Shown here piece by piece: positions 1-64,000 of a DNA stretch of 64,000 bases. Where the stretch lies: assembly GCF_000716595.1 (NCBI RefSeq), contig NZ_JNXC01000030.1, forward strand, positions 1-64,000, given 5' to 3'. A model generated the notes under the pieces. That model made no database searches. It worked only from the letters and a program-made list of their open reading frames with translations, and had not been told where the DNA came from. Position numbers and translations under genes: made by a program. Numbering within the stretch: the stretch's first letter is position 1; each line of letters opens with the position of its first letter. This DNA comes from Saccharothrix sp. NRRL B-16314 (GTDB lineage: Bacteria > Actinomycetota > Actinomycetes > Mycobacteriales > Pseudonocardiaceae).

Positions 1-69
1 TTATGGTGCGACATAACAGCGGTGCAGGTCTTTCACCTCCACATTGGTTGACAGCGCCTCGTGGCGCAC
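1..69 (-). mobile_element. 5' end of a probable group II intron (continues left of the window)
   Basis: Read on the minus strand from position 69, the sequence begins GTGCGCC, matching the bacterial group II consensus 5' end GUGYG. About 30 nt later comes a GGTGAAAGACC stretch like the GGUGAAAGUCC commonly seen early in domain I. The junction falls exactly after the Gly codon of CAFPG in a DUF222-HNH gene. The reverse transcriptase and domains V/VI would lie beyond position 1 and cannot be seen. This rests on the 5' signature and the clean loss of the host reading frame. Confidence 0.55.
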
Positions 70-1047
70 CCCCGGAAAAGCACATCCCCGATCCCGGGCG
101 TGCAGCGCCTTGCGCTGCGCGACACTCACCGTCCGCTTCGTCCGCCCCAGATCCACCACCTCGGAATCACCTCCCATCACGACGGGGAGAATTTTCGCGT
201 CGCACGCGATCCGCCGAGCCTGCGCCGCACTCAGATAACGGTCGCCGTCCAACACCGCGTGCCCCACACCCCGCCGCAACGTCTCGAAATCCAGGGTCAC
301 GCTGATGTGCGGACGTTCCCCCGCCTCCGACGGCAGATCACCCGACCGCGACGCCAGCGACACGACATCGGCGAACGCCTCGCCCAACCGGTGCGCCCGG
401 TCCTTCGGCCCCTCCGGACGCGGCGTCGCCAACGGCTCCAGCATCGCGGTGAACCGCGCCCCCGTCTCCGCCGACAACTCACCCCAGAACTCCACCCGCC
501 CACCCGGTAGATCCCGCACGTACAACACATCCCCGGGTTCGGCCGCAGGTTCGTCCAACTCGTCCATCGAGTCCTGCTCAACCCGGTCCCGGATGCGGTC
601 GGCGAGCTGCCGGACCACTTTCGGCTCCACCGACCCGGCTGCCTCGACCAGGACCTCCTCCGACCAGTCCGGCAACTTCAACGTCGTGAACGCCCGGGTC
701 AACTCCCGCAGATGCCCCTCCGACAACACGCCCTCCGTCAACGCGGCACCGGTAGCCCGGTACAGCGGCGGCAGTGGCTGCCCGGTCGGTGTGACCGACG
801 GCAGGAACAACTCCACCTGCGCCGCCCACTGCTTGAATTCCGCCGGATTCGCCCGCGTCAACCGCCGATAGGCATCCAGGTCATAACCACACCGCAGTAC
901 TTGCGCCAGCAGTTCCAGCCGCCGCCGGTGCGATGCCCGAATCGACGCTTCGACCTCCGCAATGGCGGCGAACACGTCGTCCTCGCTCAACAACACCGGC
1001 GAAACATCCATACCCGAACAATAGTCGAACAGACATTCGTACGTCAT
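1..1047 (-). pseudogene. DUF222/13E12-family HNH endonuclease, interrupted at the HNH motif
   Basis: The N-terminal two thirds is a DUF222 (13E12 repeat) domain, with the helical region typical of actinobacterial DUF222-HNH proteins. The C-terminus reaches the conserved RDRGCAFPG block that opens the HNH zinc motif. The next residue should be Cys, but the frame instead reads about 23 unrelated residues to a TAA at the window edge, so the HNH nuclease is lost. The break coincides with a group II intron-like 5' end (position 69). The start is uncertain: ATG at 1047 or 1011 both fit the family, and the frame is open to 1104 with no convincing Shine-Dalgarno. If the intron splices, the gene may still be functional. 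Confidence 0.75.
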
Positions 1048-1185
1048 CACCCGACCAGGTAAGGGAACTGGCCGGAAATGGCACGGTCCGTCACCAGGTC
1101 GCACGGACGCGTGAATTCAACCGTACGGCGAGGGAATCATGCCGGGGTTGGTGCGGATTCGATGATCTGGCGCAGCGGGGGTGTC

Positions 1186-4100
1186 CTACCCGTTGGGCGC
1201 ACTCACCCACTGCCGCAACGACTGCCGCGGGTCGTAGGTCAATCTCGCCAGCGTCTCGGCGAACGTCGCACCGAAGGACACCACCGTCGTCTCGTCGAAC
1301 AGGTCGGTCGAATACTCCATCACCACCCGGAGACCGTCGTCGGACGGCGCCAGCACGACGTACAGCTCGTTGCGCGCCAACCCCTCCCGCGCCGGCACGT
1401 GCACCGCGGCGGTCGCGTTGGGCAGGGAGAAGGTCGCCGGCCCGGTGGTGACGACGGTGAACAGGGTGGTCGGGAAGAGGGCGTCCGCGGTGTCCGGGTC
1501 GAGCAGGCGCGCGACCTCGGTCAGCGGCAGCGCCTGGTGGTCGAGCGCGCTGTAGACGGTGGTGCCCATCCGCGCGACGAGGTCGGCGAAATCAGCCGCC
1601 GCGGACACCCGTGCGCGCAGCAGGACCGCGTCACCGACGAAGCCGAACACGTCCTCGTGCTCGGGCCGCAGCCGGTTCACGCTCGACGCCGGCACGACCA
1701 CGTCCGGCTGCCCGCACCGGGCGGCCAGCCACACCGCGTAGGCGCTGACCAAGACCGTGTACGGGGTGCTGCCCAGTTCGGCGGCCACCCGTCCGACGCG
1801 GTCGGCGACGTCACGGCCGATGACGAACTCGTGCAGGCCCCCGCGTCCGGACAGCCGTGCCGGACGGGGGCGGTCCACCGGCAGGGCAGGGCGCAGCGGC
1901 ACACCGGCCAGTTCCGCTCGCCAGAACCGTTCGAGCGACGCCCTGCCGTCGCCACTGAGCTGCCGGTGCTCCCACCTCGCGTAGTCCGGGTACTGCGCTT
2001 GAACGGGTGGCAGTGCCGGGGAACCCGCGTACAGCCCGGTCAGATCCCGCCACAGGACGCCGAGCGACCACGCGTCGCAGATCGCGTGGTTGAGCACGAC
2101 CACCAGCACCCACCGCGACCCGTCGAGCCTGCCGAGCCGCAGTCGGAACAGGGGTGCTTCTCCCAGGGAGAACGGCTCGTCGGCCGCCTCCCGGCACCAC
2201 CGGTCGACGTCGAGATCACCCGTCAGGGTGGTGACGGGCAGGTCCACCTCCACCGCGGCGAGGACTTCGACCAGGAGGTCGCCGTCGCGCTGGACGGCCC
2301 TGCTGCGCAACGCCGCGTGTCGGCGCACCACCTCCCGGAACGCCCGCGTCAACGCCGCGACGTCCAGCTCACCGTCGATGTCGACCCGCTGCACCACGTT
2401 GTAGACCGACGGGTCCGTCCGCTCGTGGTGCCGCTGCCACAGCCGGCGCAGGCTCGACGGCATCGGGGCCGTGTCGACCACGACGCCGTCGTCGAGGCGG
2501 CGTGCCAGGGCGCGGATGGTCGGGGTCCGGAAGAACTCCGTCATGGTCACCTCGACGCCGTGGTCGCGGGCCATCCGGTTCACCAGGCGCAGGGCGGTCA
2601 GCGAATGCCCTCCCAGCTCGAAGAACGATCGGGTGACCGGCACCGCGTCGACCCCCAGCTCCGCCCGCCACGAGTCGTGCAGCAGCCGTTCGGCGCGGGT
2701 CGACGGGCCTTGCGCCGGCTCCGCGACCGGACCCGCCGGTACGGGCAGCCGGGAGTGGTCGAGCTTGCCGTTCACCGTGTGCGGCAACCGGTCCAGGGAA
2801 ACCCACCGCCGCGGCACCAGGTGGTCCGGCAGGACGCGCTCCAAGTCCCGCTGGTACGACGCCACCTCGGCCTCCGCGCGTGCCGGCACGACGTAAGCCA
2901 CCAACTCGGGCTCACCGCGGGACTCCCGGACGACCACGGCGGCGTCCACGACGCCGTCCAACCCCGCCAGCACGGACTCCGCTTCACCCGGCTCCACCCG
3001 GTGACCCCGGATCTTCACCTGGTCGTCGAACCGGCCGAGGAAGTCCACCGTCCCGTCGGACCGCCACCGGACCCGGTCGCCGGTCCGGTAGACCTTCGCG
3101 CCGTCCTGGTCGGGCGCGAACGCGGGCGAGTCCTGCCCGACGTAGCCCAGCGCCACCGGCTCTCCGCCGATCAGCAGCTCACCGGGCACACCGATCGGCA
3201 CGTCCCTCCCCGCCGCGTCCACCACCCGCAGCCGGACGCCGTCGATCGGCGTGCCGATGGGCGGGCGCGGCTCGCCTTCGGGATCGACCCGGTGCGAGGT
3301 GACGATGATCGACGCCTCCGTCGGCCCGTACTGGTTGTGGAGCCGACACCCGGGATGACCGGCCAGGAACTGCCGCAGCGCGGGCGTGAGGACCAGCGAC
3401 TCACCGGCCGAGAACACCTCCCGCAGCGACGGCAGCTCGGGCTGCGCCTCCACCAGGTACTTCAGCGGCGTGAACGGCAGGAAGAGCCGCTCCACCCGGT
3501 ACCGGGCCACGACGGCGGCCAGGTCGTGGCGGGACTCCTCGTCCACCAGCACGAGGGTCGCGCCGGCCGCGAGCGTGGTGAAGATTTCCTGCACGCTCAC
3601 GTCGAAGGACAGCGAGGTCCACTGCGCGGTGCGCAGCGCGTCGTGCCGTTCCAAGTGCCAGCGCACGAGGTTCACCGGACCCCGGTGCGGCACGAGCACA
3701 CCCTTGGGACGCCCGGTGGAGCCCGACGTGTAGATGCAGTAGGCCGGGTCGTCCGGGCTGCCGCCGCCCGGCACGAAGTCGGACCCGTCCACGTCTTCGA
3801 CCAACTGCACCGGAAGTCCGGCCCAGTCCGGCGCGCCGGCTGTGGTGAGGAGCAAGACCGCCGAGCTGTCCTCCACGCAGAACGCCGACCTCGCGGCCGG
3901 TAGGCCCGGGTCGAGCGGCAGGTAGGCCGCGCCGCTCTTGAGCACGCCGAGCACCGCCGTGATGAGGTCCGGCCCTCGTGGCAGCAGCACCGCCACCACA
4001 TCGCCACGCCCGACACCGCGCGCACGCAACCGCGCGGCGATCCGATTCGCACGCTCGTCCACGTCCCGGTACCGCAGCTCCACACCGTCGCCGAGCAACG

Positions 4101-7100
4101 CGACCGCGTCGGGCGTGCGCTGAGCCTGGAGCGAGACCAGCTCGTGCAGGCAGAGGCCCGGCGGGTCGACGGGCGCACCCTGCCACGACCCCACCGCGGC
4201 CCGGTCGCCCTCGGTGAGCGGCGTCAACTCGGAGAGCCGGCTCGCCGGAGCCGCCATCGCCCGGCGCAGCACCAGTTCGACGTAGTCCAGCACCCGCGCC
4301 ACGCTGCACTCGTCGAACAGCGCCGTGTCGTACTCGATCATGCACCGCACGCCCTCGCGGTGTTGGCTCAGGTAAATCGTGAGGTCGAATGGCGCCCGGT
4401 CGCTGGGCACGTCGAGCAACCGCGCCGACAGGGCGGGCGGGTCGAACGCCACCTCGCCTTCCTGCTCGAACTCCACCATCACCTGGAACAGCGGGTTCCG
4501 CCCCGCGTCGCGTTCCGGGTTCAGCGCCCGGACCAACTCGTCGAACGGCACGTCGCGGTGCTCGTAGGCGGCGGTCGTGCGCTCCCTGACCTGGTCCAGC
4601 AGCGTGGTGAACGCCGGATCGCCGGACAGGTCGAGGCGGACCGCGACGGTGTCGAGGAACAGGCCGACCTCCCGTTCGGCGCCCGGCGGCCGGTTCGCCA
4701 CGGCGGTCCCCACCACCACGTCCCGCTGACCGGCGAAGCGGCCGAGCACCACCCCGATCGCGCTCAGCAGCGACATGAAGACCGTCGTGCGGTGTTCGGC
4801 CCCGAACGAGCGCAGGTCGCGCAGCAGGTCCGGCCCGAACTCCCGTGTGGTGCTCGCTCCCGCACCGGTCCGCACCCCGCCGCGCGGTCGGTCGGTCGGC
4901 AGGTCCAGCACCGGGAGGTCCGCCAGCTCACGCCGCCAGAACGCCAGATCGCGGTCCTTCGCCGCCGGATCGGCCTCGACCGGAGCGCGGACCGCCACGG
5001 GCGCCAGGCCCACCGGTCGCGCGGGCCAGGCCCGGTAGTGCGCGGCGAGGTCGTCCACCAGCACCGCACTGGACGACGAGTCGAACACGATGTGGTGCAC
5101 CACCAGGAACAGCAGGTGGCGGTCCGGTCCCAACCTGAGCAGCCGGGCCAGGATCAACGGACCGTCCGGCAAGCTGAAGACCCGCTTGCCCTCCGTGGCC
5201 AGCACCGACCGCAGCGCGTCCTGCTCGTCGTACCCGGTGAAGTCCAGGACCGGGCAGTCGAGGTCGATCTCCGGCAGCACGACCCGGTGCGGTTCCCCGT
5301 CCACTTCCCGGAAGACGACGCGCAGCTCGGGATGCCGGTTCACGGCGCGGTTCAGCGCACCGGTGAGCGCGTCGACGTCCAGCGGTCCGTCGAACCGGAC
5401 GGCCTTCGGCTCGTGGTAGGCACTGCTGCCCGGGTGCAGCTGCTCCAGGAACCAGATCCGCCGCTGCGCGGGCGACAGCGGCAGCGGCCGTGAGCGGTGT
5501 CGGAGCCGGAGCCGATCCACTGCGGGCAGCGCGGCCAGCACGTCGTCCGTCGGCACGCCGAAGTCCACGAAGCAGGCGATCTCGTTCGCACCGGCGGCCA
5601 CCAGCCGGTCGACCACCGGTGCGGCGGTCTGCTCACTGCCGATCAGCGCCCGTGAGGCGCAGTAGCGCTCGTACGCCCGCTCCAACAGGAAGTCGACGTC
5701 CGCCGGTGGTGTGTTCTCGAGGTCGATCTCGAAGCCGAGGCTGTTCGTCACCTGGTCGAACAGCGACAGCGTCGACCGCAGGTAGTCGCAGAACGGCCGG
5801 AACGCCTCGGCCCGCGCCTGCTCGGCGTCGGCCCCCAGGTACGTGTGCACCAGCACCACCACGCGCCCCGCCGCGGGATCGAGCCCACGCTCGGCCCGTG
5901 TCCGCCGGTAGAGCGCGATGTTGTCCGCCAGCTGGTCGACCGTCTGGGTCATCAGGTTGGTCACCACGCCGAGGTCCTGTTCCGCGGCACGCCGGTAGCT
6001 GTCCGGGTTGCCGACGACCGCGAGGAACAGCGGCGGGCTGGACTGGACCGGTCGCGGGTACAGGCTGACGTCGACGTCGTCACCGCTGCCGGACTTCGTC
6101 GTGATCGCCTCACCGGCCCACAGCCGGCGAACGGTGTCCAGCTGCGCGTGCACCAACTCCTTGTGCCGCCCGTAGTTCTCGGGAGCCAGCGCGAAGTCCC
6201 TCGCGTGCCAACCACTCGCCACGCACAGGCCCACTCGCCCGTGGGAGAGGTTGTCGACGACGGACCACTCCTCGGCGACCCTGATCGGGTTGTGCAGCGG
6301 CAGCACCACCGAACCGGCGTGCAGCCGGATCTGCTTCGTCTTGGCCGCCAACCAGGCCGCGAGCACCGGCGGGCTGGGGAACAGGGCGCCGAACGAGTGG
6401 AAGTGGCGCTCCGGCAGCCACACCGCGTGGAAGTCGTGCCGGTCGGCGAACTCGGTCGCCGCGGTGATCAAGGCGTACTTGTCGCTCTCGTCCTGCTCCG
6501 GGTAGTCGCCGAAGAAGTAGAGGCTGAAGTCGCAGGACGACGCCGGTTCGGCGGTGATCAGCGGCTCGGGCACCGGAACGGGCTGCGGTGCGCGGGTTCG
6601 GGGGACGGGGACGGGGACGGGGACGGGTGGAGTCACGTCGGGAGCGGACAACGCGGCGAGTTGGCGCTCCATCAGGCCGACCAGGCGTTCACTCAGGTGC
6701 AGTTGGCGGTCGACCAGGTCCCGCACGCCGTTCGGTTCTCGCGCGTCATTCGGTTCCCGCAGGCCGTTCGGCGCGGCCACGGGAACCTGGGCCGGCTGCG
6801 GCGCGGTGCGGGGCTTGACCAGCGACGCGAGCTTGCGCGGCGTGTCGGCTTCGGTGATCAAGGTCCGCATCGGCACGTTGATCCCGAACCGCCGGTCCAG
6901 CACCCTGCCCAAGCTCATCAACGCCAGGGAGTCCGCGCCGAGCGCGAAGAACGAACCGTCCGGCGCGACCGCGTCGACGTGCAGCCCCAGCACCTCGGCG
7001 GCGGCCTCGCGCACGGCATCGAGCACGTCCGGCGGCACCGGTTCCCGTGCCGGTTCCACCTGCGAGTTCACCTGCGGTTCCACCTGGGGAGGCACCGGGA

Positions 7101-10100
7101 ACCGCGTCCGTGCGAACGGGTACTCAGGCATCGGCACCCGCCTCCCGCCACGCACGACGTCGGGCCAGGACACGTCGGCGCCGCGGACGTACAGCTCGCC
7201 CAACGCCTCCAGCACCGCGACCACCGCCGGCCGATCGGCGCGCAGGCCCGCCAACCAGCCGTGACCGCCCGAGTCGGTCAGCACCTCACCGGGCCCGACC
7301 TCCAGGCAGGTGTGCTCCGCCACGGCCGACAGCACCAGGTCGAACCGGACCGGCCTGCGGGCCTGCCGCACCAGGTACTCGGCGTCGGGCCGCCACCCCA
7401 CCGGCCTGACCTGCCCGTCGAGGCCGCTGACGAACGGAACCGTCACCGGCCGCAGCGAGGGGACGTGGTCCCGCAACGCCGGCAGCACCGGTTCGAGCAG
7501 GGCGGTGTGGAACGCGCCGTCGACCGGCAGCCGTCGCCCCTTCAGCCCTTCCTCGCCGAGCAGCTGTTCGGCCCGGCGCACGTTCTCCAGCGACCCGGCC
7601 AGCACGTGCGCAAGCGGACCGTTGACCGCCGCGACCTCCGTGCCACTGGCCCGCCCGATCCGGTGAACGACCGCCGCGTCGGCCCACAACGCGAGCATCC
7701 CGCCCGCCTCGCACCGCGCCGCCAGCCGTCCCCGCGCCCCCGTCAGCCGCACGCCGTCCGCGACGGAGATAGCCCCGGCCACGCACAGCGCCGCGTACTC
7801 GCCGAGGCTGTGCCCGGTGACGAGATCCGGCCGAAGCCCGAAGCTCTCCCACAGGCGGCCCAGCGCCACCTGGAAGGCGAACAAGGCCGGCTGCGCGGTC
7901 TCCGTCGGCCACACCTCGCCCGGCCGCGGGTCCGCGTCGACCAGGAGCCGGGTCAAGCCCGCCCCGAACTCGGCCGCGTACACCTGCTCGCACTCGTCCA
8001 GCACGCGGCGCACGACGGGGAACGCCGCGTACAGGTCGCGCGCCATGCCGTACCGGGCGACGCCTTGCCCGGGGAACGCGAACACCAAGCGGCCCAACGG
8101 TTCCGCGGCGGGCGCCACGCCGTCGAGACCGCTCGCCAGCTCGGCCGGGTCCGATCCGACCACGGCGACCCGGTGCGGCAAGTGCGGGCGGCCGAGCGCC
8201 AGGGTCGCGGCGGCATCGGCCACGGGCAGCGACGGATGGGCGGTGAAGTGGGCGCGCACCCGATCGGCCAGCGTGGCGAGCGCCTGCGGACCACGGGCGG
8301 ACAGCGGCACGATCACCGGGCCGGCGGACGGCGGTGACGCCTCCCGCACCGGCGGTTCCTCCAGCACGACGTGGACGTTGGTCCCGCCCACGCCGAGCGC
8401 GCTCACCCCCGCTCGCCGGGGCAGGCCGTCGGTGGTCCACTTCCGCAGCGCGGTGCCGAGAACGAAAGGACTTTCCGCGAGGCGCAACTGCGGGTTCGGC
8501 CGGTCGAGGTTCAGCGTGGGCACCAGTTCGCCGTGCTTCACCATCAGCACAATCTTGATCAGCCCGGCCATGCCCGCGCAGCTGTCCAGGTGGCCGATGT
8601 TGCCCTTCACGGAGCCGAGCGTGCAGAACCCGCGGCGGTCGGTGCCCGCGCCCACCGCCCGTGACAGCGCCGTGAACTCCACCGGATCGCCCAGTTCGGT
8701 CCCCGTCCCGTGCGCCTCGACGTACGAGAGCGAGTCGCCCGGCACCCCCGCCCGCCGCAGCGCGCGTTGCACGACGTCGACCTGACCCGCCACACCGGGT
8801 GCGGTGAAACCCGCCTTGCCCGAGCCGTCGTTGTTGACCGCGGAGCCGAGGATCACCGCGTGCACGGTGTCGCCGTCCGCGATCGCCCGGTCCAACCGCT
8901 TCAACAGCACCGCGGCCACACCGTTGCCGCCGACCGTGCCGTCGGCTCGGGCGTCGAACGGCCGGCAACGCCCGGAAGGCGACAGGATGGAGCCGGTCGA
9001 GCTGCGGTAGCCGGACTCCTGCGGCAGGTGCACGGCAGCCGCACCGGCCAACGCCATGTCCGCCTCGCCGTTCACCAACGACTGCACGGCCAGGTGCACC
9101 GCGACCAGCGCCGTCGAGCACGCGGTCTGCACGCCGATCGCCGGACCCGTCAACCCGAGCCGGTAGGCGACCCGCGTCGCGAGGAAGTCCGGTTCCCGGC
9201 CGATGGCCGCCTGCAACCGCTCGGCGGGATCGTCCGATCGGGTCGTGGGCATCCCCTGGTGGCCGTAGAGGTTCATTCCCGAACCGGCGAACACCCCGAT
9301 CCGGGCGTCCGCCGCGCCGGCGTAACCGCCGTGCTCCAACGCGTGGTAGCAGCTCTGGAGGAACAGCCGCTGCGCCGGGTGGGTCGACTCGGCCTCACGC
9401 GGCGTCATGCCGAAGTACTCCGCGTCGAACGCGTCGACGTCGTCCAGCGCTCCGATCGTGAGCACCCGTCCCGGATCGGCGGTCAGCTCGGCCGGCACGC
9501 CCGCCGCCGCGGCCTCGGCGGGGGAGAACGTGCGGGTGCTGTCGACGCCCGCGCGCAGGTTGAGCCAGAACTGGTCGACCGATGCCGCTCCGGGGAACCG
9601 CGCGGCCAGCCCGATGATCGCGATCCTGGTGTCGGGCGTCGCGGGCGGTGCCGGCTCAGGTGCCGTGGCCGATCCACCACCGGCCAGGTGCCGCGCCAAC
9701 GCCTCGATCGTCGGGTGCTCGAACAGCGCGGTCTGCGGAACCGGCGTGCCGAGCCCTTCCTCCAGGCGGCGTCGGAGCCGGACCAGCGTGACGGACGACA
9801 AACCGGCGTCGTAGAAGGGTTCCCGGTCGCCGATGCGTTGCCCGGCCACCTCGGCGACGGCGTCGGCGAGCAGCCGTCGGAGTCCGGCGACGTCACGGCG
9901 AGGGCGGTCGGGCCGCAGCCGGTCGCGGAGCTTCGACCGTTGGACCTTGCCCGCCGGCGTGCGGGGGAAGTCCGCCGGTGGCACCGGAACGACGTGCGCC
10001 GCCGTCAACCGCAACCTGCCGTACAGCGAGCGCTTGATCTCACCGACGATCCGCGCGTCGTCGGTCCCCGCGCTGACGAAGAAGACGGCGAGCGCTTCGC

Positions 10101-11568
10101 TGCCCGTGCGGTCGTCCGGGACACCGCACGCGGCGACGTCCCCGATCCGGACACCGGGCACGGTCGCCGCGACGCCCTCGATCTCGTGCGCGAAGTGGTT
10201 GTGCCCGTTGAGGATGATCACGTCCTTGTGCCGCCCGGTGATCACGATCTGCCCGCCGGACAGGAAGGCCAGGTCACCGGTGTCCAGCCACTCCCCGTCC
10301 ACGAACGCCGCCGCGGTGGCCTCGGGATCGTTGTGGTAGCCCGCCGTGACCCGCACCGACCGGATCAGGAGTCGCCCGATCCGGTCCTCGGGCAGCGTCG
10401 ACCCCTGCTCGTCCACCACCCGCACGCTCGCCTCGTGAGCCGGTTCCCCGACCGCGATGAACGTCGAGCAGTCCTGGTCGGGCACCGTGTCGTCGGCGTG
10501 CGCGAGTCGACCGCCCAGGCTGGAGGTCACCACCCGCAGCACCGTGCCCGGTCGGTCGAGACGCCCGTAGCTGATGGCCGTCGTCGTCTCCGCCATGCCC
10601 CACGCGGGCACCACGTGACGCTCCTCGACACCGCAAGGTCCCAACGCGGTGAGGAACCGCCGCAGCACCGGCAACAGGATCTGCTCACCGCCGCACGTCA
10701 GGGACTTGAGACCGGACAGGTCCCAGTCCGGCTGCCGGTCCGCGAGCGCGTCCGCGACCATCTGGAAGGCGAACGTCGGCGCCCAGCTGTGGTTCGCCCG
10801 GTGCTCGGCGATCAGGTCGAACCACCGCGGGGGATCGGCCAGCACGACCTCGGTCGGCACGTGGACGTTCGTGCACCCGGCGAACACCGTCATCAGGTGG
10901 TAGAGCAGCAAGGCGCCGCTGTGGTCGAGGGGCAGCCAGTTCAACGTGACGTCGTCGGCCCGCACGTCCAGGATTCGGCGTGAACTCGCCGCGAACCGCA
11001 CCAGCGCCTCATGGGTCAGACCGATCGCCTTCGGCAGGCCGGTGCTGCCGGAGGACAGCATCAGCAGGGCGACGTCGTCGAGCGGCACCTCGGCGAAGTC
11101 GTCGGCGGGTTCGTGCCGGGAGCACTCGGCCATCGTGACCGCCCGCGTCGAACGACCCGCGGTCGACGGATCGGCGAGCACCAGCGGCTCGCCGAGCAAC
11201 GCCCACGTGTGCCGCAACCGCTCGGCCACGGGTGAGCCCTCGTCGGCGGGCTCGGCGATCACCGCCGGTCGGATGCCGCCGAGCAGGCACGCCCAGAACG
11301 CCGGGAAGAAGTCCGCCAACGGGAGCCCGCAGAGCAGGACGGAATCCCCCGGGTTAACGCCGTGTGCGCGCAGTCCACTGAGGACCCGTCGCGCACGGTC
11401 GAGGAGGTGCGGGTAGGTCAGCAGATCGGACCGCCCCTCCGCGTCGACCACCACGACCCCGGCGTCCGGCCGCGTCCGAGCGGCACGGGTCAGCGCCGAC
11501 AGCACGGTTCGGGGGTCGTCGTCGGCGAGGTCGAGCTCGGGACCTCGGTAGGTGGTGCTTCCGGCCAC
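1186..11568 (-). CDS. hybrid PKS-NRPS megasynthase (AL-ACP-KS-AT-ACP-LLM-C-A-PCP-C)
   Basis: About 3460 aa carrying a whole short assembly line. Domains by approximate residue: acyl-AMP ligase 1-560 (SSGSTGLPKA near 173); ACP (Ser about 589); ketosynthase 645-1070 (TACSTA Cys about 817, HGTGT, NIGH); acyltransferase 1160-1480 (GHSLGE, Ser about 1252; GAFH in the HAFH position suggests malonyl-CoA); ACP (GADSL, Ser about 1546); luciferase-like flavin monooxygenase 1676-2006; condensation 2026-2440 (HHIVFDS); adenylation 2455-2950 (YTSGSTGRPKG); PCP (GGHSL, Ser about 2985); terminal condensation domain 3033-3446 (NHAICDA). There is no thioesterase or reductase. The A-domain pocket read by eye, D-V-Q-F-F-A-Q-I-I-K, resembles proline codes at its start only, so the substrate is open. 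GTG at 11568 is preferred because GGGGAG lies 7 nt upstream; GTG 11589 is the alternative. It follows the exporter gene by 24 nt. PVPVPVP and REPN linkers separate ACP2 from the monooxygenase. Confidence 0.93.
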   Translation of the reverse strand: MAGSTTYRGPELDLADDDPRTVLSALTRAARTRPDAGVVVVDAEGRSDLLTYPHLLDRARRVLSGLRAHGVNPGDSVLLCGLPLADFFPAFWACLLGGIRPAVIAEPADEGSPVAERLRHTWALLGEPLVLADPSTAGRSTRAVTMAECSRHEPADDFAEVPLDDVALLMLSSGSTGLPKAIGLTHEALVRFAASSRRILDVRADDVTLNWLPLDHSGALLLYHLMTVFAGCTNVHVPTEVVLADPPRWFDLIAEHRANHSWAPTFAFQMVADALADRQPDWDLSGLKSLTCGGEQILLPVLRRFLTALGPCGVEERHVVPAWGMAETTTAISYGRLDRPGTVLRVVTSSLGGRLAHADDTVPDQDCSTFIAVGEPAHEASVRVVDEQGSTLPEDRIGRLLIRSVRVTAGYHNDPEATAAAFVDGEWLDTGDLAFLSGGQIVITGRHKDVIILNGHNHFAHEIEGVAATVPGVRIGDVAACGVPDDRTGSEALAVFFVSAGTDDARIVGEIKRSLYGRLRLTAAHVVPVPPADFPRTPAGKVQRSKLRDRLRPDRPRRDVAGLRRLLADAVAEVAGQRIGDREPFYDAGLSSVTLVRLRRRLEEGLGTPVPQTALFEHPTIEALARHLAGGGSATAPEPAPPATPDTRIAIIGLAARFPGAASVDQFWLNLRAGVDSTRTFSPAEAAAAGVPAELTADPGRVLTIGALDDVDAFDAEYFGMTPREAESTHPAQRLFLQSCYHALEHGGYAGAADARIGVFAGSGMNLYGHQGMPTTRSDDPAERLQAAIGREPDFLATRVAYRLGLTGPAIGVQTACSTALVAVHLAVQSLVNGEADMALAGAAAVHLPQESGYRSSTGSILSPSGRCRPFDARADGTVGGNGVAAVLLKRLDRAIADGDTVHAVILGSAVNNDGSGKAGFTAPGVAGQVDVVQRALRRAGVPGDSLSYVEAHGTGTELGDPVEFTALSRAVGAGTDRRGFCTLGSVKGNIGHLDSCAGMAGLIKIVLMVKHGELVPTLNLDRPNPQLRLAESPFVLGTALRKWTTDGLPRRAGVSALGVGGTNVHVVLEEPPVREASPPSAGPVIVPLSARGPQALATLADRVRAHFTAHPSLPVADAAATLALGRPHLPHRVAVVGSDPAELASGLDGVAPAAEPLGRLVFAFPGQGVARYGMARDLYAAFPVVRRVLDECEQVYAAEFGAGLTRLLVDADPRPGEVWPTETAQPALFAFQVALGRLWESFGLRPDLVTGHSLGEYAALCVAGAISVADGVRLTGARGRLAARCEAGGMLALWADAAVVHRIGRASGTEVAAVNGPLAHVLAGSLENVRRAEQLLGEEGLKGRRLPVDGAFHTALLEPVLPALRDHVPSLRPVTVPFVSGLDGQVRPVGWRPDAEYLVRQARRPVRFDLVLSAVAEHTCLEVGPGEVLTDSGGHGWLAGLRADRPAVVAVLEALGELYVRGADVSWPDVVRGGRRVPMPEYPFARTRFPVPPQVEPQVNSQVEPAREPVPPDVLDAVREAAAEVLGLHVDAVAPDGSFFALGADSLALMSLGRVLDRRFGINVPMRTLITEADTPRKLASLVKPRTAPQPAQVPVAAPNGLREPNDAREPNGVRDLVDRQLHLSERLVGLMERQLAALSAPDVTPPVPVPVPVPRTRAPQPVPVPEPLITAEPASSCDFSLYFFGDYPEQDESDKYALITAATEFADRHDFHAVWLPERHFHSFGALFPSPPVLAAWLAAKTKQIRLHAGSVVLPLHNPIRVAEEWSVVDNLSHGRVGLCVASGWHARDFALAPENYGRHKELVHAQLDTVRRLWAGEAITTKSGSGDDVDVSLYPRPVQSSPPLFLAVVGNPDSYRRAAEQDLGVVTNLMTQTVDQLADNIALYRRTRAERGLDPAAGRVVVLVHTYLGADAEQARAEAFRPFCDYLRSTLSLFDQVTNSLGFEIDLENTPPADVDFLLERAYERYCASRALIGSEQTAAPVVDRLVAAGANEIACFVDFGVPTDDVLAALPAVDRLRLRHRSRPLPLSPAQRRIWFLEQLHPGSSAYHEPKAVRFDGPLDVDALTGALNRAVNRHPELRVVFREVDGEPHRVVLPEIDLDCPVLDFTGYDEQDALRSVLATEGKRVFSLPDGPLILARLLRLGPDRHLLFLVVHHIVFDSSSSAVLVDDLAAHYRAWPARPVGLAPVAVRAPVEADPAAKDRDLAFWRRELADLPVLDLPTDRPRGGVRTGAGASTTREFGPDLLRDLRSFGAEHRTTVFMSLLSAIGVVLGRFAGQRDVVVGTAVANRPPGAEREVGLFLDTVAVRLDLSGDPAFTTLLDQVRERTTAAYEHRDVPFDELVRALNPERDAGRNPLFQVMVEFEQEGEVAFDPPALSARLLDVPSDRAPFDLTIYLSQHREGVRCMIEYDTALFDECSVARVLDYVELVLRRAMAAPASRLSELTPLTEGDRAAVGSWQGAPVDPPGLCLHELVSLQAQRTPDAVALLGDGVELRYRDVDERANRIAARLRARGVGRGDVVAVLLPRGPDLITAVLGVLKSGAAYLPLDPGLPAARSAFCVEDSSAVLLLTTAGAPDWAGLPVQLVEDVDGSDFVPGGGSPDDPAYCIYTSGSTGRPKGVLVPHRGPVNLVRWHLERHDALRTAQWTSLSFDVSVQEIFTTLAAGATLVLVDEESRHDLAAVVARYRVERLFLPFTPLKYLVEAQPELPSLREVFSAGESLVLTPALRQFLAGHPGCRLHNQYGPTEASIIVTSHRVDPEGEPRPPIGTPIDGVRLRVVDAAGRDVPIGVPGELLIGGEPVALGYVGQDSPAFAPDQDGAKVYRTGDRVRWRSDGTVDFLGRFDDQVKIRGHRVEPGEAESVLAGLDGVVDAAVVVRESRGEPELVAYVVPARAEAEVASYQRDLERVLPDHLVPRRWVSLDRLPHTVNGKLDHSRLPVPAGPVAEPAQGPSTRAERLLHDSWRAELGVDAVPVTRSFFELGGHSLTALRLVNRMARDHGVEVTMTEFFRTPTIRALARRLDDGVVVDTAPMPSSLRRLWQRHHERTDPSVYNVVQRVDIDGELDVAALTRAFREVVRRHAALRSRAVQRDGDLLVEVLAAVEVDLPVTTLTGDLDVDRWCREAADEPFSLGEAPLFRLRLGRLDGSRWVLVVVLNHAICDAWSLGVLWRDLTGLYAGSPALPPVQAQYPDYARWEHRQLSGDGRASLERFWRAELAGVPLRPALPVDRPRPARLSGRGGLHEFVIGRDVADRVGRVAAELGSTPYTVLVSAYAVWLAARCGQPDVVVPASSVNRLRPEHEDVFGFVGDAVLLRARVSAAADFADLVARMGTTVYSALDHQALPLTEVARLLDPDTADALFPTTLFTVVTTGPATFSLPNATAAVHVPAREGLARNELYVVLAPSDDGLRVVMEYSTDLFDETTVVSFGATFAETLARLTYDPRQSLRQWVSAPNG

Positions 11569-11592
11569 GTTGCCGCTCCCCAATCCCACCGC

Positions 11593-12810
11593 TCAGCCGG
11601 TGCGTCTACGTGTGGTTGTGACGAACAGGAATGCAATCGCCGCGCACGTCGCCAGGCCGTGCATCAGCCCCACGACCGCGACCGCGGGCAGGACCTCCAG
11701 CAGGCCGCCCGCCACCGCCATGCCGACGGCGAAACCGGACGTCTCGACCGTCGCGGAGAGCCCGAACAGCCGGGTGCGGAGGTGGTCGGGTGCTTCTTGC
11801 AGGCGTGAGACGTAGGCGATCTCGGTGATGCCGTCCGCCAGCCCCGCGACCAGGACGACGCACGCCATCGCGAGGGCGGGCAGCCCGGTGAACGCGAGCG
11901 TGAACGACACCGCCATCAGGCACGTGGCGAGGCCGAAGGTCCGCTGGAGGCGGTCGGCGGTGCCCAGGCCGCCCCACTTCGTCACGACGCGGTGGGCGCA
12001 CAGCACCCCCACCGCCCAGGCGACCCAGAAGTAGCTCATGAACGCCGCGGCGCCATCCGGCCGAACGGTGCTCGCGAACACCGGGAGGGCGATGTTGTGC
12101 GACGACGACGCCAACGCGTCGACACCGCGAAGAACCAGCATCAGCAGCACTACCGGTGCGATCCCGGCCAAGGCGTAGCCGCCCACGGCCTTGTCAGGCG
12201 GGGGCGTGGTGTCGTCGTGGCCGCGGAACCGGAGCAGGACCAGCGCGACGGCGGACACCACGAACGTCGCCGCGTTGAAGGCGAACGCCGCCGCGAAGCC
12301 GCCGAGGCCGATCAGCGGTCCCGCGCCGGCGAAGCCGACCACCATCGCCACCGACTTCGCGGTGACGAGCAGGCCGTTCGCCCGGACCCTCGCGGCGGAG
12401 CCCACCATGTCCGGCACCGCCGAGCGCAGTGCCACGGTGAACAGGCTGTTGCCCGCGCCCATCACCGCGACCGCGCCGCCGAGCAGCACGATGGCGGGTG
12501 CGCGGGTGGTCGCGGCCAGGACGGTCATCGCCGCCACCTGCGCGAGGTCCGCGCCGATCATGAGCCGGCGTCGGTCGAACCTCTTGACCAGTGCCCCGGC
12601 CGCGAAACCGGCGAGGGCACCGGCCGCCAGGCGCAGGGCGGCGAGCAGGCCGACGCCGAGCCCGCTGCCGGTCGCCTGATAGCTGAACAACGCCAAGGCG
12701 ACGAGGTTCAGGTAGTTGCCGCAGGCCGACACCCCGTATGCGACGACGAGGCAGGCGAACCGCGCACCCGGTGTACTAGCGGGTGCCGACTGGTAACTGG
12801 CAGCGCTCAA
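11593..12810 (-). CDS. MFS exporter (EntS/MFS_3-like)
   Basis: A 405-aa major facilitator protein with about 12 hydrophobic segments and the loop-2 type basic motif KRFDRRR after the second helix pair. The overall pattern resembles enterobactin-exporter-like (MFS_3) permeases that accompany nonribosomal peptide clusters. It is the first gene of the operon, and the megasynthase starts 24 nt after its stop, so export of that product is the natural role (inference). The start is TTG at 12810, the first possible start after an in-frame TGA, with GGGGGGAA about 10 nt upstream. An overlapping ATG at 12820 is out of frame. Confidence 0.85.
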   Translation of the reverse strand: MSAASYQSAPASTPGARFACLVVAYGVSACGNYLNLVALALFSYQATGSGLGVGLLAALRLAAGALAGFAAGALVKRFDRRRLMIGADLAQVAAMTVLAATTRAPAIVLLGGAVAVMGAGNSLFTVALRSAVPDMVGSAARVRANGLLVTAKSVAMVVGFAGAGPLIGLGGFAAAFAFNAATFVVSAVALVLLRFRGHDDTTPPPDKAVGGYALAGIAPVVLLMLVLRGVDALASSSHNIALPVFASTVRPDGAAAFMSYFWVAWAVGVLCAHRVVTKWGGLGTADRLQRTFGLATCLMAVSFTLAFTGLPALAMACVVLVAGLADGITEIAYVSRLQEAPDHLRTRLFGLSATVETSGFAVGMAVAGGLLEVLPAVAVVGLMHGLATCAAIAFLFVTTTRRRTG

Positions 12811-13165
12811 TGTCGTTCATTTCCCCCCACCCTCGGGGGAACGTATTCAGGACGTTCACGGCCGTCAACCCCGTGGACCGTCTCATCCCTCGACCGGAGT
12901 AGCGCGCCACGCTCCGTGTTCCCGCAGGTCAGCGGCACTGGGGATGGAACGCGGTAGGCCAGGAACCCGATGCTCGACAGCTTCGGTGCCGAATGGTGGG
13001 GGTTCCGGTGGCGGCGATTACTGTGGTAATTCGGCCTCTCGGAACACCGGGCCCGCGCGCGGTAGCGGTGGCTACCCCCGGCGGGTTTTCAGCGGGCGGG
13101 GATTCCGACCCGGGGTCGGGGCGGGGTGGTGGCCCGCCGCGGTGATTCTTTCGAATGGTCGCCGG
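12811..13165. other. intergenic promoter region of the MFS/PKS-NRPS operon
   Basis: No credible gene in 355 bases. It holds the promoter side of the exporter operon and the dyad at 12839-12857. A short C-rich/G-rich hairpin (12823-12839) lies immediately beside that dyad. The MerR gene ends at its right border. Confidence 0.6.
12839..12857. promoter_or_regulatory. candidate operator, GAACGT-N7-ACGTTC dyad
   Basis: A perfect 6-bp inverted repeat with a 7-bp spacer, 29 bp upstream of the TTG start of the exporter. Its position between a MerR-type regulator gene and the operon makes it a candidate operator. No known consensus was matched. Confidence 0.4.
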
Positions 13166-13864
13166 TCATCCGCAAAAGGCGGGCGGACCGTCCGTCCGGG
13201 TGACGTGCCGGACGGAAGTGCTCGGGGAATGCGCGACGCCCGGTGTCGGGCCTGGTTCGTGCCGGGGCCGGCCTGTGGAGTGGTGTTCGGGCTTACTCCG
13301 CACGCCGACCCGTCTTATTCTCGCGCGCAGCACCTCGACCGCCAGGTCCACCAGGGCCTGGTTGTTCACGGAGTTCGCCGACGCCGAGCCGGCGACCGTC
13401 CGGCGCACGACGTCCAGCGCGTTGTCGGCGTGCGGGGCGATGGCCGTCGCCAGTTCGGCCAACAAGGTCAGCGCACCGGCAGCCGAACTGCCGCGACCTC
13501 CCGCCGCGAGCACCGCCCTGACCGCGTGCACCTCGATCGCGCCGTCTTCCCGGCACGACACGATGCCTCCTTCGACGGTCTCGGCGAGGAGTGCCGGCCT
13601 GCCGCGCAGCGCCTCGGTGACGGCGGGTTTCACCGGCATGACCTGGCTGAGGACCATGTCCGGTTCGAGCAGCGCCGCGACGGCGTCCAGCGACAACCCG
13701 CAGCGCTGGAGGTACAGCACCTGGCGCATCCGGCTGAGGTGATCGGCCGAGTAGTGCGGCGCCCGACCGATGCGCACGGGCGGCGGCAGCAGGCCGCGCC
13801 CGTGGTAGGAGCGGATCGTCCGGGCGGTCAGCCCGATTTCTGCGGAGAATTCGTCGGCATTCAT
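13166..13864 (-). CDS. MerR-family transcriptional regulator
   Basis: A 232-aa protein whose first 70 residues are a MerR-type winged helix: the segment from MNADEFSAEIGL through TARTIRSYHGRGLLPPP is the helix-turn-helix, and HYSADHLSRMRQVLYLQRCG the wing and following helix. The remainder is an alpha-helical effector or dimerisation region without the Cys pairs of metal sensors. The basic tail is low in similarity to anything I recognise. ATG 13864 is chosen because it begins the domain; the frame is open upstream to 14176 but that extension looks non-coding. It lies directly upstream of the exporter/PKS-NRPS operon and is divergent from the secreted protein gene, so it could control either (inference). 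Confidence 0.8.
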   Translation of the reverse strand: MNADEFSAEIGLTARTIRSYHGRGLLPPPVRIGRAPHYSADHLSRMRQVLYLQRCGLSLDAVAALLEPDMVLSQVMPVKPAVTEALRGRPALLAETVEGGIVSCREDGAIEVHAVRAVLAAGGRGSSAAGALTLLAELATAIAPHADNALDVVRRTVAGSASANSVNNQALVDLAVEVLRARIRRVGVRSKPEHHSTGRPRHEPGPTPGVAHSPSTSVRHVTRTDGPPAFCG

Positions 13865-14297
13865 CAGTCGGCAATTGCCCGGCCGCCCGATGTTCGACCG
13901 TGCGCTCCGGTAGTGCCCTGCGACAAGAGTGGCGTCATGCACCGCGGCTCCCCCTTCGGACGTGCATCTCACCCATTGGGCGGAGCTTCCCCGACGGATA
14001 TACCGCGCTCCGCGAACGGCGGTCGTCCGGCTAGGAGTGTGCCAGTCGCCTCGTAAGCAAAACATAAGACCGGCATATGGTGCCCCGTTCGGGCTAGTGG
14101 AATGAGGCACCCGTGGAAGCGTCTGCTTCCGGGACTTCCGCCGGTCGGGTCGCCGTGCTATGCGCGCGTATTTCACGTCCGGGCCGGATATCGGTCAGCC
14201 GGCTGACTTCTCTTCCGTTTCATCTGGACCGGTCCGGTATTCGTCCATGCTGCTCCCCGTCCGGATTCATCCGACTTCACGGAAAGACAGGCCGCTG
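13865..14297. other. divergent intergenic region
   Basis: A 433-base gap between the divergent MerR gene and the small secreted protein gene. It must hold both promoters. I see no strong consensus boxes, tRNA or conserved ORF. The segment around 14055-14100 is relatively AT-rich. Confidence 0.4.
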
Positions 14298-14681
14298 ATG
14301 TCTACAACTTCTGCGAAGCGCTCGGTGTTCGAGCAGGGGCTGAAAGCTCTGGTCGTCGCGCTGGCGTTCTTCGGCGCCACGTTCGGTGTCGCGCAGTCCG
14401 CCTCCGCCGCACCCGCCCAGCACGCCGCCGTGGCGATCCAGGCCGTGGCGGTCGACGCCGCGCCGTCGATCGCGGCGTCGTGGTCCTGCACGAACTACTT
14501 CTACTCCAACGCCGTCGAGCGGTACTGCAACGTGTACTCCGGGTACCTCCGGTCGTACCTCTCGTGCAGCAACGGCTACACCTACTACTCGGCCTGGGTC
14601 GGCCCGGGTTCGTGGCGGATCGTGCAGGTCTGCCCGAGCGGCACCTCCAGGGTCGGGTCCGGGGTCCAGACCGTCGGCTGA
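14298..14681 (+). CDS. small secreted cysteine-containing protein
   Basis: A 127-aa protein with a clear Sec signal peptide: basic start (KRS), a hydrophobic core around residues 14-30 and an ASAAPA cleavage site near residue 35. The mature part has four Cys in a Tyr/Ser-rich segment (SC, YC, SC, VC spacing) that could form two disulfides. I do not recognise a family. The ATG is preceded by GGAAAG. An intrinsic terminator follows at 14700. It diverges from the MerR gene. Function unknown; small secreted Cys proteins of this kind occur widely in filamentous actinomycetes. Confidence 0.7.
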   Translation: MSTTSAKRSVFEQGLKALVVALAFFGATFGVAQSASAAPAQHAAVAIQAVAVDAAPSIAASWSCTNYFYSNAVERYCNVYSGYLRSYLSCSNGYTYYSAWVGPGSWRIVQVCPSGTSRVGSGVQTVG

Positions 14682-14699
14682 CCCCGCCCGGTGAGGCAC

Positions 14700-14741
14700 G
14701 CGGTCCCGGCGGGCGACGAGTCGTCCGCCGGGACCGCTTTT
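14700..14741 (+). terminator. intrinsic terminator
   Basis: A perfect 13-bp stem (GCGGTCCCGGCGG at 14700-14712 with its complement at 14725-14737), a 12-nt loop and a TTTT run. It ends the secreted protein gene and meets the convergent permease gene, whose stop lies at 14740. Confidence 0.85.
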
Positions 14742-15963
14742 ACGCGTCCGCCAGCGCCGTAGTCGGCGCCATGCGTGCCGCGCGGACCGCCGGGTACAGC
14801 CCGGCGAGCACGCCGATCACCACCGCCGCACCCACCCCGCCCAGCAGCACCGGCACGGGCAGCACGGCGGGCCAGCCCTGCGTCACCGCGTACCCGGCCG
14901 TGACGGCGGTGCCCAGCAGCACGCCGAGCCCGCCGCCGAGACCCGCGAGCACCACCGACTCGGCGAGGAACTGCACGCACACCTGCCGCCTGCTCGCGCC
15001 GAGCGCCCGGCGGAGACCGATCTCCCGCCGCCGTTCGAGCACCGAGATCACCATCGTGTTCGCCACCCCGATGCCGCCGACCAGCAGCGCGATCCCGCCC
15101 AGCCCGAGGAACAGCGCCGAGTACGCCTTCTCGGTGATCCGCTGCGCGGCCAGGGCGTCCGACGGCCTGCTGACCAGCACCTCGTTCGGCCGGGCCGGGT
15201 TCACCGTGCGGCCGAGGACCGACTTCACGGCCTCGATCGCGTGGTCGGCGGCCCGCACGTAGATCAGGCCCGGCGTCCCGTCGAACCCGAGGAACGCCTC
15301 GGCGGCCGGCCACCCGACCAGCGCCGAGCTGTCGATCTCCGGCGCGAGCGGCACCGGGTCGAGCACGCCGACCACCACGAACTGGCGGTCGTCGATCCAC
15401 ACCAGCGGAGCCGGCCGGTCCGCCGGCAGCGCCACGCCGAGCAGGTGCGCCGCGCGGTCGCCGAGCACCACCACCGGGTAGCGGTCGTCGGCGGAGGTGA
15501 GGAAATCACCCTCGCGCACCCGTGCGTGCACCACGTCGAGCAGGTCGAGCCGGCTCGCCGCGACCCGGATGCCACCGGTCTCCTCGGCCGGCACCAGGTC
15601 GCTGCGCCGCACCGACGCCTTCGTGACACCGGTGGCGCTGACCGCCTCCACCGGCCCGATGCGCCTGATCATCGCGACGGACTCGGGCGGCAGCTTGGCC
15701 TTGTCCGCGCCGAACAGGTCGCTGCCCGGTGCGACGGTGAGCAGGTTCGGCCCGAGCGCCGCGATCTGCGCGCGCAGAGCCTCCTGGTTCGACGCCGGGA
15801 TGCCGACCACCGCGACCAGGGCGGCGATGCCGATGGCGATGCCCAGCGCCGCGAGGACCGTGCGGGCCATCCGGGCGCGGAGCCCGACGACGCTCAGCAC
15901 GGCCACGTCGCGTGCGGCGAGCCGGGTGGGGCGGGGCAGTCGGGGTCCGGTCACGACCGCCAC
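14740..15963 (-). CDS. MacB/FtsX-type ABC transporter permease
   Basis: A 407-aa permease with the MacB layout: one N-terminal membrane helix (about residues 30-55), a large extracytoplasmic domain, then three C-terminal helices forming the FtsX fold. The segment [17 protein letters not shown] at about residue 315 is the hallmark cytoplasmic loop of this family. It starts at GTG 15963 inside the end of the ATPase gene (13-nt overlap), so the two are co-translated. With the ATPase and fusion protein it forms an exporter, probably for peptides or lipids from the envelope. Overall role is inferred from the operon. Confidence 0.9.
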
Positions 15964-16631
15964 CCCGTGTCCAGCCGCACGGCGCCGTCCAGCACCTCGA
16001 CCCGCCGGGGCAACGCCGCCGCCACCGACTGGTCGTGCGTGATCAGGACGATCGTCGTGCCCTCGCCGTTGAGCTCGTGCAGCAGGGACAGCACCTCGCC
16101 GCCCGACGCCGAGTCGAGGTTCCCGGTCGGCTCGTCCGCCAGCACGATCAACGGCCGGTTCACCACCGCCCGCGCGATCGCCACGCGCTGCTTCTCACCG
16201 CCCGACAGCTCCGACGGCAGGTGGTCCGAGCGGTGGGCGAGCCCGACGCGGGCCAGCGACTCGTCCGCCCGTCGACCGCGCTCGCGCCGCGACACACCGC
16301 GGTAGACCTGCGCGGCCAGCACGTTCTCCCGCGCGGTCAGCCCGTCGACCAGGTGGAACTGCTGGAACACGAAGCCGATCCACCAGGCGCGCAGCGCCGA
16401 CAGCCGCCGGTCCGGCACGGTGCCGACGTCGTGGCCGTTGACCAGCACGCGGCCCGAGCTCGGGCGGTCCAGCGTGCCCATCAGGTGCAGCATGGTCGAC
16501 TTGCCCGAACCGGAAGGTCCGATGATCGCGACCATCTCGCCTTCGCCGACGCGGACCGACGCGTCGCGCAGGGCCGTGACGCCGCCGGGGTAGGTCTTCG
16601 ACACCCGGTCCAGCTCCAGCACGGACGTCAT
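15951..16631 (-). CDS. MacB/LolD-type ABC transporter ATP-binding protein
   Basis: A 226-aa ATPase with Walker [10 protein letters not shown], signature LSGGEKQR, Walker [11 protein letters not shown] and switch His in ITHDQS, all in canonical order and spacing. Size and motifs fit the LolD/MacB ATPase group that drives mechanotransmission exporters. Its ATG overlaps the stop of the fusion-protein gene (ATGA at 16628-16631) and its end overlaps the permease gene. Confidence 0.93.
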
Positions 16632-18256
16632 GACGTCGTCACCACCTCGAGGCCGTCGGTCAACCCCGGACCCGACACCTCGACCCTGCCGTCGGCGAAC
16701 ATGCCCAAGGTGACCGGAACGAGCCGGCGCCCCTCCACGGCCTCGACCGCGTAGCCGCCTTCGACGAGCGCCACCAGCGCCTGCACCGGCACCGCCAGCA
16801 CCTGCTGCCGTTGTTCGCCGTGGAGGACGACGCGCACGCGACCCGACTCGGGCGCGGCTTCGGGGTCGTCCAGGCCGATGGTCAGGAGCAGGTCGTCGCC
16901 GTCCGGCTTGCCCTCGACGGTCTTCACCACGCCGGGGACCGTGCGCTTGTCGGGCAGCACGACGTCGACCTTCGCCCCGACGGGCGCGTACGCGCGGCGG
17001 GACTCGGCGAGCTCCACCTGGATCAGCCGTCCGGTGCCGGTGACCTTCATCAGCTCACCGTCACCCGGACCGCCCGGTTGGGCGGTGAGGCTGTCCACCC
17101 GTACGGCGGCCGGGAGCACCACCACGTCACCGACGGCCAAGGCACCGCTGGGTTCGAGCCCGGTCGCCTTCTGCCACTTCTTGAGCGCGCGGGTGGTGGC
17201 CGGGCCGAACTTGCCGTCAGGCGTGCCGAAGTCGGTGTGGCCGAGGGCGGCGAGGTTCTCCTGCAGCTCCTTGACGTCCTGGCCGGCCGGCACGCCCTGC
17301 TTCAGCTCGCGGTAGTGGGGGGTGGTGCCGAGGAGCAGCGGGACGGGGATCGCGTTGACGGCGTACAGCGTCTGGCCGCGGTCGATGCGCTTGCCGGGTT
17401 CGGGCAGCCAGGTGATCGTGCCGGACTTGCGGCCGGACAGGGCGGAAGCGGCGCCGTGGCCGGACTCGCCGTCGACCCGGATGCGATCCACCAGGTCGGT
17501 GCGGACCACCTTGGCCGTGGCGGGCGGCCGACTGGCGGCCGGCGGGGGAGCAGCGGTCTCCGCAGCCATCCGCGTGACCACCACAACCCCACCGGTAGCG
17601 ACAACCCCGACCACCACCCCGACCACCACCCACCGCCGCCGGCGCTTCCGCCTCGCGACGCCAGGCCCCTTTGGTGCGCGCCCACCCGGCCCGGATTCCG
17701 GCTCGCCACCTTCCGGCTCGCCGGCTGCCTTTTCGCGGACCGCGTGCCCGCCGCCCGCTTGCCCACCGGCTGCCTGCCCGCCAGCTGCCTTTTCGCGGAC
17801 CGAGTGCTCGCCGGCTGCTTGCTCGCCGGCTGCCTGCCGACCGGCCGCTTGCCCGCCAGCTGCCTGCCCACTGGCCGCTTGCCGGTTGGCCGCTTGCTCG
17901 CCGGCCGCGTGCCCGCCGCCTGCCTGCCCGTTGGGCAGCTGCCCAACGGGCGTCCGGTTTGCGGGTGCCTGGCCGGCGGGGGAGTACCGACCAGGCACCG
18001 CGTCGACGCCGGACCCCGATCCGGTCGTCGGCTTCGGGGCGCCCGAACCGCCCGATGTGCCCGATGCACTCGGCTTGCCCGACTGGGTCGGCTCGCCCGA
18101 CTGGGTCGACCCGGCCGGCGTACCCGCCCCGCCCGGTGTGCCCGACCCGCCCGGTGCACGCGGCTCGTTCGGCTCGTCGTGCCAGGCCTCCGCCGGCCCG
18201 TCAGGTGGCTCCGCCCGTGCCGCAACGTCCCGATCGTGTGACACCGCGTCCGTCAC
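16628..18256 (-). CDS. periplasmic-adaptor-like (HlyD/MFP) protein with peptidoglycan-binding domain
   Basis: A 542-aa protein. Residues 1-205 are low complexity (Gly, Ala, Gln, Glu) with tandem QAAG-type repeats around 115-185. A basic cluster (RRKRRRR) and one membrane helix follow at about 210-230. The exported part has an MFP-like beta-barrel/lipoyl hairpin region interrupted by a PG_binding_1 domain ([14 protein letters not shown] ... [13 protein letters not shown], about 325-375). This layout is typical of actinobacterial MacA-like adaptors next to MacB genes. The long repetitive N-terminus would be cytoplasmic and is unusual. ATGA overlaps join it to the lipoprotein gene upstream and the ATPase downstream. 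Confidence 0.85.
17745..17940. repeat. in-gene degenerate 15-bp repeats encoding QAAG units
   Basis: Successive near-identical 15-bp units in the adaptor gene encode QAAGG, RQAAG and EQAAG variants plus two copies of a VREKAAG unit. This is a slippage-prone coding repeat in the N-terminal tail. Confidence 0.75.
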
Positions 18257-18798
18257 CGCGAACCCCCTGGCACGACCCCACCGGTCTGCCGTGAGCAGTC
18301 GGCCATCATCTCGCGCGTCGCCGGGTCGTTCACGTCGATTCCGCCGGGAATCGGGGTGACCCCTTCACCGCCGAGCGCATTCGGGTCCGGATCGGGGTAC
18401 TCGACCCCCTTGTCACGCATGCACTTCGCGAACTCGCGCGCCTGTTGCAGCGCTTCCTCACCCAACGGTTTCGGCGCTCCGCCATCCGGCAGGAATTCAC
18501 GGCACTTCGCCAGCGCCTCCTGTTGCGTCTGCTGGTCGGCGGGCGACGAAGTGCCCTGCGAGGTGCCGTCACCACCCTCGTCGTCGGGCGTGCCACCGGC
18601 GTTGAGGTCGACGCCGTTGTCCAGCATGCACTTGGTGAACTCGTCCTGCCCCTGGCCACCCGGCGGCGCCTGGCCGGGGCTCGTGGAGGCCGGCGTGGAC
18701 ACCGAGGCGACCTCCGGCCGCGGGCTGTCCGCCGAGCAACCCCCGACCAGCAATGCGAAGGCGGCGACAACTGGGAATAGGGCCATTCGAGCATTCAT
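18253..18798 (-). CDS. secreted lipoprotein with two CM-x3-GV motifs
   Basis: A 181-aa protein with a lipoprotein signal: MNARM, hydrophobic core, then lipobox VGGC at about residue 21. The mature part has two internally similar segments, EFTKCMLDNGVDL (about 53-66) and EFAKCMRDKGVEYPDPDP (about 120-137). Each has one Cys-Met pair. Similar motifs occur in actinobacterial lipoproteins encoded beside MacAB-like exporters, but no biochemical role is known to me. It is first in the exporter operon, overlaps the adaptor gene by ATGA and diverges from the two-component genes. Confidence 0.75.
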   Translation of the reverse strand: MNARMALFPVVAAFALLVGGCSADSPRPEVASVSTPASTSPGQAPPGGQGQDEFTKCMLDNGVDLNAGGTPDDEGGDGTSQGTSSPADQQTQQEALAKCREFLPDGGAPKPLGEEALQQAREFAKCMRDKGVEYPDPDPNALGGEGVTPIPGGIDVNDPATREMMADCSRQTGGVVPGGSR

Positions 18799-18858
18799 CG
18801 GTGGTCTCCCCGGTGTGAATGGGCGATGTCCGCAGTTCTACCGATCGGGCTATCTGTG

Positions 18859-18894
18859 GGCCGTAAGGGTCGTCCTTATGGCCTGCTTATGGCC
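18859..18894. promoter_or_regulatory. clustered half-sites for an OmpR-type response regulator
   Basis: Between the divergent exporter operon and regulator genes lie GGCCGTAAGG (18859-18868), its near-perfect inverted copy CCTTATGGCC (18874-18883) and a direct copy CTTATGGCC (18886-18894). The two direct copies are phased 11 bp apart, the repeat spacing usual for OmpR/PhoB-class binding. The site probably serves both promoters and autoregulation. Confidence 0.6.
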
Positions 18895-18905
18895 CCCTGA
18901 GCACA

Positions 18906-19574
18906 ATGAGCCGCATGCGAGTTCTGGTGGTGGAGGACGAGGTGATGCTCGCCGAGGCGATCGCCGAGGGCCTGAGGCAGCAGGCGATGGCGGTCGACGT
19001 GTGCTTCGACGGCGCCGCCGCGACCGAGCGGGTGGCCTTGACCAGCTACGACGTCGTGGTCCTCGACCGCGACCTGCCCACCGTCCACGGCGACGAGGTG
19101 TGCCGCACGATCATCGCCGGCCACAGCGACACGAGGGTGATCATGCTGACCGCGGCCCGCAACGTGATGGAGCGCGTGCACGGCCTTGGCCTCGGCGCCG
19201 ACGACTACCTGACCAAACCGTTCGCGCTCGCCGAGCTGGTGGCCCGGGTGCAGGCGTTGGGCCGGCGCGCCCGCCCGGCCCTGCCGCCCGTCCTGAGGTG
19301 GGCCGGCATCGAGATGAACGTGCCACGGCACCAAGTGCTCCGCGAAGACAGGTTCATCCACCTGTCCCGCAAGGAGTTCGCGGTCCTGGAAGTGCTGATG
19401 CGCGCGGACGGCGCCGTCGTCAGCGCCGAGGAGCTCCTGGAGCAGGCATGGGACGAACACGTGGACCCGTTCACCAACGCGGTGCGGGTGACGATGATGA
19501 CGCTGCGCAAGAAGCTCGGGCCGCCGGCGGCGATCCGGACGGTGCCGGGGGTGGGGTACCAGTTGGCCGACTGA
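18906..19574 (+). CDS. OmpR-family response regulator
   Basis: A 222-aa regulator. The receiver domain (1-115) has acidic pocket VVEDE, phospho-acceptor Asp in VVLDRDLP (about residue 54), Thr in MLTA and Lys in YLTKPF. The C-terminal winged helix (about 130-222) has the usual LSRKEFAVLEVLM and RVTMMTLRKKLG segments. It is followed directly by the histidine kinase gene through a 4-nt overlap, and is divergent from the MacB-type export operon it probably controls. ATG 18906 is used; ATG 18915 is also possible. Confidence 0.93.
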   Translation: MSRMRVLVVEDEVMLAEAIAEGLRQQAMAVDVCFDGAAATERVALTSYDVVVLDRDLPTVHGDEVCRTIIAGHSDTRVIMLTAARNVMERVHGLGLGADDYLTKPFALAELVARVQALGRRARPALPPVLRWAGIEMNVPRHQVLREDRFIHLSRKEFAVLEVLMRADGAVVSAEELLEQAWDEHVDPFTNAVRVTMMTLRKKLGPPAAIRTVPGVGYQLAD

Positions 19575-20719
19575 GCCGCTGGCGGCCGGCGTTCCGCACC
19601 CGGCTGTCGCTGCTCATCGGCGCCATGCTGCTGGTCAGCGGCGCGTTGCTGCTCGGCGTGAACTACCTGCTGGTGCGTTCGGCGCTGCCGGTGCCCAACA
19701 GCGCACCGAACAGCGTGCCCACCACCGCGACCCTGCCGGCGATCGGCGAACCGCAGCTCGTGCCGGACGACCCCTCGGGCTCGCAGGCCCAGGTGAGCGA
19801 GATGAACATCGCCCAGTACCGCGCCGACGTGCTGCGAACCCTGCTGGTGCAGTCGGGCATCGCACTGGTGGGTTCGGCCGTGGTCGCGCTGCTGCTCGGA
19901 CGACTGGCCGCCGCGGGCATGCTGCGGCCCGTGCACCAGGTGGTCGCCACCGCGCGCAGGCTCGGCGCCGACAACCTGCACCAGCGCATCCGCCTCAGCG
20001 GTCCGAGGGACGAGCTGACGGAGCTGGCCGACACGTTCGACCAGATGCTGTCCCGGCTGGAGAAGTCCTTCGACAGCCAACGCCGGTTCGTGGCCAACGC
20101 CTCGCACGAGCTGCGCACCCCGCTGGCCACGCAACGGACGCTGGTGGAAGTGGCGATGGGGCGTCCGGGTGACGGCGCGTCCCTGCGCGAGCTGGGCGAG
20201 CGGCTGCTGGTGATGAACGCGCGCAGCGAAGCGCTGATCGAGGGCCTGCTGGTGCTGGCGAGCAGCGACCAGGGCCTGGAGCACCCGGAGGACATCCGGC
20301 TGGACCACGTCGTGGCGCGGGTGGTCAGGGCGTGCCGTCAGGCCTTCGCCGACGCGGCGGTCACCGTGCACACGACCCTGGAACCACGAGTGGTGCGCAG
20401 CGATCCGGTCCTGCTCGAACAGCTGGTGCGCAACCTGGTCGACAACGCGGTCAAGTACAACGACGGCGGCGCGATCTGGGTCAGGGTGGGCGGGTCGCCC
20501 GCGCTGGAGGTGGCCAACACCGGTCCGCACGTGCCGGAGGACAAGGTCCCGCTGCTGTTCGAGCCGTTCGTGCAGTTGCGCCGGGAACGCGTGGCGGCGA
20601 ACCGGGGTGTGGGCCTCGGGCTGTCGATCGTCCACTCCATCGCCCGCGCCCACGGCGGTTCCGTCGACGCCGTTCCTCGCCGGGACGGGGGACTGGTGGT
20701 CGGCGTATCGCTGCCCTGA
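19571..20719 (+). CDS. sensor histidine kinase, probable CTG start
   Basis: A 382-aa kinase with two membrane helices (about 10-33 and 95-117) around a 60-aa extracytoplasmic loop, then HAMP, HisKA (ANASHELRTPLATQ, phospho-His about 182) and HATPase (N box NLVDNAVKYND; GVGLGLSI). The coding frame has no ATG, GTG or TTG before the first helix. The CTG at 19571 overlaps the regulator's stop as CTGA, exactly where an ATGA junction is expected, and gives the usual LSRWRPAFRTRLSLL N-terminus. The next ATG (19624) would delete the first helix. Likely partner of the regulator upstream. Confidence 0.88.
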   Translation: MSRWRPAFRTRLSLLIGAMLLVSGALLLGVNYLLVRSALPVPNSAPNSVPTTATLPAIGEPQLVPDDPSGSQAQVSEMNIAQYRADVLRTLLVQSGIALVGSAVVALLLGRLAAAGMLRPVHQVVATARRLGADNLHQRIRLSGPRDELTELADTFDQMLSRLEKSFDSQRRFVANASHELRTPLATQRTLVEVAMGRPGDGASLRELGERLLVMNARSEALIEGLLVLASSDQGLEHPEDIRLDHVVARVVRACRQAFADAAVTVHTTLEPRVVRSDPVLLEQLVRNLVDNAVKYNDGGAIWVRVGGSPALEVANTGPHVPEDKVPLLFEPFVQLRRERVAANRGVGLGLSIVHSIARAHGGSVDAVPRRDGGLVVGVSLP

Positions 20720-20747
20720 GAACCCCCACCCCGGCAGAGGAGAGGCG

Positions 20748-21323
20748 TCAGCCCAACGCGGGCGCGAAGGTGATGCCCAGCTCCCGGTTGAGGCCTTCAC
20801 GCTGCTCGGCGGTGGCCAGGACCATGAAGTCGTCGTCGTGGGCTGAGCCCTGCTGCTGGACGCAGCGGAAGGCCCGGGGGTCGTCGTCGGGGCTGAGCGC
20901 TTCGATGGCGTGCCGCGCGGCTCCCATGTCGAGGTAGTCGTTCGACTCCTGCTGGACGTCGAAGGAGAACGGCTTGCCGTTGCACGAGAAGTGCATCGTC
21001 CCCAGCCCGCACTCGTCGTCGTCCGGGTCGTCCTTCTCGAAGCGGTACTCGGAGACGGTGACCTTGCCGTCGGTGAGGGTCGCGGCCTCGTTCAGGAGCC
21101 AGTCGTAGTGCTCGTCGGCGAAGTCGACGTCGTCGGAGTGGATGCGCACGGCCACGGCGAAGGATTCGAGCGAACTGGCGACTTCGGGGCTGCGCTCGAG
21201 CGGCTCGGTCGCGTATGAGGAGGCCTCGGCCAGGACGCTGCGGGCCTTGTCCTCGGTGATCATGCCGAGGTCGGTCAGGACTTCGGCAATCCGCGTGTAG
21301 GTGAGCGGTCGGGTGTTCGCCAT
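20748..21323 (-). CDS. hypothetical acidic protein
   Basis: A 191-aa soluble protein, strongly acidic in the middle (DDPDDDE). Two Cys (ECG, SCNG) lie near 106-115 and another at about 155. No signal peptide or membrane helix. The N-terminal 40 residues (YTRIAEVLTDLGMITEDKARSVLAEA) look like a helical hairpin. I do not recognise a family. It is convergent with the kinase gene (28-bp gap) and followed by the SulP gene on the same strand; the role cannot be inferred. Confidence 0.7.
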   Translation of the reverse strand: MANTRPLTYTRIAEVLTDLGMITEDKARSVLAEASSYATEPLERSPEVASSLESFAVAVRIHSDDVDFADEHYDWLLNEAATLTDGKVTVSEYRFEKDDPDDDECGLGTMHFSCNGKPFSFDVQQESNDYLDMGAARHAIEALSPDDDPRAFRCVQQQGSAHDDDFMVLATAEQREGLNRELGITFAPALG

Positions 21324-21388
21324 GCGGACATCTTGGCACCAGCGTCGGGTCGTTGATCAATCACGTCCGACCGTCGGCACCGCACCTC

Positions 21389-22885
21389 TCAGTGCGAACC
21401 GGTGAGCTGCCCGGTGAGCCTGCTGTGGAGCCGTTCGCTGTGCGGGTTGAGACCGACGATCTCGGCCTCGATCCCGCGTGAGGCGAACTTCGCGGTGACG
21501 GCGTCGAGCGTGGCGACCGCCGAGCTGTCCCAGACGTGCGCGTCGGACAGGTCGATCACGACCTTGGCGACGGTGTCGGTGTAGTCGAAGGCGTGCATCA
21601 ACTCGTTGGTGGACGCGAAGAACAGCTCACCCGTGACGGCGTAGACGCGGATCGCGCCGTCGGGGTCCAGGACACTGGAGACGTCGACCAGGTGGGCGAC
21701 GCGGCGCGCGAAGAAGATCGCGGCGAGCAGGGCGCCGGCGACGACGCCGAGGGCGAGGTTGTGGGTGGCCACCACGGTGCCGACGGTCACGACCATGACC
21801 GCGGTCTCGCTGCGGGGGGCGTGGCGCAGCGACTTCGGCTTGATGCTGGACCAGTCGAACGTGCTGACCGACACGAAGACCATCACCGCGACGAGGGCGG
21901 CCATCGGGATCAGCGAGACGACCGGACCGAGCGCGAAGACCAGGATCAGCAGGAACACGCCCGCGGCCAGGGTGGACAGCCGGGTGCGCCCGCCGGACTT
22001 GATGTTGATGATGGACTGGCCGATCATCGCGCAGCCCGCCATGCCGCCGAGGAAGCCGGTGGCGATGTTCGCGATGCCCTGGCCGCGGACCTCGACGCCC
22101 TTCCGGGAACCGGTGTCGGTGAGGTCGTCGAGCAGCTGCGCGGTCAGCAGGGACTCGACCAGGCCGACGACGGCCAGCGTCAGCGCGTACGGCGCGATGA
22201 TCGTCAACGTCTCCACGGTGAACGGGACCACCGGCAGGCCGAAGAACGGCAGCGCGTCGGGCAGGTCGCCCATGTCGCCGACGGTCGGCACGGAGATGTC
22301 CAGGAACACCGTCAGCGAGGTGATCACCACGATCGCGACCAGCGGCGAGGGGATCACCTTGATGAGCCGCGGCAGCAGGTAGATGATCACCAGTCCGAGC
22401 ACGGCCAGGCCGACCACGGGCAGGCCGCCGGCGGTGATGTGCGGGATCTGCGCGGTGAACAGCAGGATGGCCAGTGCGTTGACGAAGCCGACCATGACCG
22501 TGCGCGGCACGAAGCGCATCAGCTTGTGCACGCCGATCAGCCCGAACAGGATCTGGAACGCACCGGTCAGGACGGTGGCGGCGAACAGGTACTCCACACC
22601 GTGATCGCGCACCAGCGGCACCATGACCAGGGCCATCGCGCCGGTGGCGGCGGAGATCATGCCGGGGCGCCCGCCGGAGAAGGCGATGATGATCGCGATG
22701 GTGAACGAGGCGTAGAGGCCGACCTTGGGGTCGACGCCCGCGATGATCGAGAACGACAGCGCCTCGGGGATCAGCGCCAGGGCGACGACCAGGCCGGAGA
22801 GCAGGTCGGCGCGCGGGTTGGCGAACCAGGTGTCGCGAATCCTCGAGAGCGGGGTGGGGCGTGCGGGCGCCTCGGACGAGGACAA
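21389..22885 (-). CDS. SulP-family anion transporter with STAS domain
   Basis: A 498-aa transporter with 10-12 membrane helices, including the SulP signature region [22 protein letters not shown] in helices 1-2 (shown in short: [15 protein letters not shown]). A C-terminal STAS domain lies at about 390-490. SulP proteins move sulfate, bicarbonate or other anions across the cytoplasmic membrane; the substrate here cannot be told. TTG 22885 is the start: GAGG lies 6 nt upstream and MSSSEAP begins the family N-terminus. No carbonic anhydrase or sulfate gene is adjacent. Confidence 0.9.
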
Positions 22886-23173
22886 TCAACACCTCGGGAC
22901 TTGTGCGCGAGCAGGCAGGGTACGACTCGCGTGGGTGGGCAAGGGCGTGCCCGACGCGCTGTGCTGCGGCGGGAAGTTCCGTGACGGGAAGCGGCTTCTC
23001 CGGCGCAACCGCGACGAACTCTACCCTGACGTGACAGTAGATCCCGGTCGGGCGGGCCGACCGTGACCAAGCTCTCCGTGCGGACCCGACTGCCTCGCCC
23101 TACCGCCCTGCGCCCACCGCCCCACGCCCGCCCTGCGCCGGCCGTCCTGCGCCTGCCCCCTGCGCCTGCCGCG

Positions 23174-24850
<1,677 letters not shown>

Positions 24851-24859
24851 GGTCACACC

Positions 24860-24874
24860 CTCACGCTACGTGAG
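24860..24874. promoter_or_regulatory. CTCACG-CTA-CGTGAG dyad upstream of RNase J gene
   Basis: A perfect 6-3-6 palindrome 10 bp before the RNase J start. Within it and its left flank the string ACCCTCACG(C/T)TAC is shared with the MerR gene promoter at 25337, so both may be bound by the same MerR-type protein. Confidence 0.5.
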
Positions 24875-24918
24875 AGTGGGGTGGCGGGTGAAATCGAGCA
24901 CCCTGTCGGGTGGGATGG

Positions 24919-25290
24919 TCAGGCGACCGGCAGGTGGGCGCGCAGGGTGCCGGCGAAGTCCTCGGCGATGCGCAGCTGGGCCCGCAGTTCCTCGCAGCGT
25001 TGCTCGGCGGCGGTGTGGAACCCGGCCAGCCGGTCCAGGTGCTCGGCCCGGTCGGTGTCCTCGGCCGCGCTGAGGGCGTCGAGGATGGTCAGCAGCTCGC
25101 GCATCTCCTCGAGCTGGAACCCCAGCGGCTTCATGCGCTTGACCACCCCGAGGCGGTCCACGTCGGGCTGGGTGTAGAGCCGGAACCCGCCCTGGCTGCG
25201 CGCACTGGGCACCACCAGGCCGACTTCCTCGTAGTAGCGGATCGTGCGCAGCGACAGGCCCGTCTGTTCGGCCACCTCGCCGATCTGCAT
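24919..25290 (-). CDS. MerR-family transcriptional regulator
   Basis: A 123-aa regulator. The N-terminal 70 residues are a complete MerR DNA-binding domain (IGEVAEQTGLSLRTIRYYEEVGL and RLYTQPDVDRL). The C-terminus is a short antiparallel coiled coil (about 75-118) with no metal-binding Cys. The size fits small MerR repressor/activators with an unknown ligand. ATG 25290 is chosen as the start of the fold; GTG 25302 is an in-frame alternative. It precedes the RNase J gene and diverges from prfC. Confidence 0.85.
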   Translation of the reverse strand: MQIGEVAEQTGLSLRTIRYYEEVGLVVPSARSQGGFRLYTQPDVDRLGVVKRMKPLGFQLEEMRELLTILDALSAAEDTDRAEHLDRLAGFHTAAEQRCEELRAQLRIAEDFAGTLRAHLPVA

Positions 25291-25336
25291 GTGACCGCCC
25301 ACCGGACCCCTTCCGACGTCGAACGATCCGTCCAGA

Positions 25337-25356
25337 CTACAGTAACGTGAGGGTAG
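25337..25356. promoter_or_regulatory. CTAC-N12-GTAG dyad between MerR gene and prfC
   Basis: An imperfect 20-bp palindrome with matched positions CTACnnTnACGTnAnnGTAG, located in the divergent region between the MerR gene and prfC. The arms and spacing fit a MerR-type site. It shares ACCCTCACGYTAC (minus strand) with the RNase J promoter site. Confidence 0.5.
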
Positions 25357-25394
25357 ACTTCAGTGGGTATCCGATTGAGCTCAGGAGATCACGC

Positions 25395-27011
25395 ATGACC
25401 ACCGCGCACCCGGTGACCGCCTCGTCCGCCGATGTGCTGCGGGAGGCTGGGCGGCGGCGCACGTTCGCCGTGATCAGCCACCCGGACGCGGGCAAGTCGA
25501 CGTTGACCGAGGCGCTGGCGCTGCACGCCCAGGTGATCTCCGAGGCGGGCGCGGTGCACGGCAAGGCCGGTCGGCGCGGCGTGGTCTCGGACTGGATGGA
25601 GATGGAGAAGGCCCGTGGGATCTCCATCACCTCGGCGGCGCTGCAGTTCTCCTACGGCGACGCGGTGGTCAACCTCCTCGACACGCCCGGTCACTCCGAC
25701 TTCTCCGAGGACACCTACCGGGTGCTCGCGGCCGTGGACTCGGCGGTGATGCTGCTGGACGCCGCCAAGGGCCTGGAGCCGCAGACGCTGAAGCTGTTCG
25801 ACGTGTGCCGCCACCGCGGCATCCCGGTGATCACGTTCATCAACAAGTGGGACCGCCCCGGCCGTGAGGCGCTGGCGCTGTGCGACGAGCTGGTCGAGCG
25901 GATCGGGTTGCAGCCCATGCCGCTGACCTGGCCCGTCGGCGAGGCGGGCCACTTCCGCGGTGTGCTGGACCGCCGTGACGGGCAGTTCATCCGCTACGCG
26001 CGCACCGCCGGCGGCGCCACGGCCGCGGGCCAGGAACGCCTCAGCGCCGCACAGGCGGAGGCCGAGGAGGGCGCGGACTGGGTCCGCGCGGTCGAGGAGG
26101 CCGACCTGCTGTCCGCCTCGGACGGCGACTTCGACCTCGCCCGCTTCCTCGACGCCACCGCCACCCCGGTGCTGTTCGGGTCCGCGGTGCTCAACTTCGG
26201 CGTGAAGCACCTGCTCGACCTGCTCGTCGAACTCGCACCGGAGCCGACGCCGCGCGCGGACGCGCAGGCGAAACCGCGCGAGCTGGACGCGCCGTTCTCG
26301 GCGTTCGTGTTCAAGGTCCAGACCGGTATGGACCCGTCCCACCGCGACCAGGTCGCCTTCGCCCGCGTCTGCTCCGGAGTGTTCGAACGGGGCATGGTGG
26401 TCACCAACGCGACCACCGGGAAACCGTTCGCCACCAAGTACGTCCAGCAGGTCTTCGGCCAGCAACGCTCCACTTTGGACACCGCGTACCCCGGTGACGT
26501 CATCGGCCTGGTCAACGCCACCGCGCTGCGCGTCGGCGACACGCTCTACACCGACAAGCCCGCGGTGCGGTTCCCCGGGCTGCCCAGCTTCGCGCCGGCC
26601 CACTTCGCGGTCGCCCGCCCGGCGGACCTGAGCCGCTCCAAGCAGTTCCGCAAGGGCATCGAGCAGCTGGAGTCCGAGGGCGTCGTGCAGATCCTGCGCT
26701 CCCTGCGCCGCGGTGAAGCCGCGCCGGTGTTCGCCGCGGTCGGGCCGATGCAGTTCGAGGTCGCCTCCCACCGGCTGGTCGCCGAGTTCAAGTCACCGGT
26801 CCGGCTGGAACCCCTGCCCTACACGGTGGTGCGCCGCCTGACCGACCCCGCGCACCGGTCGCTGGTGGACGGCAACCGCAGTGAAGTGCTGACCCGCACG
26901 GACGGCGTCGACCTCGCGCTGTTCGCCGACTCCACCACCCTGGGCGTCCTGCGCCGCCTGCACCCCGAGGTCGAGGCGGCGCTGGAACCCCTGGTCGCCG
27001 GCAACACGTGA
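25395..27011 (+). CDS. prfC: peptide chain release factor 3
   Basis: A 538-aa translational GTPase. G1 is SHPDAGKST, the G2-region SISITSA-like GISITSA, G3 DTPGHSDF and G4 NKWD; the C-terminal RF3 domain follows. RF3 recycles RF1/RF2 from ribosomes after peptide release, using GTP. The length and QRFG-like domain II features match family members. ATG 25395 has AGGAGA 7 nt upstream. It is monocistronic and convergent with the glutaredoxin-like gene. Confidence 0.95.
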   Translation: MTTAHPVTASSADVLREAGRRRTFAVISHPDAGKSTLTEALALHAQVISEAGAVHGKAGRRGVVSDWMEMEKARGISITSAALQFSYGDAVVNLLDTPGHSDFSEDTYRVLAAVDSAVMLLDAAKGLEPQTLKLFDVCRHRGIPVITFINKWDRPGREALALCDELVERIGLQPMPLTWPVGEAGHFRGVLDRRDGQFIRYARTAGGATAAGQERLSAAQAEAEEGADWVRAVEEADLLSASDGDFDLARFLDATATPVLFGSAVLNFGVKHLLDLLVELAPEPTPRADAQAKPRELDAPFSAFVFKVQTGMDPSHRDQVAFARVCSGVFERGMVVTNATTGKPFATKYVQQVFGQQRSTLDTAYPGDVIGLVNATALRVGDTLYTDKPAVRFPGLPSFAPAHFAVARPADLSRSKQFRKGIEQLESEGVVQILRSLRRGEAAPVFAAVGPMQFEVASHRLVAEFKSPVRLEPLPYTVVRRLTDPAHRSLVDGNRSEVLTRTDGVDLALFADSTTLGVLRRLHPEVEAALEPLVAGNT

Positions 27012-27020
27012 CTCGCGGCG

Positions 27021-27647
27021 TCACTTGCGGCGTCCGGCCAATCGCCAACCGAGCACCGCGCCCGCGACGGCCAGCAGCACGGTTTCCGCGATCGGCGCGC
27101 CACCCCCGGCGACGCCGGGTCCGCCGAGCATGCCCTGCCACGTCAACACGGCCGTGGTCGCCAGCGTGATCACCAGGCCCGTCACGGCCGACACTGCGGC
27201 CGGTCGGGACGGGACCGGCGCGCCGGTGAGCCACCGGTGGGTGAGCGGAGCCGCGGCGGCGGCCAGCGCCGGCGCGACGTGGAAGGTGGTCGCGGGCATC
27301 CGGACCACGAGCAGCACCCACAGCAGGGCGAACCCGAGCGACGCCGCCGCCGGTTGCCACCGCGGCGTCCTCGGCTCGGTGGGCGTCAGGCCGGGGGAGT
27401 GCTCGCGAACGGCCGCCAGCACTTCGTCCATGCCGGGGTTGACCATGGCGTGCGTGCCGACGAACACCGTCGGCACGGTCTCGTTGCCGTCCGCGACCGA
27501 ACGCACCCGCGCCGCGGCCTCCGGGTCGTCCCAGATGTTGACCTCCCGCAGCGGAAGCCCGCTGCGCCGCAGCGGCCCGCGCAGCGCGAGGCAGTAGGGG
27601 CAGCCGGGCCGCCAGTAGAACTCGACCACCGCGTCGTCACCTGTCAT
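27021..27647 (-). CDS. glutaredoxin-like domain fused to a membrane domain
   Basis: A 208-aa protein. Residues 1-80 form a glutaredoxin/mycoredoxin-like domain with a CPYC active site at about 15-18 and the cis-Pro TVPTVFVG segment. Residues about 100-200 contain four hydrophobic helices, ending RRK. The redox domain would face the cytoplasm. Fusion to a membrane module suggests a membrane-linked thiol or mycothiol-dependent reductase, but the partner is unknown. ATG 27647 begins the redox fold. Confidence 0.8.
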   Translation of the reverse strand: MTGDDAVVEFYWRPGCPYCLALRGPLRRSGLPLREVNIWDDPEAAARVRSVADGNETVPTVFVGTHAMVNPGMDEVLAAVREHSPGLTPTEPRTPRWQPAAASLGFALLWVLLVVRMPATTFHVAPALAAAAAPLTHRWLTGAPVPSRPAAVSAVTGLVITLATTAVLTWQGMLGGPGVAGGGAPIAETVLLAVAGAVLGWRLAGRRK

Positions 27648-28273
27648 GAGCGGGTACTCAACCAGGTCGCCGCCGAGCCACCGGCGTGGAGCCCGCGACG
27701 GGTCGCCATCGGCCGGGACGCCCCGCCCGCCACGCTGGGGGCAACCCTCCATGGTGATCGCACGAACCTGAGAAACTGCTGAAAATCCAGTGCGATTGGC
27801 GCTGGATGTATACCCTTGGGTTTCCGGTGCGACGGTAGCCGATACCGCGGGAACCGAATCGATCATCGATTCGACCGGCGTCACCGGAGCCTGCGTCGGT
27901 GCGCTTCGGCTTGGGGTCCGAGTGCGTCGAGTGGAGCACTGGCGCGGTCCGCTGATTTCTTCATCAGGGGGTTCACTGTGCACCAGGGTGATGGGCCGGT
28001 CGATCTCGTGCGCATTGTCGGCCGGGGCGCGGAAACGCCTGCCCCGCGGCAGTCTGGTGGTGCCGGAGTCGGCCGCTCGCCGGTCAGTCGGCGACCTTTG
28101 GCTACCTCCGCCGGTATCGGTCACGGTTCCCCCATCGCACGTCGGCGGAGCATTGGACGCGCAATTCACGTATGTGCGTGCTCAATGCGGTGGATGGACT
28201 GCCGGATAAGTCGTCGACACCGGCCCGACGCGTCCGAAGTGGCTTGTCCGGCGTAGTCGTTCGACACGGCCGT

Positions 28274-28301
28274 TGACAGACGTACATCGTAAGTGCATAG
28301 T
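28274..28301 (+). promoter_or_regulatory. promoter: TTGACA-N16-CATAGT
   Basis: A perfect -35 TTGACA (28274-28279), a 16-bp spacer and CATAGT as a -10 with the key A2 and T6. It points toward the chimeric gene at 28501 and is embedded in the inverted repeat 28282-28325. Confidence 0.55.
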
Positions 28302-28325
28302 GAACGAGGGCAACTTACGCTGTAC
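28282..28325. promoter_or_regulatory. large inverted repeat overlapping the promoter
   Basis: Arms GTACATCGTAAGT (28282-28294) and ACTTACGCTGTAC (28313-28325) match at 12 of 13 positions around an 18-nt centre containing the -10 box. One arm fills the -35/-10 spacer, as a repressor operator would. The regulator is not evident nearby. Confidence 0.6.
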
Positions 28326-28500
28326 GCCTCGGATGAAGGCCCTGGTGGGAAGGGGGTATCCAGTGTTTCGCCGCGCCGGTCGCGGCCGGTCGTATTCCAT
28401 TCGAACGGGAAATTGTGTTTGTTCGGGCACGCGGGTGGGCGGCAGATCCTGAACGCGGCAATCCGAAGTGCCGGGCAATTCGAACCAGGGGGGGTCCCTG

Positions 28501-29607
28501 ATGTCGGAGTTGACGTGCCTGCTCGACGGGAGCGAGGCGTGCCACGCCATGAACGGCAGGTACAGCGGCCGAGCGGTCCGCGCCTCGAACCCGTTGGACG
28601 TGGAAGCGCTGTCGGCGGCGGTGAGTGCGCTGGGGGCGGCGCACTCGGTGCTGTCGAGCCGAGTCGACCGGGACGAGGAGGGACAACCGCTGCTCGTCGA
28701 GGGGTCGAGCAGCGAGTTCCACTTCTCCCGGTGCTGGGGGTACAGCGATGACCGGTTGGCCGGGATGCCGCCGCTGGACGGGCAGGTCGGCGTGGTCCAC
28801 GTGGTGCACCACGACGCCGAGACGTGGTCGATGACGTTGCTGACGCACAACTCGGTGGTCGACGGCCCGCTGATGCTGAAGATCCTGACCGACCTGTGGA
28901 CGTACTACACCGAGGCGGCGGCGGGCCGGAAGCCGTGGCCCCGCCGCTACGGGCTCCCTCGGCCGCCCACCGAGTTGCCGGCCCCGCGCGGCGCCGGGTC
29001 GAGGGTGCCGAATCCGGGTGCGCCACCATCGGGCTTCGCTGGGGACGCCGGTCGGCCGCGACCGACCGGCAGCGGTCCGGTGGTGGCCCGGCCGAGCCGC
29101 GACCAGGTGGTCCGCGACCTGGTCGGCGTGGCGCGGTCGCACCGGGACCTGCTGCACGTCCTGTCGAGGCCGAGCGGTCACGGTGAGAAGGTGCGCACCA
29201 CCGCGTACCCCGGCATCCCGTTCAACCACGATGCCGCTGACGTGCGCAGTCGGGCCTTCGCCATGCTCGCCTCGTGGGCTCGCCTGGTGGTGGAGGAGCT
29301 GCGCGTGACCCCGCCACCGGGCCGGATCGACGCGGTGGTCGGGTTCCTCGTCCGGCATGTCGACTGGCTGCTGGCGCACGACGCCGCGGACGACTTCGCC
29401 GACGAGGTCGCGGAGCTGGTCCTGGCCGGGCACAAGGTGGCCGCGCCGAGGCCGGGGCGGTCGGCGGCCATCGGTGGGTGCGTCGTGCGGGGCTGCGGTG
29501 GCGAACTGCGCGCGATGGGTTCCGTCATCGCCTGCTCGGTCGACCCGGGGCACTCGTGGGTGCCGCAGCGATGGACTGATCTGCGGCGACAGCTGGGAAG
29601 GGTGTAG
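28501..29607 (+). CDS. chimera: N-terminal half of a PapA/condensation-type acyltransferase plus C-terminal zinc-ribbon-like domain
   Basis: A 368-aa protein. Residues 1-140 follow the N-terminal subdomain of PapA/condensation-fold acyltransferases: NPLDVEALSAAVSALGAAHSVL, then THNSVVDG in place of HHxxxDG and LWTYYTEAAAG. The catalytic second His is Asn. The C-terminal acyltransferase half is absent. After a Pro/Arg linker (about 150-185) comes a helical region and a terminal Cys cluster (CVVRGCGGEL ... ACSVDPGHSW), resembling the zinc-ribbon ends of actinobacterial regulatory or phage-type proteins. ATG 28501 has a GGGGGG run 7-9 nt upstream. Function unknown; perhaps a ligand-sensing protein built from a dead enzyme fold (inference). 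Confidence 0.75.
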   Translation: MSELTCLLDGSEACHAMNGRYSGRAVRASNPLDVEALSAAVSALGAAHSVLSSRVDRDEEGQPLLVEGSSSEFHFSRCWGYSDDRLAGMPPLDGQVGVVHVVHHDAETWSMTLLTHNSVVDGPLMLKILTDLWTYYTEAAAGRKPWPRRYGLPRPPTELPAPRGAGSRVPNPGAPPSGFAGDAGRPRPTGSGPVVARPSRDQVVRDLVGVARSHRDLLHVLSRPSGHGEKVRTTAYPGIPFNHDAADVRSRAFAMLASWARLVVEELRVTPPPGRIDAVVGFLVRHVDWLLAHDAADDFADEVAELVLAGHKVAAPRPGRSAAIGGCVVRGCGGELRAMGSVIACSVDPGHSWVPQRWTDLRRQLGRV

Positions 29608-29704
29608 CGGTGGAGGGGTGATCCACCGAGTCGGTGTCGTGTGCCCAACCCGGACTCGTGAGTTGGGCGGGGTGTGCCCGATTCGTCGTCGAAAGGTGGT
29701 GGTC

Positions 29705-29878
29705 GTGGTCGACTCCACCGTCCGGCCGGCCCGGCTCGCGCAGGACGGTGACGACATCGCGTTCTCCTACCGCCGCGAGCAGGAGGTCGCCGACGAGGTC
29801 GTGGAGGAAGCGGGAGCGGCCGGTCGCCGCTGGACGTCCGACGAGCAGGTGCGGTGCACACGACGCGGGCGGGCGTGA
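29705..29878 (+). CDS. possible 57-aa hydrophilic protein
   Basis: A short charged frame starting at GTG 29705 with GGTGG upstream. It is rich in Glu/Asp/Arg (YRREQEVADEVVEEAG) and predicted helical, with a single Cys. It lies between the chimeric gene and the membrane protein gene on the same strand. Composition is coding-like, but there is no recognisable family. Confidence 0.35.
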   Translation: MVDSTVRPARLAQDGDDIAFSYRREQEVADEVVEEAGAAGRRWTSDEQVRCTRRGRA

Positions 29879-29920
29879 TCGGGCGCAGGTGAGCGCGGGC
29901 GTCTGGCAGACTGACCGCAA

Positions 29921-30712
29921 GTGGACGTACTGCTGCTGAAGCTGTTCCTGGCGCCACTGCTGGTCGTGGCGTCGACGCTGGCCGGGCGACGGTGGGGCGC
30001 CGACGTGGCCGGGATCCTCGTGGCACTCCCGATCGTCGCCGGTCCGATCCTGTTCATCTCCTACCTCCAGCACGGCGCGGACTTCGCCGGCGGCGCGGCC
30101 GTCTCGTCCCTGTTCGGACTCGCGTCGCTCGCCGCGTTCGCGGTGGTGTTCTCGTGCGCGGCCCGTCGTCTCGGCTGGCTCGCCACGGTGACCACGAGCT
30201 GGGCCGCCGTTCTCGCAGTGGACGCCGCGCTGTCGTTCGTCCGCGTCACGGCACCCGTGGCACTCCTGGTCACGCTCACCGCCACCGCGGTCGCGATGGT
30301 CTTCATGCCGAAGGTCGAGCCGGAACTCCCGGGCGACGTCGACCGACGCCGGCCGCCGCTCTGGGACCTGCCGGGACGCGCGGTCGTGACCGGTGTCCTG
30401 GTGCTCGGCGTGACGACGGCGTCCAGCGCGCTCGGTCCGCAGTGGACCGGCTTGCTGGCGCCGTTCCCCATCGCGACGAGCGTCGTGGCGGCCTTCGTCC
30501 ACGCCCAGCACGGCCCCGTGGTCACCGCGCGAGTCCTGTCGGGCACGCTCGTCGGCTTGCTCGGCTTCTCGGCGTTCTGCTTGTCGGTCTCCGTCCTCGT
30601 CCGCCCGATCGGCGCCGCCGCGTTCGTGCTGGGCACCGTGGTGGCGGTCGCCGTCCAACTCCTGGCGCTGCGCACGCGACGGACGCTTCGCCTGCGGGCC
30701 GTCGGGCGGTAG
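29921..30712 (+). CDS. multipass membrane protein of unknown function
   Basis: A 263-aa protein with about eight hydrophobic helices in two similar halves, each opening with a helix followed by a PIVAGP- or PFPIAT-type Pro segment (ALPIVAGPILFI, LAPFPIATSVVAAF). This suggests an internal duplication. No transporter signature was recognised. GTG 29921 is the start; no other start lies upstream in the gap. It is convergent with the beta-galactosidase gene. Confidence 0.75.
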   Translation: MDVLLLKLFLAPLLVVASTLAGRRWGADVAGILVALPIVAGPILFISYLQHGADFAGGAAVSSLFGLASLAAFAVVFSCAARRLGWLATVTTSWAAVLAVDAALSFVRVTAPVALLVTLTATAVAMVFMPKVEPELPGDVDRRRPPLWDLPGRAVVTGVLVLGVTTASSALGPQWTGLLAPFPIATSVVAAFVHAQHGPVVTARVLSGTLVGLLGFSAFCLSVSVLVRPIGAAAFVLGTVVAVAVQLLALRTRRTLRLRAVGR

Positions 30713-30726
30713 CAACGCGGACCGCT

Positions 30727-32481
30727 TCACATCTCGGTGTGGCCGAGCAGGGGACCGGGCACGAACCGGGCCACCGGCGAGGTCATCACGCCCGTCTCGA
30801 ACACGACCACCTCGTTGGCACCCGCGCGGACGGCCGGGCCGGGCACGTACAGCGTCCGCTGCGGGCCCAGCGACGAGTAGCGGCCCAGGCAGAAACCGTT
30901 GACCCACACGACTCCGTTGCCCCAGTCCCCGGTGTCCAGGTGGAGGTCGGCCGGTCCGTCCAGGGTGAACCCGCCGCGGACGAGGACCGGACCGCCGACC
31001 CGGCCGCCGAACGGCATGCTGTCGGCGTGCCACGGCCCGGACAGCGCTCCCAGGTCGAGCGGCAGGACGTCCCAGCCGCGCAGGGGTTCGCCGTCCAGGG
31101 TTGCGCCGCCGATGACGCCCTTGGGCTCGCCGATGCGCGGACCGTAGTTGACCCGTCCTCGGTCCTCCACGAGCACCACGAGTTCACCGACGGCCTTGTG
31201 GAACCCGAGCGCTCGCTGGTGGTGCTCACGGAGCAGGACCCCGACCGACTGGCCGTTGAGGAACACCGACGCGCGGTCGCGTACCTCGCCGAAGCGCAGC
31301 ACGGCCGGTCCCGCGTGGTCGATCCACGTGCGCAGCAAGGCGATCTGCGGCGTGGGCGTGAGTTCGTCGAACGTCGGCAGCGCGCTGTGGTGCTGCCAAG
31401 CGCCCCACCGCTCCGGCTCGTCGAGCAGCGGGACGTGGTGATCCAGCGGCACGGTGAACTCCGGCGCGGGCCGTGCGGCGGGCGGCGGGGCGTCCGGCAC
31501 GTCGTGGTACCGGGCGATCACCTCGCGGAACGCGTGGTACTTGGCCGTGGGGTTGCCCGCCTCGTCCAACGGCGCGTCGTAGTCGTACGAGGTGATGGTG
31601 GGCCGGTAGACGCCCTTGTCGTTGGCGCCGTTGGTGAGCCCGAAGTTCGTCCCGCCGTGGAACATGTACAGGTTCACCGACGCGCCCGCCGACAGCAGCG
31701 CGTCGAGCTCCGCCGCGGCGTCGTCGGCGGACGTGGTGTGGTGGTGCGAGCCCCAGTAGTCGAACCAGCCGTTCCAGAACTCCGAGCACATCAACGGCCC
31801 GGTCGGCTGGTGCTCGCGCAGCGTGGCCAGGCGCTCGGCACTGCGCGAGCCGAACGACGCCGTCAGGTGCAGGCCGTCGAGGCTGCCCGCGGTGAGCATC
31901 TCGTCGGTCGGCTGGTCGACGGTGGTCAGCGGAACGGTGATCCCCGCCGCCTTGGTGTACTCCACCAGGGCTTCGAGGTACGCCTTGTCGGAGCCGAAAG
32001 CGCCGTACTCGTTCTCGATCTGCACGAGGATCACCGGCCCGCCGTGCTGCACCTGCAGGGGCTCGACGACGGCGTACACGCGTTCGAGGTAGTCGCGGAC
32101 CGCCGCCAGGTAACGGGGTTCGGCCCGTCGGACGCCCACGTCGGGGTCGCGGAACAGCCAGGCGGGCAGACCACCGTTGTCCCACTCCGCACAGATGAAG
32201 GGGCCGGGCCGCACGACGGCCTTCATCCCGGCCTCGCCGACCAGCCGCAGGAAGCGGTCCAGGTCCAGCCCGCCGGACAGGTCGAACACGTCCGGGGTGG
32301 GTGCGTGGGCGTTCCAGGGCACGTACGTCTCGATGGTGTTCAGGCCCATCCGCCTGGCCTTGTCGATCCGGTCCGCCCAGAGGTCCGGGTGCACCCGGAA
32401 GTAGTGCAGCGCGCCGGACAGGACGCGGAACGGCTCGCCGTCGAGCAGGAAGTCGTGCTCGCCGATGGTGAAGTCAGGCAC
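30727..32481 (-). CDS. GH35 beta-galactosidase
   Basis: A 584-aa cytoplasmic (no signal peptide) glycoside hydrolase of family 35. The N-terminal TIM barrel has WNAHAP, RPGPFICAEW, the acid/base Glu in QIENEYG (about residue 155) and the nucleophile Glu in SEFWNGW (about 232). C-terminal beta-sandwich domains include GPWHADSMPF and WGNGVVWVNGFCLGRYS. It cleaves terminal beta-galactosides. GTG 32481 is chosen for GGAGG 5 nt upstream. It is the distal gene after the sugar ABC importer, separated by a hairpin at 32639, and probably hydrolyses imported galacto-oligosaccharides. Confidence 0.93.
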   Translation of the reverse strand: MPDFTIGEHDFLLDGEPFRVLSGALHYFRVHPDLWADRIDKARRMGLNTIETYVPWNAHAPTPDVFDLSGGLDLDRFLRLVGEAGMKAVVRPGPFICAEWDNGGLPAWLFRDPDVGVRRAEPRYLAAVRDYLERVYAVVEPLQVQHGGPVILVQIENEYGAFGSDKAYLEALVEYTKAAGITVPLTTVDQPTDEMLTAGSLDGLHLTASFGSRSAERLATLREHQPTGPLMCSEFWNGWFDYWGSHHHTTSADDAAAELDALLSAGASVNLYMFHGGTNFGLTNGANDKGVYRPTITSYDYDAPLDEAGNPTAKYHAFREVIARYHDVPDAPPPAARPAPEFTVPLDHHVPLLDEPERWGAWQHHSALPTFDELTPTPQIALLRTWIDHAGPAVLRFGEVRDRASVFLNGQSVGVLLREHHQRALGFHKAVGELVVLVEDRGRVNYGPRIGEPKGVIGGATLDGEPLRGWDVLPLDLGALSGPWHADSMPFGGRVGGPVLVRGGFTLDGPADLHLDTGDWGNGVVWVNGFCLGRYSSLGPQRTLYVPGPAVRAGANEVVVFETGVMTSPVARFVPGPLLGHTEM

Positions 32482-32638
32482 GGGGACCTCCGGAGGTGCG
32501 CGGCTGGAACGCCGACCAGGGCAGGGCGCGGGGCGTCGCGGAGATGGTCGTTCCTTTCGGGGAGGTCGTGCGGACCCCTTGCCGGGGCCGCGATCCGACC
32601 GGTCTGCTGTGTCGTGGGCGAGCCCGTTCCGGAAGGGC

Positions 32639-32674
32639 GGGACGGCCGGCACCCCGGCAGGCGCCGGCCGTCCC
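32639..32674 (-). terminator. hairpin between the sugar-binding protein gene and the beta-galactosidase gene
   Basis: A perfect 12-bp stem, GGGACGGCCGGC (32639-32650) with its complement at 32663-32674, and a 12-nt loop. It starts 8 nt beyond the stop of the binding-protein gene. There is no clear U run, so it may be a weak terminator or an mRNA-stabilising element that sets the high binding-protein to enzyme ratio. Confidence 0.65.
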
Positions 32675-32681
32675 GGGTCGG

Positions 32682-34025
32682 TCAGCTCGTGGTGACGGTG
32701 AAACCCTGCTGGCTGCCGTAGTCGGCCAGCGACTTCTGCCAGTCGGTCAGGCCCGGGTCGAGGTGCGACGAGTTCAGGTACGACTTGCCGACCGTGTCAC
32801 CGAAGATGCTGTTGGCGTAGAGCTGGTACGGCAGGTAGCTCCAGCCGGCCGCGACCTGGCCCGCCGACGCGGTCAGGACCTGGTTGACCTGCTGCCCGCC
32901 GAAGTACGCCGACGCCTTGTCCTTGAACGCGGCCGAGTCGAGGTCCGCGGTGGTGGCGGGGAAGCCGCCGCTCTCCAGGAACGGCTTGACGCCGTTGTCG
33001 TGGTTGAGCCAGCGGACGAAGCCCGCGGCCAACGCCGGGTTGGCGCTCTGCTTGAGCACCGACTGCCCGCCGCCGCCGTTCTCGGCGGTGACCGGCTTGC
33101 CGTCGTAGGTGGGCAGCGGCGCCACGGCCCACTTGCCCGCGCCGCCCGGCACCGACGACTCCAGCACGCCCGGCATCCACGCACCGGCGAGCAGCGTGGA
33201 GATGGTGCCGTCACCCAGCGCCTTGTACCACTCGTCCGACCAGCCCTTGATGGACGAGAGCAGCTTCTTCTCCACCAGCGGGCTCCACATCGCGGTGAAC
33301 TTCCTGGTGCCCGCGTCCTGGAGGTCGATCCTGACGGACTTCCCGTCGGTGGTGAACGGCTTGCCGCCCGCCTGCCAGATCATGCTGGTGGTGAAGCCCG
33401 CGTCACCGGTGTCGGAGGTGATGTACTTGGTCGGGTCCGCAGCGTGCAGCTTCTCGGCGGCGGCGACGTACTCGTCCCACGTCTTGGGCACCGCGATGCC
33501 GTGCTGGTCGAACACCTGCTTGTTGTAGAACAGCGCCATCGGGCCCGAGTCCTGCGGCAGGCCGTACAGGCCGCCGGCGACCTTCACCGAACCCCAGGTG
33601 GACTTCGTGTAGTCCTTCTCGAAGTCGTTGAAGCCGTACTGGCCGAGGTCGACCAGGGCGCCGGTGAGCGCGAACTGCGGCAGCGCCTGGTACTCGACCT
33701 GGGCGACGTCCGGCGCGCCGGAGCCGGCCTTCACGGCGTTCTGGAGCTTGGTGTAGTGGTCGTTGTTGGTGCCCGCGTTGACGTAGTTGACCTTGACGTT
33801 CGGGAATTCCCGCTGGAACGCCTCCACCTGAGCCTTGGCCGACGGCGTCCAGCTCCAGTAGGTGAGCTCGCCGCCCGCCTTCAGCGCGGCGTCGACCGCG
33901 TCGGGGGTACCGGTGGCACCGCCCGGGGTGGCGTTGTCGGACCCCGGGGAGCAGGCCGCGAGCGCGGCGACGAGCAGGCCCGCCACGGTGACGGCCGCCC
34001 TCGCGCGGTGCTTGGTGGGTGACAT
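32682..34025 (-). CDS. sugar ABC transporter substrate-binding lipoprotein
   Basis: A 447-aa family-1 extracellular solute-binding protein. It has a lipoprotein signal (KHRAR, hydrophobic core, LAACS lipobox at about residue 25) and a typical two-lobe sugar-binding pattern (LTYWSWTPSAKAQVEAF near the N-terminus, GLPQDSGPMALFYN, EYVAAAEKL). It delivers oligosaccharides to the two permeases encoded upstream in the operon. The shared operator with a GH43 galactan enzyme suggests beta-galacto-oligosaccharides as ligand (inference). No ATPase gene is in the operon; a shared MsiK-type ATPase is usual in actinobacteria. Confidence 0.92.
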   Translation of the reverse strand: MSPTKHRARAAVTVAGLLVAALAACSPGSDNATPGGATGTPDAVDAALKAGGELTYWSWTPSAKAQVEAFQREFPNVKVNYVNAGTNNDHYTKLQNAVKAGSGAPDVAQVEYQALPQFALTGALVDLGQYGFNDFEKDYTKSTWGSVKVAGGLYGLPQDSGPMALFYNKQVFDQHGIAVPKTWDEYVAAAEKLHAADPTKYITSDTGDAGFTTSMIWQAGGKPFTTDGKSVRIDLQDAGTRKFTAMWSPLVEKKLLSSIKGWSDEWYKALGDGTISTLLAGAWMPGVLESSVPGGAGKWAVAPLPTYDGKPVTAENGGGGQSVLKQSANPALAAGFVRWLNHDNGVKPFLESGGFPATTADLDSAAFKDKASAYFGGQQVNQVLTASAGQVAAGWSYLPYQLYANSIFGDTVGKSYLNSSHLDPGLTDWQKSLADYGSQQGFTVTTS

Positions 34026-34056
34026 TGGTGACTGTCCTCTCGCGACGGTGTTCCGA

Positions 34057-34935
34057 CTACTGCTTGACGCTTCCCGCGCTCAGCCCCGACTGCCAGAAGC
34101 GCTGGAGCAGGAGGAATGCGGCGACGAGCGGGATGATGGTGAGCACCGACCCGGTGATCACGAGGTGGTAGATCGGCTGCGCGCCGACGCCCGAGGCCTG
34201 GGCGCTCCACTGGTTGAGGCCGACGGTCAGCGGGTACCAGTCCGGCTCGCTGAGCATGATCAGCGGCAGGAAGTAGTTGTTCCAGGTGGACACCACGGCG
34301 AACAGCGCGACGGTCACGACACCCGGCAGGAGCAGCCGCAACGTCACCGTGAGGAAGATCCGCACCTCGCCCGCGCCGTCGATCCGGGCCGCCTCGATCA
34401 CCTCGTCCGGCACCGCCTCGACGGCGTACACCCACACCAGGTACAGGCCGAACGGGCTGATCAGCGACGGGATGATGATCGCCCACGGGGTGTTGGTCAG
34501 CCCCAGCTCGCTGAACATCAGGAACGTCGGCACGGCCAGCGCGGTGCCGGGGATCGCGATGGCGCCCAGCAGCACGGCGAACACCGCCCGCCGGCCGGGG
34601 AACCGGTACTTGGCCAGGCCGTAGCCGGCGGCCGTCGCGAGAACGGTCGCGCCACCCGCGCCGACCACCACGTACAGCAGCGTGTTGCCCAGCCAGCGCA
34701 GGAAGATCCCGCCGTCGTGGGTGAACGTCTCGGCGATGTTGTCGAACAGCGCGAACGAGTCGCCGAACGCGAGGCCCGGTGTGCCGAACAGCGCCGGCTG
34801 CGTCTTCGTCGCGCTGATCAACAGCCAGGCCAGCGGGACCAGCGTGTAGACCAGGAACAGCGACATGAGGATCGTCAGCACGACGGACTTGCGAGGCCGC
34901 AGGAAGGGCGATGGCGGTGTCCGCACGGTGCTCAC
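34057..34935 (-). CDS. sugar ABC transporter permease (MalG-like)
   Basis: A 292-aa permease with six membrane helices and the EAA loop (EAARIDGAGEVRIFLTVTLR) near residue 180 that contacts the ATPase. It matches the second permease of CUT1-type sugar importers. Its start overlaps the stop of the first permease gene by 4 nt (34932-34935). Confidence 0.92.
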   Translation of the reverse strand: MSTVRTPPSPFLRPRKSVVLTILMSLFLVYTLVPLAWLLISATKTQPALFGTPGLAFGDSFALFDNIAETFTHDGGIFLRWLGNTLLYVVVGAGGATVLATAAGYGLAKYRFPGRRAVFAVLLGAIAIPGTALAVPTFLMFSELGLTNTPWAIIIPSLISPFGLYLVWVYAVEAVPDEVIEAARIDGAGEVRIFLTVTLRLLLPGVVTVALFAVVSTWNNYFLPLIMLSEPDWYPLTVGLNQWSAQASGVGAQPIYHLVITGSVLTIIPLVAAFLLLQRFWQSGLSAGSVKQ

Positions 34936-35867
34936 ACACCCTTCCGCGAGCCGCGCAGCTGCACGACGTAGGCGATGATCGCGGTGATGACGCCCATGAC
35001 GATCGCCACGGTGGCCGAGTAGTCGTACTGCTGACCGGCGAAGGACAGGTTGTAGGCGTACATGTTCGGCGTGTAGAAGGTGCTGATCACGTTGGGCGCC
35101 AGGGTCCGCAGGATGTTCGGCTCGTTGAACAGCTGGAAGCTGCCGATGATCGAGAAGATCGTCGCGATCACCACCGCGCCGCGGATCGCGGGCAGCTTGA
35201 CGCTCAGGATCGTCCGCATCGTCCCCGCGCCGTCGATGGCCGCCGCCTCGTACAGGTCACCCGGGACGACCTTCAGCGCCGAGTAGAAGATCAGCATGTT
35301 GTAGCCGACGAACTCCCAGGTCACGACGTTGCCGATCGAGGGGAGGATCCAGTCGGCCGACAGCGGCGCGACGGCCTGCCTGCCGAGCAGGTCGTTCAGG
35401 TCGGCGGCCAGCCCGAAGTTGTCGCCGTAGATGAAGCCCCACATCAGGGCCGCGACGACACCCGGTACGGCGTACGGCAGGAAGATCACGACCCGGAAGA
35501 AGCCGGACGCGTGCAGCCGGGCGCTGTCGATGGCCAGCGCCGCCACCAGCGCGAGCAGCAACATGACCGGCACCTGGACCACCAGGAACACCAGGACCCG
35601 GAGGAACGACTCCCAGAACTTCGCGTCACCGAGGACGGCGGCGTAGTTGTCGAGCCCGACGAACTCCGTGCCGCCGAAGAACACCTGCTCGCGGAACAGG
35701 CTCAACCACACCGCGTAGGCGATCGGAGCCAGGAAGACCAGGGCGAACACCACCAGGAACGGGGCGACGAACAGCCAGCCCTTCCGCTCGGGACGCCGAC
35801 GGCGGACACGGCGTGCCGGTGCCGGTGGCGCCGGCGGAGCCTCGACCGGCACCGGGATGGACGTCAT
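34932..35867 (-). CDS. sugar ABC transporter permease (MalF-like)
   Basis: A 311-aa CUT1-type permease: a basic Pro-rich N-terminus (RRVRRRRPERKG), six membrane helices and the EAA loop EAAAIDGAGTMRTILSVKLP at about residue 220. First gene of the importer operon. ATG 35867 has AGGAG 8 nt upstream; the frame is open further upstream but that part lies beyond the operator and looks non-coding. Transcription probably starts near the LacI-type operator 46 bp upstream. Confidence 0.92.
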   Translation of the reverse strand: MTSIPVPVEAPPAPPAPARRVRRRRPERKGWLFVAPFLVVFALVFLAPIAYAVWLSLFREQVFFGGTEFVGLDNYAAVLGDAKFWESFLRVLVFLVVQVPVMLLLALVAALAIDSARLHASGFFRVVIFLPYAVPGVVAALMWGFIYGDNFGLAADLNDLLGRQAVAPLSADWILPSIGNVVTWEFVGYNMLIFYSALKVVPGDLYEAAAIDGAGTMRTILSVKLPAIRGAVVIATIFSIIGSFQLFNEPNILRTLAPNVISTFYTPNMYAYNLSFAGQQYDYSATVAIVMGVITAIIAYVVQLRGSRKGV

Positions 35868-35912
35868 CCTCAACTCCTGTCGAGCACGTGGCGGTGGTGC
35901 GTGTCCGCGCGG

Positions 35913-35930
35913 GATGTTTGCGTAAACATC
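35913..35930. promoter_or_regulatory. LacI-type operator (GATGTTT-GCGT-AAACATC)
   Basis: A perfect 7-bp inverted repeat around a CpG-containing centre, the usual LacI/GalR design, 46 bp upstream of the importer operon. Its core, TGTTTACGCAAACATC on the minus strand, recurs identically at 57883 before the secreted GH43 gene. Confidence 0.75.
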
Positions 35931-36145
35931 GGTGGCAGACGCTAACCCGTCGACCCCGGCATGTCCAGGGGTGGGGGTCGGACCGGGGAGCCGGCAAGTC
36001 GGTCGAGGGGAGTGGTCGATCATGCTCCACTGTGGACCGTGCGACCGGCCGCGCGTCGTGCGGCGCAGGTGGCCTGACCGGTGTCGCGGCGGAACGACGG
36101 CCTTCGGCTGGCCGAGGATGGGCAGGCGGTCCATGCTGGGACGCG

Positions 36146-38491
36146 ATGGCAGCCCAGCGGGATCCGACCGGCTCGGCGCTGGCCGATCTCGTCGCCCGGC
36201 AGCGTGACGAGATCGACCGGCTGCGCGCCGCCGCGCGCCGACAGGCCGTGGTCGAGCAGGCCAAAGGGGTGCTCGCCGAACGGCTGTCGTGCCGGCCCGA
36301 CGAGGCGTTCGAGGACATGGTGCGGCTGACCCAGGCCACGGGCAGCGACCTGGTCGTGATCGCGGCGGGCGTGCTCGGGGTGCCGCCGCCACCCCTGCCA
36401 CCGGGCCCGCGCCCCGCGTCCGCCGACGGTGCCCTCGACCCTGTCCGCGACGTGCCGCGACCGGACATCCCGAAGCCGTCACCGGCACCGATGGGTGAAC
36501 GCACGCCGCAGCCCGTGGCCCTCGCGGCGATCGGCACGGCAGCCGACCCCGAGGAGCTGGCCGACCTCGTCCGCGAGCACGTCGGCTGCGACGGCGTGCT
36601 GTTCTACCTGCTGGAACCCGACGGCGGGATTCGGCTGGAAGCCGCCGCGAACGTGCCCGCCAAGGTGCGGTTGGAGTGGGAACGGGTGCCGTCGCGACTG
36701 GAGACGGGCGTCGTCGCCGCGGGCCGGAGCGGCCTGCCCCAGTGGCTCCCCGACCTGGCGGAGGCCCGTCGGCGGTACGTCCTGATCGGCGACCCCGAGA
36801 CGGTGTGGCAGTCGCGCGCCTGGCTCCCGTTCCGCGACCGGACCCGCACCGCCGGCGTCATCGGACTGCTGTGGACCGACCGCCACGAGTTCTCGGCCGA
36901 GGAGCAGTGGGAGCTGGAGGTGCTGACGAGCGCGGCGGGCTCGACGCTCCTGGCGGTGCTGAGCACCGGAGGCGCGGGTCAGGGCCGCAACTGGACGCTG
37001 TGGGTGCAGCACATGCTCGACGTGCTGCCCGGTTCGGTGGCGTTGCTCGGCGCCGTGCACGGCCCGGACGGTGACGTGGTGGACTTCCGGTTCGAGGCCG
37101 CCAGCCCCGACGCGGTCGACTTCACCGGCCGCCGGTACCGGCAGCTGGTGGGGCGGACCATCCTCACCAGCTACCCGACGGTCGCCGGGACCGAGCTGTG
37201 GGAGGCGTACCACCGGGTGCTCCGCACGGGGGTGCGGGAGGTGCTGGACACGTTCGACTACTGGGAGAACGCCCCCGGGCTGCCGCAGCACGGCCGGTAC
37301 ACGCTGACCATCGGCAAGTTCGGCGACGGGCTGATCCTGGCCTGGTACGAGCACGAGGACCCGTTGCAGCTGGACCGGCTGCGCAACGTCCAGCGCCTCG
37401 GCAACATCGGCTGGGGCGAGTGGAACCTGATGACCAACGAGATCGGCTGGTCCGACCAGCTCTACGTGATCTTCGACCGGGACCCGGCACTCGGCCCCAT
37501 GTCGCTGGACGAGATCCGGGCGGCCGTCGTCCCCGAGGACCTGCCGATCCTCCAGAACGCCGTGCGGCGGATGCTGGAGCAGGGCGAGCGCACCGACTCG
37601 GAACTGCACCTGCTGGCCGGCGACCAGGTCCGGTGCGGCCGGTTCATCGGCGAACCCGTGCTGGACGTCCAGGGCCGGCCGGTCAGGTTGGACGTCGTGC
37701 TCCAGGACGTGACCGATACGCGGCGGGCGGAAGAGCGGATGTTCGACCTGAGCGAGCAGTTCGCCAAGGAGCACCAGGTGGCGAACCACCTCCGCTCCGC
37801 CGTACTGCCGCTGCCGAGCCGGCCGCTGGAGCTGCCGGGGATGCGGGTCGCGGTGCGCTACCTGGCGGCCGAGAAGTGGGCGGAGGTCGGCGGCGACTGG
37901 TACCACGCGTTCCCGATCGACGACGGCAGCACGCTGCTCGCCATCGGCGACGTCGCGGGCCACGGCCTGGCGACCGCGGCGGCGATGGCGAAGCTGCGGT
38001 ACGCGCTCACGGGCGCCGCGCTCACCAACCCCGACCCGTCCGGTGTCCTCGACGTGCTGAACCGCATGCTGACCGGCGGTGAGGGCATCACGCTGGCCTC
38101 GGCGATCGTCAGCAGGTTCGAGCCGACCACCCGCAGGCTGTCGTGGGCGCAAGCCGGCCACCCCACGCCGCTGTTGCTGCGGTCGCACGAGGTGCACCGG
38201 CTGGACCGGCCCGCGGGCACCATCCTGGGAGCCATGCCGGGAGCGGTGTACGCGACGGCGCGCACGCTCCTCGCACCCGGCGACACGGTGCTGATGTTCA
38301 CCGACGGCCTCATCGAACGACGCCCCTCCGCCGGTGCCAAGGGTGACGACCTGGAACGCCTGATGGAGGAGATCACCGGCTTCATCGCGGACCTGGACCC
38401 GGAGGAGATGCCGGAAGCCCTCACCTCACGCCTGGTCCCCGCCACCCCTCTGGACGACACCTGCATCGTGGCCGCCACCATCACCACCTGA
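36146..38491 (+). CDS. ANTAR-GAF-PAS-PP2C (SpoIIE-type) serine phosphatase
   Basis: A 781-aa multi-domain regulator. Residues about 15-70 are an ANTAR-like RNA-binding helix bundle (VVEQAKGVLAERLSCRPDEAF). A Pro-rich linker, a GAF domain (about 120-275), two PAS-like domains (about 285-520) and a C-terminal PP2C/SpoIIE phosphatase (about 560-781; EVGGDWYHAF, IGDVAGHG, MFTDGLIER, DDTCIV) follow. Such phosphatases dephosphorylate STAS anti-sigma antagonists in partner-switching. A STAS protein is encoded at 58554, not adjacent. ATG 36146 begins the conserved protein; the frame is open further upstream without domain support. Confidence 0.88.
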   Translation: MAAQRDPTGSALADLVARQRDEIDRLRAAARRQAVVEQAKGVLAERLSCRPDEAFEDMVRLTQATGSDLVVIAAGVLGVPPPPLPPGPRPASADGALDPVRDVPRPDIPKPSPAPMGERTPQPVALAAIGTAADPEELADLVREHVGCDGVLFYLLEPDGGIRLEAAANVPAKVRLEWERVPSRLETGVVAAGRSGLPQWLPDLAEARRRYVLIGDPETVWQSRAWLPFRDRTRTAGVIGLLWTDRHEFSAEEQWELEVLTSAAGSTLLAVLSTGGAGQGRNWTLWVQHMLDVLPGSVALLGAVHGPDGDVVDFRFEAASPDAVDFTGRRYRQLVGRTILTSYPTVAGTELWEAYHRVLRTGVREVLDTFDYWENAPGLPQHGRYTLTIGKFGDGLILAWYEHEDPLQLDRLRNVQRLGNIGWGEWNLMTNEIGWSDQLYVIFDRDPALGPMSLDEIRAAVVPEDLPILQNAVRRMLEQGERTDSELHLLAGDQVRCGRFIGEPVLDVQGRPVRLDVVLQDVTDTRRAEERMFDLSEQFAKEHQVANHLRSAVLPLPSRPLELPGMRVAVRYLAAEKWAEVGGDWYHAFPIDDGSTLLAIGDVAGHGLATAAAMAKLRYALTGAALTNPDPSGVLDVLNRMLTGGEGITLASAIVSRFEPTTRRLSWAQAGHPTPLLLRSHEVHRLDRPAGTILGAMPGAVYATARTLLAPGDTVLMFTDGLIERRPSAGAKGDDLERLMEEITGFIADLDPEEMPEALTSRLVPATPLDDTCIVAATITT

Positions 38492-38968
38492 CGGGTCCCA
38501 CCCCCTTCACCGCCGCGCCGCCCTGCCCACCGCACCGCCCACCGCACCGCACCGCCCTGCCCGCACCGCCGCCGCAGCACCGCCCTGCCCGCGCCGCACC
38601 GCCGCACCGCCTGCGCCGCAGCCCTGCCTGCGCCGGTCTGCCCGCCGCGCCGCACCGCACTGCCTGCCCGCACCGCTGCCCTGCCTGCGCCGTGCGGCCG
38701 CGCCGCACCGGCCTGCCCCATCGCTGCCCTGCCGGCACCGCCGTCCTGCCTGCGCTGCCGCCGCACCGGTCTGCCCGCACCGCTGCCCTGCCTGCGCCGT
38801 GCGGCCGCGCGGCACCGGCCTGCCCCATCGCTGCCCTGCCCGAACCGCGCCGCCGCCCTGCCTGCGCTGCCGCCGCACCGGTCTGCCCGCACCGCGCCAC
38901 ACCGTCGCACCGTCGCACCGGTTGTGGTCGCCGTGACCCTCACCGGCCCGCGCGCCGACCCGTGATCG
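38492..38968. other. gene-free low-complexity region
   Basis: The 477-base gap between convergent genes is nearly all C-rich degenerate strings (CACCGC, CTGCCC, CTGCCTGCGCCG) on the plus strand, with a higher-order 107-112 bp tandem repeat inside. Open frames across it are translations of simple repeats, not genes. Confidence 0.75.
38664..38882. repeat. tandem repeat, two copies of 107 and 112 bp
   Basis: Copies begin at CTGCCCGCACCG at 38664 and 38771, and a partial third begins at 38883. The two full copies differ at a few bases and by a 5-bp insertion. The strong strand bias (C on plus) is striking. Confidence 0.8.
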
Positions 38969-41236
38969 TCAGATGTGCCACAACCCCGGTCGGCCCGACG
39001 TCGACACGTCGACCGGCTCGACCGCACCCGAACCCCGGGACACCTGGAGGAAGTAGGTGCTGAGGTGGCTCAGCCGAAGTCGCCCCAGCAGGCGGGCGTA
39101 GGACTCGCGGACCCGGTCCGGGGCGGCGTCCGCGATGGCGGCGACGGCCGGGACGAGCCGCTCGAACACCGCGCCACCCTCCGCGAGCCGCGCGTGGGAG
39201 ATCACGGTGCAGCGGAGCGCCAGGTCGTTCTCGCGTGCCAACACCGACAACCGCTCGACCAGCGGGCCGGGGGTGCCGTCGGTCAACGTCATGCCCGCGA
39301 GGTGCGCGCGCCCGCGGTCGGTGAGGGCGTCGGGCAGTCCGGCGAGCACGCGTGACGTCACCCGCAGGCCGTCCTCCCCGCCGTGGCCGACGCGCGGTCC
39401 CGGGAGGTCCGCCGGGTACGGCAGGGTCGGCGGGTTGGCGACCACCAGGTCGAAGCGGCGTCCGGCGACGGGCTCGTAGAGGTCGCCCGGCAGGACCTCG
39501 ACGCGGTCGGCCACTCCGTTCAACCGGGCGTTGAGCCGGGCGATCCGGGCGACGCGCGGGTCGAGCTCCACCGCGGTGACCTCGGGCGCGAAGCGGGCGC
39601 AGTGCACGGCGTGCAGGCCGGGGCCGGCGCAGAGGTCGAGGCAGTTCCGGGCACCCGCCGGCGTCAGGCGGCTCAGCAGGGCCAAAGAGTCGTCCCCGAG
39701 GTAGAAGAGCGGGTCGGCCTGGGGCGGGTGGCAGATCACCCAGCTGCCGCAGACGAGCAGGACGACGAGATCGGCGGCTGCGACCCACCCGTCCCGTTCA
39801 GCGAGCAGGCCGGCCGTCGTCAGACCGGGCACCAGCGCCGCCAGACCGGGCGGTAGCGCGCTCGGACTCACGCTCTGCCCCAGCAGGAACAGGTCGACCA
39901 CCGGGCCGAGAGCGGGCGGCAGGTGGGTCCGGGCCGCCCGCCACGCCGACGGGTCGAGGACGAACGGGTCGAAGCAGGTCAGGAACTCCCCGTACCCGGA
40001 CCGGGCCAGCTCCTCGCCCAGCCGCTCCACCGCGCCGGTGACGGCCTGCGGGGTGCGGAGGAACAGGCCGCCGTGCAGCATCCGCTCGACCGCCTCCGTG
40101 CCGTCGAGCGGTGCGGAGCCGTTACCCGCCTTGCCGTTGCCCGCCTTGCCGTTGCTCAGCGTGCTGTTGACGACCGCCTCGGCCTCGGCGACCGAAGTCC
40201 GGCCGTCGCAGAGCAGGAGCAGCGCGAACTCCCGCTCCGAGAGCCGCAACGACGCGCCGAACTCGTTCAGCCGGGCGACGGCGATCCCCGTGTCGGAGCG
40301 GAAGAAGTCGACGTCGAACTCGATACCGGGCAGGACCGGGCCGGGCGCCGGCGCCCGATCGCCATCCCACAGCGGGGTGCGGGGCACACCGTCGGACGTG
40401 CCGAGAAGACGTCGCTCCGCCCACGCGAACGCCGCCCGCGCGAAACCGGCGCAACGCACCGCGTGCGCGACCGCCGACTCCGGTTCCGGCAGTGCCGGTG
40501 CCCGGTGGAGGTCCCAGAACGCGCGATCCGCACGCACACCGGTGGGCCGCAGCCACAGCGGGCGCTCCCAGTCGAGAGGGAGCCGCGCCAGCAGACGGCT
40601 GCGCCACTTGGGGTTCGGGTTCGTGAGGTGGTGGCCAGCGAGCAGGCCGTCGACGCCGTGGCCGAGGAGGTCCTGCGCGGCCAGGACGAACGTGGCGTAG
40701 TCGCCTTCGGCGCGATACCCGACGAGGTCCACCTGGATGGTGCGGGCCTGGTGGCGCGCGACCTGGAGCTTGAGCCGCGCCAGCTCCGACCGGTCCGGCC
40801 GCCACGGCTGCGCCACGGGCTCGAGCGGGTGGACCACGAGCCCTTCGCGCAACCGGTGCAGCAGCAGCCGCTCGTCGTCGCTGAACGGGGCCAGCTCGAC
40901 GAGGCTCCACGGCCGCCGCGCCCAGTCGCGCAACTTGCCGGTCAGCGCCTCGACGGTCGCCGGGTGGAGGATCCGCAGGTCGACCATGCTGCGCCCGACG
41001 GCCCAGCACAGCTCCGTCTCCGCGTGCCCGACGTCGTCGCCCGCGACGAGCAGAAGGTCGAGGTCGGACTTGTCGTTGGCGAGGCCCTCCGCGACGGAGC
41101 CGACCGCCAGGACCAGGTCACCGGGCCGCAACCCGACGGCCTCGTCGATGCTCGCCACGAGCGCCGCCTGGTCGGTGCCGCACCGGGCCAGGCACGTCGC
41201 CAGCGCGTCACCGGCGCGGGTGGTGCTGCTGCTCAC
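38969..41236 (-). CDS. fusion: nucleotidyltransferase, PqqD-like region and class I methyltransferase
   Basis: A 755-aa fusion. N-terminal nucleotidyltransferase motif AVGSVAEGLANDKSDLDLLL (about 43-62) has the GS and DLD metal residues. A region at about 305-365 (ARLNEFGASLRLSEREFALLLLC, then DGRTSVAEAEAVV) resembles PqqD/RRE winged helices that bind peptide leaders. The C-terminal half is a SAM methyltransferase with LDLCAGPGLHAVHCA (about 530) and NPPTLPYP (about 600), like the NPPY motif of N-methylases with Tyr replaced by Thr. Its GTG start overlaps the diiron gene stop (GTGA), so it is last in that unit. No known protein with this architecture comes to mind; nucleotidyl transfer plus methylation of a peptide- or carrier-bound substrate is an inference. 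Confidence 0.8.
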   Translation of the reverse strand: MSSSTTRAGDALATCLARCGTDQAALVASIDEAVGLRPGDLVLAVGSVAEGLANDKSDLDLLLVAGDDVGHAETELCWAVGRSMVDLRILHPATVEALTGKLRDWARRPWSLVELAPFSDDERLLLHRLREGLVVHPLEPVAQPWRPDRSELARLKLQVARHQARTIQVDLVGYRAEGDYATFVLAAQDLLGHGVDGLLAGHHLTNPNPKWRSRLLARLPLDWERPLWLRPTGVRADRAFWDLHRAPALPEPESAVAHAVRCAGFARAAFAWAERRLLGTSDGVPRTPLWDGDRAPAPGPVLPGIEFDVDFFRSDTGIAVARLNEFGASLRLSEREFALLLLCDGRTSVAEAEAVVNSTLSNGKAGNGKAGNGSAPLDGTEAVERMLHGGLFLRTPQAVTGAVERLGEELARSGYGEFLTCFDPFVLDPSAWRAARTHLPPALGPVVDLFLLGQSVSPSALPPGLAALVPGLTTAGLLAERDGWVAAADLVVLLVCGSWVICHPPQADPLFYLGDDSLALLSRLTPAGARNCLDLCAGPGLHAVHCARFAPEVTAVELDPRVARIARLNARLNGVADRVEVLPGDLYEPVAGRRFDLVVANPPTLPYPADLPGPRVGHGGEDGLRVTSRVLAGLPDALTDRGRAHLAGMTLTDGTPGPLVERLSVLARENDLALRCTVISHARLAEGGAVFERLVPAVAAIADAAPDRVRESYARLLGRLRLSHLSTYFLQVSRGSGAVEPVDVSTSGRPGLWHI

Positions 41237-42129
41237 TGCGGACCGAGTCCGATCTGGTGCAGGACCGGGGCGGGCGCGGCGTCGGTGGCCTTGGCCCGGC
41301 ACGTGGGTCGACGCGCGCAGCACGCGACCGAGCAGTCGAACACGTTGCCGCCCAGCTCCTCGGTCGTGATGGTGTTGAAGTCGTGGAACCGCCTGCGGAA
41401 CAGCGCACGCAGCCGGTCGGGGTCGGCGTCGCGCCCGATCTCGTCCACCAGGACGGCGGTGTAGGCGATGTGGGCCAGCTCGTCGGTCAGCAGCGCGTCG
41501 TGCAGCTTCGTGACCTTGTCCTGGTTGCCGGGCGGGCAGTGCTCGGCGAGCGCCGGCCGCTGCATCGTGTGGTGGATCGCGGTGCGGATCTCCGCGATGT
41601 TCATCTGGAGGAAGTCGTCGATCGTCGGCACCTTGGCGTACGGCGAACCCGGCACCGGGAACAGGTCCTGCCGCATCGTGAACCCGGGCGAGAGCTGCCG
41701 CAGCTCGACGCGGAACTCCGGTGAGACCGCACCGGGGAAGGCCAGGTCGAGGAGCGACAGGTAGATCAGGGAATGCCGGGACTCGTCGCAGGCGTGCCGT
41801 TTCAGCAGGTGCTGTTGCCGTTCGTCCACCGAGCACGCGGCGAGGGACCACAGCCGCTTCGAGCCGTCGCCCTCGCGCTCCGCGTTCGTGATGAGCGACA
41901 CCGCCATCCATTTCGGTTCGACCGAGAGGCTGCGGTAGATGAGGCCGTACTCGCGGGTGCCGAACGGTGGCGGTTCGTCCTGCAGTGCCAGGTCGAGTCC
42001 CGCGAAGTAGCGCGGACATTCCAGACCCGGGTGGTGCAGGCGGACCGCCACCTCGGCGATCGATCGAATGAGGTCCGCAGACGGCTCGCGCTCGAGCAGC
42101 GTGTGCGCGAGAAGAATGTCATTCGACAC
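41233..42129 (-). CDS. ferritin-like diiron oxygenase (AurF-like)
   Basis: A 298-aa soluble helical protein with the four-helix diiron pattern: Glu in NAEREGDG (about 83), ExxH in CDESRHSLIY (about 113-116), Glu in IAEIRTAIHH (about 180) and ExxH in DELAHIAYT (about 219-222). Such enzymes use O2 for N-oxygenation or C-H oxidation. The C-terminus carries a Cys cluster (DCSVACCARRPTC) not usual in AurF, possibly a second metal site. GTG 42129 has GGAGG 5 nt upstream. It follows the 73-aa protein gene by 52 bp and overlaps the fusion gene. Confidence 0.8.
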   Translation of the reverse strand: MSNDILLAHTLLEREPSADLIRSIAEVAVRLHHPGLECPRYFAGLDLALQDEPPPFGTREYGLIYRSLSVEPKWMAVSLITNAEREGDGSKRLWSLAACSVDERQQHLLKRHACDESRHSLIYLSLLDLAFPGAVSPEFRVELRQLSPGFTMRQDLFPVPGSPYAKVPTIDDFLQMNIAEIRTAIHHTMQRPALAEHCPPGNQDKVTKLHDALLTDELAHIAYTAVLVDEIGRDADPDRLRALFRRRFHDFNTITTEELGGNVFDCSVACCARRPTCRAKATDAAPAPVLHQIGLGPQ

Positions 42130-42181
42130 ACAGACCTCCGCAATTCCCGCGATTGACGACCGGTGCGACGGGTGGATCAGG

Positions 42182-42403
42182 TCAGACGGCCTGCGACTTG
42201 GCGTCGAAGGGCGAGTTGAGCGCGACGAACGCGACGTCCGCGTCGGGGTACTTCTGCCGGATCTGGTCGAGCGTCGGCTGGTCGAGCTGCAACTCGCCGT
42301 TCTTGATCCGGCCGGTCAGCACCATGCCGGTGCGGTTCTCCTGAAGTGTCTTCGCCGCATCCGCGAGTCGCGCTTCGTCGGCCGGGCGCTTTTCATTCGC
42401 CAT
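42182..42403 (-). CDS. 73-aa small protein, candidate peptide substrate or carrier
   Basis: A 73-aa protein: a charged helical N-terminus (EKRPADEARLADAAKTLQEN), a middle TGMVLTGRIKNGELQLD, then TLDQIRQKYPDADVAF and a short tail VALNSPFDAKSQAV. No Cys, no signal peptide. ATG 42403 has AAGG 8 nt upstream. It is the first gene after a Crp-type site and is followed by the diiron and fusion genes. Its position in front of two tailoring enzymes, one with a PqqD-like segment, makes a modified-peptide precursor or amino-acid carrier plausible. It might equally be a small accessory subunit. Confidence 0.75.
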   Translation of the reverse strand: MANEKRPADEARLADAAKTLQENRTGMVLTGRIKNGELQLDQPTLDQIRQKYPDADVAFVALNSPFDAKSQAV

Positions 42404-42428
42404 GTCCGTGCCTTTCGTCAAACATATC

Positions 42429-42444
42429 TGTGACTTAGTTCACA
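42429..42444. promoter_or_regulatory. Crp/GlxR-type site TGTGA-CTTAGT-TCACA
   Basis: This perfectly matches TGTGA-N2-TA-N2-TCACA, the consensus for actinobacterial Crp/GlxR proteins and E. coli CRP, within an 18-bp palindrome (42428-42445). It lies 26-41 bp upstream of the ATG of the 73-aa protein gene, close to or overlapping the likely promoter, suggesting cAMP-receptor-type control. Confidence 0.7.
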
Positions 42445-42651
42445 GTTGCCGTCAGCGTACAGTGGGTCGACGGGACCGGCAAGGGATTCGGAACGCCTTG
42501 ACCGGGGGAGCGAATTGTTCATCCGATGCGGTCACTCATAAGTGGCGCACATGACAGATCTATTGTCCGACGCCCGTCGTCGCGTCACCGGGCAGTGGTT
42601 CCGTCATCATTTCCGGGTAGCTCGTTCGGTGCAGTGGGTAGCGCTGCGGAA

Positions 42652-43509
42652 TCACCGCGCCGCCGCGATCCACGTCCGGAACAGCAGCCGATTCCGACCC
42701 TCGCCCGGCTCGTTCTCGAACGCGGTCCGCCCGTGCACGATCGTCCGGTTGTTGATGACGATCAGCTGCCCCGGTTCGAGGCGGCGGTAGGTCCGCAGGT
42801 CCTCCCGGGCGAGCAGCGCGTCCAGCCGGTCCATCGCCCGCACCTGGAGCCGGGACAGCGGCGCGATGCCCGGCCGGCGGTGCGCGCTCTCGACGTACTC
42901 GCGCAGGTAGGTGATCCGCGGCGACCCGCCGTCGAACTCCAGGATGGACCGAGGCACCGTCGCCGGCCGGTCGGGGCGGCCGTCCCGGGTGTCGAAGTGC
43001 ACCGGCTCGCGCAGGGCGGCCACCACGTCCGGCTCCAGGCACAGCTCGCGCACGAGGTCGTCGACGTGGACCAGCACGAGCGCACCACCGGACGCGGCCT
43101 GCCGGACGCAGTGCAACGTGAAGTAGGCCGGGATCTCGCCGGGCCGGTGCATCCCATCGGTGTGCAGGTTCCCGCCCTGGCGGGTGTCGGAGTAGCGCAC
43201 GGTGGCGCCGCTCTCCAGCGTCACCCCGCGGTCGCGCACCTCGCGGATCATCTCGCCGTCGAAGTCCTGCGGCATCGGCCAGCCCAGCATCGCCGACACG
43301 GCCAGGACGAAACGGCGGGCCGCCTCCTCGTCCAGCTGCCCGAGCCCGGACAGGACGAGGTACCCCGGTCCGGACGACAGGCACCGCCCCTCGTGGTCGT
43401 GCAGCGCCGCCGCCAGCGCCTCGCACGCCGCGGGTTCGCCCCGGGCCACCCCGCTCACGAGCAGCGGGTCGACTTCGCAGGTCGGCACGTTCAGGGTGCT
43501 GTGGTTCAT
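42652..43509 (-). CDS. TauD/clavaminate-synthase-type Fe(II)/2-oxoglutarate dioxygenase
   Basis: A 285-aa dioxygenase. Facial triad residues are visible: HTD (about residue 121) and distal His in IVHGRTAF (about 256), followed by the 2-oxoglutarate-binding Arg in NRLLFRTWI. The family hydroxylates or desaturates amino acids and similar small molecules. Its ATG overlaps the stop of the ATP-grasp gene (ATGA), so it ends the four-gene coupled unit. A 248-bp gap with the Crp-type site separates it from the 73-aa protein gene. Confidence 0.88.
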   Translation of the reverse strand: MNHSTLNVPTCEVDPLLVSGVARGEPAACEALAAALHDHEGRCLSSGPGYLVLSGLGQLDEEAARRFVLAVSAMLGWPMPQDFDGEMIREVRDRGVTLESGATVRYSDTRQGGNLHTDGMHRPGEIPAYFTLHCVRQAASGGALVLVHVDDLVRELCLEPDVVAALREPVHFDTRDGRPDRPATVPRSILEFDGGSPRITYLREYVESAHRRPGIAPLSRLQVRAMDRLDALLAREDLRTYRRLEPGQLIVINNRTIVHGRTAFENEPGEGRNRLLFRTWIAAAR

Positions 43510-44741
43510 GTCGTCGCCAAGTCCTCCGTGGACGCACCGGACCGCCGTGAACACCAGTCGGCGATGTCCGGCCCGTGATGGCTCAGCCCGGCCAGTTCGA
43601 TGTCGGCGACCGCCCGGCCGACGCGGTCGCACGCCTGCGCGCGGCTCGACCCGGTGGCCAGCACCTGGCTGGTGATCGTGTCGAACACGACCGCCAGACC
43701 GCCGTCGAGCGCGCAGTCGACGACCACGCCCGGCCGCGGGCCGGGCAGCCGCACGCCGGTGAGCAGTCCGGGCTTCCCACCGCGGACGAACAGGTGGGCC
43801 TGCGCCACGTGCGTTCCCCGCGTCACCACGTGCCCGAGCCGGTGTCCCATGGCGAGGCGGAGTTGCAGGGCGATGAGGTCGATCCCGGTCCGCGCCTCGC
43901 AGATCCGGTAGGACCCGGTCAGCCGCGCGTTGACCTCCAGGAAGGCGTAACCGCCGGGGTGGACGAGGAATTCGACGGTCGCGAGGTTGCGCAGGCCGAG
44001 CGCGCACGCCAGCCGCACCGCGTCGGCCCGCATCGCGCGAACGAGCACGTCCGGCACCCCGAGGACCGGCGCCGCCTCCAGCAGCTTGCGGTTGCCGGCC
44101 ACCAGCAGGGACTCCCGCTCGTCCAGCCGGACCACGTGGCCCGCGTCGTCGGCCGCCACGGTCACGCCGACCACTCGGGCCGCCTCGACGTACAGCTCGG
44201 CGTACCAGCCGGAGTAGCCGCCGAGGGCAGCGGTGAGGTCGGCCCGGCTCCGGACCACTCGCACTCCGTCGCCGTGGTGGAGGTCCGACCGCTTGAGCAC
44301 GACCGGCAGGCCGTGCCGGTCGACCAGCGCCCGGATCGCCCGCTCCCCGACGGCGTGCGGCAGCACGGGAACGCCGACCCGCTCGGCGGCCTCGGCGGCC
44401 GAACCCTTGTCCCCGGTGACGGCGAGCGCGGAGGCGGGCGGCCCGACGAAGCGGATGCCGCGCTCGGCAAGTTTCCTTGCCAGCAAGGGGTTCTCGGCGA
44501 CGGCGCCCGGCCCCGGGTGGACGGCGTCCACCCGCGCGTCCTCCGCGGCACGCACGACGCAGTCGACGCAGCCGTAACCGCCGCAGCCGGTGTCGTCCAG
44601 GACCACGTGACCTGCCACGGCGTGCCGGCGTTGCGGATCGGACCGCGCCACCACGGTCACCGGCACCAGGCCGAGCGCACGGCACGACTCCACCGCCCGC
44701 ACCGCCGGCGTTCCGCGCGCGGCGATCAGCACCGATCTCAT
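43506..44741 (-). CDS. ATP-grasp enzyme related to biotin carboxylase
   Basis: A 411-aa protein with the biotin-carboxylase/carbamoyl-phosphate-synthase ATP-grasp layout: VHPGPGAVAENPLLARKL (about 95-112), FVGPPASALAVTGDKG, ATP-binding VVLKRSDLHHGDGV and metal-binding FLEVNARLTGSYRICEA (about 290). No biotin carrier or carboxyltransferase is nearby, so it more likely forms an amide or activates a carboxylate (inference). ATG 44741 overlaps the stop of the ThDP-enzyme gene. Confidence 0.85.
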   Translation of the reverse strand: MRSVLIAARGTPAVRAVESCRALGLVPVTVVARSDPQRRHAVAGHVVLDDTGCGGYGCVDCVVRAAEDARVDAVHPGPGAVAENPLLARKLAERGIRFVGPPASALAVTGDKGSAAEAAERVGVPVLPHAVGERAIRALVDRHGLPVVLKRSDLHHGDGVRVVRSRADLTAALGGYSGWYAELYVEAARVVGVTVAADDAGHVVRLDERESLLVAGNRKLLEAAPVLGVPDVLVRAMRADAVRLACALGLRNLATVEFLVHPGGYAFLEVNARLTGSYRICEARTGIDLIALQLRLAMGHRLGHVVTRGTHVAQAHLFVRGGKPGLLTGVRLPGPRPGVVVDCALDGGLAVVFDTITSQVLATGSSRAQACDRVGRAVADIELAGLSHHGPDIADWCSRRSGASTEDLATT

Positions 44742-45874
44742 CGGCCCGCCACGGGCTCGGCGGCGACCGGACCGACGCGGCCGTCGGACGCCACCCGCTG
44801 GAACCTCGCCCGGATCTCCCGGTTGCCGTAAGTCGAGGTGACCCGCGGCGGCGTGCGCGAACCGCCGGGCGCGATGCACAGCGCGACCAGGTGCGGGCCG
44901 GGCGTGCCCGCGATCCGCCGCAGGCACTCGTGGATCTCCCCGACGGTCCGGCAGACCGCGCCGGTGCGGTAGCCCACGGACAGCGCGAGGCGGTCCCAGG
45001 CCACCGGGTGATCGCGCGTCCGCTGCCCACCGGTCGAGTCGAACGTCCCGTTGTCGAGCACCAGGTGGGTGAGGTTGGCCGGCCGGCAGTCGCCGACCAG
45101 CGCCAGGCCGCCGAGGTGCATCAGGGCCGACCCGTCGCCGTCCACCACGACGACGGGCAGGTCCGGCCGGGCGATCGCGGTGCCGAGACCGAGGCCGATC
45201 GCGTGGCCCATGCTGCCCTGCATGTAGAAGTTGCCCGGGTCGTCGCGCAGCCCGAACAGCTCCCGGCTGATCATGCCGGTGGTGCTGTAGACCAGCGCGC
45301 CGTCCAGGTGCGCGGCCACCGCCGTGATCGCGTCCCGGCGCTCCATCGTGGTCTCCGCGGCCGAGTCGGCGCGGGGGCACGAGCCGAGCGTCGCCTTCGG
45401 CACGAGCAGCGCGTAACCGCGGTCCCGCCGGAATTCCTCGTCCGCGCGGTCCAGCGCGGCGGTGAGGCTTCCGGTCGACGGCTCCAGCACACCGTGCGCG
45501 AGCCCGATCGCGTCCAGCAGCGCGGTCGTGCTGCGGCCCATCACCTCGTGGTGCGGCTCGTCGTCGTCCGCGCACGGCCACCCCCGCAGGCTCATCACGA
45601 TCAGCAGCGGTATCCCGTACGGCATCAGCAGGGACGTCAGCGGGTCGAGCAGGTTGCCCAGGCCGGAGTTCTGCACCAGGAGCGCGGCACGACGACCGGC
45701 GAGTTGGGCGCCGGCCGCCATCGCCGTCGCCACACCCTCGTTGGGCGCGGGCACGTAACCGGCGCGGTCCTGGAGCCGGGAGAACGGTCCTTGCAGGTAG
45801 GAACAGGGAACGCCGCTGAAGAAGCCGAACCCGCGCGCCTCCAGCTCCCGGCAGAACGCCTCCGCCTCGATCAC
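44738..45874 (-). CDS. ThDP-dependent decarboxylase like phosphonopyruvate/sulfopyruvate decarboxylase
   Basis: A 378-aa single-chain ThDP enzyme. The N-terminal Pyr domain has FFSGVPCSYLQGPF and the activating Glu in PAPNEGVA; the PP domain has the GDGS ... metal motif (VVVDGDGSALMHLGGLA, with LDNGTFDSTGGQ). This arrangement is specific to the phosphonopyruvate decarboxylase (Ppd) / sulfopyruvate decarboxylase group. No PEP mutase or sulfonate gene is in the window, so the true 2-oxoacid substrate is unknown. GTG 45874 overlaps the methyltransferase stop (GTGA) and the end overlaps the ATP-grasp gene. Confidence 0.85.
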   Translation of the reverse strand: MIEAEAFCRELEARGFGFFSGVPCSYLQGPFSRLQDRAGYVPAPNEGVATAMAAGAQLAGRRAALLVQNSGLGNLLDPLTSLLMPYGIPLLIVMSLRGWPCADDDEPHHEVMGRSTTALLDAIGLAHGVLEPSTGSLTAALDRADEEFRRDRGYALLVPKATLGSCPRADSAAETTMERRDAITAVAAHLDGALVYSTTGMISRELFGLRDDPGNFYMQGSMGHAIGLGLGTAIARPDLPVVVVDGDGSALMHLGGLALVGDCRPANLTHLVLDNGTFDSTGGQRTRDHPVAWDRLALSVGYRTGAVCRTVGEIHECLRRIAGTPGPHLVALCIAPGGSRTPPRVTSTYGNREIRARFQRVASDGRVGPVAAEPVAGR

Positions 45875-46569
45875 GCGCCCCGCTCCTCCCGCTCGGCGGT
45901 CCCGGTCCTCGCCTCGCCGACGTTCCCTGCCGCCTCGAAGAGGCAGTGCCAGTGGTACGAGCCGGGCGCCGACTGCTCGGCGTCGAAGCCGTTCAGCAGC
46001 TCGAACCCCCGGTGCAGGCGGACCAGGTCGGCCGCGTCGACGTACAGGTGCGGGTGCACCTTGTCGTCCTCGGCCTCGGGCTGGACGAACGTGTTCGGCG
46101 ACACCTCGACGCCACGGCCGTACTGCGCGTTGCGCTTGGACAGCATCGTGGACTGGTAGAGGCCACCCGGCCGCAGCACGCGGCGCACCTCGGCCAGCGC
46201 GCGGCCGAGGGCGACCTCGTCGGCGTGGTAGACCACGTTGAAGGCCAGCACCAGGTCGACGCTCGCCGTGGGGCAGGGCAGGTCCGTCACGTCGGCGACG
46301 TCGACCGCGACGGCCAACCCGTGCCCGGCCGCCTCGGTGCGGACGTGCGCCACGGCGGCGTCACTGCGGTCGACGGCCCGGACGGCGAAGCCCTCCGCGG
46401 CCAGGTAGAGCGAGTGCCGGCCGATCCCGCAGCCGAGGTCGAGCACGTCCCGGACGCCGCGGTCGCGCAGCGGCTCGACGCTCGCGACCACCCAGGGGTG
46501 CGGTGTGGACCAGTCGGCCCGTCCTTCGTCGGTGCGCCACATCTGGTCCCAGTAGAAGTACGCGGTCAC
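45871..46569 (-). CDS. SAM-dependent methyltransferase
   Basis: A 232-aa class I methyltransferase with SAM motif I VLDLGCGIGRHSLYLA (about residue 43) and the downstream motifs DVTDLPCPTASVDLVLAF and LRPGGLYQST. The fold resembles TehB/UbiE-type small-molecule methyltransferases. It is the first gene of the four-gene coupled unit. GTG 46569 lacks a strong ribosome-binding site. Confidence 0.87.
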   Translation of the reverse strand: MTAYFYWDQMWRTDEGRADWSTPHPWVVASVEPLRDRGVRDVLDLGCGIGRHSLYLAAEGFAVRAVDRSDAAVAHVRTEAAGHGLAVAVDVADVTDLPCPTASVDLVLAFNVVYHADEVALGRALAEVRRVLRPGGLYQSTMLSKRNAQYGRGVEVSPNTFVQPEAEDDKVHPHLYVDAADLVRLHRGFELLNGFDAEQSAPGSYHWHCLFEAAGNVGEARTGTAEREERGA

Positions 46570-46892
46570 GGAAATACCCCGACGGGCCCCGAGCGACCGG
46601 CGGCACGCAGATCAATAACACGCAATCGAGTGAACAATATGTGCACCTGGTCGAGTGACGGGAATTGCGCATCGTGGTGACCGCCGAGTCGGCCGTCCGT
46701 TCTCGCGCTGCCCGAGGTGTCGCACATCCACGCCCTCCCAACGGATTTGGCGGTCAGAGTAGCGGGTGCGGACTTGTTCGGCGTGTCGGAATCGAGCGCG
46801 TCCGGCGACGGTCCGCTTATCCTCTGGAAAAGCGACCCGCCACCGGTGCGGGATTCTGCGATGGAGGATTCGACGATGTCAGGTCGACGGGT
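46570..46892. other. divergent intergenic region of the biosynthetic locus
   Basis: A 323-base region between the methyltransferase and the kinase-like gene. An AT-richer segment at 46608-46645 probably holds the minus-strand promoter. It contains two direct copies of CGAGTGA (46630-46636 and about 46654-46660). Confidence 0.4.
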
Positions 46893-47546
46893 GTGATCGT
46901 CGCGTTGGACGGCCCGGACGGTGCCGGGAAGAGCACCCAGGTCCGCGAACTCGTCGCGTGGGCCCGCGCCGAGGGCCGCACGGCCGCTGTCGTCGGCAAG
47001 TGGGACGTGTTCCGGCCCGGCGTGGTGCCGCAGGCGCGGTTCCTCCGCGGCACCGACCAGGTGGACCTGCGCACGTGCATCGCGGAGATGCCGTCACCGT
47101 CCCGGATGCTGTTCCTCGGCTGGATGAACACCACCGCCGCCACCCGCGCGCGGCAGGCCACCGAGGACCTGGTGATCCTCGACGGCTACTGGGCCAAGCA
47201 CGCCGCCGCGGAGCTGCTCGCCGGTTGCCCGCCGGCGCTCGTGCACGCGATCACCGCGGCGATCGCCCCGGTCGACCACGTCGTCTACCTGGACGTCACG
47301 CCGGAGGAGGCGTTGCGCCGCAAGGGCTCCGACCTCGCCCCGTACGAGTGCGGCCGTGACCCGGGTTGCTCTCCCGCGCGTTTCCTGGCCCACCAGTCCG
47401 CGGTGCGGGAGGTGCTGCTCGACTGGGCGAAGACCCATGCCTGGCACGTGATCAGCGCCGACTCCCGGCAGACCGTCCAACACCGACTCCGGGACCACGT
47501 CGGGGCCGTGCCGGGAACGAGGGCCGCGGTCGAGCCGCTCGTGTGA
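46893..47546 (+). CDS. thymidylate-kinase-like P-loop nucleotide kinase
   Basis: A 217-aa kinase with P-loop DGPDGAGKST in the N-terminal VIVALDGPDGAGKST segment, as in dTMP kinases. The usual DRY/DRW motif reads LDGYW, so the catalytic Arg is Gly. A CxxxPxC-like segment (CGRDPGCSPARF) sits in the lid region. It may phosphorylate a non-thymidine substrate. GTG 46893 gives a compact N-terminus; the frame is open further upstream. It diverges from the biosynthetic operon and could belong to it. Confidence 0.75.
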   Translation: MIVALDGPDGAGKSTQVRELVAWARAEGRTAAVVGKWDVFRPGVVPQARFLRGTDQVDLRTCIAEMPSPSRMLFLGWMNTTAATRARQATEDLVILDGYWAKHAAAELLAGCPPALVHAITAAIAPVDHVVYLDVTPEEALRRKGSDLAPYECGRDPGCSPARFLAHQSAVREVLLDWAKTHAWHVISADSRQTVQHRLRDHVGAVPGTRAAVEPLV

Positions 47547-47575
47547 CCCGGCCTCCCACGCGACTGCCTTCCCCA

Positions 47576-47602
47576 TGTCACAGACGGCGCGGCTGTTTCG
47601 TC
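47576..47602 (+). promoter_or_regulatory. ECF41 sigma factor promoter (TGTCACA-N16-CGTC)
   Basis: This is an exact match to the ECF41 consensus, including the 16-bp spacer, immediately upstream of the SDR gene. The -10 element ends 9 nt before the ATG at 47612, so the transcript is likely leaderless or nearly so. The downstream ECF41 gene would therefore drive its own operon. Confidence 0.85.
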
Positions 47603-47611
47603 TCGGGTGGC

Positions 47612-48379
47612 ATGAGCGAGCACACCACACACAGGAAGATCGCGTTGGTCACCGGGGCCAACAAGGGGATCGGCCGCGCGGCAGCCGGACAACTCGCCGC
47701 GCTGGGCATGACGGTCCTGGTCGGAGCCAGGGACCCGCGGCGCGGCGAGGAGGCCGCCGCGGCGTTGCGAGCGGCAGGTGGCGACGCGCACGCGGTCACC
47801 CTGGACGTCACCGACGCGGCCACCGCCTCGACGGTGGCGGCGCAGGTCGAGGAGCAGTTCGGCCACCTCGACGTGCTGGTCAACAACGCCGGCATCACCG
47901 GTTCCGGGCAGGTCGCGCCCCAGGACGCGCTGGACCAGGTCCCCAGCTCCGTCGACCTCGACATGGTCCGCTCGGTGTTCGAGACCAACGTCTTCGGGGT
48001 GATCGCGGTGACCAACGCCATGCTGCCGCTGCTGCGGCGGTCACCGGCGCCGCGCATCGTCAACGTCAGCAGCCACGCCGGGTCGCTGGCCATCGCCGCG
48101 GACCCGGACGGCCCGCTCGCCGCCCTGCCCACGTCGGCCGCGTACACGCCCTCCAAGGTCGCGCTGAACGCGCTCACCGTGCAGTACGCCAACGAGCTGC
48201 GCAAGGACGGCTTCCTCGTCAACGCCGTCGCCCCCGGTTACGTCGACACCGACAGCAACGACCACAACGGGTACCTCACCCCCGCGCAGGGTGCGGCGGT
48301 GGTGGTGCGGATGGCTACGCTCGGCGCGGACGGACCGACCGGCGGGTTCGTGGGCGAAGACGGCCCGGTGCCCTGGTGA
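47612..48379 (+). CDS. short-chain dehydrogenase/reductase
   Basis: A 255-aa SDR with NAD(P) motif TGANKGIG, NNAG, the catalytic Ser in NVSS and YxxxK in YTPSK. Substrate unknown. It precedes the ECF41 sigma factor gene by 20 bp and sits under an ECF41 promoter; oxidoreductases are among the usual partner genes of ECF41 sigma factors. Confidence 0.92.
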   Translation: MSEHTTHRKIALVTGANKGIGRAAAGQLAALGMTVLVGARDPRRGEEAAAALRAAGGDAHAVTLDVTDAATASTVAAQVEEQFGHLDVLVNNAGITGSGQVAPQDALDQVPSSVDLDMVRSVFETNVFGVIAVTNAMLPLLRRSPAPRIVNVSSHAGSLAIAADPDGPLAALPTSAAYTPSKVALNALTVQYANELRKDGFLVNAVAPGYVDTDSNDHNGYLTPAQGAAVVVRMATLGADGPTGGFVGEDGPVPW

Positions 48380-48398
48380 TCGGCCGAGGGGGAGCGGC

Positions 48399-49322
48399 GT
48401 GACCCGGACCGAGGAGTTCGAGCAGCTGCGGTCGCTGCTGTTCTCGATCGCCTACCGCATCCTCGGCAGCGTGGGTGAGGCGGAGGACGCCGTGCAGGAG
48501 GCGTGGCTGCGCTACCAGCTCACCCCGACCCGCCCCGACTCGGCCAAGGCGTTCCTTTCCACCGTGGTCACCCGGATCTCGATCGACGTGCTGCGCTCGG
48601 CCCGCGCCCGACGTGAGGCGTACGTCGGGCCGTGGCTCCCCGAGCCGCTGCTCACCGACCCGTACCAGGACCCGGAGCGGTCGGCGGAACTGGCGGACTC
48701 GCTGTCGATGGCGGCGTTGCTGCTGCTGGAGCGGCTGAGCCCGTTGGAGCGCGCGGTGTTCGTGCTGCGCGAGGTGTTCGGGTTCGGCTTCCCCGAGGTC
48801 GCGTCGATCGTGGAGCGCTCGGAGTCGGCGTGCCGTCAGCTCGCGGTGCGGGCGCGCCGTCACATGGACGCGGGTCGGCCCCGGTACGAGGTCGACCGGA
48901 AGGTGCGCGACGAACTCGCCGAACGGTTCCTGGACGCCTTCCGGGAAGGTGACGTCGACGGGCTGCGGGACCTCCTGGCCGCCGACGTCCGGATGGTCGG
49001 TGACGCCGGCGGCAAGGCGCCGCGCTGGGGCGAGCGGTTCGTCGGCGTCGAGAACGTGGCCCGGTTGCTGGCCGCGCTCGCGCTGCCGTTCGCCAGTGTC
49101 GGCGGCGTGGTGGAGTCGCACGGGGTGAACGGCCAGCCGGGCGCGATCTTCCGCGACCGGGACGGCAAGGTCGTCAACACGTGGGCGCTCGACATCGTCG
49201 ACGGGCGGGTCCGGACCATCCGCACGGTGATCAACCCCGACAAGCTCGGGCACGTGGGTCCGGTCGCGGACGCCTGGGCGGTGCTCCGCGAGACGAACCA
49301 GGCCCGCCGGTCCGCGGACTGA
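48399..49322 (+). CDS. sigJ: ECF41-family sigma factor (SigJ-like)
   Basis: A 307-aa extracytoplasmic-function sigma factor. Regions 2 and 4 (about 1-165) include AYRILGSVGEAEDAVQEAWLR and FGFPEVASIVERSESACRQ. A fused SnoaL-like C-terminal domain carries the ECF41 signatures DAGGK (DGGGK motif) and NPDKL near the end, which control activity in place of an anti-sigma factor. GTG 48399 has GGGGGAG upstream. It is co-transcribed with the SDR gene from its own consensus promoter. Confidence 0.93.
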   Translation: MTRTEEFEQLRSLLFSIAYRILGSVGEAEDAVQEAWLRYQLTPTRPDSAKAFLSTVVTRISIDVLRSARARREAYVGPWLPEPLLTDPYQDPERSAELADSLSMAALLLLERLSPLERAVFVLREVFGFGFPEVASIVERSESACRQLAVRARRHMDAGRPRYEVDRKVRDELAERFLDAFREGDVDGLRDLLAADVRMVGDAGGKAPRWGERFVGVENVARLLAALALPFASVGGVVESHGVNGQPGAIFRDRDGKVVNTWALDIVDGRVRTIRTVINPDKLGHVGPVADAWAVLRETNQARRSAD

Positions 49323-49379
49323 CCGGTGGCGGCGACCGGTCGGTGCCGGCCGCCGCCTGCCCGGTGCCCGGGAGCGGGG

Positions 49380-50771
49380 TCAGAGCTTGCCCGCGCCGGC
49401 GCCCGCCGTGACGGACGACTTGACCGTGCCGACGGCTTCCGCGGTGTAGGCGTACGGGATCGGGGCCACGGTGCCGTTCACCTCGCACGGCCCGGAGCCG
49501 GTGAGCGAGTTGTCGCGCGCCACCAACCGCCCCGGATCGGAGTCCGCGTACCCGCTCGCCGACCAGCAGGCCTGCTGCACCCGTTCGAAGACGTTGCCCT
49601 CCACGAGCAGGCCGGCGTCCATGAGCGAAGCGATGGCGTACGAATCGGCATTGTTGTTGATGTCGGAGTAGTAGTTGTTGAACACGTGGACCGTCTCGCC
49701 GAAGCGCACCCTGGGGCTGCGCTCGAAGGTGTGGTCGAACCAGTTGTGGTGGTAGGTGACCCGCAGGTGACCGCGGTCCTCACTGCCGTTGCCGTCGGAG
49801 TGGCCGACCAACGACGTCTTCCAGTGGTTGCGCACGACGTTCCACGACACGGTGATGTAGTCGGCGGCGTGCGTGATGTCCAGCATGCCGTCGTAGAAGT
49901 CCGGGTCGTTCTCGATGGTGCTGGACATGGTGTTGTGGTCGATCCAGATGTGGGTGGCGCTCTCGATCTGGATCGCGTCGCGGCCGGGCACCCCGCGGAT
50001 GTTCAGGTTCTGGACGATCACGTTCGCCGGGTGCATGTCCTCGATGTTGAGGGTGGTCCCGGAGATGCCCGAGTTGGCGCCGACGCCCCGGATCGTCTTG
50101 TTCGCGCTGACCTCGACGGTGCCGGAGCCGCTGAGCATCCCGTTGACCAGGATGGTCCGGGCGCCCGAGGCCTGCGCCTGCGTGCGGAGGTCGGCGAAGG
50201 TGCTCACGGTGACGGTCGCGCCGCCCGCGCCGCCGGTGGTGCCGCCGGCCTGCGTCGCCCAGCCGACGATCCCGCCGGGCGGTTGCGGGCCGGGGCCGCC
50301 GTCGCCGGTCTCGACGTCGAGGTAGTCGACGTTGGGCAGGCCGCCGGAGGTGGTCGGGTTCAGCCGGATGGTGTTGCTGCCCGCGTTCACCGACACGGTC
50401 AGCGTCTTGGTCACCCAGGTCGACCACGCGCCCGTGCCCTCGAACGACGGCGTCTGGATCGCGGACCCGTTCACGACCAGGTTGGCCGGGCGGGCCGTTG
50501 AGGTGCCGTTGGCGAACCGGACTCCCACCGTCGCGGTGCCGGCGGCGGCGGCGTTCACCGTGAACTGGGCGTAGCCGCTGGTGGAGTTGCTGCCGTTGCA
50601 GAACCCGCTGCCGGAGTAGCCGGTCCAGTCGGAGTCCACCGAGCCGGAGCACACCGCCGGCGAGGCCTCCGCCTCGTACCGCGTCGGCGCGGCCTGTGCG
50701 GTGGAGGACGCGACTACGACCAATGCGCCGGCCAACAGGCCGACGCAGGCGATCAGGGGTCTCACGCGCAT
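49380..50771 (-). CDS. secreted pectate lyase (PL1) with N-terminal carbohydrate-binding module
   Basis: A 463-aa secreted enzyme with a signal peptide cleaved near STAQAA (about residue 27). Residues about 30-150 form a CBM35/CBM6-type module (RYEAEASPAVCSG ... LPNVDYLDVE). A right-handed beta-helix pectate lyase follows (ANKTIRGVG, IWIDHNT, DGMLDITHAADYITVSWN, SPRVRFG). It cleaves polygalacturonate by beta-elimination outside the cell. ATG 50771 has GGAGA 8 nt upstream. A LacI-like dyad lies at 50853. Confidence 0.92.
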   Translation of the reverse strand: MRVRPLIACVGLLAGALVVVASSTAQAAPTRYEAEASPAVCSGSVDSDWTGYSGSGFCNGSNSTSGYAQFTVNAAAAGTATVGVRFANGTSTARPANLVVNGSAIQTPSFEGTGAWSTWVTKTLTVSVNAGSNTIRLNPTTSGGLPNVDYLDVETGDGGPGPQPPGGIVGWATQAGGTTGGAGGATVTVSTFADLRTQAQASGARTILVNGMLSGSGTVEVSANKTIRGVGANSGISGTTLNIEDMHPANVIVQNLNIRGVPGRDAIQIESATHIWIDHNTMSSTIENDPDFYDGMLDITHAADYITVSWNVVRNHWKTSLVGHSDGNGSEDRGHLRVTYHHNWFDHTFERSPRVRFGETVHVFNNYYSDINNNADSYAIASLMDAGLLVEGNVFERVQQACWSASGYADSDPGRLVARDNSLTGSGPCEVNGTVAPIPYAYTAEAVGTVKSSVTAGAGAGKL

Positions 50772-51112
50772 GATGGGTCTCCGTAAGGTCGAAAGGCGAT
50801 TCTCCTGGGGCGGCGGTGGAATGGATCGCGGAATCCATCGGACTTCATCAGTGGGAAAACGGTTTCCCCGTCGGATGCTATGAGGTCCTCCACCTGCGGT
50901 CAACGGCCTGTGCGCGGCATTCGGCGGAAAACACGGGATGGTCATACTCGTGAACAAAATCGGGCGGTGCCGGTCACATTTGTGAACCGGCAGGGGGTGC
51001 GACCGGCGCGGATTCGGGAATTGATCCGCACCGCACCGATCGGGTCTTGAGGGGTTGCGCCCCGTGCGCGGGCATGGTGAGACTGTGGTTTCCGCTGACG
51101 TTGGGGGACACC
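50772..51112. other. divergent intergenic region
   Basis: A 341-base gap between the divergent pectate lyase and alpha/beta hydrolase genes. It contains the dyad at 50853-50868 (pectate lyase side). Nothing else stands out. Confidence 0.5.
50853..50868. promoter_or_regulatory. LacI-like operator GGGAAA-ACGG-TTTCCC
   Basis: A perfect 6-bp inverted repeat with a central CpG, of the LacI-family design, 82 bp upstream of the pectate lyase gene. It differs from the TGTTTACGCAAACATC sites, so a different sugar repressor is implied. Confidence 0.5.
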
Positions 51113-52456
51113 ATGCGGACGTTGCTCGTCACCGTGCTCGCCGCGAGCCTGCTGGTGGTCGCACCGGAGGCCGGGGCGGCGACGATCGCCTGGCAGCCGT
51201 GCCCCGACCAGCCCGCGGCCGAGTGCGGCGCGGTGTCCGTTCCGCTGGACTGGGCGGACCCGCACGGCCCGAGAGTGGACCTGGCCGTGTCACGGGTCCG
51301 CGCCACCGATCCGGCCCGTCGGATCGGCGTGGTGTTCGTCGACGCGGGCGGGCCCGGCGGGTCCGGTGCGGAGTTCGCCCGCGCGCCGTACCTGAGCCCC
51401 GACGTCCGCGCCAGGTTCGACGTCGTCGGCTTCGACCAGCTGGGCACGAACAACAGCTCGGCGATCCGCTGCTCGCCGGAGCTGATGGCGGGCAACCCCG
51501 GTGACGACCCGGCGGACGAGGCCGGGTTCGCCGCGCTGGCCCGGCACAACCTCGCGGTGCGGGAGGACTGCCGCGCCCGCAACCCGGTGTTCGACCACGT
51601 GGACACGGCCCGATCGGCGCGTGACCTGGACGCGGTGCGGAAAGCGTTGGGGGAGCGGCGGATCAGCTTCTACGGCATCTCCTACGGCACGCTGCTGGGC
51701 CAGCAGTACGCCGAGCTGTTCGGCGCACGCGTCCGCTCGATGGTGTTGGACGGCGTGATCGACCACAGCGCCGACCGACGCCGGTTCGTGCTGGATCGGG
51801 CGCTCGCCGTGGAGGAGTCGTTCGGCGCGTTCGTCGCGTGGTGCGCCGACAACACCACGTGCGCCTTGCACGGCCAGGACGTCCACGCGGCGTGGGAGAA
51901 GGCGCTGCTCGCCGCGGACGAAGTCGGGTTGGGACAGCGGGAGCTGATCGACTGGGCGTTCTTCGAGCTGCGCGGCGGGACGTGGGAGTCCCTGGCGTCG
52001 CTCATCACCCAGGTCGGCGGCGCGCGGCTGGCGTTCGAGCCGAACTACCCGTCGCTGCGCTACGCCGTGGTGTGCCAGGACTTCGCGTTGCGGTTCAAGG
52101 ACTTCGGCGAGTACCGGGCCTTGCGGCAGGCCGAGCTGGACGCGGCACCGACGTTGCGCGGCACGCCCATCGGCCACGAGGAGGCGGCCACGTGCGTCGG
52201 GTACACCGACCGCCCGACGAACCCGCCGCACCGCCTCGACGTCGCTGACGCACCGCCGCTCCTGCTGCTGACCAGCCGCTACGACGTCGCCACGCCCTAC
52301 CTGTGGGCGCGGAACGTGCACCGGCAGGCGAAGGGCTCGCACCTCGTGACGCTCGACGGCCCCGGCCACGGTGTGTACCACGCCAACGCGTGCACCGAGG
52401 CCGCAGTGGACTCCTACCTCCTCGGCACCGCGCCCGCGCACGACAGAACCTGCTGA
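51113..52456 (+). CDS. secreted alpha/beta hydrolase (tripeptidyl-aminopeptidase-like)
   Basis: A 447-aa protein with a Sec signal (ASLLVVAPEAGAA, cleavage near residue 23). The nucleophile elbow is GISYGT (about Ser 188), with the acid Asp in TSRYDVATP and His in DGPGHGVYH in a TAP-like C-terminal domain. The family (SlpD/SlpE-like, Streptomyces tripeptidyl aminopeptidases) removes N-terminal peptides or hydrolyses esters extracellularly. ATG 51113 has GGGGGA 5 nt upstream. Confidence 0.88.
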   Translation: MRTLLVTVLAASLLVVAPEAGAATIAWQPCPDQPAAECGAVSVPLDWADPHGPRVDLAVSRVRATDPARRIGVVFVDAGGPGGSGAEFARAPYLSPDVRARFDVVGFDQLGTNNSSAIRCSPELMAGNPGDDPADEAGFAALARHNLAVREDCRARNPVFDHVDTARSARDLDAVRKALGERRISFYGISYGTLLGQQYAELFGARVRSMVLDGVIDHSADRRRFVLDRALAVEESFGAFVAWCADNTTCALHGQDVHAAWEKALLAADEVGLGQRELIDWAFFELRGGTWESLASLITQVGGARLAFEPNYPSLRYAVVCQDFALRFKDFGEYRALRQAELDAAPTLRGTPIGHEEAATCVGYTDRPTNPPHRLDVADAPPLLLLTSRYDVATPYLWARNVHRQAKGSHLVTLDGPGHGVYHANACTEAAVDSYLLGTAPAHDRTC

Positions 52457-52702
52457 CCGGTCCGTTCCCCGTTGCCGCGAGATCGTCAGGTGATCGGCAG
52501 GTGGGACGGCGGCGTGGTGCGGCAGGATGGCCACGTGGTCCGCGAACCACTGTCCTTTGTGGACTGAAAGGTTCGGCCGAAGGGGGTGCGGTATCCGTCC
52601 CGTGTGGACTCCGACCGGTGACCGGTGCTCGACCTGCCACCACCACGCGCTCGAACGGGTCGGGCGCTTCGGCCCTCCGGCCCGGGAACCCGGGGCGACG
52701 AC

Positions 52703-53353
52703 GTGAACTTCTGGGAATTCCTGGCCGACCGGTGGAACCGCCTGCTGGTCGAAGCCCTGTTGCACGTCAGCGCCGTGGTGCAGTGCGCCGTGCTGGCCGC
52801 CGTCATCGGCGTGGCGATCGGTGTCGCGGTGTACCGCAGCCCGCTCGGGTCGACCGCCGCGACGGCGCTGACCAGCGCGATCCTCACCATCCCGTCGTTC
52901 GCGCTGCTCGGCCTGCTGATCCCGGTGCTCGGCCTCGGCGTGCGGCCGACGGTCGTCGCGCTCGTGCTGTACGGGCTGCTGCCGGTAGTGCGGAACACGA
53001 TCGTGGGTCTCGGCGGCGTCGACCCGGCCGTGCGCGACGCGGCGCGCGGCGTCGGGATGAGCCGGTTCGCGGTGCTGACCAGGGTCGAGCTGCGGCTGGC
53101 CTGGCCCGCGATCCTGACCGGTACCCGGATCGCCACCCAGATGCTGATGGGCATCGCCGCCATCGCCGCCTACGCCCGCGGCCCCGGTCTCGGCGTGGAG
53201 ATCTTCGCCGGGCTGACCAGGGCGGGCAGCGCGAACGCGACCAACCAGGCGGTCGCCGGAACTCTCGGCATCATCGTCCTCGCGCTGGTCCTGGACGGGA
53301 TCTTCGCGCTGATCGGCCGGCACACCGTCTCCAGGGGGATCCGTGGCCAGTGA
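52703..53353 (+). CDS. osmoprotectant ABC transporter permease (OpuCB-like)
   Basis: A 216-aa permease with 5-6 membrane helices and the segment GLLPVVRNTIVGLGGVDPAVRDAARGVGMS typical of OpuC/ProW-type permeases (core: VVRNTIVGLGGVDP). GTG 52703 has GGGG upstream. The stop overlaps the ATPase gene start by 11 nt. Confidence 0.92.
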   Translation: MNFWEFLADRWNRLLVEALLHVSAVVQCAVLAAVIGVAIGVAVYRSPLGSTAATALTSAILTIPSFALLGLLIPVLGLGVRPTVVALVLYGLLPVVRNTIVGLGGVDPAVRDAARGVGMSRFAVLTRVELRLAWPAILTGTRIATQMLMGIAAIAAYARGPGLGVEIFAGLTRAGSANATNQAVAGTLGIIVLALVLDGIFALIGRHTVSRGIRGQ

Positions 53354-54455
53354 GATCCAGCTCTTCGACGTGACCAAGCGCTACGCCGGCGTTCCGACGC
53401 CCGCGGTGGAGTCCGTCAGCATGACCATCCCGGCGGGGGAGACCGTGGTGCTGGTCGGCCCGTCCGGGTGCGGCAAGACCACCACCATGCGGATGATCAA
53501 CCGGTTGATCGAGCCGACGTCGGGTCGGATCACCATCGACGGCGAGGACACGCTGTCGCTGGACCCCGATGAGCTGCGCCGGGGCATCGGGTACGCCATC
53601 CAGCAGGCCGGGCTGTTCCCGCACCTGACCGTCGGCCAGAACGTCGGCACCGTCCCGGGCCTGCTGGGCTGGGGCCGCGCCAAGGTGTCCGACCGGGTGG
53701 ACGAGATGCTGGACCTGGTCGGGCTCGACCCGGCCGAGTTCCGCGACCGCTACCCCCGGCAGCTCTCCGGCGGCCAGCAGCAGCGCGTCGGCGTCGCCCG
53801 CGCGCTCGCGGCGGACCCACCCGTGCTGCTGATGGACGAGCCGTTCGGCGCGGTGGACCCGATCACCCGCGGCAACCTCCAGGACGAGCTGATGCGGCTG
53901 CAGTCCGAGCTGCGCAAGACGATCGTGTTCGTCACGCACGACTTCGACGAGGCCGTCAAGGTCGGTGACCGGATCGCCGTGCTCGGTCCCCGGTCGCAGC
54001 TGCTCCAGTACGACACGCCCGAGGCGATCCTGGCCAACCCGGCCGACGACACCGTCGCGGGGTTCGTCGGTGCGGGCGCGTCGCTCAAGCAGCTCAGGCT
54101 GCGCCGCGTGCGCGAAGTCGAGCTGAGCCACGCGGTGACCGCGTCGGTGACCGACCCGCCGGCCGAGGTCGGCCGCAGGCTCGCGGCGTCCGACCGCCGG
54201 TACGCGCTGCTCCTCGACGCCCGCAACCGCCCGGTGAGCTGGGTCAACGCCCGCGACCTCGGCCGACCGCAGCCCGTCGGCGCCCCGGTGTCGCTCCAGT
54301 CGACCCTCCAGGACGCCCTGGAGGCCATACTCACCGAAGGCGGCGCGGCGGTCGTCACCGGCTCGCGCGGCGAGTACGTCGGCCTGGTCGAGATGGACGC
54401 CGTGATCGGCACGGTGCAGAAGCTGCGCGACGACCACGCGGAGGTGGGTGCGTGA
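53343..54455 (+). CDS. osmoprotectant ABC transporter ATP-binding protein (OpuCA-like)
   Basis: A 370-aa ATPase with Walker A GPSGCGKT, signature LSGGQQQR, Walker B LLMDEPFGAVD and a C-terminal region in the CBS position of OpuCA (about 255-365), which senses ionic strength in homologues. GTG 53343 overlaps the first permease gene; the stop overlaps the second permease gene by 4 nt. Confidence 0.93.
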   Translation: MASEIQLFDVTKRYAGVPTPAVESVSMTIPAGETVVLVGPSGCGKTTTMRMINRLIEPTSGRITIDGEDTLSLDPDELRRGIGYAIQQAGLFPHLTVGQNVGTVPGLLGWGRAKVSDRVDEMLDLVGLDPAEFRDRYPRQLSGGQQQRVGVARALAADPPVLLMDEPFGAVDPITRGNLQDELMRLQSELRKTIVFVTHDFDEAVKVGDRIAVLGPRSQLLQYDTPEAILANPADDTVAGFVGAGASLKQLRLRRVREVELSHAVTASVTDPPAEVGRRLAASDRRYALLLDARNRPVSWVNARDLGRPQPVGAPVSLQSTLQDALEAILTEGGAAVVTGSRGEYVGLVEMDAVIGTVQKLRDDHAEVGA

Positions 54456-55225
54456 CGGCCGCGACCTCGGTCCCGGCCGCGACCGCCCCACCGCAGCGGG
54501 CGGAGCGACTGCGCCTGCTGGTCCAGCCGCTCGTCGTGGTGGCGCTGGTCGGCGGCGTACTGCTCTGGGCGTTCGGCAGCGACCTCGACTCGATCGAGCG
54601 ACAGAGCATCAACGCGTCGGCCCTCGCGTCGGCGACCTGGGACCACCTGGTGATCAGCCTGGTGGTGACCGGGCTCGTCCTCGTCGTGGCCGTCCCGCTC
54701 GGCATCGTGCTCACCCGCCGGTGGGCGCGCCGCGCCGCACCGCTGTTCCTCGGCATCGCGACCATCGGCCAGGCTTCGCCGGCGATCGGCATCCTGGTGC
54801 TGTTCTTCCTGGTGTCGGGCACGGAGGGGCTGTGGGCGGCGGTGCTGCCGATCGCCTTCTACACGCTGCTGCCGGTGCTGCGGAACACGATGGTCGGGCT
54901 GCAGGGCGTCGACCCGGCACTGGTCGACGCCGGTCGCGGCATCGGCATGTCGGCCGGGACCGTGCTGCGCCGGATCGAACTGCCGCTGGCCGTGCCGCTG
55001 ATCCTGGCCGGGCTGCGCACGGCGCTCGTGCACGCGGTCGGCGTCGCCACCCTCGCGGTGTTCGTCAACGGCGGTGGCCTCGGGTTGCTGATCGACACCG
55101 GCTACAAGCTCGCCCGCGTCCCCGTGCTCGTCACCGGTGCCGTGCTGGCGGTCGGGCTCGCCCTGCTCGTGGACTGGCTCGGCGCGGTGGCCGAGACCTA
55201 CCTGGGACCGAAAGGGCTGCGATGA
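54452..55225 (+). CDS. osmoprotectant ABC transporter permease (OpuCD-like)
   Basis: A 257-aa permease of the same family as the first, with VLRNTMVGLQGVDPALVDAGRGIG and about six helices. It pairs with the upstream permease. Both ends overlap neighbours by 4 nt, fixing the gene order permease, ATPase, permease, binding protein. Confidence 0.92.
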   Translation: MTAATSVPAATAPPQRAERLRLLVQPLVVVALVGGVLLWAFGSDLDSIERQSINASALASATWDHLVISLVVTGLVLVVAVPLGIVLTRRWARRAAPLFLGIATIGQASPAIGILVLFFLVSGTEGLWAAVLPIAFYTLLPVLRNTMVGLQGVDPALVDAGRGIGMSAGTVLRRIELPLAVPLILAGLRTALVHAVGVATLAVFVNGGGLGLLIDTGYKLARVPVLVTGAVLAVGLALLVDWLGAVAETYLGPKGLR

Positions 55226-56196
55226 GGCGGATCACCCGACTGGCCGCCGCGGCGGTGGTGCTGCTGACGTCCGGCTGCGGGCTGGAGTCGTCGTTCGCGC
55301 TGCCGTTCGACGTGGCGCCCGGCTCGATCCGGCCCGTGCCGGAACTGGCGGGGCTGGACATCGCGGTGGGCTCCAAGGACTTCACCGAGAACCAGGTGCT
55401 CGGGTACGTCGCGGAGGTCGCGCTGGTCGCGGCCGGGGCCGACGTGCGGGACATGACCAACATCCAGGGCTCGAACAGCGCACGCCAGGCGTTGCTCACC
55501 GGCGACGTCGACCTGTCCTGGGACTACACCGGCACCGGGTGGATCAGCTACCTGGGCAACACGGACCCGATCCCCGACGCGCAGGCGCAGTACGAGGCGG
55601 TCCGCGACGCCGACCTGGCCCGCAACGGCCTCGTCTGGCTGGACTACTCGGCGATCGACAACACCTACGCCTTCGCGGTCACCGAGCAGTTCGCCGAGGC
55701 CAACGACCTACGCACCACCTCCGACATGGCCGCGCTGATCGCCGCCTCGCCGGACAAGGGCGTGTTCTGCCTGGAGACGGAGTTCGTCAGCCGCAACGAC
55801 GGGTTCCCGGGCGTCGCGCGGGCCTACGGCTTCGACCCCGCGGCGACGGAGGTCAAGACGTTCGGCACCGGCACGATCTACACCGCGACCTCGACGGGAC
55901 TGTGCAACTTCGGCGAGGTGTTCACCACCGACGGCCGCATCGTCGCGCTGGACCTGGTGGTGCTGGAGGACGACAAGAACTTCTTCCCCCGGTACAACGC
56001 CACGATCGTCCTGCGGGACGATTTCCACGCCGCCCACCCCCAGGTCGGACAGGTACTGGCGCCCATCGTGGCCAAGCTCGACAACGACACGATCCGGGCG
56101 CTCAACGCCGAGGTGGACGTCGACGGCCGCGACCCGGCCGCCGTGGCCCGCGACTGGCTGGTGCGCGAGGGGTTCGTCTCGCTGCCCGCGCCCTGA
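55222..56196 (+). CDS. glycine betaine/osmoprotectant-binding lipoprotein (OpuCC-like)
   Basis: A 324-aa lipoprotein (lipobox LLTSGC at about residue 20) with the OpuAC-type core: VGSKDFTENQVLGYVAE, LTGDVDLSWDYTGTGW and FCLETEFVSRNDG. It presents quaternary-amine osmolytes to the two permeases. ATGA couples it to the permease gene, and a strong bidirectional terminator follows. Confidence 0.92.
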   Translation: MRRITRLAAAAVVLLTSGCGLESSFALPFDVAPGSIRPVPELAGLDIAVGSKDFTENQVLGYVAEVALVAAGADVRDMTNIQGSNSARQALLTGDVDLSWDYTGTGWISYLGNTDPIPDAQAQYEAVRDADLARNGLVWLDYSAIDNTYAFAVTEQFAEANDLRTTSDMAALIAASPDKGVFCLETEFVSRNDGFPGVARAYGFDPAATEVKTFGTGTIYTATSTGLCNFGEVFTTDGRIVALDLVVLEDDKNFFPRYNATIVLRDDFHAAHPQVGQVLAPIVAKLDNDTIRALNAEVDVDGRDPAAVARDWLVREGFVSLPAP

Positions 56197-56214
56197 CCCT
56201 CGTCGTCCTGCCGG

Positions 56215-56263
56215 CGGCGTGACGGCACGCGAACCCATCGCGGTTCCGCGTGCCGTCACGCCG
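56215..56263. terminator. bidirectional terminator
   Basis: A perfect 17-bp stem (CGGCGTGACGGCACGCG at 56215-56231 with its complement at 56247-56263), extended by AACC/GGTT after a one-base bulge. It sits between the convergent osmoprotectant and GH43 genes. Confidence 0.85.
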
Positions 56264-56301
56264 GGTCGAAGGCGTGCGCTGGTGTGGCCGCCCTCGTCGG
56301 T

Positions 56302-57744
56302 TCAGACGCGGCTGATCTGGAACTGCTGGTTCTGCCCGCCGTTGCACGGGTACTGCTTGAACTGGATGTTGTCCTGCGAGCCGCTGGGCAGGTCGAGGCA
56401 CTTGCCGGAGTGCCGCGCGACCAGCCTGGAGTAACCCGACCCGACGTCGACGACGGACCACTGCTGGTTCTGCCCGGAGGTGCAGCTCCACTGCTGCACG
56501 GCCGCGCCGTCGGCCGTGCTGTTGTCGCTCACGTCCAGGCACTTGGTGGAGTGGCGGGCGATCAGCTGGTAGTACCCGCCGGTGGCCTGCAAGCGGAACT
56601 GCTGGTTGGTGCCGCTGCCGCAGGGGTACTGCATCAGCGCCGCGCCGTCGGCCTGGCTGACGTTGGCGATGTCGAGGCACTTGCCGGAGTGCCGCACGGA
56701 GATCCGGTTGTACGCCAAGGCCACCGTGCTGATCGTGCCGGTCGCCGTGTCGATGACGATCTGGCCGGCGTTCGACAGGGTCATCGTGGTGTCGTTCGAG
56801 AACGTGATCGGGAGCCAGACGTAGCTGGAGTCGCTCACCGGACCGCCCCACGCGCCGGCCCAGCGGTCGCCCATGTAGAGGTAGGACGTCGTCTGGGTGC
56901 CCTGGATCGGCAGCACGTACGCCGGTTGCGAGCCGTACGTGGTGGAGTCGCCCACGTTGCGCATCGCGCTCCAAGGGCCGGACATGCTGGTCGCGGTGGC
57001 GTACTTCGCCTGGTTCGGCGACCAGCCCGTCGCGCCGGACGTGAGCATGAAGTACACGCCGTTGCGCTTGAACACCGCGGGCGCCTCGCGGTGCCCGCCC
57101 GGCCACGGGTTGCCCACCAGCTGGGCGACGCCCCGGTAGTCGGCGTTGAGGCGGTAGATGTGCAGGTCGTAGTTCTCCCGCGCGGCCGAGATCATGTACG
57201 CCGTGCCGTTGTCGTCCTTGTACAGCGTGATGTCGCGTGACATGTGCTGGCCGAGCGGCCGGAAACTGCCCTGGTACGTGTAGTTCCCGTCCACTGTGGA
57301 CGAGTACGCCACGGCGGCCCGCGCCTCGCCGTAGTGCTGGCCGTTCTCCCAGTGCATCCACATGACGTACTGGCCGGTGGACGCGTTGTAGATGACCTTC
57401 GGGCGTTCCACCCAGGAGGTCCGCAGCTCCGAGTGGCTGTTCTGGGTGAGGACGTTGTTGCGGAACTCCCAGTTCTTCAGGTCGGTCGACCGGTAGACCG
57501 AGACGGCCCGGAACAGGTTGTCCGGGTGCCGGTTCTCGCCGAACCAGTAGTAGTAGCCGCCGACCTTGATCACTCCACCACCGTGCGCCTCGACGCGGCT
57601 GCCGCTGGTGTCGGTGAACTGCACACCCACGTCGACGGTGACGGGCGCGGCGTGCGCCGTACCGCCGGGTAGCAGCAGGGTCGCCAGGCCGACGGCCGCG
57701 GCGGTCAACGCCGCACGCCACCGCTTAGGGGACAAGCGGGACAT
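56302..57744 (-). CDS. secreted GH43 enzyme (exo-beta-1,3-galactanase-like) with CBM13
   Basis: A 480-aa secreted protein (signal cleaved after GTAHAA, about residue 33). The catalytic domain (about 40-345) has EAHGGGVIKVGGYYYWFGENR and SRDITLYKDDNGTAYMIS, typical of the galactan-acting GH43 group related to exo-1,3-galactanases. The C-terminal CBM13/ricin-B domain (about 350-480) has three repeats ending NQQF or NQQW. It would release galactose from beta-1,3-galactan outside the cell. ATG 57744 has GGAG upstream. The operator at 57883 matches that of the sugar importer. Confidence 0.88.
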   Translation of the reverse strand: MSRLSPKRWRAALTAAAVGLATLLLPGGTAHAAPVTVDVGVQFTDTSGSRVEAHGGGVIKVGGYYYWFGENRHPDNLFRAVSVYRSTDLKNWEFRNNVLTQNSHSELRTSWVERPKVIYNASTGQYVMWMHWENGQHYGEARAAVAYSSTVDGNYTYQGSFRPLGQHMSRDITLYKDDNGTAYMISAARENYDLHIYRLNADYRGVAQLVGNPWPGGHREAPAVFKRNGVYFMLTSGATGWSPNQAKYATATSMSGPWSAMRNVGDSTTYGSQPAYVLPIQGTQTTSYLYMGDRWAGAWGGPVSDSSYVWLPITFSNDTTMTLSNAGQIVIDTATGTISTVALAYNRISVRHSGKCLDIANVSQADGAALMQYPCGSGTNQQFRLQATGGYYQLIARHSTKCLDVSDNSTADGAAVQQWSCTSGQNQQWSVVDVGSGYSRLVARHSGKCLDLPSGSQDNIQFKQYPCNGGQNQQFQISRV

Positions 57745-58086
57745 TCTGGACTCCTTTGTCCGGCCCACCACAGGGACGAGAACGCCAGCGCCGGGCGTGG
57801 GCGAATCCGTGCGCTGGTGCATCGGGCCGCCACCCGGCCGCGTGACGCGTAGTCGATGGCGGGGTGCGTGCGTGGAAGTCCGTGTTTACGCAAACATCGT
57901 GCCGAGAATCCTGGCAGCGCCGAGGGATCGTCGTCAACCCTCACCTCGTCGTCTCGGGGGACGGCCGGCTCAACCCGTCCGGGTGCACCCATCCGAGGTT
58001 GGTTCCCCCGATCGGCGGGTATCCGAACTTCGCGTCAAGCAGTCGGCGCATCGACACCTGGCGGTTGTAGAAGGGCGCGATGCTTG
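57745..58086. other. divergent intergenic region
   Basis: A 342-base gap between the GH43 and DUF6292 genes. It contains the LacI-type operator at 57883-57898; no gene is credible. Confidence 0.5.
57883..57898. promoter_or_regulatory. LacI-type operator TGTTTACGCAAACATC
   Basis: The 16-bp core is identical (minus strand of site one) to the operator before the sugar importer operon at 35913. It lies about 139 bp upstream of the GH43 gene. Confidence 0.75.
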
Positions 58087-58545
58087 ATGGAACTGGACTT
58101 CGACGACGCGTTGGTGCTGGGGCTCCGCGGGTACGTCCGACTGGTGACCGAGGAGGTCGGGCTCAGCGGTGAGTGCTCGTACGTGCACGCCGACCCCGCC
58201 GCCGCGTACCTCGCGCTGGACGGCCGGCTGCCCGGGTTCCCGGACCGCGACGTGGCGCTGCTGTGGGACGAGGACGGCGGCTGGTCGGTGGCCGTGGAGA
58301 CGCACAGCGGAGAAGACCTCATCGTCTGCGCGTACTTCGGCGCGGACATCCTGCCGCCGCCTGCGGCCGTTGCCCGGTGGGTGCGCGGGCTGTTGCGCGG
58401 TGAACGGCGCCCCACGTCCCGGCCGGGGAAGCGGAAGGTGCACGGCGATCTCGTCCGACTCGTGGCGCCCTACGCCACGGCACTGCTCGTGCCGGCTCCG
58501 CGCACCGCGAGGCTTTCCGAAGCGGCGCCGGACGACGCCGCGTGA
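58087..58545 (+). CDS. DUF6292-family protein
   Basis: A 152-aa protein matching the DUF6292 pattern as I recall it: AYLALDGRLPGFPDRDVALLWDEDGGWSVAVETHSGEDLIV in the middle (core LALDGRLPGFPDRDVALLW), then FGADILPPPAAVARWVR. Family function is unknown; it is largely restricted to Pseudonocardiales-like actinobacteria. It converges on the STAS gene. Confidence 0.8.
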   Translation: MELDFDDALVLGLRGYVRLVTEEVGLSGECSYVHADPAAAYLALDGRLPGFPDRDVALLWDEDGGWSVAVETHSGEDLIVCAYFGADILPPPAAVARWVRGLLRGERRPTSRPGKRKVHGDLVRLVAPYATALLVPAPRTARLSEAAPDDAA

Positions 58546-58553
58546 TTCGGGGA

Positions 58554-58958
58554 CTACTGGTGGGCCATCGATCGCGCCGGACGGTGCTCGGCACGCAGCG
58601 CCGTGAGCGCGTCCTCAAGAGTGGGGTGGACGTCCACCGCCTCGTCGACCAGCGTGACGCGCAGGGGGTGCAGGACGGCACGCCGGTCGGTCACCACGGC
58701 GAACCCCACGCCTTCGACCTGCGTGCGCAGCACCGCCTCCACCAGGAGTTGGATACCGGCCGACCCGAAGAAGTCGGTCCTGCTGAGGTCGACCACCAGC
58801 CCCGCCGGCCGTCGGTCGAGCTGCGCGGCGATCAACGCGCGCACCGCGGCGTCGCTGGCCATGTCGACCTCGCCGATCACTTCGACCACGGCGACGCCGT
58901 CGTGGTCGTGGGCTCTGGTTGTTTCCACGGGTGTTGTCCCGGTACGGGTGTGGCTCAT
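58554..58958 (-). CDS. STAS-domain anti-sigma factor antagonist-like protein
   Basis: A 134-aa single STAS domain: VAVVEVIGEVDMASDAAVR (beta1-beta2), VVDLSRTDFFGSAGIQLLVEA with the phosphorylatable Ser in FGSAG. Such proteins switch anti-sigma factors in partner-switching. GGAG lies 5 nt before ATG 58958; the frame is open further upstream without domain support. A PP2C phosphatase able to act on it is encoded at 36146, but no anti-sigma kinase is seen here. Confidence 0.88.
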   Translation of the reverse strand: MSHTRTGTTPVETTRAHDHDGVAVVEVIGEVDMASDAAVRALIAAQLDRRPAGLVVDLSRTDFFGSAGIQLLVEAVLRTQVEGVGFAVVTDRRAVLHPLRVTLVDEAVDVHPTLEDALTALRAEHRPARSMAHQ

Positions 58959-59192
58959 GGACGCTCCTCGGTTCGCACGAGAACCGGCAACCGAGCTACT
59001 GCTCAACCCGAATCGTCGCTCCGCGCAGCTGTCATGGCTGGCCCACCCACCGTACGACGCCTGGTGAGGAACCACAACCGGGTGTGACACCGTCACCGTC
59101 GGTCACCGGTTCTTACGTCGCGACCGGTGACCAGCCGTCCGCGTGCCGACAGCACAACGGGGAACCCGGGAAGGAGAGCAGGACGAACCACC

Positions 59193-59402
59193 GTGAAGTG
59201 GAGACCCGTCGTGAAGCAATTGTCCGCACCGCGCAGGCGCGGCGGCCGTTGGGGGCCGTCGTACATGCCCGGTGCCCGCCAACCCGCTCCGCCGGACCCG
59301 ACGCTGCCCGAACCGGGACCGGACCAGCCCGTGCCACCCGGCCCCGAACCGAGCCCGATCCCGCCGACACCGGTACCCGATCCCACCCCGCCGCAGCCCT
59401 GA
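59193..59402 (+). CDS. small proline-rich protein
   Basis: A 69-aa protein: a basic start (MKWRPVVKQL) and a Pro-rich tail ending PTPVPDPTPPQP. GTG 59193 has GGAGAG and GGACG upstream. No family; probably a real small gene, though a downstream extension of repeat DNA cannot be excluded. Confidence 0.4.
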   Translation: MKWRPVVKQLSAPRRRGGRWGPSYMPGARQPAPPDPTLPEPGPDQPVPPGPEPSPIPPTPVPDPTPPQP

Positions 59403-59607
59403 CGCGGGGGCAGAGCGGCAACCGGGTCAGAGCAGCAACCGGGTTAGCGCCGCGACCGGACCAGGGCGAGCAACCCGACCAGCACCGTAACCCAGGTCAG
59501 AGCCGCAACCCGGGCCGCCACCCGGGCCGCAGCCAGATGGGGGCCGCAACCGGGCCAGAGCCGCGACCCAGGTCAGAGCCGCAGCGGTTCAGGACCGCGC
59601 TACCGGG
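59403..59607. repeat. degenerate short tandem repeat region
   Basis: About a dozen imperfect units around (G/A)GGTCAGAGCCGCAACC, roughly 15-25 bp each, span 59405-59600 between the Pro-rich protein gene and the CapA-like gene. Gene-free. Confidence 0.75.
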
Positions 59608-60687
59608 TCAGGGTCGTAGCCGGAGCGAGCCGTCCCGGTTGAGCCGGGTGCCCGGTCCGAACACCTGACGCAGGTGCTCCGCGTCCTCGACCGACGCGCG
59701 GCGCAGGCTCAGGCGGTGTGCGCGCATCGGGGTGATGCGGAGGTCGACCAGGTCACCGGTGCCCACGTCGACCGTGGCGAAGTACAGCGGGCGGAGGTCG
59801 TCGCGGTACTCCTCGTAGCCGCCGATCCCCTCGTAGTCGTTGACGAGATCACCGCAGCCGTAGAGGGCGAGCTTGCCGCGGTGGACCTCGATCCCGCGCG
59901 GGTGGTGCGAGGAGTGCCCGTGCAGGACGTCGACACCGCCGTCGAGGAGCCGGTGCCCGAACCGCACGTGATCGGCGGGTACCTCGTACCCCCAGTTCGA
60001 CCCCCAGTGCAGCGAGACCACGACGACGTCACCGGCCCGCTTCACCCGCCGAACGCGGTCCACGACCCAGTCGGCGGTGGCGTCGGACAGGTCCGGGAGC
60101 AACACGACCCCCGGGCGTTCACCGGTCGCGCCCCACCGGTGCGGCACGCCGCTGGACCAGTGCGCGCAGGCGAAGACGACCACTCTCGCAGCTCCGACGG
60201 GAACGATCGCGGGCGCCACGGCCTCACCCGGGTTCCTCCCCGCCCCGGTGGTCGCGATCCCCGCCGCGGCCAGCGCGTCGAGCGTGTCGGCGAGCCCCCG
60301 TCGGCCGAAGTCGAGCACGTGGTTGTTGGCCAGCGCGCAGACGTCGGGGCGGGCGACCGTGAGGCAGCCGGTGTTACCCGGCGCCATCCGGTAGTGCACC
60401 GCCTTGCCGAGGTCGACGTCGTCACTGCGCGTGATGCTCGTTTCGAGGTTGATCACCCGCACGTCCGGGTCGACGGCGTCCAGTTCGGCCAGTGCCTCGC
60501 CCCACGGCCACGCGAAGCCCGCCGGCCGGGGAACCGGGCCGCCGACCTCCTCGGCCAGGCCGACGTACCGACCGGCGTCACGCACGTCCCGCTCCCACAA
60601 CCGGGGGTCTCCCGGATGCGGCAGGATTTGATCCACACCCCGCCCGGTCATCACGTCACCGCAGAGGAACAGCGTCACCGAGGACAC
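59608..60687 (-). CDS. CapA-family (PGA_cap) metallophosphoesterase-like protein
   Basis: A 359-aa protein matching the CapA/PgsA-type fold: FLCGDVMTGRGVDQ at the start, NLETSITRS, ALANNHVLDFG and VSLHWGSNW/GHSSHHPRGIEV, the dimetal-binding blocks. No capsule synthesis genes are adjacent and no signal peptide or membrane anchor is present, so it is a soluble enzyme of unknown substrate. GTG 60687 starts directly at the conserved SVTLFLCGD. Confidence 0.85.
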   Translation of the reverse strand: MSSVTLFLCGDVMTGRGVDQILPHPGDPRLWERDVRDAGRYVGLAEEVGGPVPRPAGFAWPWGEALAELDAVDPDVRVINLETSITRSDDVDLGKAVHYRMAPGNTGCLTVARPDVCALANNHVLDFGRRGLADTLDALAAAGIATTGAGRNPGEAVAPAIVPVGAARVVVFACAHWSSGVPHRWGATGERPGVVLLPDLSDATADWVVDRVRRVKRAGDVVVVSLHWGSNWGYEVPADHVRFGHRLLDGGVDVLHGHSSHHPRGIEVHRGKLALYGCGDLVNDYEGIGGYEEYRDDLRPLYFATVDVGTGDLVDLRITPMRAHRLSLRRASVEDAEHLRQVFGPGTRLNRDGSLRLRP

Positions 60688-60824
60688 CTGGCGTCACCTC
60701 CGCCTGTCGGGCACGGCCAGTCCCCTCCACGAAGGCAATACCCACGCCCGACCTGCCGCGAACTCGCCCCGTTCGGTGGAGTGACAGGTCGCGGAACGGC
60801 GGGACCATGGGTCCGGGGGCCGCC

Positions 60825-62207
60825 ATGGAATTCGACCGCAGGACCTTCATCCAGGCCACCGGACTCGTCGCCCTCGGCGCGTGGGACCGCGACTGGGACC
60901 GGCTGCGCCGCGCGCTCACCGGCAGGCTGGTGCTGCCCGGTGACGACCTTTACGACACCGTGCGCCGGCCGTACAACACGGTGTACGAGCACCGGAGGCC
61001 GGCGGCCGTCGCGCTGTGCGCCGACGAGTCCGATGTCGCGCGCTGCCTCGACTTCGCCGCACGGGAACGGATACCGGTCGCCGCCCGCAGCGGTGGTCAC
61101 AGCTACGCCGGGTACTCGGTGCCCGAGGACGGGTTGGTCGTCGACCTCGCCGCGCTGAGCACGATCCGGGTGGACGACGACGGCCGGGCGCGGGTCGGCG
61201 CGGGCACCCGGATGATCGACCTCTACGACCGGCTGGCCGGTGCCGGGCGACTGCTGCCCGCCGGGTCGTGCGCGACCGTCGGCATCGGCGGGCTCACGCT
61301 GGGCGGCGGGATCAGCGTCGTCGGCCGCAAGTACGGCCTGACGTGCGACCGCTTGCTCGCCGCACGGGTCGTGACACCGGACGGCCGCTCGCACCGGACC
61401 GACCGGCACACCGAGCCCGACCTGTTCTGGGCGCTGCGCGGCGGCGGTGGCGGCAACTTCGGCGTCGTCACGTCCTTCACGTTCGACACCGCGCCCGCGC
61501 CCGAGGTGGTCGTGTTCACCCTGGAGTTCCCGGCGGGCGCGGCGACCGACGTGCTCGGCGCGTGGCAGGAGTGGATGGTGGGCACGCCGGACGGGCTGTG
61601 GACGGTGTGCAACGTCGGGTCGGGCACCCCGCCGGGAACGAACGTGGTCGGCACCTGGATCGGGTCCGAGCAGGAGCTGTCCCGGCTGCTGGACCGGCTC
61701 ACCGCGAAGGTCGCGCCGTCCACCCGCACGGAGGTGCCGATGGACTACGGCACCGCCATGCGGTACTTCGCCGGCTGCCTGCCCGCGTGCGCACCGGACG
61801 ACGGGTCGCCCTTCGTGGCCTCGTCGAGGATGCTGTACCGGCCGGTCGACCCGGCGCGGGTCGTCGCCCTGCTGACCGGTCGGCGGGCGGGACGGGCCCA
61901 GTTCGACTCGTTCGGCGGCGCCATCGGCCGGGTCCGGCCGGAGGACACCGCGTTCCCGCACCGGCACGCCATCAGCAGCGTGCAGGCGTACGTGGACGTC
62001 GTGGACGTCGACGAGGCCGAAGCCCGCCGCATCCTGGCCGATCTGCGCGACGGGCTCGGTCACCACACCGGTTACGTCAACTACATCGACCCCGACATGC
62101 CGGACTGGCAGACCGCGTACTACGGCCGCAACCTGCCCCGGTTGCGCCGCATCGCCCGCCGCTACGACCCGGACCGCGTGCTGGCGTTCCCGCAAGGCCT
62201 GACTTGA
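60825..62207 (+). CDS. berberine-bridge-type FAD-dependent oxidase
   Basis: A 460-aa flavoenzyme. It starts with a twin-Arg-like segment (DRRTFIQATGLVALGA), possibly exported. The FAD-binding domain has RSGGHSYAGYS (His for 8-alpha link) and GSCATVGIGGLTLGGG, with Cys in the position of the 6-S-cysteinyl link, so FAD may be bicovalent. The C-terminal BBE motif is WQTAYYG ... YDPDRVLAFPQG. ATG 60825 has GGGGG upstream; ATG 60807 is in frame too. A terminator follows. Confidence 0.9.
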   Translation: MEFDRRTFIQATGLVALGAWDRDWDRLRRALTGRLVLPGDDLYDTVRRPYNTVYEHRRPAAVALCADESDVARCLDFAARERIPVAARSGGHSYAGYSVPEDGLVVDLAALSTIRVDDDGRARVGAGTRMIDLYDRLAGAGRLLPAGSCATVGIGGLTLGGGISVVGRKYGLTCDRLLAARVVTPDGRSHRTDRHTEPDLFWALRGGGGGNFGVVTSFTFDTAPAPEVVVFTLEFPAGAATDVLGAWQEWMVGTPDGLWTVCNVGSGTPPGTNVVGTWIGSEQELSRLLDRLTAKVAPSTRTEVPMDYGTAMRYFAGCLPACAPDDGSPFVASSRMLYRPVDPARVVALLTGRRAGRAQFDSFGGAIGRVRPEDTAFPHRHAISSVQAYVDVVDVDEAEARRILADLRDGLGHHTGYVNYIDPDMPDWQTAYYGRNLPRLRRIARRYDPDRVLAFPQGLT

Positions 62208-62215
62208 CGATCAGC

Positions 62216-62259
62216 AACGCCGGTGGGGCGAGCCGAAAGAGACTCGCCCCACCGGCGTT
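62216..62259. terminator. bidirectional terminator
   Basis: A perfect 17-bp stem (AACGCCGGTGGGGCGAG at 62216-62232 with its complement at 62243-62259) around a 10-nt CCGAAAGAGA loop, between convergent genes. Confidence 0.9.
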
Positions 62260-62270
62260 GTGCTGTCAGG

Positions 62271-64000
62271 TCACGGGTAGTTGACCAGGTTGCTGGGCAC
62301 GGTGCCCGGCTGCGTCACCCCTCCCGCGTCGTTGATCACGCGGGTGATGAGGCCCTGGTAGTTGAGCGAGACGGTCGCCATGTTGTGGAACCTCACGCCG
62401 GACGTGTTGGGCACCTCGAAGGCGTGGTAGGAGCTCACCGAGGGGTTGACGTTGAAGAAGCAGTAGCTGCCCAACCCCCACGCCTCGTGCGTGGTGACGT
62501 TGTTGCCCACCTTGTACGCCGCGTACCCGTTGACACCCGGCGCGCTCATCCAGGACGCCTGGTCGGGCACGTCGTAGGGCATCTCGTTCTGGTAGAAGAT
62601 CGTCCTGCCGCCCTGGCCGTTCCAGATCACCTGGTGCTTCTGGTAGTGCTCGACGAACAGGCCGGTCGCCAGGACGTTGTTGCCGTTGACGATGAGCCCG
62701 GTGTCACCCGTCGCCTGCGTCCACCCCCACGTGCCCGCGTTGCCGTGGTCGGCGCGCCAGGCCCAGATGTGGTCGATGACCACGTCGTGGCTGTTGACGA
62801 CCAGGCTCGTGGTCGCCTTGCCCGCGATCGCGCCGCCGATGCGGAAGAACACGTCCTGCAACGTCGTCGGGTTGCTCGCGTGACCGGCGTTCGAGCCCGC
62901 CGGGCCGACGGTCAGCAGCGCCGCCGAGTTGGTGGTGCCCGCGTCGAACAGGATGCCCTTGATCCGGACGCCGTCCACGTCGGCGACCTGCATGGCGTTG
63001 ACCCCGTTGTCCGGGATCAGGGTCGGGTAGCCGATGCCGAGGACGACGGTGTCGGCCTTCGTCACGTTGAGCGTCCGGTCGAGGTGGTAGATGCCGGGGG
63101 TGAAGAACAGGTGGCAGCCCGCGGCCAGCGCGGAGTTGATGGACGACGCGGTGTCGCCCGCCTTCACCACGTAGAACTGGCTCATCGGCAGCGACGTGCC
63201 GGGGGTGCTGCCGTTCGCCCAGCTCGCGCCGGAGGCGTTGGTGCGCAGCGAGGGCTGGAACACCCGGTACTTGCCCGCGCTGTCGATGTACAGGTAGGGC
63301 ACGTCACGGGAGACGGGAGTGGTGGCCAAGTTGGTGTGCGGCGGGTTCGGGAACGCGGTCGGCGGAGCGCCGGGCGTGCCGGAGAACACCATGTTCCACA
63401 CGCCGCCGGCCCAGCTGCCGAGGTTGCTGTCCCTGGTGTACCACTGCTGCTGCGACACCGACGAGGTCTGGCCGGAGACCTTGGTGTCGGCGATGTAGCC
63501 GCCGCTGGCGAAGCCGTAGCTCGCCGGGTAGAGCTGGAGGTTGCCGCGGATGTCCATCCGGCGGAACGGGGCGGCCTGCGCCACCGCCCAGCGGTTGGAG
63601 CCGCTGCTCGGGTTGACGGCCATGTTCTCCGCCGACCGCCAGAAGTTCTGCAGCGCCACGCCCTTGTCGGACTCGTTGAACGCGTCGACCGTGATGTCGC
63701 CGTTGATCACCACGTCGCCGGGGTTGCGACCCAGGCCCGCGACCGAGGTGTAGTAGCCGACGTCGTCGTGCACGCTGTAGGTGCCCGGCTTGAACAGGTG
63801 CGCGACCCGCCGGTCGGCCATCTGCGCGGTGATCGTGTCCTTCTGCGCGTTGAAGTCCGCGTCGAGCTGCGCCTGGATGGTCGCCGAGGACATGCTCGGG
63901 TCGAAGATCCGGGTGTTGGGCCCGAAGTTCGGGGTGTCGGACTGGGTGGGGCACCCGGCCGAGGTGCCGATCGTGTAGGTGGCACTGCCCACCGACGAGT
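62271..64000 (-). CDS. secreted right-handed beta-helix protein (partial)
   Basis: At least 576 residues, open to the right edge so the N-terminus is missing. Gly/Asn/Thr-rich strands with repeats such as TVVLGIGYPTL, MQVADVDGVRIKGILFDAG and NSHDVVIDHIWAWRADHG form a pectate-lyase-like beta-helix, in the two-lobe manner of GH55-type exo-1,3-glucanases. Databases often label such proteins adenylyl cyclase, which the sequence does not support. Substrate unknown; probably another secreted polysaccharide-acting enzyme. Confidence 0.7.
   Translation of the reverse strand, partial: SSVGSATYTIGTSAGCPTQSDTPNFGPNTRIFDPSMSSATIQAQLDADFNAQKDTITAQMADRRVAHLFKPGTYSVHDDVGYYTSVAGLGRNPGDVVINGDITVDAFNESDKGVALQNFWRSAENMAVNPSSGSNRWAVAQAAPFRRMDIRGNLQLYPASYGFASGGYIADTKVSGQTSSVSQQQWYTRDSNLGSWAGGVWNMVFSGTPGAPPTAFPNPPHTNLATTPVSRDVPYLYIDSAGKYRVFQPSLRTNASGASWANGSTPGTSLPMSQFYVVKAGDTASSINSALAAGCHLFFTPGIYHLDRTLNVTKADTVVLGIGYPTLIPDNGVNAMQVADVDGVRIKGILFDAGTTNSAALLTVGPAGSNAGHASNPTTLQDVFFRIGGAIAGKATTSLVVNSHDVVIDHIWAWRADHGNAGTWGWTQATGDTGLIVNGNNVLATGLFVEHYQKHQVIWNGQGGRTIFYQNEMPYDVPDQASWMSAPGVNGYAAYKVGNNVTTHEAWGLGSYCFFNVNPSVSSYHAFEVPNTSGVRFHNMATVSLNYQGLITRVINDAGGVTQPGTVPSNLVNYP

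Follow-up and report, generated by a model that had tools for sequence, protein, structure and literature searches.

Actinomycete phosphonate biosynthetic gene clusters of the PepM/Ppd kind have been surveyed with pepM as the marker gene (PMC12723261), and side-chain amide N-methylation is described for the RiPPs polytheonamide (PoyE) and aeronamide (AerE) (PMC11285071). The locus studied here lies in a window of 64,000 nucleotides, by which we mean the whole stretch of DNA that was analysed. As far as the available part of the survey goes (PMC12723261), the locus resembles such clusters in having a Ppd over the family cut-off, TauD and ATP-grasp tailoring genes, and PepM in its nearest relatives and on another contig of the same genome (C14). 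It differs from them in that its own pepM appears to be lost and is found in another cluster, and in carrying a peptide-diiron pair and an NTase-MT fusion, of which that part of the survey makes no mention (PMC12723261). With polytheonamide and aeronamide, as covered in the accessible portion of PMC11285071, it shares a short gene-encoded peptide beside tailoring enzymes, an MT half related to the solved chains 7rc2-7rc6 and a conserved Asn in the peptide tail; unlike them, it has a nearly invariant tail, a ferritin-like diiron oxygenase and phosphonate genes. The window block has no recognisable proteusin-type maturase. We read the locus, with a probability of roughly 0.6, as half of a phosphonate pathway for which C14 would supply PepM and in which the peptide would be a modified scaffold joined to the phosphonate. 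The locus suggests a phosphonate gene set organised around a ribosomal peptide, together with a family of diiron oxygenases for which Pfam and NCBIfam have no entry.

Gene content and recurrence

The features of the block are as follows.
46893..47546, + strand: P-loop kinase, dTMP-kinase-like, divergent from the operon; GTG start inferred from relatives
45871..46569, - strand: MT, a Methyltransf_25 SAM methyltransferase, whose last codons are remnant pepM sequence
45875..45912, - strand: pepM scar, the 3' end of the apparently lost gene; 31/38 bases identical to the nearest relative (L006)
44738..45874, - strand: Ppd, ThDP phosphonopyruvate decarboxylase (TIGR03297; GDG...N motif)
43506..44741, - strand: ATP-grasp enzyme, biotin-carboxylase-like, probably a ligase (sequence comparison)
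42652..43509, - strand: TauD-type Fe(II)/2-oxoglutarate oxygenase, HTD...H in 5/5 aligned sequences
42182..42403, - strand: 73-aa peptide, probable RiPP-like precursor or scaffold
42206..42229, - strand: FVALNSPF motif, peptide residues 59-66, within the C-terminal region for which no secondary structure is predicted
41233..42129, - strand: diiron oxygenase, ferritin-like, constant partner of the peptide
38969..41236, - strand: fusion gene, NTase half and MT half
40187..41236, - strand: N-terminal half of the fusion, pol-beta-type nucleotidyltransferase (G-S...SD.D motif)
38969..39949, - strand: C-terminal half of the fusion, amide-N-methyltransferase-like (NPP motif; nearest solved chains 7rc2-7rc6)

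The ORF coordinates agree with the arrangement described in the sequence-only reading: the MT, Ppd, ATP-grasp and TauD genes are successive neighbours with 4-base overlaps, the 73-aa gene follows, the diiron and fusion genes again overlap by 4 bases, and the kinase-like gene is indeed divergent. The kinase start is likely GTG 46893, not 46665, giving 217 aa against 212-216 aa in three relatives; the second phosphonate cluster of this genome and the related clusters also contain kinase homologues. Pfam and NCBIfam searches identified no protease or exporter among the eight genes at 38969-47546, and a peptidase or exporter may be encoded elsewhere in the genome.

That these genes serve one pathway, as first proposed from the letters alone, gains weight from comparison with other genomes, where the block recurs as a unit. 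Since homologues of several block genes stand side by side in other phyla, their grouping is not due to chance. The same core is found on rhizobial plasmids and in an Azospirillaceae MAG. PepM and Ppd genes lie near the diiron gene in L006, L007, L008, L011, L012, L027, L065 and L029; the relatives of the NTase type with PepM beside Ppd are the six loci L006, L007, L008, L027, L065 and L029, and PepM is also beside Ppd in two Shewanella loci. On a plasmid of Rhizobium leguminosarum ATCC 14479 (NZ_CP030762.1), a cluster annotated as asnB, aepX, aepY and 'hypothetical' genes shares eight functions with the window, namely PepM, Ppd, TauD, peptide, diiron enzyme, NTase, MT and kinase. Its NTase and MT are separate genes, and AsnB, phosphocholine-cytidylyltransferase-like and HprK-like genes replace the ATP-grasp enzyme and the first MT.

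Sampling of further genomes yielded few loci. Family sampling found loci in 3/390 genomes, the genome under study and the L006 strain included, and class sampling in 1/394, the genome under study only. Around three other genomes, the counts were 4/394 (family of G783, including G783 itself and one weak fragment at 8e-4), 2/398 (family of G784, itself included) and 1/398 (phylum of G785, itself the one). The weak fragment L061 was left out of comparisons, and L018 was left out of statements on gene order because gene calling gave hardly any genes near its diiron gene.

The peptide and its diiron partner

The peptide-diiron pair is, by sequence comparison, the constant heart of the block: it occurs in four phyla of bacteria, accompanied by one of three types of partner, an NTase, an NIS synthetase or a JmjC-type gene. 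The peptide gene is upstream of the diiron gene in 19/21 loci (the L026 case is weak). The pair appears to be independent of phosphonates, since neither PepM nor Ppd occurs in the examined stretches of L009 and L010, which do contain peptide, diiron and NTase genes, and since five loci have the pair with an IucA/IucC-type synthetase instead. On a cyanobacterial plasmid, a JmjC-type gene adjoins the pair.

Neither Pfam nor NCBIfam gives a match to the diiron protein at E values up to 1, and a PDB sequence search with its profile gave one chance match only. The diiron assignment, first made by eye, is supported rather than proven by an all-helical ferritin-like model and by the residues E86, E116xxH119, E180 and E217xxH220, which are invariant in 23 aligned sequences. 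The closest known enzymes are ferritin-like/HDO-type oxygenases (MiaE, aldehyde-deformylating oxygenase, UndA, HrmI).

The peptide has chance-level matches only in Pfam. Its model (pLDDT 66.8, low confidence) shows a helix, a hairpin and a helix followed by residues 52-73 without secondary structure, and a fold search with this model gave 42 matches, none at E <= 0.001. All 120 peptides listed out of 204 matches, query included, carry the motif FxAxN(A/S)PF, and Asn63 is invariant in 23/23 aligned peptides; the peptides of L026, L028 and L067 are without the full motif. A GG-type motif is present in one distant peptide relative only. LysW-type amino-group carrier proteins have Zn-binding cysteines and a C-terminal Glu, and this role was rejected for the peptide, which lacks Cys and has ...SQAV at its C-terminus.

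The cores of RiPPs usually vary, and the near-invariant tail of the 73-aa peptide counts against a RiPP reading. The peptide could instead assist the diiron enzyme as a small partner protein with a regulatory or recognition role, like component B of methane monooxygenase or MbnC for MbnB; in that case the product would be a small phosphonate, and the diiron enzyme, TauD and both MTs would act on small molecules. A motif kept throughout the listed matches is what would be expected of a binding tail, and no such peptide was found at the two Shewanella loci, where the diiron gene lies in a phosphonate cluster. We nevertheless consider a partner protein unlikely. The MT half of the fusion, which has a HemK-like methyltransferase match, has 7rc2 as the best of 32 matched sequences (hmmsearch, E 1e-21), and its N231, P232 and P233 are invariant in 6/6 sequences. 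We take 7rc2-7rc6 to be AerE, a RiPP asparagine N-methyltransferase, and the MT half is predicted from this kinship to be amide-N-methyltransferase-like and to methylate a peptide Asn. Also against a mere binding role are the near-duplicated motif in the L066 peptide, the leader-like LSPNEMQQLNGG stretch of the Dolichospermum peptide and the changing neighbours of the pair, as in RiPP tailoring sets. The near-duplicated motif and the JmjC-type neighbour would both fit a peptide that is a substrate.

The pepM scar and the second phosphonate cluster

The Ppd passes NCBIfam TIGR03297 with 324.4 bits (cut-off 312.5), and no other protein of the genome reaches this threshold, the next match having 25.6 bits. 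The sequence-only reading took a Ppd-type enzyme without PEP mutase to be a feature of the pathway. This has to be given up, because PepM is beside Ppd in relatives and the window has a deletion scar. The nearest relative, NRRL S-836 (L006), shares these genes and their order but has a PepM inserted between MT and Ppd, and 31 of the 38 bases before the Ppd start are identical to the 3' end of its pepM, whereas the best of 924,912 control placements reached 25/38. The remnant has become part of the MT reading frame and immediately precedes the Ppd start codon. The probable ribosome-binding site of Ppd lies within it, and these bases may have been kept for that function. From this comparison, pepM is judged to have once stood between MT and Ppd and to have been deleted in the window locus; its absence may alternatively be a deletion in the assembly. 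A survey that uses pepM as its marker, as the one in PMC12723261 does in its available part, would flag this genome through C14 and miss the window locus, since the pepM there is gone.

Profile searches of the genome found no PepM on the window's contig. Three PEP_mutase-family matches in the genome are above the Pfam cut-off, and only the one on C14 has the EDKxxxxxNS signature (EDKVFPKMNS); it passes TIGR02320 with 363.3 bits (cut-off 319.55). The pepM-like gene of L006 has the signature too, but reaches 287.1 bits against the same cut-off, and the L006 genome, which has this PepM of its own, contains no C14-type PepM. The C14 PepM belongs to a second phosphonate cluster with a PhnW-like aminotransferase (348.3 bits, just below the cut-off of 360.8), an iron alcohol dehydrogenase (190.9 bits to TIGR03405, cut-off 423.7) and a 2-hydroxyacid-dehydrogenase-like gene that adjoins PepM. 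The window and C14 clusters are complementary, since the PepM signature is found only on C14 and the genome's only Ppd in the window. One Shewanella cluster holds relatives of both halves.

The loss of pepM could also mean that the phosphonate cluster of the window is in decay and no longer functions, and that C14 works independently and needs no Ppd, as its 2-hydroxyacid-dehydrogenase-like gene could reduce phosphonopyruvate directly. This too seems improbable to us. Apart from the lost pepM, the genes of the block have intact, overlapping reading frames, and in most of them GC at the third codon position follows the pattern of coding DNA, although a simple gene picker scored reverse-frame ORFs above the ATP-grasp, TauD and fusion genes. 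Furthermore, C14 itself appears to call for a Ppd, because its PhnW-like aminotransferase and iron alcohol dehydrogenase would fit a phosphonoacetaldehyde substrate, and no other Ppd was found in the genome.

With PepM beside Ppd in relatives and the scar in the window, the 2-oxoacid of the pathway is most likely phosphonopyruvate, and a pathway from an ordinary 2-oxoacid without C-P chemistry was rejected on the same evidence. That the Ppd has shifted to another 2-oxoacid, such as sulfopyruvate or one derived from an amino acid, and the locus no longer makes a phosphonate is very improbable: the window lacks PepM and the Ppd is just 12 bits above its cut-off, also matching sulfopyruvate decarboxylase subunits below theirs, but PepM is in the nearest relative's operon and in the same genome, and the TauD resembles FrbJ and TmpA.

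A proposed phosphonate-peptide pathway

A RiPP-like peptide scaffold tied to a phosphonate is the most likely output of the two clusters together. With the pepM between MT and Ppd deleted, PepM would be supplied by C14 and would make phosphonopyruvate, which the window Ppd would convert to phosphonoacetaldehyde. The TauD enzyme, whose nearest solved relatives are 7n7v and then FrbJ, would oxygenate the phosphonate, and MT, kinase and NTase would methylate and activate it. The ribosomally made 73-aa peptide would serve as the scaffold, recognised through its N-terminal part, and the diiron oxygenase and the amide-N-methyltransferase half of the fusion would modify the FVALNSPF tail, with Asn63 as the likely acceptor of methyl and oxygen.

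The NTase half of the fusion and the ATP-grasp ligase would then join tail and phosphonate. The NTase half, a separate gene in proteobacteria, matches NTP_transf_2 weakly (17.5 bits, below the cut-off of 21). The ATP-grasp enzyme had been called carboxylase-type from its sequence, and this is right as to descent, which is biotin-carboxylase-like. A carboxylase function was rejected because the bicarbonate motif RIQVEH of biotin carboxylase, whose general-base Glu is E296 in the E. coli enzyme, is replaced by RLTGSY in the window and RLTGAY in L006.

The earlier picture of a peptide-linked, oxygenated and methylated metabolite built from a 2-oxoacid thus survives in its starting point, and its remaining parts are found in the gene content; it was incomplete in that it missed the phosphonate chemistry. 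Its remark that no known pathway has this set still holds for the product, as a literature search on the gene set of the locus, judged at the level of its result lists, found no described cluster of this kind. A more specific version, in which a phosphonate is placed on the N(A/S)PF tail, perhaps through Ser64, after oxidation by ferritin-like diiron enzymes that would form a new family of peptide oxygenases, and in which pepM lies in another cluster, is tentative, and we would lean against it in this full form.

An association between Ser64 and phosphonate genes is only a lead, since the grouping into NSPF and NAPF peptides was chosen after inspection of the data and since the PepM contexts in L066 and L009, given below, weaken it. 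PepM is present in the genome or plasmid for 8/8 NSPF peptides (window, L006, L007, L008, L027, L065, L029, L066), counting the L006 PepM although it is below the TIGR02320 cut-off and that of L065 by annotation. For NAPF peptides it is present in 1/5 searched genomes (L009 yes; L010, L014, L015 and L018 none over the cut-off), the genomes of the NAPF loci L013, L016 and L017 being outside this count. Fisher's test gives p 0.007 for this post hoc grouping, or 0.048 with near relatives merged by hand (5/5 vs 1/5). In L066, PepM is encoded on a different contig and in a different type of cluster, and the L009 genome has its PepM in a PhnW/Ppd cluster that is also present in the other Burkholderiaceae genome examined.

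Gene content and conservation

We assign the eight-gene block of the window to a phosphonate-type pathway with a probability of roughly 0.9. The sequence-only reading had proposed its layout, and all eight genes were found where it placed them, with 4-base overlaps at MT/Ppd, Ppd/ATP-grasp, ATP-grasp/TauD and diiron/fusion:

38969–47546, the whole block, comprising:
plus strand, kinase: P-loop protein, dTMP-kinase-like
45871–46569, minus strand, MT: Methyltransf_25 (78.6 bits)
minus strand, Ppd: phosphonopyruvate decarboxylase, TIGR03297 (324.4 bits vs cut-off 312.5)
minus strand, ATP-grasp: biotin-carboxylase-like
minus strand, TauD (74.9 bits)
minus strand, 73-aa peptide: family matches no better than chance
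minus strand, 298-aa diiron protein: family matches no better than chance
minus strand, 755-aa fusion: nucleotidyltransferase (NTase) half, NTP_transf_2 (weak match), and HemK-like methyltransferase half

For three of the genes (ATP-grasp, TauD and fusion) a simple GC-frame picker favours ORFs in the reverse frame instead; their reading frame is settled by homologues in other genomes. GC-rich, low-complexity near repeats (CTGCCCGCACCG and similar, by eye) lie at 38500–38930 and separate the block from a gene for a SpoIIE-type phosphatase. At 1186–11589 the window also encodes a hybrid NRPS-PKS of 3467 aa, adjoined by an MFS transporter gene; it has three carrier domains, two condensation and two adenylation domains, single ketosynthase and acyltransferase domains, and a luciferase-like monooxygenase domain.

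With 18 aligned diiron proteins (A1) as the query, a scan of genome contigs gave 13 loci, L006–L018, and gene order was compared by tblastn with the window proteins and by clustering of called genes. The conserved synteny by which the sequence-only reading would recognise a single pathway was found by both means: the block is present in L006 (‘Nocardia’ sp. NRRL S-836; Lentzea according to another source), L007 (an Azospirillaceae MAG) and L008 (Rhizobium), and partly in L009 (Burkholderia cepacia), L010 (Rhodobacterales), L011 and L012 (both Shewanella). NTase and methyltransferase are fused in the window and L006 and separate genes in proteobacteria, which supports a common pathway. Three Rhizobium plasmids carry further loci (L027, L065, L029). 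The PLSDB annotation of L027 reads asnB, phosphocholine cytidylyltransferase family, TauD, three hypothetical proteins (peptide, diiron, NTase), aepY, aepX, methyltransferase and two more hypothetical proteins, the last two weakly matching the HprK and thymidylate kinase families. The rhizobial cluster is whole in L027 (NZ_CP030762.1) and L065 (NZ_CP090100.1), near repABC and adjoining recombinase or transposase genes, on plasmids that are conjugative by PLSDB typing. In B. cepacia LK29 (L009:12039–14974), peptide, diiron and NTase genes precede a PEP-utilising mobile domain and a PPDK_N domain encoded as two genes.

The missing PEP mutase

The order in L006 is kinase, MT, PEP mutase (PepM), Ppd, ATP-grasp, TauD, peptide, diiron, fusion; in the window MT runs straight into Ppd. 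The window/L006 DNA alignment extends upstream past the Ppd start into the 3′ end of L006 pepM, and the 38 bases 5′ of the window Ppd start codon, within which the probable Ppd ribosome-binding site falls, match that end at 31/38 positions, against a best of 25/38 in 924,912 ungapped placements on other loci. In frame, the window MT ends in ARTGTAEREERGA and L006 PepM in TRTAEWEEWGA; the MT of L006 itself has a very different C-terminus. Aligned PepMs end in EVFALTRTAEWEE in L006 and EVFELMDYQEIEE in contig C14 of the window's own genome, and slightly earlier in L007, L008 and L027. Because this scar resembles the natural end of PepM, loss in the window is likelier than gain in L006, and the window very probably lost its pepM. 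Two caveats apply. The matching stretch may be conserved for the ribosome-binding site that it includes, and the absence could, though improbably, be an assembly error; scar and flanks show similar divergence (82–83% identity in the DNA alignment), which speaks against such an error.

In the window's genome (98.97% complete, 273 contigs), three proteins match the PEP_mutase family over the Pfam cut-off and a fourth falls short of it. Among the three, to which the scan was confined, only the one on C14 (25.7 kb) has the EDKxxxxxNS signature, and it passes TIGR02320 (363.3 bits vs 319.55). It lies in a second phosphonate cluster (C14, about 22–38 kb; L023:10996–19899 and L024:141–6716) with a PhnW-like aminotransferase, an FAD-NAD(P)-binding protein, 2-hydroxyacid-dehydrogenase-like, zinc alcohol dehydrogenase, ArgC-type reductase, PGK-family, iron alcohol dehydrogenase, NTP_transf_5 and PNPOx proteins, a FomA-like kinase and a dTMP-kinase-like relative of the window's kinase. 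No Ppd was found in this cluster; genome-wide, the window Ppd is the sole one above cut-off (next match 25.6 bits). A C14-type PepM is absent from the genome of L006, where the best match is the in-cluster PepM (40% identity). The Shewanella cluster unites relatives of both halves at one site: the diiron gene, PepM and Ppd are there together with an aminotransferase, the FAD protein, PNPOx, and kinases of the amino-acid-kinase and dTMP-kinase-like types. We infer cooperation between C14 and the window because their gene contents complement each other, and C14 probably supplies the phosphonopyruvate.

Tailoring enzymes and proposed pathway

The best solved relatives of the fusion's methyltransferase half are 7rc2–7rc6 (E 1e-21, profile A6), which we take to be AerE of the aeronamide pathway. 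AerE and PoyE, according to a review (PMC11285071), are RiPP methyltransferases acting on Asn side-chain amides. Other structure matches include a gentamicin N-methyltransferase and HemK glutamine, RNA and arginine methyltransferases, and N-methylation is likely but not certain for this half. The NTase half keeps the pol-beta nucleotidyltransferase signature G-S...SD.D in 7/7 sequences. TauD, with HTD...H kept in 5/5 aligned sequences, is nearest to 7n7v and then FrbJ, an oxygenase in the pathway to the phosphonate FR-900098. The ATP-grasp protein has RLTGSY where the bicarbonate motif RIQVEH is expected, which favours a ligase.

Gene content, scar, complementarity and conservation are the observed parts of the mechanism we propose. 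C14 PepM would convert PEP to phosphonopyruvate and the window Ppd would convert this to phosphonoacetaldehyde; TauD would oxygenate the phosphonate branch, and MT, kinase and NTase would provide methylation and activation. In a parallel branch, the diiron enzyme would oxidise the ribosomal peptide and the fusion would N-methylate it, and ATP-grasp or NTase would join the branches. The peptide is somewhat more likely to be a modified scaffold than a partner subunit; a link between phosphonate and peptide is doubtful. All the probabilities given here are judgements.

The cluster may be new: among the matches listed from the open-access literature, none describes one of this kind. The cluster described in PMC12723261 differs from the window's.

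Peptide–diiron pairs with other partners

The peptide–diiron pair precedes a synthetase of the IucA/IucC-FhuF type (NIS) in members of Rokubacteria, Chromobacterium and Sphingomonas and in an actinobacterial MAG (L013:2639–5263, L014:9520–12377, L015:9677–12343, L016:9640–12398, L017:1268–4192; assigned by Pfam for L014 and by clustering for the others), and may there belong to a peptide pathway ending in a siderophore-type condensation. On the cyanobacterial Dolichospermum plasmid NZ_CP043057.1 (L028:11486–13971), peptide, diiron and JmjC_2 genes are consecutive, and the peptide has a leader-like LSPNEMQQLNGG stretch. At L066:7845–8839, a 70-aa peptide carries two near copies (FLACNMAF, FMACNSPF) of the FVALNSPF-type motif of the window's peptide; its gene overlaps the diiron gene, whose product is only 33% identical. 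A distant diiron relative in the window strain's family (L026:4213–14257, G015 contig C15) has as neighbours a PhyH-like oxygenase, a ThDP enzyme and another ferritin-like protein, together with two genes that resemble AsnB (529 aa) and APH(6)/hydroxyurea kinases.
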